A DNA stretch of 31,878 bases from a virus: positions 1-31,878 of IMG/VR virus record IMGVR_UViG_3300007539_000104. One strand, given 5' to 3'. Under the pieces are notes generated by a model. It saw nothing but the letters and a program-made list of their open reading frames with translations. It was not told where the DNA came from and ran no database searches. Both the position numbers and the translations under genes were made by a program. Below, in pieces: positions 1 through 31,878 of the stretch (the stretch's first letter is position 1; each line of letters opens with the position of its first letter).

Positions 1-2
1 AA

Positions 3-305
3 GCAATGCAACCATATTTTGGTTATGTTTATGATTTTATTGAGGATATGAAAAAAGTATTCCCAACACTTAAAGATGATTGGGGTATTTATGTTCCTGA
101 AGTAAAATATCTATCACCTGAACCATTAGTTAATTACGATAATTTATCTTTAACTAAATTTCCAAATGTTCACTTTGTAGGTGATGCTTTAAGTGCCAGA
201 GGTATTACAGTATCTGGATCCCAAGGTACACTTGTTGCCGAGAAAATTTTGGAATGTAATAAAAAAAGTCGTATATTAATGTCAAATAAAAAAGAATTAG
301 TATGA
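3..305 (+). CDS. FAD-dependent oxidoreductase, C-terminal fragment (partial at left edge)
   Basis: The reading frame is open to the left edge, so this is the last ~100 residues of a longer protein. The first in-window ATG is at 6 but need not be the start. The visible signature is the FNAD-type closing segment FPNVHFVGDALSARGI followed by TVSGSQGTLVAEKIL. The GD motif that binds the FAD ribityl-phosphate, then a glycine/small-residue helix, is typical of FAD/NAD(P)-binding dehydrogenases of the COG2509/thioredoxin-reductase-like type. The preceding YVPEVKYLSPEPLVNY also fits that family. The Rossmann GxGxxG part lies outside the window, so neither substrate nor completeness can be judged. The next gene starts inside its last codons (ATGA overlap), suggesting translational coupling. 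Family call is moderate; the specific reaction is unknown. Confidence 0.55.
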   Translation, partial: AMQPYFGYVYDFIEDMKKVFPTLKDDWGIYVPEVKYLSPEPLVNYDNLSLTKFPNVHFVGDALSARGITVSGSQGTLVAEKILECNKKSRILMSNKKELV

Positions 306-568
306 GTATAGAATCAGGTCAAAAATTCCCACAATCAAGAAAATTAACAAAACCAGATGGCACTATTGCCTATACTTGGGATGGAAAATTACATAATTGG
401 GAAGGCCCAGCTTTAATACCAGAAGGTAACGAAAAAAAAGCAGAATATTATCTTTATGGGATGCAAAAAACAAATGAAGAATGGAAAGAAATGAGACGTC
501 AAAGAGAAGGCATTCCATTTTATAAAAACCAATCTATGAAATCTCAATTATCAGATTATAGAAATTAA
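302..568 (+). CDS. Small hypothetical protein with a DGPA/MORN-like segment
   Basis: An 88-residue soluble protein with no signal peptide or membrane segment. The centre reads DGTIAYTWDGKLHNWEGPAL followed by a YYLYGM strand. This resembles one unit of the short repeat G-x-LHR-x-DGPA found in many phage and bacterial proteins of unknown function (YwqK/MORN-like beta hairpins). Only about one to one and a half units are present, and the C-terminal 40 residues are charged and helical. It overlaps the upstream oxidoreductase by 4 nt, and its stop overlaps the next ATG by 1 nt, so it belongs to a tight operon. No function can be assigned. Confidence 0.7.
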   Translation: MSIESGQKFPQSRKLTKPDGTIAYTWDGKLHNWEGPALIPEGNEKKAEYYLYGMQKTNEEWKEMRRQREGIPFYKNQSMKSQLSDYRN

Positions 569-990
569 TGAAAAGAAAAGCAGTTATAGTTAGTGGTTAT
601 TTTAATCCAATTCATGTTGGTCATTTAGAATTATTTGAAAATGCTTCTAATGAAGGTGACTTTTTAATTGTTATTGTTAATTCTGATTTACAAAGGGAAT
701 TAAAAGGTTCTAAAGAGTTTATGTCTGAAGATGAAAGATTAAAAATAGTTCAATCAATTAAAGGTGTTGGTTTAGCTTTACTTTCTATAGATAAAGATTC
801 TACACAAAATGAAACATTAAAACACTTATATAATGAATATGGTGTTATGTGGGATTTAACATTTGCTAATGGTGGGGATCAAACCAATACAAGTATTCCA
901 GAAAGCGTGACTTGTAATAAGTTAGGTATTAAATTAGTAGATGGGTTAGGTGATAAAATTCAATCAAGCAGTTGGTTATTAAATAAATAA
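568..990 (+). CDS. HxGH-family nucleotidylyltransferase (cytidylyl-/adenylyltransferase-like)
   Basis: A 140-residue protein of the nucleotidylyltransferase alpha/beta-phosphodiesterase fold. The N-terminal GYFNPIHVGHLELFENA carries the HxGH nucleotide-binding motif (H16-V-G-H19), followed by LIVIVNSDLQRELKG and EDERLKIVQSIKGV. That order is typical of glycerol-3-phosphate cytidylyltransferase and the heptose-1-phosphate adenylyltransferase (RfaE/HldE) family. A GGD follows around residue 112, and the C-terminal KIQSSSWLL sits where the second signature (ISSS/T) is expected. The family transfers a nucleotidyl group to a phosphorylated sugar, polyol or nicotinamide nucleotide. The adjacent kinase raises a NadR-like possibility, but the heptose/polyol type fits the sequence better. 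With the sugar cassette at 17622 it could supply an activated sugar; that is inference. Confidence 0.8.
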   Translation: MKRKAVIVSGYFNPIHVGHLELFENASNEGDFLIVIVNSDLQRELKGSKEFMSEDERLKIVQSIKGVGLALLSIDKDSTQNETLKHLYNEYGVMWDLTFANGGDQTNTSIPESVTCNKLGIKLVDGLGDKIQSSSWLLNK

Positions 991-991
991 T

Positions 992-1522
992 ATGAAAATA
1001 GGTTTATGTGGTACAATGAGTGTAGGTAAAACTACACTAGTAAAAGCGTTAAAAGAATTACCTGAATTTAAAGATTATAAATTTGCTACTGAACGTAGTA
1101 AATACTTAAGTGATTTGGGTATCCCATTAAATACAGACTCAACATTAAAAGGTCAAACAGTATTCTTATCAGAACGTTGTGCTGAATTAATGCATGATAA
1201 ATTAATAACAGATAGAACTATATTTGATGTTATGGCTTTTGCTAAATGTGCTAAATCAATAGATTTAAATGAAAGTGAAGCATTTGAAGATTATGCTGCT
1301 AGATTTATTAGAGAATATGATTATATTTTTTACATTTCTCCTGAAGGTATTCCTATTGAAGATAATGGTGTTCGCGAAACAGATGAGCATTATAGAGATT
1401 TAATTGATTTTACTATTACACATTTACTTAAAAGACATGGCTTTAGAACTAATCATGTTTCAGAAATTAAGGGTTCAACAGAAGAACGTATTCAACAAAT
1501 ATTAAACATTATAAACTCTTAA
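992..1522 (+). CDS. P-loop NTPase/kinase, NadR kinase-like (AAA_28 type)
   Basis: A 176-residue P-loop protein. The N-terminus has a Walker A GTMSVGKT (residues 7-14). The segment LITDRTIFDVMAFAKC resembles the D-R-T motif of small kinases that phosphorylate nucleosides or nicotinamide riboside (NadR C-terminal domain, AAA_28). The following segment DYIFYISPEGIPIEDNGVR, with the R-ETDEHYRDLID helix, looks like the lid. The length equals a stand-alone kinase domain. It starts 1 nt after the stop of the nucleotidylyltransferase gene, so the two probably act together. In NadR the same two activities are fused in one chain, making a split NAD-salvage pair one hypothesis. A nucleotide kinase or polynucleotide-repair role is an alternative. 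Substrate uncertain. Confidence 0.75.
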   Translation: MKIGLCGTMSVGKTTLVKALKELPEFKDYKFATERSKYLSDLGIPLNTDSTLKGQTVFLSERCAELMHDKLITDRTIFDVMAFAKCAKSIDLNESEAFEDYAARFIREYDYIFYISPEGIPIEDNGVRETDEHYRDLIDFTITHLLKRHGFRTNHVSEIKGSTEERIQQILNIINS

Positions 1523-1523
1523 C

Positions 1524-1533
1524 ATATTTATAA
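1524..1533 (+). promoter_or_regulatory. Late-gene signal ATATTTATAA
   Basis: Exact copy of the recurrent 10-mer, 15 nt before the ATG at 1549 and followed by TAAAA. It lies in the only gap between the metabolic genes and the late region, so it probably opens the late operon. Promoter role is inferred from recurrence. Confidence 0.6.
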
Positions 1534-1548
1534 TAAAACCTTATTATA

Positions 1549-2088
1549 ATGAAAAAATCTGAGTTAAAAAATTATATTAGAGAAGAGATTATCTCTACAT
1601 TATCTGAAGATATTGAGGATGATATTAAAGCATTAGACGCATACGATGCTAAATTAGATGATGTAATTAAGAAAAAACAAGAAGCAGGTATTGAAGAGGG
1701 TAAAGATCATTGGGCTGATTATACAGATATAGGCCAATCTTATTTAGAAGGATTTGGTAAAAAACACTCTTTAACACAAGACCAATTAGAAAAATTAGGT
1801 AAAAAAATAGTAGACCAACTATACAAAGGTGATGTTGCTAAAGCATATGATGCTATTGTTAAAAGAGATTTGAAAGAAGATGATGATAAAGAACCATCTG
1901 ATGCTGAAATTAAAAAGAACAAAAGTTTAGCTAAGGCCGCTGAAGAATTAGCTGTATTAACTCGTGAAATGAAATCATTAGCTAAAAAATATTCTAAAGC
2001 TGAAGGGCAAGAAAAAGAAGATTTACTAAATAAATTAAAATCTAAAACTAAATTAAAAAAAGAATTAGATAAAATTTTAGATAAATAA
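1549..2088 (+). CDS. Hypothetical charged helical protein with an IREEI-type N-terminus
   Basis: A 179-residue, highly charged, almost wholly helical protein without signal peptide or membrane segment. The N-terminus MKKSELKNYIREEI is a pattern I know from many virion-associated proteins of marine T4-like phages, often at the start of head or tail proteins of unknown function. The C-terminal ~60 residues are Lys/Glu-rich and likely coiled coil. It has its own ATATTTATAA signal 15 nt upstream and no Shine-Dalgarno. It precedes the spanin-like pair and terminase in the late region, which suggests a late structural or assembly role. The function is not recognised. Confidence 0.75.
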   Translation: MKKSELKNYIREEIISTLSEDIEDDIKALDAYDAKLDDVIKKKQEAGIEEGKDHWADYTDIGQSYLEGFGKKHSLTQDQLEKLGKKIVDQLYKGDVAKAYDAIVKRDLKEDDDKEPSDAEIKKNKSLAKAAEELAVLTREMKSLAKKYSKAEGQEKEDLLNKLKSKTKLKKELDKILDK

Positions 2089-2095
2089 AAATATT

Positions 2096-2479
2096 ATGTT
2101 AGGATGGTTAAAAAGAAATTATCCATTATTTGTTATAATAGGAGCATGTTTAATAGTCTTTAACTTTTTTAGTGAAAAAGAAGATTATGTAAATGAATAC
2201 AATGCTAAAATAGAAGCATTAGAACAAAAAGTTGATTCGTTGCATAGTATAAACGATGAATTAACTTTTAAGATTGATACATTAAATGTACAAATAGGTA
2301 AATTAGATCAAGAACTCGATCTTAAAGATAATAGAATAAACAACTTAAGATATGAAATTAGTACTAAAGTTGATGCTGTTGACAGCTTTAATGATGACGA
2401 GCTTGAAAGGTTTTTCACAGAGCGTTACAGACAGTACCTCGATTCAATTACAAAAGCCAGTAGCACGTCTAGTAATTAA
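2096..2479 (+). CDS. Membrane-anchored coiled-coil protein, i-spanin-like
   Basis: A 127-residue protein with a single N-terminal membrane segment (about residues 9-26, YPLFVIIGACLIVFNFF) preceded by LKR, so the C-terminus should face the periplasm. Residues ~35-95 form a long coiled coil (KIEALEQKVDSLHSIN, then DTLNVQIGKLDQELDLKD). This is the architecture of inner-membrane spanins (Rz type) that help disrupt the outer membrane at lysis. A second gene in another frame starts at 2352 inside its 3' end, as Rz1 often does inside Rz. It has no cysteine other than one in the membrane segment. No endolysin or holin is visible nearby, so the lysis role rests on architecture alone. Alternative: a generic phage membrane protein. 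Confidence 0.7.
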   Translation: MLGWLKRNYPLFVIIGACLIVFNFFSEKEDYVNEYNAKIEALEQKVDSLHSINDELTFKIDTLNVQIGKLDQELDLKDNRINNLRYEISTKVDAVDSFNDDELERFFTERYRQYLDSITKASSTSSN

Positions 2480-2765
2480 AGACCTTATAACTGGAGATGG
2501 AGCTAAAGAAGAATTAGCTCTAAATATAGATAAAATTAAAATTTTAGAACAAAAAGTAGTTCTAAAAGATAGTATTATTACTAATTTAAATTTTCAAATA
2601 GGTAATTTTAATACCATTCTGTCTACTAAATCAGACCAATTACTTATAGCTCAAGAATTATCAAAAAAATTAGAACAAGATCTACAAAAACAAAAGTTAA
2701 AAAATAAATTAACTATGGGAGCGGGTTTAGTAGGGATTGTTGCTGCTGTATTAATAGTAAAATAA
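2352..2765 (+). CDS. Exported coiled-coil protein with C-terminal membrane anchor, spanin-partner candidate
   Basis: A 137-residue protein beginning inside the previous gene in a different frame (128 nt shared). Residues 1-23 are a signal peptide (MKLVLKLMLLTALMM, then LKGFSQ), with a flavobacterial-style end and no lipobox cysteine; the protein has no cysteine at all. Residues ~55-120 are coiled coil (KIKILEQKVVLKDSIITNL, then LEQDLQKQK). The C-terminus MGAGLVGIVAAVLIVK is a membrane segment. It shares short strings with its partner (LEQKV, a QIG turn, an LKD-x-I-NL stretch), suggesting related or pairing coiled coils. The signal-plus-C-terminal-anchor layout resembles unimolecular spanins, but the lipid anchor is missing. 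The ATG is chosen because it is the only start giving a complete signal peptide. Confidence 0.7.
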   Translation: MKLVLKLMLLTALMMTSLKGFSQSVTDSTSIQLQKPVARLVIKDLITGDGAKEELALNIDKIKILEQKVVLKDSIITNLNFQIGNFNTILSTKSDQLLIAQELSKKLEQDLQKQKLKNKLTMGAGLVGIVAAVLIVK

Positions 2766-2766
2766 T

Positions 2767-4335
2767 ATGTCTGAGTTAAAAAAAGTAATACGTCAAGAGT
2801 ATTTAAGGTGTGCTAAAGACCCAGTACATTTTATGAAAAAATACTGTTATATCCAACACCCCCAAAGAGGACGTATTCAATTTAATCTATACCCATTTCA
2901 AGAAAAAGTATTAACATTAATGAGAGATAATCCTTATTCGATTATCTTAAAGTCAAGACAGTTAGGTATATCAACTTTATCTGCAGGTTATTCTTTATGG
3001 TTAATGATATTCCATAAAGATAAAAATATACTTTGTATTGCTACTAAACAAGAAACAGCTAAAAACATGGTTACAAAGGTAAAGTTTATGTATGAAAACT
3101 TACCTTCTTGGCTTAAGGTAGATGCAGACGAAAATAATAAATTAACCCTGAGATTAAAAAATGGATCCCAAATTAAAGCCACATCAGCAAGTTCAGATGC
3201 AGGTAGATCCGAAGCAGTATCTTTGCTATTAATTGATGAGGCAGCATTTATTGATAACATTGGGGAGATATGGGCCTCAGCTCAACAAACATTAGCAACT
3301 GGTGGGGGTTGTATAGCATTATCTACTCCTTATGGTACTGGTAATTGGTTTCATCAAACATGGGCAAGAGCAGAAGCAGCAGAAAATGAATTTTTACCTA
3401 TTAAATTACCTTGGTATGTTCACCCAGAACGAGATCAATCATGGAGAGATAGACAAGATGAATTACTAGGTGATCCTAGAATGGCAGCTCAAGAATGTGA
3501 CTGTGACTTTTCAACATCTGGTGACATTGTGTTTTATCCCGAATATATTGAATACTATGAAAAATCTTACATTAAAGATCCGTTAGAAAAACGAGGAGCG
3601 GATCAAAATTTATGGGTTTGGGAATCACCTGATTATACTAGAGATTATATTGTAGTAGCTGATGTATCTAGAGGAGATGGGAAAGACTACTCAGCATGTC
3701 ATGTAATTGATGTATCAAATAATGTACAAGTAGCGGAATATAAAGGTCAAATTGGTACAAAAGAATATGGTCATTTATTAGTAGGTTTAGCCACTGAATA
3801 TAATGAAGCAATGTTAGTAATTGAAAATGCTAATATTGGTTGGGCAACTATACAAGTTGCTATTGATAGACAATATCCTAACCTTTACTATTCACAAAGG
3901 AGTGATTCCCCAAATGCTAATTCGTATTTTGACAAATACCAAGACCATTCAAAAATGGTAGCTGGTTTTACTATGTCATCTAGAACTAGACCTATGGTAA
4001 TAGGTAAATTTCAAGAATACATTGGTGATAAAGGAGTAACAATTCAATCTAAAAGGTTGATAGAGGAAATGAAAGTATTTATTTGGCGTAACGGAAGAGC
4101 AGAAGCACAATCGGGGTATAACGATGATTTAGTTATGTCTTTTGGTATTGCAATGTACATTAGAGATACAGCTTTAAAATTAAGACAACGAGGTTTAGAA
4201 TCCACTCGCAACGCTCTAGATAATATGTCAGTAAATAGAACAACATATCAAGGTGGGTATTTTTCAAAGGGTACTGACAACCCTTACCATATAGATACCC
4301 AAAATGGCCAAGAAGATATTAGATGGCTTTTTTAA
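2767..4335 (+). CDS. gp17: Terminase large subunit (gp17-like packaging ATPase/nuclease)
   Basis: A 522-residue motor protein that pumps DNA into the prohead and cuts concatemers. The N-terminal ATPase domain shows a Walker A variant SRQLGIST (residues 63-70), Walker B LLLIDEAA (153-160; D157, catalytic E158) and coupling motif STP (186-188). The C-terminal RNase H-like nuclease domain shows three acidic positions: VVADVSRGDGKD (D299), MLVIENANIGW (E353) and GYNDDLVMS (D453/D454). The length is close to T4 gp17 (about 610 residues) but shorter. It starts 1 nt after the spanin-like gene, so it is co-transcribed with the preceding genes. No small terminase (gp16) gene is seen next to it, unlike T4. 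Confidence 0.97.
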   Translation: MSELKKVIRQEYLRCAKDPVHFMKKYCYIQHPQRGRIQFNLYPFQEKVLTLMRDNPYSIILKSRQLGISTLSAGYSLWLMIFHKDKNILCIATKQETAKNMVTKVKFMYENLPSWLKVDADENNKLTLRLKNGSQIKATSASSDAGRSEAVSLLLIDEAAFIDNIGEIWASAQQTLATGGGCIALSTPYGTGNWFHQTWARAEAAENEFLPIKLPWYVHPERDQSWRDRQDELLGDPRMAAQECDCDFSTSGDIVFYPEYIEYYEKSYIKDPLEKRGADQNLWVWESPDYTRDYIVVADVSRGDGKDYSACHVIDVSNNVQVAEYKGQIGTKEYGHLLVGLATEYNEAMLVIENANIGWATIQVAIDRQYPNLYYSQRSDSPNANSYFDKYQDHSKMVAGFTMSSRTRPMVIGKFQEYIGDKGVTIQSKRLIEEMKVFIWRNGRAEAQSGYNDDLVMSFGIAMYIRDTALKLRQRGLESTRNALDNMSVNRTTYQGGYFSKGTDNPYHIDTQNGQEDIRWLF

Positions 4336-4338
4336 ACA

Positions 4339-4348
4339 ATATTTATAA
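4339..4348 (+). promoter_or_regulatory. Late-gene signal ATATTTATAA
   Basis: Exact copy of the recurrent 10-mer in the 28-nt gap between terminase and portal, 15 nt before the portal ATG. Confidence 0.6.
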
Positions 4349-4363
4349 CAATAACTATATACA

Positions 4364-6289
4364 ATGGCTGATAAAAGCATATTTTCAAGATTACAAAGAT
4401 TATTCTCAACTGATGTAATAATCCGAAATGTAGGTGGAAACCAAATTAAAACTATAGACTCAGGTAATATTCAATCTAGCGGTGAATATGAAACTAATGC
4501 TTTAGTTGATAGATATAACAGAATTTATTCTACAGCTCCATCTTCTTTATATGGGGCACAATTTAATTTAAATTACCAATACTTACGTACTATGATTTAT
4601 TCAGAGTACGATGTAATGGACCAAGATGCTATTATTGCTTCTGCTTTAGATATTTTAGCAGATGAATCTACATTAAAAAATGATATGGGAGAAGTACTTC
4701 AAATTAGAAGTGCTAACGAAGATATACAAAAAATATTATATAATTTATTTTATGACGTATTAAATATTGAATTTAATCTTTGGATGTGGATTAGACAAAT
4801 GTGTAAGTATGGTGATTTCTTCTTGAAATTAGAAATAGCAGAAAAGTTTGGAGTTTATAATGTTATACCTTATACAGCTTACCATATGGAAAGACAAGAA
4901 GGATATAATGAAGAAAACCCATCAGAAATAAGATATATCTATAACCCAGAAGGATATGTAGGAGGTGGAACTAGCAGCTCAGGGTATTATACAGTAAATC
5001 AAAATCCAGATAATACAACAGGTATTATATTTGATAATTATGAAATTGCTCATTTTAGATTAATTGGGGATGTCAACTATTTACCTTATGGTAGAGCTTA
5101 TATTGAACCTGCTCGTAAGTTATATAAACAATATTCTTTAATGGAAGATGCAATGTTAATCCATAGAATTGCTCGTGCCCCAGAAAAAAGAATATTTTAT
5201 ATAAATGTAGGAGCTATTCCACCTAATGAAATAGAAACATTTATGCAGAAAACTATTTCTAAAATGAAACGTACTCCTTATATGGATGAAAAAACAGGTG
5301 AGTATAATTTAAAATATAACATGCAAAACATGTTAGAAGATTTTTATATTCCTGTTCGTGGAAATGATAATACAACTAAAATAGATACTACCCCTGGTTT
5401 ACAATATGATGGAATACAAGATGTAGAATATTTAAGAGGTAAATTATTTGCTGCTCTTAAAATACCTAAAGCATTTTTAGGGTATGAAGAAGGATTAGAA
5501 GGTAAAGCAACATTAGCACAACAAGATATTAGATTTGCTCGTACAATTGATCGTATCCAAAGAATTATCCTATCAGAGCTAAATAAAATTGCTTTAGTAC
5601 ATTTATATACTCAAGGGTATACAGATGAGACATTAACTAATTTTACTTTAAATATGACTACTCCTTCGATCATCTATGATCAGGAAAGAATTGAGTTGAT
5701 GAAATCAAAAGCTGAATTATCTGCTACTTTATTAGAACAAGGTTTAGTACCATCTGATTGGATTTATGATAATATTTACCACTTTAGCGAAGATCAATAT
5801 GATGAATATAGAGATTTAGTTAGAGAAGATGCTAAACGTAAATTTAGATTAGCACAAATAGAAGCAGAAGGAAACGACCCAGTTGAAACTGGTAAATCAT
5901 ATGGTACCCCTCATGATTTAGCTTCATTATATGGTAAAGGAAGAATGTATTCAGACCCCGGTAATGTACCAAACCCTGAAACATATGCTTCTGATGACCC
6001 TAAATTAGGAAGGCCAAAAGATACTAATGTAAAACGTAATACACAAGATGATAATTTTGGTAAAGATAGATTAGGTACTAAACGAATGAAGGATAAAGAT
6101 AAAAATGATTCTGATTCTATAAAACCTAATTTTAAAGGAGGTCCTTTAGCATTAGAAAGTGCTCACATAACATATCTAAAAAATAAAGATATGTTTAAAA
6201 ATATCCCTCAACCTAATAAAAAACAATTAGTATTTGAGGAAGATAAAAATGATACGTCATTATTAGATGAAAAACAATTAAAGGAGTAA
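4364..6289 (+). CDS. gp20: Portal vertex protein (gp20-like)
   Basis: A 641-residue portal that forms the ring at the head vertex through which DNA passes. Family-typical segments appear in order: YDVMDQDAIIASALDILADE near residue 85; the clip/stem region with LPYGRAYIEPARKLYKQY; MEDAMLIHRIARAPEKRIF; then a core reading TPGLQYDGIQDVEYLRGKL and IPKAFLGYEEGLEGKATLA. These are the strongest conserved blocks of T4-like gp20. The length is greater than T4 gp20 (524 residues). The extra sequence is a charged low-complexity C-terminal tail (from ~residue 530: DDPKLGRPKDTNVKRN and onward). Its position directly after terminase fits the packaging module, though T4 has sheath and tube genes in between. 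Confidence 0.97.
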   Translation: MADKSIFSRLQRLFSTDVIIRNVGGNQIKTIDSGNIQSSGEYETNALVDRYNRIYSTAPSSLYGAQFNLNYQYLRTMIYSEYDVMDQDAIIASALDILADESTLKNDMGEVLQIRSANEDIQKILYNLFYDVLNIEFNLWMWIRQMCKYGDFFLKLEIAEKFGVYNVIPYTAYHMERQEGYNEENPSEIRYIYNPEGYVGGGTSSSGYYTVNQNPDNTTGIIFDNYEIAHFRLIGDVNYLPYGRAYIEPARKLYKQYSLMEDAMLIHRIARAPEKRIFYINVGAIPPNEIETFMQKTISKMKRTPYMDEKTGEYNLKYNMQNMLEDFYIPVRGNDNTTKIDTTPGLQYDGIQDVEYLRGKLFAALKIPKAFLGYEEGLEGKATLAQQDIRFARTIDRIQRIILSELNKIALVHLYTQGYTDETLTNFTLNMTTPSIIYDQERIELMKSKAELSATLLEQGLVPSDWIYDNIYHFSEDQYDEYRDLVREDAKRKFRLAQIEAEGNDPVETGKSYGTPHDLASLYGKGRMYSDPGNVPNPETYASDDPKLGRPKDTNVKRNTQDDNFGKDRLGTKRMKDKDKNDSDSIKPNFKGGPLALESAHITYLKNKDMFKNIPQPNKKQLVFEEDKNDTSLLDEKQLKE

Positions 6290-6299
6290 ATTTTTTCTA

Positions 6300-6309
6300 A
6301 TATTTATAA
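6300..6309 (+). promoter_or_regulatory. Late-gene signal ATATTTATAA
   Basis: Exact copy of the recurrent 10-mer in the gap after the portal gene, 16 nt before the ATG at 6326. Confidence 0.55.
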
Positions 6310-6325
6310 ATAAATATATTTTTTG

Positions 6326-7189
6326 ATGAAAATAAAACATTCAAAGTACAAGAATACAGGGATTTTATTTGAACTGTTAGTACGTCAAATCACCGCTGAT
6401 ACACTAAAAGGTGGTGACTCACCCGCTATTGATATTCTAAAAACTTATTTTGTTAAAACTAGTTTAGGCAAAGAATATAAGTTGTATGAGTCTATCTTAA
6501 AGTCTAAAGTATTGACTGAAGGTAGAGCAACTTTAGTTATTGATACTATATTAGAAGCATCTACTAAATTTAATAGAAAATCTTTAAAGAAACAGAAATA
6601 TAATTTAATTAATGAAATTAAAAAACATTATGACTTAGAATCATTTTTTGGTTCTAAAATATCTAATTATAAAGAATTAGCTTCTCTATATACTTTAATA
6701 GAAAGTATTAATTCTAAATCTATTTCAAATCCAACACAATTAGTTAATAATAAAGTAACTTTATTAGAACATCTAACTAAACAAGAAGTAAAACAACCTT
6801 CTAAACAATCAGTAATTGAAGAATTTTCTACATATGATAAAGATGTAAGAACTTTAACATATAAAGTATTGCTAGAAAAATTTAATAATAAATATGATTC
6901 TTTAACTGATGCTCAGAAATTAATTCTTAAAGAATATATAAACTCAGTAGACTCTACTCCAGATTTAAGAAATTTTTATAATGTTAAAATTACAGAATTA
7001 AAAAATATTTTAAAAGGAGAAACTAAAAATATTAAAGATAAAGCTACTCAAATCAAAATTACAGAAGTATCTAAATTTTTAGTTGAATTAGAAAAAACTG
7101 ATAAAGTTGGAGATAACAACTTAGTAGATTTGTTACGTTATTATCAATTAGTAAACGAAATACAAGTAGCAAATGGCACTCAAGTATAA
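6326..7189 (+). CDS. Conserved hypothetical head-region protein
   Basis: A 287-residue, lysine-rich, helical protein with no signal peptide or membrane segment. It begins MKIKHSKYKNTGILFELLVR, an N-terminal block I associate with an uncharacterised protein found between portal and protease in marine T4-like phages. I chose the ATG at 6326; a TTG one codon earlier (6323) is less likely. Its last 17 nt overlap the next gene, so it is coupled to the following head genes. T4 has the small core proteins gp67 and gp68 in this position, but this protein is much larger and I see no sequence reason to equate them. A prohead-assembly role is inferred from location only. Confidence 0.75.
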   Translation: MKIKHSKYKNTGILFELLVRQITADTLKGGDSPAIDILKTYFVKTSLGKEYKLYESILKSKVLTEGRATLVIDTILEASTKFNRKSLKKQKYNLINEIKKHYDLESFFGSKISNYKELASLYTLIESINSKSISNPTQLVNNKVTLLEHLTKQEVKQPSKQSVIEEFSTYDKDVRTLTYKVLLEKFNNKYDSLTDAQKLILKEYINSVDSTPDLRNFYNVKITELKNILKGETKNIKDKATQIKITEVSKFLVELEKTDKVGDNNLVDLLRYYQLVNEIQVANGTQV

Positions 7190-7847
7190 AATTAAAGAAG
7201 CACCTACTCCTAATTTAGCTAAACAAACTGGAGCTAAAATTGGTGATGTATCTTATTCTAAAGATGGAGATACTAAATTTGTAGTCAATAAAATAGACCC
7301 AGAAACAGGACAAGTAGGATGGAAAGTAATTCAACTCCCAGCATTTGAAAAATTAAATGATGATGTAGATTCACTAGTTTCTACAGCTAAAGGTGTTTAT
7401 ACTAAAACTAAAGATGATGAAAAGTTTAGAGAGTTTTATGAAGAAGCTAGACTTTTAAGAAATAAAATTAGAAAACATCTCCGTAATGAATACCCAGATG
7501 AGTATAAAAGAATGACTATGGAGGAAGAGATTGATGAAATGTCTACTACTGGTGGTGGAGCGGGATCTGCAAGCTTTAGTGCAGGAACAGGAATGCAATA
7601 TGCTACACCTTATGCTTTTAGAAAAAAAGGACAAAAGGCAAATATTAAAGCATATAAAGAATTAGGATACAAACCAGTTAAAACAGAAGGAGTTGGAGCA
7701 ACATTAGGACCAGGTCCTAAAGCAACAGAAGATGGGGTTAAAGATAATGCATATGTAAAACAATTTAAATATAAGTTAGTTCCTAAAACTAAGGATGGCA
7801 CTTACGTACAAAAGGGATCAGGACTTGAAGTAAATAAATTATTTTAA
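7173..7847 (+). CDS. Hypothetical head-region protein carrying the capsid-like TGGGAGS motif
   Basis: A 224-residue protein between portal and prohead protease. Residues 10-75 look like a small beta-rich domain (GAKIGDVSYSKDGDTKFVV, then TGQVGWKVIQLP), and 85-120 a charged helix. Residues 117-144 contain EEEIDEM followed by STTGGGAGSASFSAGTGMQY. This glycine-rich block closely matches residues 60-80 of the major capsid protein here, where it follows the expected protease cleavage site. The C-terminus is Lys/Gly-rich. It overlaps the previous gene by 17 nt and sits 1 nt before the next. A role as a core or internal head protein processed by gp21 is plausible but unproven. Confidence 0.75.
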   Translation: MALKYKIKEAPTPNLAKQTGAKIGDVSYSKDGDTKFVVNKIDPETGQVGWKVIQLPAFEKLNDDVDSLVSTAKGVYTKTKDDEKFREFYEEARLLRNKIRKHLRNEYPDEYKRMTMEEEIDEMSTTGGGAGSASFSAGTGMQYATPYAFRKKGQKANIKAYKELGYKPVKTEGVGATLGPGPKATEDGVKDNAYVKQFKYKLVPKTKDGTYVQKGSGLEVNKLF

Positions 7848-7848
7848 T

Positions 7849-8085
7849 ATGTATAATAAGAATATTAAAGAACAAGAAGATAAAGTTGAACAGTTTCAAA
7901 AAGGAAGAATTGAAGCTTTTGATAAACTTGAATCTGAATTAGAAAATATAAAAAAATTATTACGTCAAGGTAAAATAAGTACAATAAAATATTATAGAGA
8001 AAATCCTGGAAGTTTCGGGGTACATATTGGAACAGATTTAATTGGCGACTATTTTAAGGATATTGAAACATTATTAGATAAATAA
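7849..8085 (+). CDS. Small hypothetical head-region protein
   Basis: A 78-residue protein: residues 1-45 are a charged helix (IKEQEDKVEQFQKGRIEAF, then LESELENIKKLL), followed by a short segment ending in GTDLIGDYFKDIETLLDK. No signal peptide, membrane segment or known motif. It sits 1 nt after the preceding gene and 3 nt before the next, inside the head-core operon between portal and protease. Its size is like T4 gp67 (80 residues), but it lacks the extreme acidity of that protein, so I do not equate them. Function unknown. Confidence 0.7.
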   Translation: MYNKNIKEQEDKVEQFQKGRIEAFDKLESELENIKKLLRQGKISTIKYYRENPGSFGVHIGTDLIGDYFKDIETLLDK

Positions 8086-8088
8086 ATT

Positions 8089-9345
8089 ATGAAATCATCA
8101 GAACAATTACATAAGGAATTAACAGAAAAGTTAATAACTGAAAATTATATAGATTTAAATCCTATTACAACTTTTGAATCAACTCCTAAAGAAGGTTTTG
8201 AAGCAAAATTTGCTCAATTTTTAGCCGAAAAAAAGGGAGATGAATTAAAACCTATTGTTAACACGGAAGAAAAAGTTAATACTAAAGAAGATGTTGAAAA
8301 GATTCCTGCTGAATCAAAGGCAAAACCACAAGGTGAAGGATTTCAAATTTCTTACAAAGTAGATGAAACAGTAGAAAATATTGATTCTCATAATTACGAT
8401 TATTCACCATCAGTAGAAAATATTAATAATGTTAATGGTCAGGAATTACTTCAAGGTTTTTATACTGAAATGAAAAATAATCCTGATATGACTAAAACTG
8501 AAATTCAGGAAAAAGTAATTAAAAATTTAGCTAAAGATCCTTTACATTATGTAAAAGAAGGACAATTTGGAGTTGAAGGTTTAGGATATACTGAACAAAA
8601 ATCAACAGAAAGTAGTGATAAAAATTATGGTGGAAGTGGATACAGTGAAAAAACTAAAGACAGTTCTAATAAAATGGAAATTGTTAAAGAAAGTATTGGT
8701 GGTGTTGTAACTACAGGTAATAATCCATGGACAGTAATTGTAAATGATATCATTAGAGAAGAAGAAGATTTACCAATGGATGAAAACGAAGCAGCTGCCG
8801 CAAGACAAGAAGCTATTGAAGCATCTCAAGAAGCAGCAGGTATGGATATTGATGAGAAAAAAGATCACGATGGTGATGGTGATATTGATTCTGATGATTA
8901 CTTAGCAGCTAGAGATAAAGCTATTAAATCTGCTAAAGCTAAAAAACCTAAAAAAGAATCTATTGAAACTAAATTAGCTGAAATAGGAAAAGCAGGTGAC
9001 ATTACTAAATTAGAAGCTCAATTAGAATTTTTATCTAATCACATTGATGAAAAAATCCAAAGAGTAAGTTCAATCAATGAAGATGACAATCTTAAAGAAT
9101 TAGTTGATAAAAAGAAAATGAAAGACATGCAAAAAGAAATCAAGCTTTTAGAAAAAAGAAAAGGCAAGATGGAAAAAATGTATGAAAAAATGTGTGGTAA
9201 GAAATACCAACAAAAAGAAGAAGTAGTAGATGAACAAGACGAAGTAAGTTGGAATGAAAAAAATAATCCAACTCGTGGTGCTGCTGGAGAAAGAGATCCT
9301 AAAAAAGTAGGCCAATCAACTTCTGATTATGCTATAAGTAAATAA
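8089..9345 (+). CDS. Acidic core-like protein with an EF-hand-type calcium loop
   Basis: A 418-residue acidic, low-complexity protein preceding the prohead protease. The N-terminal ~45 residues resemble virion-protein leaders (MKSSEQLHKELTEKLITENY). Residues 259-270 (DHDGDGDIDSDD) match a 12-residue EF-hand/dockerin-type loop, with Asp at positions 1, 3, 5, 7, 9 and 12, followed by YLAARDKAIKSA. I recall the same block in internal proteins of marine T4-like phages. Residues ~285-370 are a Lys/Glu-rich coiled coil (LEAQLEFLSNHIDEKI, then LEKRKGKMEKMYEKM). The composition and position suggest a prohead core protein, possibly cleaved by gp21; several (I/L/V)xE sites are available. It is not an obvious gp68 homologue. 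Confidence 0.75.
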   Translation: MKSSEQLHKELTEKLITENYIDLNPITTFESTPKEGFEAKFAQFLAEKKGDELKPIVNTEEKVNTKEDVEKIPAESKAKPQGEGFQISYKVDETVENIDSHNYDYSPSVENINNVNGQELLQGFYTEMKNNPDMTKTEIQEKVIKNLAKDPLHYVKEGQFGVEGLGYTEQKSTESSDKNYGGSGYSEKTKDSSNKMEIVKESIGGVVTTGNNPWTVIVNDIIREEEDLPMDENEAAAARQEAIEASQEAAGMDIDEKKDHDGDGDIDSDDYLAARDKAIKSAKAKKPKKESIETKLAEIGKAGDITKLEAQLEFLSNHIDEKIQRVSSINEDDNLKELVDKKKMKDMQKEIKLLEKRKGKMEKMYEKMCGKKYQQKEEVVDEQDEVSWNEKNNPTRGAAGERDPKKVGQSTSDYAISK

Positions 9346-9349
9346 AATT

Positions 9350-9958
9350 ATGAGTAAATCACTCTTAATAGAAACAACCCCTTTTAAAGCAAATCCAATT
9401 CAATTAACTGAAAATGTTAATAAAGAAAATGGAAATTTGCTTGTTGAAGGTATTTTAGCTACTGCTGAAGTAAAAAATGGTAATGGTCGTTATTACTCAA
9501 AAGATCTCTGGAATAGAGAGATGGAAAAATATAATGAATTAATAGAACAAAGACGAGCATGTGGTGAATTAGACCACCCAGAATCTACAGTTGTAAATTT
9601 AAAAAATGTATCCCATTTAATAAATGATTACTGGTGGGATGGAGATAATGTGATGGGTAAAATAGAAATTTTACCTACTCCCTCAGGTAATATACTTAAA
9701 GAACTTATTAAAAGTGGTGTTACAGTAGGTGTATCATCTAGAGGTATGGGTTCATTAGAACAAAGAGGTGACATAATGGAAGTACAAGATGATTTTGAAT
9801 TATTATGTTGGGACTTTGTTTCAACTCCATCAAACCCAGGTTCATATATGCATGAAGTAATTAAGGAAGGTAAAGAAAGATTTATTTACGATTATACAAA
9901 AGTAAATAAAATTGTTCATGAAATTCTTTGCTCAAAAGGCTCTTGCCCTGTTTTTTAA
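9350..9958 (+). CDS. gp21: Prohead maturation protease (gp21-like)
   Basis: A 202-residue serine protease of the herpesvirus-assemblin-like fold that cleaves scaffold and capsid proteins during head maturation. Catalytic candidates are in the expected order: H76 in CGELDHPES, S129/S130 in TVGVSSRGMGS, and an acidic position D155 in LLCWDFVSTPSNP. The N-terminal part (LLVEGILATAEVKNGNGRYY) is the usual first strand block. The length is close to T4 gp21 (212 residues). It lies immediately before the scaffold and capsid genes, as in T4. The C-terminus CSKGSCPVF carries two cysteines and may be removed by autocleavage. It starts 4 nt after the upstream acidic protein. Confidence 0.95.
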   Translation: MSKSLLIETTPFKANPIQLTENVNKENGNLLVEGILATAEVKNGNGRYYSKDLWNREMEKYNELIEQRRACGELDHPESTVVNLKNVSHLINDYWWDGDNVMGKIEILPTPSGNILKELIKSGVTVGVSSRGMGSLEQRGDIMEVQDDFELLCWDFVSTPSNPGSYMHEVIKEGKERFIYDYTKVNKIVHEILCSKGSCPVF

Positions 9959-9992
9959 TTTTCCAAAATATTCATATACGTATAATCGCAAT

Positions 9993-10057
9993 GTGTCATG
10001 AATCTGAATATGACACCGATATAAAATTATTCCCTATTACGGTTCCTAATAACCGTA
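9993..10057 (+). promoter_or_regulatory. Paired hairpins in the 5' leader of the scaffold gene
   Basis: The 124-nt gap between protease and scaffold holds two inverted repeats: GTGTCAT/ATGACAC (9993-9999 with 10010-10016, 10-nt loop) and TACGGTT/AACCGTA (10038-10044 with 10051-10057, 6-nt loop). Neither is followed by a T run, so they are not ordinary terminators. They may set transcript stability, processing or translation of the abundant scaffold. A loose match to the late signal (ATACGTATAA) lies at 9976-9985. Confidence 0.45.
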
Positions 10058-10082
10058 CTTCACAAATTTAAATTTTGAGATT

Positions 10083-11285
10083 ATGGCAAACGATGATTTG
10101 TTAAAAGAAGCAATTGCTGATGCTAAAGCCGTTAAGGAAACAGCTATCGCAAATGCTAAACTTGCTCTTGAGGAAGCTTTTACACCACATCTTAAATCGA
10201 TGTTATCTGCAAAATTGGAAGAAATGAACAAAGAAGACGTTGACGAAGGGTACGATAAGTACGAAGAAGACGACGTTAAAGAAGAAGTTTCTGAAGAAGC
10301 AGTAGCTGAAGAAAAAGAAGAAATGGATGAAGCTAAAGAAGAGCTTGATGAAATTAACCTTGACGAATTGTTAGCTGAACTTGAATTGGATGAAGACGCT
10401 CGTACAGATGCCGAACAAGAAGGCTATAAGGACGGATTCGAAGACGCTAAAGACGATATCGAAGACAAACTTAAAGATATGAAAGTATCAGAAGCAAAAG
10501 ACGAAGACGACAAGAAAATGGAAGAAGCTAAAGAAGAAATGGATGAAACCATTGATGAAGCTGAAGACAAAGAAGACGTTAAGGAAGATGCTAGAACTGA
10601 TGCTGAAGAAGAAGGCTATCTTGATGGTATGAAAGACGAGAAAGAAGACATGGAAGACAAAGACGAAGATGAAGAAATTGATCTTGAGGATATGTCAGAA
10701 GATGACTTAAAAGGATTCATTGAGGACGTTATTAAGGATTTAGTATCGGACGGAACAATTGAAGCTGGCGAAGAATTCGAAGAGGAAGAAGTTGAAGATG
10801 AAGTTGAAGTAGAGGATGAAGTGGATGTTGATGTAGAAATCGACGAAGCACATAGTAGAGTAAAAGGTGAAAAAGGTCCTGGAAACGAAGATGGTGACAA
10901 AGATGACACTAAAATCGAAAAAGAGACTGAAAAAATGAGATTTAAAGAAGCATTAGATGAAATCGAAGCTCTTAAAGTTGAATTACAAGAAGTAAACCTT
11001 TTAAATGCTAAACTTCTTTACACAAACAAAATTTTCAAATCTAAAAACTTGACTGAAGATAAAAAAGTTAAAGTGCTTAAAGCATTTGACAAAGCATCAT
11101 CAGTAAAAGAAGCTAAAGTTATTTTTGAAACATTAAACGAAGGTTTAGTGTCTAAAACAGCTGCCCCTGCAAGACCACAAGGTAGTGCTTCAAAAGCAAC
11201 TGGAACAATAACTGAAGCTAAGAAACCTATTATTGAAAGCAATGAAGTATACGATCGTATGCGTAAACTTGCTGGATTAATTTAA
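10083..11285 (+). CDS. gp22: Prohead core scaffolding protein (gp22-like)
   Basis: A 400-residue, extremely acidic scaffold located between gp21 and gp23, where T4 encodes gp22. Residues ~45-260 are Glu/Asp-rich and contain a 30-residue tandem-type repeat (104-133 and 168-197, each starting EDARTDAE-x-EGY) plus two shorter EEMDEA blocks. Residues ~280-355 are the helical part most like gp22 (MRFKEALDEIEALKVELQE, then LLYTNKIFKSKNLTEDKK). The C-terminus YDRMRKLAGLI matches the ending common in this family. T4 gp22 is 269 residues; the extra length is the acidic repeat region. Codons here (GAC, CTT, GTT) look less AT-biased than in neighbours, as expected for a very highly expressed gene. Strong start: TGAGATTATG, without Shine-Dalgarno. 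Confidence 0.88.
   Translation: MANDDLLKEAIADAKAVKETAIANAKLALEEAFTPHLKSMLSAKLEEMNKEDVDEGYDKYEEDDVKEEVSEEAVAEEKEEMDEAKEELDEINLDELLAELELDEDARTDAEQEGYKDGFEDAKDDIEDKLKDMKVSEAKDEDDKKMEEAKEEMDETIDEAEDKEDVKEDARTDAEEEGYLDGMKDEKEDMEDKDEDEEIDLEDMSEDDLKGFIEDVIKDLVSDGTIEAGEEFEEEEVEDEVEVEDEVDVDVEIDEAHSRVKGEKGPGNEDGDKDDTKIEKETEKMRFKEALDEIEALKVELQEVNLLNAKLLYTNKIFKSKNLTEDKKVKVLKAFDKASSVKEAKVIFETLNEGLVSKTAAPARPQGSASKATGTITEAKKPIIESNEVYDRMRKLAGLI
10392..10481 (+). repeat. Acidic 30-residue repeat, copy 1 (in scaffold gene)
   Basis: Encodes scaffold residues 104-133, EDARTDAEQEGYKDGFEDAK then DDIEDKLKDM. Matches copy 2 at 10584-10673 over its whole length at protein level. Confidence 0.8.
10584..10673 (+). repeat. 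Acidic 30-residue repeat, copy 2 (in scaffold gene)
   Basis: Encodes scaffold residues 168-197, EDARTDAEEEGYLDGMKDEK then EDMEDKDEDE. Codons differ from copy 1 (for example AGA versus CGT for Arg), so the duplication is not recent. Confidence 0.8.
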
Positions 11286-11319
11286 AAAACTATTAATAAC
11301 CCTATTAAAACTTAAAAAA

Positions 11320-12942
11320 ATGAGCTTAAATACTCTTTTAGAAAGTGCAAACCCATATCACTCAGTACAGAGTGATGCAGCTCGCTTAGCGACAAAATGG
11401 GAAAAAACAGGTTTGTTAGAAGGTATGGATGGTACTAATAAAAATAACATGAGTATCATTCTTGAAAACCAAGCTAAACAACTTGTTGTAGAGGAATCAA
11501 ATACTGGCGGTGGTGCTGGATCTGGTAACTTTACACCTGGTACTGGTGCACAATGGGCAGGCGTAGCCTTACCATTAGTAAGAAAAGTATTTGGTCAAAT
11601 CGCTGCTAAAGAATTCGTTAGCGTTCAACCAATGAACTTACCTTCAGGACTAGTATTTTATTTAGATTTCCAATATGGAAATACTAAAGATCCATTTACT
11701 CAAGGAGATTCACTATATGGTGCTACTGGCGGAAACCTTCCATTTGGTAACACTAATTCTGGTGGTCTTTACGGACAAGGAAGATATGGATACTCTATTA
11801 ATACAACTGAATCTGCTGCTATTGCAGTAACTACAGGTTCTGCTACTAGAGCTTCTATTAACTTTGATTCTGAACTTACAGCTTCTTTAGATGCTGGTGA
11901 TATCGTAACTGCTTCTATTGCAACTTCTTCTATCGATGGTAACTTCGATGCTGAAGCTGTAAGAAGTTTCTACTTAGCTGGATCTAACGCTCCAACTATT
12001 GCACAACAATATCCTCAGTTTACTAAAATTGTAGGTGGAAACTTACAATTCGTAGTAGCTGCTGATAGTATTGTACCTTCAACAACTATTGCTTTATCTT
12101 ACTCATTAGCTCCAACAGATAATGAAAGAGGTGATTTTGAAGATGGAAATGACAATTTAAATGGTAATAACTCTCCAATCTCTATTCCTGAGATTAACGT
12201 ACAGATGAAATCATCTGCTATCGTAGCTAAAACTCGTAAGTTGAAAGCTGTATGGACTCCTGAGTTCGCACAAGATCTTAACGCTTACCACGCTTTAGAT
12301 GCTGAAGCAGAATTGACTTCTATCTTAAGTGAGTATATTTCATTAGAAATTGATCTTGAAATCTTAGACATGCTACAAGAGTCAGCTGCTGCTGGAACTG
12401 AAGTATGGTCAGCTGTAAACAACCAATCTATTGTAGATAATGGTGTTAACGGTACATTCTCAGACCTAGGCTTCTATAATAGCCAAGGACAGTGGTTCCA
12501 AACTTTAGGAACTAAAATCCAAAAATTAAGTAACATCATTCACCAGAAAACTCTACGTGGTGGTGCTAACTTTATGGTAATTTCTCCAACAATCGGTACT
12601 ATCTTAGAATCAATTCCTGGATATGCTGCTGACGCTGACGGAGATGTATCAAAAGCTACTTATGCATTTGGTGTACAAAAAGTTGGATCTTTCAACGGAA
12701 GATACAAAGTGTACAAAAATCCATATATGACTGAAAATCAGATCTTATTAGGATTTAGAGGATCACAGTTCCTAGAAACAGGTGCTGTATTTGCTCCTTA
12801 CATTCCATTAATCATGACTCCATTAGTATATGATCCATCAACATTTACTCCACGTAAAGGATTGATGACTCGTTACGCTAAGAAGATGGTAAGACCTGAA
12901 TTCTATGGATTAATTAAAGTAGCTGGATTAGAAACTCTATAA
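11320..12942 (+). CDS. gp23: Major capsid protein (gp23-like)
   Basis: A 540-residue HK97-fold capsid protein forming the head lattice. Diagnostic segments: the N-terminal leader with NPYHSVQSDAARLATKWEKT; FVSVQPMNLPSGLVFYLDFQYG (cf. T4 gp23 VQPMNSPTGQVFALRAVYG); and the C-terminal block GSFNGRYKVYKNPYMTENQ, PYIPLIMTPLVYDPSTF and MTRYAKKMVRPEFYG. T4 gp23 is cut after Glu65. Here a similarly placed Glu pair (E58/E59 in QLVVEES) is the likely gp21 site. The mature N-terminus would then begin in SNTGGGAGSGNF, a motif also found in the protein at 7173. No separate vertex protein (gp24) follows. A strong terminator lies 28 nt downstream. No exact late signal is upstream; a variant CTATTAATAA lies at 11290-11299. 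Confidence 0.97.
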   Translation: MSLNTLLESANPYHSVQSDAARLATKWEKTGLLEGMDGTNKNNMSIILENQAKQLVVEESNTGGGAGSGNFTPGTGAQWAGVALPLVRKVFGQIAAKEFVSVQPMNLPSGLVFYLDFQYGNTKDPFTQGDSLYGATGGNLPFGNTNSGGLYGQGRYGYSINTTESAAIAVTTGSATRASINFDSELTASLDAGDIVTASIATSSIDGNFDAEAVRSFYLAGSNAPTIAQQYPQFTKIVGGNLQFVVAADSIVPSTTIALSYSLAPTDNERGDFEDGNDNLNGNNSPISIPEINVQMKSSAIVAKTRKLKAVWTPEFAQDLNAYHALDAEAELTSILSEYISLEIDLEILDMLQESAAAGTEVWSAVNNQSIVDNGVNGTFSDLGFYNSQGQWFQTLGTKIQKLSNIIHQKTLRGGANFMVISPTIGTILESIPGYAADADGDVSKATYAFGVQKVGSFNGRYKVYKNPYMTENQILLGFRGSQFLETGAVFAPYIPLIMTPLVYDPSTFTPRKGLMTRYAKKMVRPEFYGLIKVAGLETL

Positions 12943-12970
12943 TAAGAGCTTAACCAATACTTAATAAATT

Positions 12971-12997
12971 AACCCGGCCTTTGGCCGGGTTTTTTTA
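12971..12997 (+). terminator. Intrinsic terminator after the capsid gene
   Basis: A perfect 9-bp stem AACCCGGCC/GGCCGGGTT with a TTT loop (12971-12991), followed by a T run to 12996. It is by far the most GC-rich hairpin in this AT-rich window and separates the head genes from phoH. Confidence 0.95.
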
Positions 12998-13005
12998 TCC
13001 TTTTC

Positions 13006-13015
13006 ATATTTATAA
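13006..13015 (+). promoter_or_regulatory. Late-gene signal ATATTTATAA
   Basis: Exact copy of the recurrent 10-mer just after the capsid terminator. It is 124 nt from the phoH ATG, much further than at other sites, so this unit would have a long leader. I see no credible gene in the leader. Confidence 0.55.
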
Positions 13016-13139
13016 CTAACAAACGTTACATGGGTATACTACTTATCTCATTATATTCTTATATTAAAATTTACCCGTTTTTTAACGTATCTACACTGTT
13101 TGCTTTAATCTATTGTATAACCCCTAAATTAAAAAGTCT

Positions 13140-13868
13140 ATGGCGTCTAAACCGCATACAGACGAAGTTTATCGTCCCAAAAGGATTCCAAAGAATCCAA
13201 TTAAGTTTAAATTACAACTTAATGAAGAACAAAAACAAGCAAAACAGGTTATTCTCAATAATACCATTACCTTATTAGGTGGTGGTGCTGGAAGTGGAAA
13301 AACACTTTTAGCATGTAATGTTGCATTAGATGGTCTTTTAAGAAGACAATATGATAAAATAATTATTACTCGCCCTACAGTATCAAAAGAAGAAATAGGA
13401 TTCCTACCAGGTGATTTAAGAGAAAAAATGGATCCATGGGTTCAACCTATTTATCAAAATTTTTATGCTTTATATGATAAGGTTAAAGTTGAAAAACTTA
13501 TAGAAGATGGTAAGATAGAAATTGTGCCCGTATCATTTATGAGAGGTAGAACATTCTTAGAATCTATGATTATTGTTGATGAAGCACAAAACGTAACTCA
13601 TGAACAAATGGAAATGATTACATCTCGTATTGGGTTAAGAAGTAAAATGATGATTTGTGGGGATGCCCACCAAACAGATTTGAAGAAAAAATCAGATTCT
13701 GGGTTTAAATTCTTATATTCAGCAGCAAGAAAAATTAAAAATTTAGAAGCTGTAACATTAACTACTAACCATAGAAATGAAATAGTTGAAGATTTATTAG
13801 AATATTATAATCAAGCGATTGAAAATGGAGCAAGTATTACAATTTCAGGATCTAAATACTTATACTAA
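13140..13868 (+). CDS. phoH: PhoH-like P-loop ATPase
   Basis: A 242-residue PhoH-family ATPase. Motifs: Walker A GGGAGSGKT (residues 47-55), the PhoH-typical IIITRPTVSKEEIGFLPGDL (74-93), Walker B MIIVDEAQN (143-151) and CGDAHQTDL (173-181) with the polar residue of helicase-like motif III. PhoH proteins are widespread in marine phages. Their exact role is unresolved; RNA-related ATPase/helicase activity has been proposed for the family. It lies alone between the capsid terminator and a late-signal gene, so it may be its own unit. The protein is a minimal PhoH core without a PIN domain. The ATG at 13140 is used because it directly precedes the conserved N-terminal region. Confidence 0.95.
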   Translation: MASKPHTDEVYRPKRIPKNPIKFKLQLNEEQKQAKQVILNNTITLLGGGAGSGKTLLACNVALDGLLRRQYDKIIITRPTVSKEEIGFLPGDLREKMDPWVQPIYQNFYALYDKVKVEKLIEDGKIEIVPVSFMRGRTFLESMIIVDEAQNVTHEQMEMITSRIGLRSKMMICGDAHQTDLKKKSDSGFKFLYSAARKIKNLEAVTLTTNHRNEIVEDLLEYYNQAIENGASITISGSKYLY

Positions 13869-13882
13869 TAATATTTATTACC

Positions 13883-13892
13883 ATATTTATAA
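13883..13892 (+). promoter_or_regulatory. Late-gene signal ATATTTATAA (with a near copy just upstream)
   Basis: Exact copy 12 nt before the ATG at 13905. A one-mismatch copy ATATTTATTA lies at 13871-13880, giving a tandem arrangement unique in the window. Confidence 0.6.
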
Positions 13893-13904
13893 TAAAATTT
13901 ACAA

Positions 13905-14447
13905 ATGGCACAATGTGTAACTAGTGGATCTTTAAAGGTCCTTATACAAGAAAGTATAACTCTACCAAATAAAAACGAAGAAATTTGTATTAATGAAGTT
14001 ACAATACCTGGTATTAACCAAACAGTAAGAAGAGTAGATACTATCTCAACTACTTTTAGTGGTAGTGGGATAGAAATTTTAAGATTTGTCGATTCTGAAG
14101 AACAACAAGTAGCAGGTTCATTTGTTAGAGATACAGTTAAATACATGAGATTTACTAATTTATGTACAACTAATTATCTATCTCTTTATTTAATTCAAGA
14201 TAGCCCTGACGCCCAAAATCCAAATACAGATGATGTTGGTTCAGGTGATGATGGTTTATTTAAAATAGACCCAGGTAAGTCAATGGTATTTTCTAATGGA
14301 CAATTTGATAGTAATAATTACTATGATTATGTAGTTGAAGGTTATGTTGATGAGCAATACTTTGCAGGATTTGCTTCACTAACTTCAATAAAAGCAAAAG
14401 CAGATACTTCAGATGTTCAAATAGAGTACTTTGTAGCTTCTTCTTAA
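13905..14447 (+). CDS. Hypothetical virion-type beta-rich protein
   Basis: A 180-residue protein with strongly beta-predicted, Ser/Thr/Asn/Asp-rich sequence and no signal peptide or membrane segment. It contains ISTTFSGSGIEILRFVDSEE and TVKYMRFTNLCTTNYLSLYL, then a loop SPDAQNPNTDDVGSGDDG, and it ends VQIEYFVASS. This composition is typical of decoration, fibre or neck-attached proteins. It has its own late signal 12 nt upstream and is followed by another late-signal gene, so it is probably made in quantity. Position between capsid/phoH and the neck genes suggests a head-decoration or head-fibre role, but I recognise no family. Confidence 0.7.
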   Translation: MAQCVTSGSLKVLIQESITLPNKNEEICINEVTIPGINQTVRRVDTISTTFSGSGIEILRFVDSEEQQVAGSFVRDTVKYMRFTNLCTTNYLSLYLIQDSPDAQNPNTDDVGSGDDGLFKIDPGKSMVFSNGQFDSNNYYDYVVEGYVDEQYFAGFASLTSIKAKADTSDVQIEYFVASS

Positions 14448-14456
14448 TATTTATAA
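14447..14456 (+). promoter_or_regulatory. Late-gene signal ATATTTATAA
   Basis: Exact copy starting at the last base of the preceding stop codon, 21 nt before the ATG at 14478, followed by TAAAA. Confidence 0.55.
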
Positions 14457-14477
14457 TAAAATTAAATTTAAATAAAA

Positions 14478-14864
14478 ATGGCATTAACTTATAGATCAGT
14501 AAAAGGTTCAGCATTAACAATAACCGAACTAGATGATAATTTTAGATATTTTACTGGATCCCATAGCGTAACAGGATCGTTAGATATAACTGGAAGTTTA
14601 GTAATAACTGGATCAGTTGATCTAGTTGATGGTGGCGCATTAAATGTAGCATCATCTGTATCAGCATCTTCACTTATAGTAGATTATGATAATGTAGGAG
14701 GATATGCATTAAGAATTACTAGTTCTGATGGGTATGAAACAAGTATTTTAGTTTCAAATCTCCCAAATTCTGAAGTTACTACAACAGGATCTTTTTGGGT
14801 ATCAGGAAGTGCAGCAGGCAGCCAATCAGGTTCACAGTACTTAATGGTATTTACAGGAGTATAA
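14478..14864 (+). CDS. Small fibre-like protein with TGS repeats
   Basis: A 128-residue protein. The N-terminal MALTYRSVKGSALTITELDD followed by NF is a familiar opening of phage fibre and attachment proteins (LTYRS-x-KG-x-ALT-x-x-ELD-x-NF). Residues ~27-50 form a short repeat of TGSLDITGSLVITGS type, in which each unit is one beta turn, as in beta-helical fibres. The C-terminal half is Ser/Gly-rich and beta-predicted. At this size it could be a trimeric head or neck fibre, or a truncated fibre that only keeps the attachment end. It has its own late signal and terminator, so it is a single-gene unit. Confidence 0.7.
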   Translation: MALTYRSVKGSALTITELDDNFRYFTGSHSVTGSLDITGSLVITGSVDLVDGGALNVASSVSASSLIVDYDNVGGYALRITSSDGYETSILVSNLPNSEVTTTGSFWVSGSAAGSQSGSQYLMVFTGV

Positions 14865-14893
14865 TTTAAAAGTTAAAAAAAAGTAAAAATATA

Positions 14894-14919
14894 GGGATTC
14901 AAATTGAGTCCCTTTTTTT
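14894..14919 (+). terminator. Intrinsic terminator
   Basis: Stem GGGATTC/GAGTCCC (14894-14900 with 14906-14912, one G-T pair), AAATT loop, followed by seven Ts. It ends the fibre-like gene unit and stands directly before a late signal. Confidence 0.9.
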
Positions 14920-14920
14920 C

Positions 14921-14930
14921 ATATTTATAA
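14921..14930 (+). promoter_or_regulatory. Late-gene signal ATATTTATAA
   Basis: Exact copy just after the terminator T run, 13 nt before the ATG at 14944. The terminator-signal-start order strongly suggests a transcription start here. Confidence 0.65.
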
Positions 14931-14943
14931 CAAAATATAAATT

Positions 14944-16104
14944 ATGAATATACCTATTTGGCCGGGTTCAAGTTCATTCCAACCAGGAGAAACTCCATTT
15001 GGTTTTTACGATAATGATGCAGAGTTTAGAAAGGATGCTGACAAAGTAGCTGTTTTTTGTGCTAATAGATTAGGGTATCCCTTAGTTGACGTAGAATTAC
15101 AATCAGGGTCTTTTTATACTGCATTTGAAGAAGCTGTAACAATCTATGGTAATGAAATTTGGGCTTACATAGTTAGAGATAATATTCTTGATTTAGAGGG
15201 ATTACCTATTCTTACTGAATTAAATGAAACCATAATAAAACCAAGCTTCCAATCTATTGTAAGATTAACAGAACAATACGCAGATGAAGCTGGAGTTGGG
15301 GGTACAATCCCTTGGTACTCAGGTTCTTTTGATTTACAAAAAGATCAACAAAATTATAGTTTTGAAACTTTTATGACAGCAAGTGGATTTACTGGCTCAG
15401 AATATTCTCAAGGTATTGAAGTAAAAAGAGTATTTTATGAACCACCAATCCCAGCATCTGCTCAATATTTAGATCCTTATACTGGGTTTGGGTTTGGAGG
15501 AACAATAGCTGCAGGTTTAGTAGGTGTAGGTGGATTTGGAGGAGACTACAGTTATCTTTTAATGCCATTGAGTTATGATATGCAAATCATTCAACAAATT
15601 GAAATGAATGAAATGGTTAGACGTAGTAATTTTTCTTTTGAAATCCACGCTAATGATTTAAAAATATTCCCTAGGCCCGTTAAAACAGAAGGTAAACTTT
15701 GGTTTCAGTATATTTTTGTTAAAGACAGGCAAGAAAGTGTTGTAGAATGTGCTAAGGATAAAGTTACTAATGTTTCAAATGCTAATTTTAAAAATCCTGT
15801 TTACAGCCTAATTAATTCAATTGGCCGACAATGGATATTTGAAATGACTTTAGCCATTGCAAAAGAAATGTTAGGGTATGTTAGAGGTAAATACTCAAGT
15901 ATTCCTATCCCAAATGCTGAAGTTAATTTAAACCAAGGAGATTTACTAAGTGCTGCAACAGCAGAAAAAACAGCTTTAATAGAAAGATTAAGAGCTTATT
16001 TAGATGAAACTTCTAGAGCTGCTTTATTAAATAGAAAAGCACAAGAAGCAGAATCTAAAATGGTTGAATTACAACAAGTCCCATGGACAATTTATGTAGG
16101 ATAA
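14944..16104 (+). CDS. gp13: Neck/head-completion protein (gp13-like)
   Basis: A 386-residue protein. The early block ADKVAVFCANRLGYPLVDVE followed by an acidic helix matches the pattern of T4-like gp13 (FCLRRLGAPVI-type N-terminus). The C-terminal half, with NPVYSLINSIGRQWIFEMT, LGYVRGKYSSIPIPNAEVN, and a long helix ending VPWTIYVG, fits the gp13 helical end. gp13 and gp14 form the neck that seals the filled head and joins the tail. It is longer than T4 gp13 (309 residues); the extra part includes a Gly-rich loop (TGFGFGGTIAAGLVGVGGFG). The next two genes look like gp14 and gp15 in T4 order, which supports the call. Confidence 0.72.
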   Translation: MNIPIWPGSSSFQPGETPFGFYDNDAEFRKDADKVAVFCANRLGYPLVDVELQSGSFYTAFEEAVTIYGNEIWAYIVRDNILDLEGLPILTELNETIIKPSFQSIVRLTEQYADEAGVGGTIPWYSGSFDLQKDQQNYSFETFMTASGFTGSEYSQGIEVKRVFYEPPIPASAQYLDPYTGFGFGGTIAAGLVGVGGFGGDYSYLLMPLSYDMQIIQQIEMNEMVRRSNFSFEIHANDLKIFPRPVKTEGKLWFQYIFVKDRQESVVECAKDKVTNVSNANFKNPVYSLINSIGRQWIFEMTLAIAKEMLGYVRGKYSSIPIPNAEVNLNQGDLLSAATAEKTALIERLRAYLDETSRAALLNRKAQEAESKMVELQQVPWTIYVG

Positions 16105-16105
16105 T

Positions 16106-16636
16106 ATGGCAATGTTTACAAGACAGAGAGATGTTTCTCTGGTAAGAAAATTAAATAGAGAACTAATGGGTAATATTATTACCCAACAGTGTGCTTTATA
16201 CCAGTTTAAATTAGAAGAAACTAAAGTTAATATCTATGGTGAAGCGGCTGAAGCTAAATTTTATGATGGTCCTTTTCTATTTAATGTTTTAATAAATAGA
16301 AGTGATCAAACTTATGGTATTGAAGATGATGGAATTGGGTTTAATCAGGGAATTGATTTTTATTTTTTAAGAGATGATTTAGTAGATGCTAATGTAGTAC
16401 CAGAAGTTGGGGATATAGTACTTTATCAAGATGATTATTATGGAGTTCAAAGTACAGTATCAAATCAATATTTTGGAGGCAAAAACCCAGACTACCCCAA
16501 TAATAATTCTGATGGCACACCCAACCCACTAAACCCAGACTTAGATCAATTTGGTAATAATTTATCAATATTAGTAAACACTTACTATATACCAGCTGAT
16601 AAAGTAGCAATTTCACCTTATATTGAAAGAATGTAA
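16106..16636 (+). CDS. gp14: Neck protein (gp14-like)
   Basis: A 176-residue neck protein. Family-typical segments: LNRELMGNIITQQCALYQFK at the N-terminus, ETKVNIYGEAAEAKFYDGP, then IEDDGIGFNQGIDFYFLRDD and VVPEVGDIVLYQDDYYGV. The NIYGE and PEVGDI-x-x-x-x-x-YY blocks are shared with gp14 of T4-like cyanophages. It is shorter than T4 gp14 (256 residues). A Pro/Asn-rich insertion (GKNPDYPNNNSDGTPNPLN) lies where the family has FGGKP-type sequence. It starts 1 nt after the gp13-like gene and its stop overlaps the gp15-like start by one base. Confidence 0.85.
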   Translation: MAMFTRQRDVSLVRKLNRELMGNIITQQCALYQFKLEETKVNIYGEAAEAKFYDGPFLFNVLINRSDQTYGIEDDGIGFNQGIDFYFLRDDLVDANVVPEVGDIVLYQDDYYGVQSTVSNQYFGGKNPDYPNNNSDGTPNPLNPDLDQFGNNLSILVNTYYIPADKVAISPYIERM

Positions 16637-17559
16637 TGAGTAAAGTAAGAAAACCCATACCAAAAACACAAAGACAACTTAGTATTGAACAACAAAAAGC
16701 GTTTGATATTAGGAGAGGCAACCCTAACGCTAGCATCAATCCTAATGAATCTCAAACTGGAATTGATTTTAATAGATCAACTAAATTAAGTTACAAAGGA
16801 GATGATGTAAAACCTTTTTCTATTGGAATTCAAGATTTAGACGAAGCTGTTTTTTATTATTTTAATAATGTTATTAAACCTTTTGTTTATCAAAATGGAG
16901 AAAGAAGAAATGTCCCTATAATTTATGGAGCTCCCGAAAGATGGAAATCATTCCAAAGGGATGGATATTATAGAGACAAATCAGGTGCTATTATGATGCC
17001 AATTATAGTGCTAAAAAGAGATTCAATTACTAAAGATAGATCAGTATCTAATAAATTAGATGCTAATGGAGTAAATTTATATGGCTCTTTCCAAAAGAAA
17101 TATAGTCCAGATAATTTTTATAATAATTTTGCAGTATTAAATAATAGAAAACCTGTAAAAGAACATTATGCAGTTGCAATGCCAGATTTTGTTACTTTAG
17201 AATATAGTTGTATTATACAAACATATTACATGGAACAATTAAATAAAATAATTGAAGCATGTGAATATGCTTCTGATGCATATTGGGGTAATCCTGAAAG
17301 ATTTAAATTTAGAGCTTTTATAGATAGTTTTACTACAGCAACAGAACTAACACAAGGTAAAGATAGATTAGTTAAAGGTACATTCGGTATTAATTTACGA
17401 GGGTATATTATACCTGATACTATCCAAAAAGAAATGAATTCAATATCTAAATGGAATTCTAAATCTAAAGTTACAATTAATTTTGAAACAACAAGTAATA
17501 CTGATACATTTAAACCAGGAGTAAAAACATTTCCTGGTGGACAAACTAGACAAGAATAA
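16636..17559 (+). CDS. gp15: Tail-completion/sheath-terminator protein (gp15-like)
   Basis: A 307-residue protein following the gp13- and gp14-like genes, as in T4. The segment DEAVFYYFNNVIKPFV, then RRNVPIIYGAPERWKSF, matches the (I/V)PI-x-YAS-x-E-W pattern of gp15-like terminators. DFVTLEYSCIIQTYYMEQL with EACEYASDAYWG matches the central helix region, and GTFGINLRGYIIPDT the closing strands. gp15 caps the tube and sheath and mediates head-tail joining. The first ~60 residues (Pro/Gln/Asn-rich) and last ~40 look disordered; T4 gp15 is 272 residues. It is the last structural gene before the glycan cassette. Assignment rests on pattern and order. Confidence 0.7.
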   Translation: MSKVRKPIPKTQRQLSIEQQKAFDIRRGNPNASINPNESQTGIDFNRSTKLSYKGDDVKPFSIGIQDLDEAVFYYFNNVIKPFVYQNGERRNVPIIYGAPERWKSFQRDGYYRDKSGAIMMPIIVLKRDSITKDRSVSNKLDANGVNLYGSFQKKYSPDNFYNNFAVLNNRKPVKEHYAVAMPDFVTLEYSCIIQTYYMEQLNKIIEACEYASDAYWGNPERFKFRAFIDSFTTATELTQGKDRLVKGTFGINLRGYIIPDTIQKEMNSISKWNSKSKVTINFETTSNTDTFKPGVKTFPGGQTRQE

Positions 17560-17621
17560 TTTGGTCTATTTAAATTAGTTTTTTATATTATAGTTACTAA
17601 AATTAAAGTTATTCATACTTA

Positions 17622-20600
17622 ATGCCTATCAAACCTAAAATTTTTGCAATTGGGAGTTATGTCGGAACTACCGGTTATGCTAATCATACTAGAGAATTTT
17701 ATAGAGAACTTTCTAAGTCTTATGATTTAAAAATTAGAAATTTTACTTGCGGTAAAACATGGGAAGGACTAAATGACGAACCCCATAATAAAGAAAATTA
17801 CTTTACAGAATTAGATAAAAAACTATTAGTAGAACAATCTTTATGGGATCATGATAAAAATATTCTCCACCATCCAATTTATAGTTCATATCCTAATAAC
17901 TTTGAACATAATGTAAACATTATTTTAAATGAAACAGACCATCATTATTATTACCATAATTATGAAGGGCCTAAAATAGCATATAATGTTTGGGAATCAA
18001 CTAGACAACCAGAAGGATTTTTTGAAAGGTTAAAAGAATATGATCAAATATGGGTTCCCTCAAAATGGCAAAGAGAATGTACTATTGAACAAGGTATGGA
18101 TCCTGATAAAGTTAAAGTAGTACCTGAAGCTGTAGATGGTAATACTTTTAAACCTAACCAAGATGCAACCCTCCCAGAATATGATGATGGAAGATTTAAA
18201 TTTATTTTATTTGGTAGATTTGATTATAGAAAAGCAAGTAAAGAAATTATTGAATCTTTTTTAAAGGAATTTGATAAAGATGAACCAGTAGATTTAGTGG
18301 TATCTATTGACAATCCATTTGCTAGGGATAAATTTGAAAGTACCGAAGATAGATTAAAGTATTATAAACTAGATGATCCCAGAGTTAAAGTAAAACATTT
18401 TCCTACTAGGGAAGAATATATAAAATATTTACAAAAAGGTCATGTGTTTTTATCTTGTGCCCGAGCTGAAGGGTGGAATTTACCTTTAATTGAAGCTATG
18501 GCTTGTGGTACACCCTCAATTTATTCTAACTGTAGTGCACAATTAGAATTCGCAGAAGGAATGGGTTTACCAGTAGACATAGCATCAATGTCAGATGCTA
18601 AAATGGGGGAATATGGAAGTTGGGCACAAGACTTATTAGAAGGAGAATTTTATGAGCCTGATTTTGACCATCTAAGAAAGGTGATGAGAGATGCTTATGA
18701 AAATTATGAGTATCATAAAGAACAATCATTAAGAGAATCTAAAATAATTAGAGAAAAGTTTACTTGGGAAAACGCAGCTAAGATAGCGGGTAAGGAATTA
18801 GAAAGTTTTTTAAATAATTTACCTAAAAATAAAGTTGAAATTAGCTTTGATTTAGGTCCTAAAGTAGAAATTAAAGGCCATCATAAAAATGATTACTTTG
18901 TTGAATTTATAGATGGCTCTACAAATACAGTTATTCATAGTGATACTATTAGTAATAATATGTGGACTAAATGTAGTAAATCTTATTACATACCTTGGAT
19001 AATTAAAGTAAATGGTAACATTGTACATGAATTTAACCTCACAGATAATAAAGTTAGAATTAATTTTGAATCTAAATCTATTGGAGATACAATAGCATGG
19101 ATTCCTCAAGTTTTAGAATTTTATAAAAAACATAAATGTGAAGTTGCTGTAAGTACTTACCATAATGATTGGTTTGAAACACTACCAGAATATAAAGATT
19201 TAAAGTTTATAAAACCGGGATCAGCATATAATGCCTATGCTATATATGAAATAGGTTGGTTTAGAGATAAAAATGGGGGGTGGAAAAACTTTAGTAACCA
19301 CCCAACTCAAGTAAATACAGTTCCACTAATTCAAGCAGCAACAGATATTTTAGGTTTACCTTACAAAGAACTACATTATGGTATTGATTTTACCCCTAAA
19401 AAAAGACCTATAAAGGGTAAATATATTTGTATTGGTCCAAGATCAACAGCTGGGTTAAAAGAATGGCCCTATGAAAATTGGAAAAAATTAGCAAAAAAAT
19501 TACATAGTAAAGGATATAAAGTAGTTAATTTATCTAAAGAAGGATTTAAAGGAACAAATATAATAGATAAGAAAAATTTAAAATGGGAAGATACTCTAAA
19601 CCATTTATATCATGCAGATTTATTTATAGGATTAGGTTCAGGTTTATCTTGGGTAAATTGGGTATTAGATAAACATACTATAATGATTAATAATTTTATT
19701 CCTTATGGATATGAATTTACTCATAACTTAACTAAAATAGAAAATCATAGTGTATGTAATAATTGCTGGGTAAGTAAAGAACTAGTATTTGATGCTGGGG
19801 ATTGGGATTGGTGTGGAGAACACCAGGGAACAGATTTACAGCACATATGCCAAAAATCAATTACAGTAGATCAAGTTTATAATGAAGTTATAAATTATTT
19901 TAATCCAAAAAAAAACGATAACTTTGTATGGATAACAGGAGGTAATGAATCTTATCTTCCTATGATAGAAGTATTAGCCGAAAGTTTATTAAAATATTCT
20001 AAACATAAACTAATAGTATATGGGTTTAATTGTGATTCTAATATAGAATTACCTAATGTTATAAATAGAAGAATAGATTATAGACCAAAACCAAAAACTC
20101 AATCTACAGGTGAACCCGATTTATTTAATAAAGATTATTCCATTTACTTTGCTAAATACTTAGCTAGTATAGATTCTCTAAATGAATCCTATGATAAGTT
20201 TGCCTGGATAGATGGAGATGCTTTTGCAACTGAAAATATAGATAAATCTATAAAGCATATAAATAATTTAAAGGATTATCCTTTATTTATGACTTATTAT
20301 CATCAAGATATAAACTTTTGGAGAACTTATAATGACGTAAGGTTAGAAGGAAATTATGGTGGAGAAATAGCAGCAATAAAAAATATTAAAAGGAATCCTA
20401 ATAATAAACTAATTGCTACTGGGTTTTATTTTTATGATAAAAAAAGTAAACCATTTTTTGAAAAGTGTTTAAATTGGAATAAAGATTTAAATAAATATAG
20501 TGTAAAAATATTTGCTGATGAAAACGCATTATCTGAAGAAAGAGTAGCTAATAATATTCTTTGGGATGAAAATAAAAAATTAAATTTACCTATAACTTGG

Positions 20601-21353
20601 AATAACTATTATAGTTCAAAGGATGAAATAAAAATAAATTCTGATTTCTTAAATCAAGGATTTGATATAATGTATGATAAGACTAACTTAGAACCCTATT
20701 TTATTCACGGACCAGATCCATCTGTAGCCCCTAAAAATCCGGAAACATTAAGTAAAGCTTTTAAAGATTATAAAACTACTAAATTAATGATTGTAGCCCA
20801 CCCAGATGATGAATTAATATTTGGGGGAGCAGAACTAATAAAACACGGCCCAGAATATAAAGTAGTTTGTATTACAAATAAAAATAACAAAATTAGAAGT
20901 AAAGAATTTAAAAATGTAATGGAGGCGCTAAGTGTAGGTTCTTATGAAATGTGGGATTTTAAAGATTCACTTTATGATGAAACTAAAATTTATGATTTAG
21001 AACCTTTTAATAAATTGTTATTTAAAAATTGGGAAAAAATAGTAACACATAATCCTATAGGAGAATATGGTCACCCTAAACATAAAAGATTATTTGAAAC
21101 TATTAAAAAATTAACTAATGAGTTTTATGTTTTTGGAAAAAGTTCTACTAAATTACCAAAAAGTATTTTAGATAAAAAGTTAAAATTATTAAAATTATAT
21201 AAATCTGAACAGCCTATTATAAGTCAACTATTAACTAAAAATGGTGATTGGTTTAAAAGTAATTCTAATACTAATTATATTGAATATGAATCAATTAGTA
21301 AGTATGATAAAAATAAAGATTTAACCCCTTATATTGCATGTTATGATAAATAA
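17622..21353 (+). CDS. Four-domain glycan enzyme: GT4 / heptosyltransferase-like / GT-A / PIG-L deacetylase
   Basis: A 1243-residue single open frame with four recognisable parts. Residues ~1-400: GT-B GT4 glycosyltransferase, with FILFGRFDYRKASKEIIESF and the EX7E motif in ARAEGWNLPLIEAMACGTP (E283, E291). Residues ~405-760: GT9/heptosyltransferase-like, with NFESKSIGDTIAWIPQV, YICIGPRSTAGLKEWPYENW, ADLFIGLGSGLSWVNWVL and a C-x2-C-x15-C-x11-C finger (C712, C715, C731, C743) resembling the iron finger of autotransporter heptosyltransferases (TibC/BAHT type). Residues ~765-1035: GT-A-like, with FAWIDGDAFAT (DxD 864-866). Residues ~1050-1243: PIG-L/LmbE deacetylase, with VAHPDDELIFGGAEL (H1060, D1062, D1063) and GHPKH (H1151, H1154). 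Together they could build and de-N-acetylate a glycan on virion proteins or the host surface. The target is unknown. No late signal precedes it; the next gene overlaps its end. Confidence 0.85.
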   Translation: MPIKPKIFAIGSYVGTTGYANHTREFYRELSKSYDLKIRNFTCGKTWEGLNDEPHNKENYFTELDKKLLVEQSLWDHDKNILHHPIYSSYPNNFEHNVNIILNETDHHYYYHNYEGPKIAYNVWESTRQPEGFFERLKEYDQIWVPSKWQRECTIEQGMDPDKVKVVPEAVDGNTFKPNQDATLPEYDDGRFKFILFGRFDYRKASKEIIESFLKEFDKDEPVDLVVSIDNPFARDKFESTEDRLKYYKLDDPRVKVKHFPTREEYIKYLQKGHVFLSCARAEGWNLPLIEAMACGTPSIYSNCSAQLEFAEGMGLPVDIASMSDAKMGEYGSWAQDLLEGEFYEPDFDHLRKVMRDAYENYEYHKEQSLRESKIIREKFTWENAAKIAGKELESFLNNLPKNKVEISFDLGPKVEIKGHHKNDYFVEFIDGSTNTVIHSDTISNNMWTKCSKSYYIPWIIKVNGNIVHEFNLTDNKVRINFESKSIGDTIAWIPQVLEFYKKHKCEVAVSTYHNDWFETLPEYKDLKFIKPGSAYNAYAIYEIGWFRDKNGGWKNFSNHPTQVNTVPLIQAATDILGLPYKELHYGIDFTPKKRPIKGKYICIGPRSTAGLKEWPYENWKKLAKKLHSKGYKVVNLSKEGFKGTNIIDKKNLKWEDTLNHLYHADLFIGLGSGLSWVNWVLDKHTIMINNFIPYGYEFTHNLTKIENHSVCNNCWVSKELVFDAGDWDWCGEHQGTDLQHICQKSITVDQVYNEVINYFNPKKNDNFVWITGGNESYLPMIEVLAESLLKYSKHKLIVYGFNCDSNIELPNVINRRIDYRPKPKTQSTGEPDLFNKDYSIYFAKYLASIDSLNESYDKFAWIDGDAFATENIDKSIKHINNLKDYPLFMTYYHQDINFWRTYNDVRLEGNYGGEIAAIKNIKRNPNNKLIATGFYFYDKKSKPFFEKCLNWNKDLNKYSVKIFADENALSEERVANNILWDENKKLNLPITWNNYYSSKDEIKINSDFLNQGFDIMYDKTNLEPYFIHGPDPSVAPKNPETLSKAFKDYKTTKLMIVAHPDDELIFGGAELIKHGPEYKVVCITNKNNKIRSKEFKNVMEALSVGSYEMWDFKDSLYDETKIYDLEPFNKLLFKNWEKIVTHNPIGEYGHPKHKRLFETIKKLTNEFYVFGKSSTKLPKSILDKKLKLLKLYKSEQPIISQLLTKNGDWFKSNSNTNYIEYESISKYDKNKDLTPYIACYDK

Positions 21354-22281
21354 TCTTATTACAATTTTCCTTCACTGTAATACTCCCGAAAAGATAAAAG
21401 TATTAGAAGATAATATAGATAGTTTAAAATCTAATGGGTTAGATATTTTATTACATTCTCATATACCTGTTCCAGAACAAATCCAATCTAAAGTAGATTA
21501 TTTTATATATGATAAAAGTAATCCTATTTTACATTGGCCAAGAAGAGGTATGGTATTTTGGAAAAATGTACCTTATGAAGATAAAAAACTTCACCTAATG
21601 AATATTTTACCTGATTATGGGTGGACTGTTTTTAACCAATTATCAGCTGCAGGTTATTTAGGTTTATCTTTAAATTACAGTCATTACAGTTTTATTAATT
21701 ATGATATAATCTTAACTCAAGAGATTATTGAATCATTATTAAACCCAAAAGAATTTTTATGTACAAAAGTACTAGACCCTACAGATGAAAAAGGATATAG
21801 ATTTCCTAGTTTTATGTTAAACATTTTAAATAAAGAAAACTTAAGTAAATTTCTTCCTTTAATGTCTAAAAAACAATATATGGATGGTCCAGATTATCCC
21901 AAACCATCAAAATTTAGAGATGCAGAACATTATTTAGAATATTTACTATCAGTATTTAATTATGAGACTTTTCCTGATTTAATTGGGGATCAGATCAGTT
22001 ATGGAGAACCAAATCCATTTAAATTAAATAAAGAAGAAGATTTTGATTTATTTTACCAAACAGTTTTAGACTCAGCTACTCCACCAATGGTATTATTGTA
22101 TAATATGAAATCTGATCTTAAAATCAGCATTAATGGAGAAGAATTCTTAGCTAAAGCACCTTTATTTTTACATAAAATCTCAACTATAGAACAATTTGGA
22201 TATTGGTTAAATGATTCGTATATTGATCTTACTAGTATATTTAAATCAAAAAGACAAACATCTATAGATATCCATGATTAA
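21343..22281 (+). CDS. Putative glycosyltransferase-like protein
   Basis: A 312-residue protein. I chose the ATG at 21343, which overlaps the preceding gene by 11 nt; a TTG at 21334 is possible but less likely. The N-terminus ITIFLHCNTPEKIKVLEDNI followed by LDILLHSHIPVPEQIQSKVD and YFIYDKSNPIL has the alternating strand-helix pattern of a GT-A nucleotide-sugar-binding half. The FINYDIILTQEIIESLL segment holds the acidic residue where a metal-binding DxD-like position would be, but no clear DxD is present. The C-terminal half is less recognisable. Context (glycan enzymes on both sides, overlapping starts) supports a sugar-transfer role. It may be inactive or use an unusual motif. Confidence 0.6.
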   Translation: MINNLITIFLHCNTPEKIKVLEDNIDSLKSNGLDILLHSHIPVPEQIQSKVDYFIYDKSNPILHWPRRGMVFWKNVPYEDKKLHLMNILPDYGWTVFNQLSAAGYLGLSLNYSHYSFINYDIILTQEIIESLLNPKEFLCTKVLDPTDEKGYRFPSFMLNILNKENLSKFLPLMSKKQYMDGPDYPKPSKFRDAEHYLEYLLSVFNYETFPDLIGDQISYGEPNPFKLNKEEDFDLFYQTVLDSATPPMVLLYNMKSDLKISINGEEFLAKAPLFLHKISTIEQFGYWLNDSYIDLTSIFKSKRQTSIDIHD

Positions 22282-23206
22282 AGGTAAAAAAATATTCATT
22301 ACTGGAGGGGCTGGGTTTTTAGGTAAAAATTTAGTTAGACGTTATTATAATGATAATGAAATAACTATTTACTCTAGGGATGAAGCTAAACATTACTATT
22401 TAAAAAAATACTTTCCAAATATAAAATGTATAATTGGAGATATTAGAAATTTTGATTTATTAAAAAGAGCATCCGCTGGTCATGATATTGGTATATTTGC
22501 AGCCTCACTAAAACAAATTAGTGCTGTAGATGAAAATGTAGAAGAAAGTGTTAAAGTATTAATTGATGGGGCTCTTAATTCAAGAAGAGCAGCAGAAGAA
22601 AATAATTTTGAAGCAGCTTGCTTTATATCATCTGACAAATCTAGGGCTGCTACTACCTTATATGGAGCAATGAAATTTATAGCTGGCGAATCATTTATTG
22701 TAAACTCAGATAAATCTAATGTAAAATTATCTTCTGCCATATATGGAAATGTTTTGAATTCTACGGGTAGTATAATTCCTTTAATTTGGGATTCTATTAA
22801 TAAGGGATATGAATTAACTTTATATTCAGAAGAAATGACTCGATTTATGATTGATATAGAAGATGCTATGGACTTAATTGAGTTAGGATTAAAAGTAGAC
22901 GGGTATAATGTAATACCTAATTTGCGTTCTTTTTTAGTTAAAGATTTATTTGAAATATATGCAGATAAATTTGGATTAAAATATAAAAAAGGTACACCTA
23001 GGGTATCAGAAAAAATACATGAAATAATGGTTAGTAAAGAAGAAGCACCTAGGACATTTTATGATGAAGTAGATGATACTTATTATATGCATTATAAAGA
23101 CATATTTAACAATAGTTTTAATGACGAATTTAGTAGTTATGAAACAATAGTATCAAAACAAGAACTAACTAAAATTTTAAATCATTATAATTTTTTTAAA
23201 CCATGA
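22274..23206 (+). CDS. CapE/PseB-like UDP-GlcNAc 4,6-dehydratase (extended SDR)
   Basis: A 310-residue extended short-chain dehydrogenase/reductase. The N-terminal Rossmann motif is FITGGAGFLGKNLV (GxxGxxG), followed by the acidic loop GDIRNFDLL. The active-site region SSDKSRAATTLYGAMK has S120-D121-K122 and YxxxK (Y130, K134), the arrangement of UDP-GlcNAc 4,6-dehydratases (FlaA1/PseB/CapE), in which the usual ST/SDKA-x-x-P-x-x-x-YGATK is found. This enzyme would make a 4-keto-6-deoxy UDP-sugar. It overlaps the upstream gene by 8 nt and the downstream reductase by 4 nt, so the two probably act in sequence as CapE and CapF do in UDP-FucNAc synthesis. Exact stereochemistry cannot be read from sequence. 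Confidence 0.85.
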   Translation: MIKGKKIFITGGAGFLGKNLVRRYYNDNEITIYSRDEAKHYYLKKYFPNIKCIIGDIRNFDLLKRASAGHDIGIFAASLKQISAVDENVEESVKVLIDGALNSRRAAEENNFEAACFISSDKSRAATTLYGAMKFIAGESFIVNSDKSNVKLSSAIYGNVLNSTGSIIPLIWDSINKGYELTLYSEEMTRFMIDIEDAMDLIELGLKVDGYNVIPNLRSFLVKDLFEIYADKFGLKYKKGTPRVSEKIHEIMVSKEEAPRTFYDEVDDTYYMHYKDIFNNSFNDEFSSYETIVSKQELTKILNHYNFFKP

Positions 23207-23934
23207 AAGTATTAATATTAGGACATAAAGGAATGTTAGGACATATGGTCCACAAATTCTTTCAAGATAAAGGTATAGAATGTGTAACTACTGACTGTAG
23301 ATGGCCCTCAACTTGTTTTAAACAAGTGGTACAAAATTTTGATGGGGCTTATATTGTTAATTGTATAGGAGCTATACATCAGAGAACAACAGATTTTCAG
23401 GTAAATTGGGAATTGCCTGAGTGGCTAGAAAATAATTCTTCAAAGTATATAGAAAATTTTACAGCTAAAATAATCCACCCAGGAACTGATTGTGAAATGG
23501 ATGATGATGATTATGGTAATTCTAAAAGAATAGCAGCAGAATGGATTAAAAAAGAAGCTAGAAATACTAAAATTATTAAAACATCTATATTTGGTCCTGA
23601 ACTAAATACAAAAGCTAGTTTAATGGAATGGTTTTTATCTCAAGAAAAAGATATAAATGGTTATTCTGAATACTATTGGAATGGTAATTCTACTCTAACA
23701 TGGGCACAATATTGTTTGTATTTAATGTATCATTGGGAAGAATTGCCCATTGAAAATATATTAGAAGGGGAATGTGTATCTAAATATGAATTACTTCTAT
23801 TATTAAAAGAGATATATAATAAAGATATTAATATAAATCCTATTGATTCTCCTTCATATAATAAGTGTTTGAAAGGAACAGTAAAAACTTTACCCCTAAG
23901 GGAACAAATAATGGCATTAAAAGAATTTTATTAA
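23203..23934 (+). CDS. RmlD-like NAD(P)-dependent sugar reductase (SDR)
   Basis: A 243-residue SDR with N-terminal VLILGHKGMLGHMVHKFF (GxxGxxG) and a central IVNCIGAIHQ strand, as in dTDP-4-dehydrorhamnose reductases (RmlD). The YGNSKRIAAEW segment supplies YxxxK. The C-terminal part (SIFGPELNTKASLMEWFLSQ, then GNSTLTWAQYC) fits substrate-binding sequence of this family, as does the PLREQI ending. It would reduce the 4-keto sugar produced by the upstream dehydratase. It overlaps that gene by 4 nt and is the last gene of the cassette; a late signal begins at its stop codon. It is shorter than RmlD proper (about 300), and the substrate is not certain. Confidence 0.8.
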   Translation: MKVLILGHKGMLGHMVHKFFQDKGIECVTTDCRWPSTCFKQVVQNFDGAYIVNCIGAIHQRTTDFQVNWELPEWLENNSSKYIENFTAKIIHPGTDCEMDDDDYGNSKRIAAEWIKKEARNTKIIKTSIFGPELNTKASLMEWFLSQEKDINGYSEYYWNGNSTLTWAQYCLYLMYHWEELPIENILEGECVSKYELLLLLKEIYNKDININPIDSPSYNKCLKGTVKTLPLREQIMALKEFY

Positions 23935-23943
23935 TATTTATAA
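23934..23943 (+). promoter_or_regulatory. Late-gene signal ATATTTATAA
   Basis: Exact copy starting at the last base of the reductase stop codon, 11 nt before the ATG at 23955. It separates the glycan cassette from the tail operon. Confidence 0.6.
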
Positions 23944-23954
23944 ACAAAATAAAA

Positions 23955-24206
23955 ATGAGTAATACAAAGTTATCACAAGAAGAGTTGCAACAATTAAGAG
24001 ATTTTCAAAGAATAGATAATGAAATAACTTTTTCTTTAGGTCAAATTGAATTAAGAAAAATTTATTTAGAAAGAGATAAACAAAATCTCCAAAATCAATA
24101 TCAAACTCTTCTCCAAGATCAAGAAAAAGTAGGCAAAGAACTACAGGAAAAATACGGAGATGGAAACATTGATTTAGAAAAAGGAGAATTCATTAGTTCA
24201 AAATAG
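23955..24206 (+). CDS. Small coiled-coil protein conserved near tail genes
   Basis: An 83-residue protein starting at the ATG at 23955 (MSNTKLSQEEL), right after a late signal. An upstream in-frame ATG at 23865 lies inside the reductase gene and is rejected. Residues ~5-65 are a heptad coiled coil (IELRKIYLERDKQNLQNQY, then QTLLQDQEKVGKELQEK). The ending KYGDGNIDLEKGEFI is a pattern (KYG-x-G-x-I-D-x-x-x-GEF) that I recognise from small uncharacterised proteins of many T4-like marine phages. It sits just before the tail sheath gene and could be a tail-assembly chaperone, but the function is not known. Confidence 0.8.
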   Translation: MSNTKLSQEELQQLRDFQRIDNEITFSLGQIELRKIYLERDKQNLQNQYQTLLQDQEKVGKELQEKYGDGNIDLEKGEFISSK

Positions 24207-24225
24207 TTCTTTAAGAAAGTCTTTA

Positions 24226-24235
24226 ATATGTATAA
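24226..24235 (+). promoter_or_regulatory. Late-gene signal variant ATATGTATAA
   Basis: One-mismatch copy with the usual TAAAA continuation, 29 nt before the sheath ATG at 24265. Confidence 0.5.
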
Positions 24236-24264
24236 TAAAACAATATCAAAAATAACATATAAAG

Positions 24265-26601
24265 ATGGCAGAAACATTATTATCTCCAGGTGTATTAGCT
24301 AGAGAAAACGACCAATCATTTATAACTCAACAACCCGTTGAAGTAGGTGCTGCAATTATCGGACCTACTGCTTTAGGTCCTGTAGAAGTTCCTACATTAG
24401 TTACTTCTTTTAGCGAGTATACCGCAACTTTTGGTACTACAGTACAGAGTGCATCAGTTGCTTATTCATACTTAACTTCATTAGCAGCAAATAATTATTT
24501 CCAAAGTGGAGGAACAAGTTTATTAGTGACAAGAGTTGTACCTGAAGCGTTCACTCCTGCTACTAGTTCATTTATTAACACAGTAGATGGATCAGCTTTA
24601 AAAACAGGAGATTCAAATGCTGACACATTATTTGATTCTGTAACAGATCCAGGAACTGGATTTACTAGTTCAGCTGAAAGTATTACTGCTGCTGGTTACA
24701 CAGGGAGTAGTGGTGAAGGTGCAGTATTTAACATTCAATTAGATGGTGGTTCATTAGTTGCTATTACAGCCTCTGCAGGTGGTGCTAATTATGAAGCTGG
24801 CGACACTATTACATTCTCTTCTAACGATAATGGTGGTTCACCAATTGTAGCAACAGAATTATCAGGTTCATCTACTTTTAATGCAGATGATACTTACGAT
24901 GCTGGAACAATTACAATCAATCCATCAGCAACAACAAGCACAACAGCAACTGGTCAAGCTTGGTCTTTAACTTTTACAGGTTCTGCTGCTCAAGCTAGTT
25001 TATCTAGTATAACAGCTACATCAGCAGGTGAAGGAGTAGTACCAGGAGATACATTTACTTGGGCAGCAGCAGATATTAACACAGAATTAGGAGGAACATC
25101 AGCAGGAGCAACTGATATAGTATTAACTGCTACCGCTGCAGATGTAACCGCTGATGTTGCCGTAGTAACTTTAAGAAATGTAGATTTAGCTGATGGCGAT
25201 TCTCCATTCCAATTAGAAACAATTTCCGAAGGAGAAATAATGAATACAGGTACAACATTATTAAGTAATGGTGCACTTGCAACAGGATCAGCAGAAAATA
25301 TTCGTTGGTCAATTCCAAGTGTAAATACTGCCTCTGGTACTTTTAGCTTATTAGTTCGAAGAGGAAATGATGATTCTAATCAACAAGTAGTACTTGAACA
25401 ATATCAAAACTTATCATTAGACCCATATTCTCCAAATTATATATCAGCACAAATTGGTGATATTACTAAAAATTTAGTAAATGAAGGAAGTGATTATTTT
25501 ATTCAAGAATCTGGATCATATGCAAATTTATCTAAATATATAAGAGTAAAATCAGTAAATTTAAAAACTCCAAATTATTTTGATAATAATGGTCAAGCAA
25601 AATCCGAATTTACAGGATCAATGCCTTCTGCTCAATCTGGATCGTTTAATGGAGCTACAGGTAGAAATATTACAACCTCAACTTCTGGTAGAGTTGCTAA
25701 CTTCTATGATAAAATAGGAGATGGATCTGCATTTGATACTCAAGGATTAACTGGAAGTAATTATACTAATGCATTAGCTTTATTAGGAAATGTAGACGAA
25801 TACAAATATAATGCAATTTCAGCACCAGGATTAATTAATGCAGTACATTCAACACAAACTACAGCATTAGTTACTAATACTCAAAATAGAGGTGATGCTA
25901 TTGCAGTAGTAGATTTAGTAAAATATGGAAGTTCAGTTGCTTCAGTTTCTCAAGCAGCAGCTTCATTTGATAATAGCTATGCAGCAACATATTGGCCTTG
26001 GGTTCAAATGATTGATCCTCAAACAGGCGAATTAGTATACTCACCAGCTTCAACAGTAATCCCAGGAGTTTATGTATTTACAGATGCTTCAAGTGAACCA
26101 TGGTTTGCACCAGCTGGATTAACTAGAGGAGCTTTAGGACAAGTAGTTAGAGCTGAAAGAAAATTAACAGCTAATAACAGAGATACTTTATATGAATCAA
26201 ATGTTAACCCATTAGCAACATTCCCACAAAGTGGAGTAGTTGTATTTGGACAAAAAACATTACAGAAAAGAGCTAGTGCTTTAGATAGAGTAAATGTTAG
26301 AAGATTGTTAATTGCTCTTAAAGGATTTATTTCTGGAGTAGCTGATAATTTAGTATTCGAACAAAATACAATTGCTACTAGAAACAATTTCTTAAGTGTA
26401 GTAAATCCGTATTTAGAAGGAGTACAACAAAGACAAGGATTGTATGCTTTCAAAGTAGTAATGGATGATACAAATAATACACCAACTGTAATAGATAGAA
26501 ATGAGTTAATAGGTCAAATTTACTTACAACCAACTAAAACAGCTGAGTTTATTATCCTAGATTTCAATGTACTACCAACAGGAGCTACATTCCCAGCATA
26601 A
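24265..26601 (+). CDS. gp18: Tail sheath protein (gp18-like)
   Basis: A 778-residue contractile sheath subunit. The N-terminus LLSPGVLARENDQSFITQQP and the AAIIGPTALGPVEVPTLVTS block are typical. The C-terminal domain carries the most conserved gp18 sequence: LTANNRDTLYESNVNPLATF, GQKTLQKRASALDRVNVRRL, and a final LQPTKTAEFIILDFNVLPTG. T4 gp18 is 659 residues; the surplus is mainly a Ser/Thr/Gly/Ala-rich beta insertion at ~105-335 (for example VFNIQLDGGSLVAITASAGG and a second similar stretch). This would project from the sheath surface. Codons are more uniform (CCA, ACA, GGA, GTA) than in the glycan genes, as expected for an abundant protein. Upstream of the tube gene, as in T4. Confidence 0.96.
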   Translation: MAETLLSPGVLARENDQSFITQQPVEVGAAIIGPTALGPVEVPTLVTSFSEYTATFGTTVQSASVAYSYLTSLAANNYFQSGGTSLLVTRVVPEAFTPATSSFINTVDGSALKTGDSNADTLFDSVTDPGTGFTSSAESITAAGYTGSSGEGAVFNIQLDGGSLVAITASAGGANYEAGDTITFSSNDNGGSPIVATELSGSSTFNADDTYDAGTITINPSATTSTTATGQAWSLTFTGSAAQASLSSITATSAGEGVVPGDTFTWAAADINTELGGTSAGATDIVLTATAADVTADVAVVTLRNVDLADGDSPFQLETISEGEIMNTGTTLLSNGALATGSAENIRWSIPSVNTASGTFSLLVRRGNDDSNQQVVLEQYQNLSLDPYSPNYISAQIGDITKNLVNEGSDYFIQESGSYANLSKYIRVKSVNLKTPNYFDNNGQAKSEFTGSMPSAQSGSFNGATGRNITTSTSGRVANFYDKIGDGSAFDTQGLTGSNYTNALALLGNVDEYKYNAISAPGLINAVHSTQTTALVTNTQNRGDAIAVVDLVKYGSSVASVSQAAASFDNSYAATYWPWVQMIDPQTGELVYSPASTVIPGVYVFTDASSEPWFAPAGLTRGALGQVVRAERKLTANNRDTLYESNVNPLATFPQSGVVVFGQKTLQKRASALDRVNVRRLLIALKGFISGVADNLVFEQNTIATRNNFLSVVNPYLEGVQQRQGLYAFKVVMDDTNNTPTVIDRNELIGQIYLQPTKTAEFIILDFNVLPTGATFPA

Positions 26602-26616
26602 AAATTTAAAAATAGA

Positions 26617-26626
26617 ATATTTATAA
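26617..26626 (+). promoter_or_regulatory. Late-gene signal ATATTTATAA
   Basis: Exact copy in the 42-nt gap between sheath and tube genes, 17 nt before the ATG at 26644. Confidence 0.6.
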
Positions 26627-26643
26627 TAAAATAATAAAATAAA

Positions 26644-27132
26644 ATGGCAGTATTAGATCCAAACGAAATATTTTTCACAGCTTTTGAGCCAAAACAAGCA
26701 AATAGGTTTATCCTTTATGTAGATGGTATTCCTGCTTATTTAGTAAAAGGTGTTGGAGCTGTATCCGTATCCCAAGGTACAGTAGAATTAAACCATATGA
26801 ATGTATCAAGATATGTAAAAGGTAAAACAGTTTGGGATCCAATTTCATTAACATTATTTGACCCAATCACACCATCAGGTGCACAATCAGTTATGGAGTG
26901 GGTACGTTTACACCATGAATCAGTAACAGGTCGTGATGGATATAGTGATTTTTATAAAAAAGATCTTACTTTTAACGTACTTGGTCCTGTAGGTGATATC
27001 GTATCTGAATGGATTATCAAAGGTGCTTTTATACAATCAGCTACATTTGGTGATTACAATTGGGATACTGTAGATACTGCTCAAAATATAGAATTAACAG
27101 TACAACCAGATTATTGTATTTTAAATTTCTAA
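26644..27132 (+). CDS. gp19: Tail tube protein (gp19-like)
   Basis: A 162-residue tube subunit that stacks to form the inner channel. Family features: FFTAFEPKQANRFILYVDGI, then PAYLVKGVGAVSVSQGTVEL; a central WDPISLTLFDPITPSGAQSV; and RDGYSDFYKKDLTFNVLGPV near the end, closing with QNIELTVQPDYCIL. The length equals T4 gp19 (163 residues). It follows the sheath gene and is terminated by a hairpin 28 nt downstream, so sheath and tube form a separate high-output unit. Confidence 0.96.
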   Translation: MAVLDPNEIFFTAFEPKQANRFILYVDGIPAYLVKGVGAVSVSQGTVELNHMNVSRYVKGKTVWDPISLTLFDPITPSGAQSVMEWVRLHHESVTGRDGYSDFYKKDLTFNVLGPVGDIVSEWIIKGAFIQSATFGDYNWDTVDTAQNIELTVQPDYCILNF

Positions 27133-27160
27133 AAATTTTACCCCTCCCCTTTTGAAAAAT

Positions 27161-27188
27161 AGCTTGGCTTAGGTCAAGCTTTTTTTTA
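27161..27188 (+). terminator. Intrinsic terminator after the tail tube gene
   Basis: Stem AGCTTG/CAAGCT (27161-27166 with 27175-27180) with an 8-nt loop, followed by a run of seven Ts. It isolates the sheath/tube unit from the oxygenase-like gene. Confidence 0.9.
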
Positions 27189-27198
27189 TTTTTAGTAT

Positions 27199-27867
27199 AT
27201 GGTAAAAGACTATCCTAATTTTATTTCTAAATCTGAAATAGATAACATTAAACAAAAGATATATTCTTTAAAAGAATATTGGAAGCACTCCTCTGAATAC
27301 CCAAATAGTCAATTACAACAATTTAAAGGAACCCCTATAGAAAAATCATTATTTAAAAGATATAGAGCGGAACACATGTTAGGAGATGCTTTATATAGGT
27401 TAGAAGGAAAAAAAGAAAATATTGATTTAGGGATACAATTATTATTGCTTAAAAAATTTTCTAAAACATATACAAAATTAATTAATAAAATTACAGAAAT
27501 AACATCAATAGAATCAGAACTAGATGTTGAACTTACAATCCCAGGATTTCATATTTATGCTGATTACCCCCAACCTTTTAATAAGTTTAATTATCATGTA
27601 GACACTAGTATTTTAGATTATTATCCTACTATTGATATCAGTAAAATATATTCTTTTGTATTACTTATAGAATGTAATGGAATTACCCCTTATTTAGATT
27701 ATAAAACAGGAACTAAAGAATATGAATTAGGAACTTTACATATTTGGAATGGAAATTTAAACCATAGAATTGGGGGATTTGAGTTAAGAAAAGGAGATTC
27801 AAGAATAACACTGCAAGGGCATTATTATTATGATCCTAATTCAAAAACAAATAAATTATTTTTTTAA
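27199..27867 (+). CDS. 2OG-Fe(II) oxygenase-like protein
   Basis: A 222-residue protein whose C-terminal half has the double-stranded beta-helix signature: HxD in FNYHVDTSILDY (H133, D135), the distal His in GTLHIWNGNLNHRIGGFELR (H189) and the 2-oxoglutarate-binding Arg in DSRITLQGHYYY (R202). Such enzymes hydroxylate amino-acid side chains, nucleobases or lipids. The N-terminal ~110 residues are helical and not recognised. It lies between the tail-tube terminator and the gp26-like gene, an odd place for an enzyme, so virion-protein hydroxylation is one idea. No late signal or clear promoter lies in the 10 nt between the terminator and its ATG, so expression may rely on read-through. Family call moderate to good; substrate unknown. 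Confidence 0.75.
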   Translation: MVKDYPNFISKSEIDNIKQKIYSLKEYWKHSSEYPNSQLQQFKGTPIEKSLFKRYRAEHMLGDALYRLEGKKENIDLGIQLLLLKKFSKTYTKLINKITEITSIESELDVELTIPGFHIYADYPQPFNKFNYHVDTSILDYYPTIDISKIYSFVLLIECNGITPYLDYKTGTKEYELGTLHIWNGNLNHRIGGFELRKGDSRITLQGHYYYDPNSKTNKLFF

Positions 27868-27904
27868 AAATAGTGTGGAAATGTAAGAAACTTTTCTTAT
27901 ATTA

Positions 27905-27914
27905 ATATTTATCA
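27905..27914 (+). promoter_or_regulatory. Late-gene signal variant ATATTTATCA
   Basis: One-mismatch copy, 30 nt before the ATG at 27945. A small inverted repeat AACGT/ACGTT (27914-27918 with 27923-27927) follows it directly. Confidence 0.45.
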
Positions 27915-27944
27915 ACGTAAAAACGTTATTATTAAATAAAGATT

Positions 27945-28679
27945 ATGGCCGAATTTAAAATTCCAACAGAAACAGTATCATTACCCTCAAAAGGACTTTT
28001 ATATCCTAAAGACCACCCATTAGCAAGTGGTACAATTGAAATGAAATATATGACAGCTAAAGAAGAAGATATTCTTACTAACGCATCCTATATATCTGAT
28101 GGGTCTGTAATTGATAGAGTATTAAAAGCATTAGTAGTAACTAAATTTAACTGGAGTGATTTACTAATTGGAGATAAAAATGCTATAATGGTAGCTGCTA
28201 GAGTTTTAGGTTATGGTAAAGATTACACCTATGAGTATAATGGGAAAGAATATAATGTAGATTTATCCACATTAGAAGATAAAGAATTAGATAAAAGTTT
28301 ATACGCTAATGGAAACAATTTTAGCTTTACACTCCCCCACTCAGGTAATGTAATTACTTATAAATTACTTACTAATGGAGATGAAATTAAAATTCAAAAT
28401 GAACTAAAAGGTTTACAAAAAATTGATAAAAATAATGTACCTGAAGCTACTACTAGATTGAAATATATGATTCAATCAGTTGAAGGAGATTCTGAAAGAA
28501 AAACAGTAAGAGATTTTGTTGATAATTATTTATTAGCTCGAGATGCTCGAGCATTAAGGGAAAATATTCTTGAAACACAACCAGACGTAGATCTGACTTT
28601 TTTTCCCGAAAACGGAACTAAGCGGGTTAACATCCCCATTGGGATTAAGTTTTTTTGGCCTGACGTTGACCTCAGCTAG
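27945..28679 (+). CDS. gp26: Baseplate hub/tail-assembly protein (gp26-like), zero-frame product
   Basis: A 244-residue protein. The opening TETVSLPSKGLLYPKDHPLA followed by EMKYMTAKEEDILT is the hallmark of T4-like gp26 baseplate proteins (LPS-x-G-x-Y...MT-x-x-ED-x-L). It continues with VIDRVLKALVV, LIGDKNAIMVAARVLGYGKD and a beta-rich region; the C-terminal ~70 residues are helical (LLARDARALRENILETQ). It ends IKFFWPDVDLS. A second open frame overlaps the last 83 nt in the +1 frame and encodes matching tail-type sequence, suggesting that a fraction of ribosomes shift and make a ~328-residue form. Position directly before the tape measure is also that of a tail-assembly chaperone. T4 gp26 is 208 residues. 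Confidence 0.82.
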   Translation: MAEFKIPTETVSLPSKGLLYPKDHPLASGTIEMKYMTAKEEDILTNASYISDGSVIDRVLKALVVTKFNWSDLLIGDKNAIMVAARVLGYGKDYTYEYNGKEYNVDLSTLEDKELDKSLYANGNNFSFTLPHSGNVITYKLLTNGDEIKIQNELKGLQKIDKNNVPEATTRLKYMIQSVEGDSERKTVRDFVDNYLLARDARALRENILETQPDVDLTFFPENGTKRVNIPIGIKFFWPDVDLS

Positions 28680-28932
28680 TCAAAAAAGACAATCTTTATT
28701 TAGACAAATACATGAAATAGTATTCCATGGTAAAGGTGGGTATGATTGGCCTACTGTTTATAATATGCCTATTTGGCTTCGTAAATATACCTTCAAATTA
28801 ATTCAAGATTTCTATAAAGAAGAAACAGAATCTCTTAAAAAAGCACAGGAAGGAAAAGGCAAAAAATCCTTAATTGGAAAAGATGGTAAAGTATCTACAC
28901 CTCAATTTCAAAACAAAACCAGTTATAAATAA
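28639..28932 (+). CDS. Second-frame C-terminal extension of the gp26-like protein
   Basis: Open in the +1 frame relative to the gp26-like gene from 28597 to 28932. It lacks any ATG near its start; the only start-like codon in the overlap is a TTG at 28639, and the next in-frame ATG is far inside (in YNMP). The conserved-looking part is SLFRQIHEIVFHGKGGYDWP, then TVYNMPIWLRKYTFKLIQD, a helix block I associate with short baseplate/chaperone proteins that follow gp26-type genes. The end is Lys-rich and disordered. The most economical reading is a frameshift product entered at the T7 run at 28650-28656. Independent initiation at the TTG is the alternative. Confidence 0.65.
   Translation: MGLSFFGLTLTSASQKRQSLFRQIHEIVFHGKGGYDWPTVYNMPIWLRKYTFKLIQDFYKEETESLKKAQEGKGKKSLIGKDGKVSTPQFQNKTSYK
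28650..28656 (+). other. Candidate programmed ribosomal frameshift site (T7)
   Basis: Zero-frame codons are AAG TTT TTT TGG. A Phe-tRNA on the second TTT can move +1 to TTT (28654-28656) with perfect re-pairing and continue GGC CTG, or move -2 with the same outcome plus one Phe. The fusion would be 328 or 329 residues. A second T7 run (28598-28604) in the overlap could also slip (TTT to TTC). Confidence 0.55.
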
Positions 28933-28947
28933 AAATATAATTACTTA

Positions 28948-28957
28948 ATATTTATAA
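28948..28957 (+). promoter_or_regulatory. Late-gene signal ATATTTATAA
   Basis: Exact copy, 12 nt before the tape-measure ATG at 28970. Confidence 0.6.
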
Positions 28958-28969
28958 CAAAACATTTCA

Positions 28970-30985
28970 ATGGCCCTAGGAGACGGAGAATCTAAAAAGG
29001 AAGCACAAGATATAAATAAGGAATTAGGATTTATTCTTGATGCCGTTTCTTCTATTGGAGACCAATTAGTTGGTTCTTTTCAAGATGCGGTAGATGCTGC
29101 TTCTGACTTAGATGGTAAAGTAGACGTTGTAGGTAAAACAATGCAACGTGGCTTAGTAGCAGATCTAAAACAATCAGTTAAAAATACCGAATCCTTAATT
29201 GACCTCCAGTCTAAAGTAACACGAGGGGTTGCTACTCAAAAAGATATAGCTAAAGAACAAGAAAAAATAGCTTTAAATAGAGCTCGTTTAGAAGCCAAAA
29301 GAGATCTTTTAGGTGGAAGATTAACTAAAAGACAAAAAACTTTACTAGCCCAAGAAGAAGAACAATTAGATTTTCAAGAAAAAGCTCTTGATGGTATTAA
29401 AAAACAAAATACTGAGCAGCAAAAAAATAAAAGTCTACTTTCAATTGGAAATGAAAGTCTTAAGGGCATGGTTGATAAGCTGGATAAATCCGGAACTTTA
29501 TCAGCGATATTAGAAGGTAGATTTTCAGAAGTTGTTACTTTATCTAGGTTAGGTGAATTGTCCTTGTTTGCTATAGGAAATGCTATTCTTAAGGGTAGTG
29601 AAAATATGGCTAAGTTAGCCAAAACAACAGGGATATCAAAAGATGCAGCTAAGGAATTGCAAAAATCTCTGAACCAAACAGCTATCGATTCTGAAAATGT
29701 AGCGTTTACAGGGGAAAAAGCTACAAAAGCTTTTGTTGCATTATCTAAAGAAACAGGTTTAGTTGCTGACTTTGGGGGTCAAACATTAGAGACCTTTACA
29801 ATGCTAACCACTAAACTTGGTTTAGCGGAAGATGCTGCTAGTTCATTAACTACAATGGCTAGACTACAGGGTAAAGAAACTGAAGATATTTTAAGTGATA
29901 CTGTAGCCACAGCTAGTTCATTAGCAAAACAAGCAGGAGTTGGAATTAATGTAAAAGGTGTTTTAGAAGATGTTGCTAGTGCAAGTAATTCAATAAAAGT
30001 ATCTTTAGGATCCAGCCCAGAAATTCTTGCTGAAGCAGCCGCTAATGCCGCTTTATTAGGTACTAATTTAGAAGGTGTTGACGCCATAGCTAGTAGTTTA
30101 CTAGATTTTGAAACCTCTATAAAAAACGAACTTGCAGCAGAAATGCTACTTGGTAAAGATATTAATTTAGAAAAAGCAAGACAATTAGCTTTAACTAATG
30201 ATTTAGCAGGTTTAGCAGAAGAAATAGCTAATCAAGAAGAAATTACAGCAGCATTTGCAAGCGGAAATAGGGTACAACAAGAAGCAGCAGCAGCAGCTTT
30301 AGGAATGAGTAGAGATGCTTTAGCAGATATGGTAATGAAACAACAATTAAATGCCTTATCAGCTGAAGAATTTAAAAATACTTATGGAGAAGCTACATAT
30401 GAACAAATGCAATCTGTTAGTGCTCAAGAAAAATTAGCTTTATCTGCGGGTAAAATGAAAGATTCAATTGCCCAAATAGGTTTAGCATTTGCTCCTTTTC
30501 TAGATGGTTTAGCAAAAGGTGTTGGTTATTTAGCTGAATCTAAGACCTTTTTAGGCATTATGGGAGGCTTAATGGCAGGCTTAGCAGCTAGACAGGCAGT
30601 TTTAGCTACAATAAGTTTTGCAACAGCAATCCCAAAAATATTCTCTACTTTTTCAGCAATTCCTTTTGGGTTAGGTATACCAGGAGCAATTGCAGCAATT
30701 GCCGGAATGGCAGCAGCGGTAAAAGGAGCTTCATCAGTAATAGGAACTGTTGATGATATGGTTATGCCCCCAGGATATGGTGATAGAATATTATCTACCC
30801 CTGCAGGTTCTTTAGCTTTAAATAATCAAGATACTGTTGTAGCTGGAACTAACTTAGGAGGTGGAGGAAGTATGAAAGAAACAAATGCATTATTAAACCA
30901 AATCCTTAATAAACAAGGCACAGTAAAAATGAATGCTACCAGTGTAGGAACAGCATTTAGTGTTAATTCACGACAAATCCAATAA
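28970..30985 (+). CDS. Tail tape-measure protein
   Basis: A 671-residue protein that sets tail length and is ejected with DNA. Residues ~1-150 are charged coiled coil (QKDIAKEQEKIALNRARLEA, TKRQKTLLAQEEEQLDFQEK). The middle (200-480) is Ala-rich helical sequence with phage tape-measure style (GISKDAAKELQKSLNQTAID, TTMARLQGKETEDILSDTVA). Residues ~545-600 are hydrophobic, with at least one membrane-like helix (GIMGGLMAGLAARQAVLATI and GIPGAIAAIAGMAAAVKGAS). The C-terminus MPPGYGDRILSTPAGSLALN followed by NQDTVVAGTNLGG is a motif seen in other phage tape measures. It functionally corresponds to T4 gp29 (590 residues) without clear sequence identity. Upstream is the gp26-like/frameshift gene and downstream are baseplate-type genes, as expected. 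Confidence 0.88.
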   Translation: MALGDGESKKEAQDINKELGFILDAVSSIGDQLVGSFQDAVDAASDLDGKVDVVGKTMQRGLVADLKQSVKNTESLIDLQSKVTRGVATQKDIAKEQEKIALNRARLEAKRDLLGGRLTKRQKTLLAQEEEQLDFQEKALDGIKKQNTEQQKNKSLLSIGNESLKGMVDKLDKSGTLSAILEGRFSEVVTLSRLGELSLFAIGNAILKGSENMAKLAKTTGISKDAAKELQKSLNQTAIDSENVAFTGEKATKAFVALSKETGLVADFGGQTLETFTMLTTKLGLAEDAASSLTTMARLQGKETEDILSDTVATASSLAKQAGVGINVKGVLEDVASASNSIKVSLGSSPEILAEAAANAALLGTNLEGVDAIASSLLDFETSIKNELAAEMLLGKDINLEKARQLALTNDLAGLAEEIANQEEITAAFASGNRVQQEAAAAALGMSRDALADMVMKQQLNALSAEEFKNTYGEATYEQMQSVSAQEKLALSAGKMKDSIAQIGLAFAPFLDGLAKGVGYLAESKTFLGIMGGLMAGLAARQAVLATISFATAIPKIFSTFSAIPFGLGIPGAIAAIAGMAAAVKGASSVIGTVDDMVMPPGYGDRILSTPAGSLALNNQDTVVAGTNLGGGGSMKETNALLNQILNKQGTVKMNATSVGTAFSVNSRQIQ

Positions 30986-30989
30986 CTTA

Positions 30990-30999
30990 ATATTTATAA
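30990..30999 (+). promoter_or_regulatory. Late-gene signal ATATTTATAA
   Basis: Exact copy starting 5 nt after the tape-measure stop, 13 nt before the ATG at 31013, followed by TAAAA. Confidence 0.6.
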
Positions 31000-31012
31000 T
31001 AAAACAATAATT

Positions 31013-31216
31013 ATGAGCTTATTAAATAAATTAACAAACGGAGGTTCAACATTATCTAACTTAAATGGAACAACCCCATCTACTCCAGATTTTCAACAAT
31101 CGAAATTACATGATACCTATTCATTAAATGGTATCCCTGGTTTAAATGGAAAACCTGCTCCATCAACTTTAGATTCTGCTGATCCTGTTAAGTATTTAGA
31201 CAATCTACCACAGTAA
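31013..31216 (+). CDS. Small hypothetical tail-region protein
   Basis: A 67-residue Ser/Asn/Gly/Pro-rich protein (LNKLTNGGSTLSNLNG, then SKLHDTYSLNGIPGLNGKPA) with little predicted regular structure. It has no signal peptide, cysteine or membrane segment. It carries its own late signal 13 nt upstream and is followed after 6 nt by the next tail gene, so it is expressed with the tail module. The composition suggests a short linker or tail-tip peptide. No family recognised. Confidence 0.65.
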   Translation: MSLLNKLTNGGSTLSNLNGTTPSTPDFQQSKLHDTYSLNGIPGLNGKPAPSTLDSADPVKYLDNLPQ

Positions 31217-31222
31217 TAAAAT

Positions 31223-31878
31223 ATGGGGCTTTTAGATTTAACAACTGACCTTAAATCTTTAAGGTATGGTAAAGACCGTGTTGGTGGAGGTAACAGCAAA
31301 GAACCTTTTGTTACCAAATCCATAAACAGTTCTCCTGGAGACACTGGTGGTCCTGACTTCCTTTTAAGAGCCAATACTTTAAGTAGAACAGGAGACGATC
31401 TAAATAGATTAGGTCAATTTTTTATATCACCTAAAGGATTACAATTTGCAGCAAAACAAAATGTGTTATCTCGTACTGGTGTAAGAGTTCAATCTAATTC
31501 AAGAATTAATTTTAATCCTATAAATGATGGTGTATATTTGCCTACTTCTACATTAGCACAGGCTGCTGTAAATGCTGAAGGAGGACATTTATTAAAACAA
31601 GGTCTAAACCCATTTCGCGATACATCCCCAGATGGAGCTAATACAGGAATTAATATTATTGATAATATTTTAAATGATGGTTTACCTTTATCTCAACCCA
31701 TGTATGCAAAAAGGGTTTCAAAATCACAATCCCCATTAGAAAATAGATTAGTTAATTTAACTGAAGCAAAAATTGGTATAGCCCAATCCAACCAAACAAA
31801 CCCAATAAATTCTTTTTTAGATTCAATTACAGGGGCAGGTGTAGGTGGAACTTTAGTAGGTGTTTTTAATAATTTATT
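31223..31878 (+). CDS. Conserved tail/baseplate-type protein, N-terminal part (runs off right edge)
   Basis: Open from the ATG at 31223 to the window end (218 complete codons, no stop). It begins MGLLDLTTDLKSLRYGKDRV followed by GGGNSKEPFV, then DFLLRANTLSRTGDDLNRLG, FFISPKGLQFAAKQNVLSRT and DGVYLPTSTLAQAAVNAEGG. I recognise this opening (LLDL-x-TDLKSL-x-YG-x-DR-x-GGG) from large uncharacterised proteins next to tail genes in marine phages. The sequence is Asn/Gly-rich and beta-leaning, consistent with a virion protein. It begins 6 nt after the small protein's stop. The function cannot be judged from the N-terminus; a baseplate or tail-tip component is inferred from position after the tape measure. 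Confidence 0.75.
   Translation, partial: MGLLDLTTDLKSLRYGKDRVGGGNSKEPFVTKSINSSPGDTGGPDFLLRANTLSRTGDDLNRLGQFFISPKGLQFAAKQNVLSRTGVRVQSNSRINFNPINDGVYLPTSTLAQAAVNAEGGHLLKQGLNPFRDTSPDGANTGINIIDNILNDGLPLSQPMYAKRVSKSQSPLENRLVNLTEAKIGIAQSNQTNPINSFLDSITGAGVGGTLVGVFNNL

Follow-up and report, generated by a model that had tools for sequence, protein, structure and literature searches.

Introduction

Can a single phage polypeptide assemble a protein glycan, and to which acceptor would that glycan be attached? The question is raised by a frame of 1243 codons in the window, i.e. the whole 31,878-base stretch analysed here, which is a viral record with a T4-like late gene block. This block includes the genes for the terminase large subunit, portal, head maturation protease, Gp23 major capsid protein and PhoH, together with a head-tail adaptor-like protein, tail sheath, tail tube and baseplate hub. 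Flavobacterium phage immuto is the nearest named phage by capsid (59% identity) and likewise the top match of the sheath (53%), which makes a Bacteroidota host plausible for the window phage.

The first-pass annotation, made from the letters alone, had described four glycan-active domains in one uninterrupted chain. The frame is intact from ATG to TAA, and an open run of this length has a probability of about 10^-49.6 at the base composition of the window. The motifs named for it are found at their places: EX7E (E283/E291), IDGD (863-866), AHPDDE (1059-1064) and GHPKH (1150-1154). The domains matched PF00534, PF01075 and PF02585 above the gathering scores, Pfam thus supporting three of the four and a fold model the other, the GT-A domain. 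The features of the chain are as follows.

17622..21353, + strand: 1243-aa protein, GT4 - TibC-like - GT-A - PIG-L (open frame, Pfam, PDB match, Foldseek)
17622..18821, + strand: GT4 domain, residues 1-400, EX7E E283/E291 (Pfam PF00534/PF13692; PHROG 2170 glycosyltransferase, E 5.6e-32)
18822..19913, + strand: TibC/Aah-like protein O-glycosyltransferase domain, residues 401-764 (PDB 4RAP, TIGR04414, residue map)
19914..20756, + strand: GT-A domain, residues 765-1045, invariant DGD 864-866 (AlphaFold2, Foldseek)
20757..21353, + strand: PIG-L/LmbE deacetylase domain, residues 1046-1243, with H1060, D1062, D1063, H1151 and H1154 (PF02585)

The TibC-like domain

The bacterial autotransporter heptosyltransferases (BAHT) use ADP-heptose as donor, the TibC oligomer is a dodecamer ring, and TibC and Aah O-glycosylate protein serines directly. 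The second domain of the phage protein had initially been described as a heptosyltransferase-like GT-B domain. Its assignment to GT9/GT-B holds (PF01075, E 9.4e-7), but it is a relative of TibC/Aah and not an LPS heptosyltransferase: it matches the autotransporter strand-loop-strand O-heptosyltransferase family TIGR04414 with an E-value of 1.6e-59, versus 6.7e-6 (25.6 bits) for LPS heptosyltransferase I, some 50 orders of magnitude weaker. Furthermore, the match to TibC itself (PDB 4RAP, E 1.7e-35 over 335 residues) extends over the entire domain, with the barrel region at the N-terminus and the iron finger both aligned. Against the curated equivalog cut-off of TIGR04414 (200 bits), the isolated domain scores 201.8 bits and the whole protein 198.4; phage relatives range from 175 to 352 bits, several of them (246-352) being clearly above the cut-off.

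TibC puts heptose directly onto autotransporter proteins, with Asp110 as the catalytic base, Thr226, Lys230 and Trp305 as sugar-binding residues, and four cysteines needed for activity (PMC4358343). The residues equivalent to Asp110/Thr226/Lys230/Trp305 are D489/T609/K613/W677 in the phage protein, and these catalytic and sugar/phosphate-binding positions are invariant in 20 relatives. All four iron-finger cysteines (Cys339/342/358/370 in TibC) are also kept, as C712/C715/C731/C743. The barrel region, catalytic Asp, Thr, Lys and Trp and the Cys4 iron finger are alike in the phage domain and in TibC/Aah (PDB 4RAP, 4RB4; TIGR04414), whereas the phage domain is fused to GT4, GT-A and PIG-L, has Gly in place of Pro300, and carries T658 instead of the adenine-contacting Arg286, in a column that is not Arg in the 20 relatives either. 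In addition, the beta-hairpin thumb is shortened, lacking about 10 residues beyond its tip, after TibC Val266.

Because of the replaced Arg286 and the shortened thumb, donor and oligomeric state may differ from those of TibC, and neither ADP-heptose nor a dodecamer should be assumed. The catalytic and iron-finger residues being kept, the adenine-contacting Arg and the full thumb missing, and the family score borderline, the phage domain is best regarded as a TibC relative, probably working like TibC, rather than as a confirmed BAHT. No autotransporter gene was recognised among the annotated proteins of the window.

The GT4, GT-A and PIG-L domains

The N-terminal GT4 domain, with its EX7E motif, scores 39.2 bits with PF00534 (E 6.6e-10; gathering cut-off 26.4). 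The third domain gave no trustworthy Pfam match, none of 43 family members matched the GT8 or GT6 Pfam families, and no sequence match was found in the PDB. An earlier model of GT-A plus PIG-L was poor (pLDDT 59.7); with a deeper GT-A alignment, of 43 relatives, AlphaFold2 gave a good model (pLDDT 93.8, pTM 0.91), whose closest folds in Foldseek are glycogenin and the blood-group A/B transferases (E 1.8e-7 to 6e-6, probability 1.00, TM 0.35-0.45). On the basis of this confident model, the Foldseek matches and a DGD that is invariant among relatives, the predicted fold makes the domain a GT-A transferase, outside GT8/GT6 by sequence membership. It has the GT-A core and a DxD-type motif (DGD) in common with the retaining transferases glycogenin (GT8), GTA/GTB (GT6) and GlyE, but differs from them in the lack of a sequence-level Pfam or PDB match and in a TM of only 0.35-0.45.

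The isolated PIG-L domain scores 46.7 bits with PF02585 (cut-off 28.2, E 1.3e-10), and its AHPDDE and GHPxH motifs are invariant in 17 relatives. Motifs (AHPDDE, HPxH) and fold are like those of the PIG-L/LmbE deacetylases MshB, BshB and BC1534, the phage version differing in being the C-terminal domain of a transferase chain. A possible, predicted function is the de-N-acetylation of an amino sugar, exposing an amine. Such a step would be optional, since some family members (fusions of GT-A with P2, chains of GT4 and TibC only, and TibC-like domains alone) have no PIG-L.

Island and neighbouring genes

The enzyme gene stands in an island of four genes, which also encodes P2, a dehydratase-like SDR and an RmlD-like SDR. 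The neighbouring features are:

16636..17559, + strand: tail-completion-type gene, left island border (synteny; function by position only)
21343..22281, + strand: P2, conserved protein of unknown fold, overlapping the 1243-aa gene by 11 nt
22274..23206, + strand: nucleotide-sugar 4,6-dehydratase-like SDR, PseB/FnlA-like (PF02719, E 1.1e-39)
23203..23934, + strand: small RmlD-like SDR, possible nucleotide-sugar reductase (weak PF04321, E 0.0014)
23955..24206, + strand: small coiled-coil gene, right island border, present also at empty sites
24265..26601, + strand: tail sheath (PHROG 23, E 1.2e-63)

The island genes overlap by a few bases, which suggests translational coupling. The dehydratase-like SDR scores 165.7 bits with TIGR03589, the cut-off being 407.8. 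P2 has no Pfam, NCBIfam or convincing PDB match; profile comparison found no relation between it and the GT-A domain, and a joint alignment of both was dropped because P2 was misaligned onto GT-A. An adenylyltransferase at 568-990 was considered as ADP-heptose supplier and rejected, its match being weak and far below the cut-off.

Island occupancy was sampled via the tail-tube gene, not via the enzyme, in 53 loci having the sheath and enough upstream DNA. A TibC-like gene lies upstream of the sheath in 23 of them and another module of the set in 2, while 28 have none visible. Eleven of these 28 (L189, L192, L206, L207, L208, L212, L218, L222, L224, L233 and L257) are empty sites, since they have the left-border gene, with the sheath beginning only a few hundred bases further on; in L189, L206, L207, L208, L212 and L218 the small coiled-coil gene is retained. 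The island between the tail-completion-type gene and the tail sheath is thus optional.

Relatives, fusion and module shuffling

Scanned with the entire protein, IMG/VR yielded 27 loci; domains 3-4 recovered 76, and more than 500 contigs had a TibC-like relative, 80 of which were kept. The architectures of 96 distinct TibC-like domains were counted, some chains being cut by contig ends: 32 belong to chains with a GT-A domain (31 in the order of the window, plus L093), 14 to split pairs [GT4-TibC]+[GT-A-PIG-L], 2 to [GT4-TibC]+[GT-A-P2] without PIG-L, 30 to GT4-TibC only, and 18 stand alone. Split forms include L008, L009, L016, L025 and L042. On the maximum-likelihood tree of the TibC-like domain at least 7 changes between fused and split states are needed, which makes the fusion labile, and both forms probably function alike.

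The existence of split relatives could also be taken as a sign that an error of assembly or sequencing had joined separate genes into one long frame. This explanation is refuted, with a negligible residual chance: the fused order recurs in about 30 distinct IMG/VR sequences, full-length relatives 65-85% identical occur on many independent contigs, and fused forms fall in several clades, interleaved with split ones on the tree.

Other arrangements have been found as well. A 1226-aa protein of the isolated Microcystis phage Mel-JY01 (WWT39291.1, annotated as 'methyltransferase FkbM') joins, like the window protein, an N-terminal GT4 and a TibC-like domain in one chain, but its middle consists of P2-like and methyltransferase-like stretches, the TibC-like domain is C-terminal, and GT-A and PIG-L are missing. 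In L095-L101 a 1970-aa chain GT4-GT-A-P2-P2-PIG-L-TibC is open only if TGA is read as Trp, several of the TGA codons falling at conserved Trp positions of relatives (F[TS]WxNAA, LPITW and the W of NNILW). L093, with 2859 aa, comprises GT4, FkbM methyltransferase stretches, DUF6625, two GT-A copies (one of them partial by BLAST), PIG-L, another methyltransferase and TibC. L083/L085/L087-089 have P2 and the GT-A domain in one fused protein, and P2 also occurs inside the L095 megaprotein and the Microcystis phage protein. GT4 is N-terminal in every multi-domain form seen. That these parts, among them P2, would act in one pathway is best supported by their repeated linkage, fused or adjacent and in varied orders.

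The first-pass annotation knew of no phage enzyme with this domain order, and none of the annotated records of a phage collection has it: among 50,697 records, a TibC-like match was found in only four and the GT-A domain in none. A bacterial origin was discarded, given that the sole GTDB match of domains 3-4 (L175) lies on a phage contig inside a MAG, recognisable by its sheath, tube and hub genes.

Proposed mechanism and alternatives

The reading preferred here, with a probability of about 0.52, is that of a soluble single-chain assembler, which in the cytoplasm would build, without a carrier, an O-glycan on a protein of the phage virion, de-N-acetylation being optional. The 1243-aa enzyme would work in the host cytoplasm late in infection, where phage particles assemble. 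Its TibC-like domain would transfer the first sugar from a nucleotide-sugar to a protein Ser/Thr, with neither lipid carrier nor ligase; the GT4 and GT-A domains would add more sugars, of which one probably has an N-acetyl group, and PIG-L would remove the acetyl, leaving an exposed amine. The dehydratase/reductase-like genes downstream would supply a deoxy-nucleotide-sugar, and P2 would be an additional module of the same pathway. The presence of four glycan-active domains in one chain is supported, and the earlier idea of a glycan made stepwise and possibly de-N-acetylated is reasonable. We infer the protein acceptor from the homology to TibC, as well as the order of steps, the N-acetylated substrate and the virion target; membership among the protein O-glycosyltransferases (TibC/Aah) would offer a direct route to protein glycosylation.

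As regards the acceptor, a virion protein is most likely, because the island lies inside the virion gene block and directly before the tail sheath, although such evidence from location is circumstantial. The sheath was considered in particular, for its Ser/Thr-rich insert, and is retained only as a nonspecific candidate: the insert is as strong in immuto, where a search for relatives of the 1243-aa protein found none, the mean S/T of the variable region being 0.24 in cassette phages versus 0.25 in immuto.

The acceptor could instead belong to the host, the enzyme O-glycosylating a host protein or remodelling a surface glycan (LPS or capsule), e.g. to block superinfection. The GT9 fold is common to LPS heptosyltransferases, the TibC family acts on surface autotransporters and sugar-nucleotide genes adjoin the enzyme gene; yet the domain matches TibC far better than it does the LPS enzymes, the recognised island genes include no membrane or transport gene, and the island stands within the late virion block, all of which leaves this option rather unlikely. 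Decoration of hypermodified phage DNA, the role of stacked glycosyltransferases in some other phages, is less likely, indeed very improbable: phage glycosyltransferases placing diverse glycans on modified bases do exist (Pyle et al. 2024, as cited in PMC12619734), but the homology to TibC indicates protein, and no member of the thymidylate synthase/hydroxymethylase family (PF00303) was found on 8 relative contigs of 44-120 kb, possibly incomplete, in a search whose control worked.

It is also conceivable that the product of the fused chain is a glycolipid or an oligosaccharide in solution, the TibC-like domain having lost protein specificity. The replaced Arg286 and shortened thumb would fit such a change, as would the drift seen in a supported clade (L008, L009, L025-L028 and L128), whose inspected members lack the iron-finger cysteines. 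However, the cysteines and catalytic residues are kept in the window protein and in most fused relatives, which makes a loss of this kind improbable.

Known systems and significance

Mycobacteriophages offer a parallel, as phage glycosyltransferases have been linked to glycans on their capsid and tail-tube proteins (Freeman et al. 2023, as reported in PMC12619734 and PMC10877033). Both systems involve phage-encoded glycosyltransferases, but the accounts given in those reports speak neither of a TibC-like domain nor of a deacetylase fusion or a chain of several enzymes. Each of the four domains is a member of a known family or similar to one. In the openly licensed literature nothing on point was found on phage O-heptosyltransferases or on PIG-L in connection with phage glycosylation, and the domain order, the deacetylase fusion and the shuffled island appear undescribed there.

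Phages with such an enzyme probably glycosylate proteins with short glycans, the likeliest targets being their own virion proteins. More generally, and tentatively, aquatic T4-like phages might possess a modular, assembly-line-like glycosylation, with TibC-type initiation, extension by fused glycosyltransferases and tailoring by deacetylases and methyltransferases, whose shuffling could yield variable, sometimes positively charged virion glycans. If the proposed reading is true, many uncultivated T4-like phages would carry, as an optional island by the tail sheath gene, a carrier-free system of protein O-glycosylation, and the reach of the TibC family would widen from bacterial surface adhesins to phages. 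The fused enzymes may moreover be of use in glycoprotein production. Finally, testable genes, one of them in an isolated Microcystis phage, would be at hand for asking whether environmental phages sugar-coat their particles, and with what effects on adsorption and defence.

Domain variation in related loci

Among the IMG/VR phage loci with relatives of the island or tail genes (L-numbers), L093 carries one uninterrupted frame (270-8849) of 2859 aa, whose glycosyltransferase-type parts are a GT4 domain, GT-A copies and a TibC-like domain, its other parts being three FkbM-type methyltransferase stretches, DUF6625, PIG-L and one further methyltransferase. In L083, L085, L087-L089, L109 and L111, GT-A is fused, without a PIG-L domain, to P2, the conserved protein encoded directly downstream of the 1243-aa gene in the window. 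The gene at L095:6543-12455, like those of L096-L101, is open throughout only with TGA read as Trp (23 TGA among 1970 codons); several of these codons in the group, whose contigs are phage and at most 205 kb long, coincide with Trp positions conserved in relatives.

The iron-finger cysteines are jointly lost in one clade of the aligned TibC-like domains (L008, L009, L025-L028 and L128, members inspected), which suggests that the oligomer or substrate recognition has changed.

Neighbouring genes

The window tail sheath (24265-26601) has a big, variable Ser/Thr-rich insert (residues ~95-320), far shorter in the sheaths of other relatives (~570-600 aa); a tandem pair of sheath genes occurs both at L246:1680-5100 and at L255:365-3890. 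Upstream of the terminase (window 568-1522) lie adenylyltransferase-like and thymidylate-kinase-like genes. In the near relative L002 (4563-5803), genes for an APS kinase and for one HAD-like and one cytidylyltransferase-like protein, flanked by the tail-completion-type left-border gene and GT4, hint at sulphate or other tailoring.
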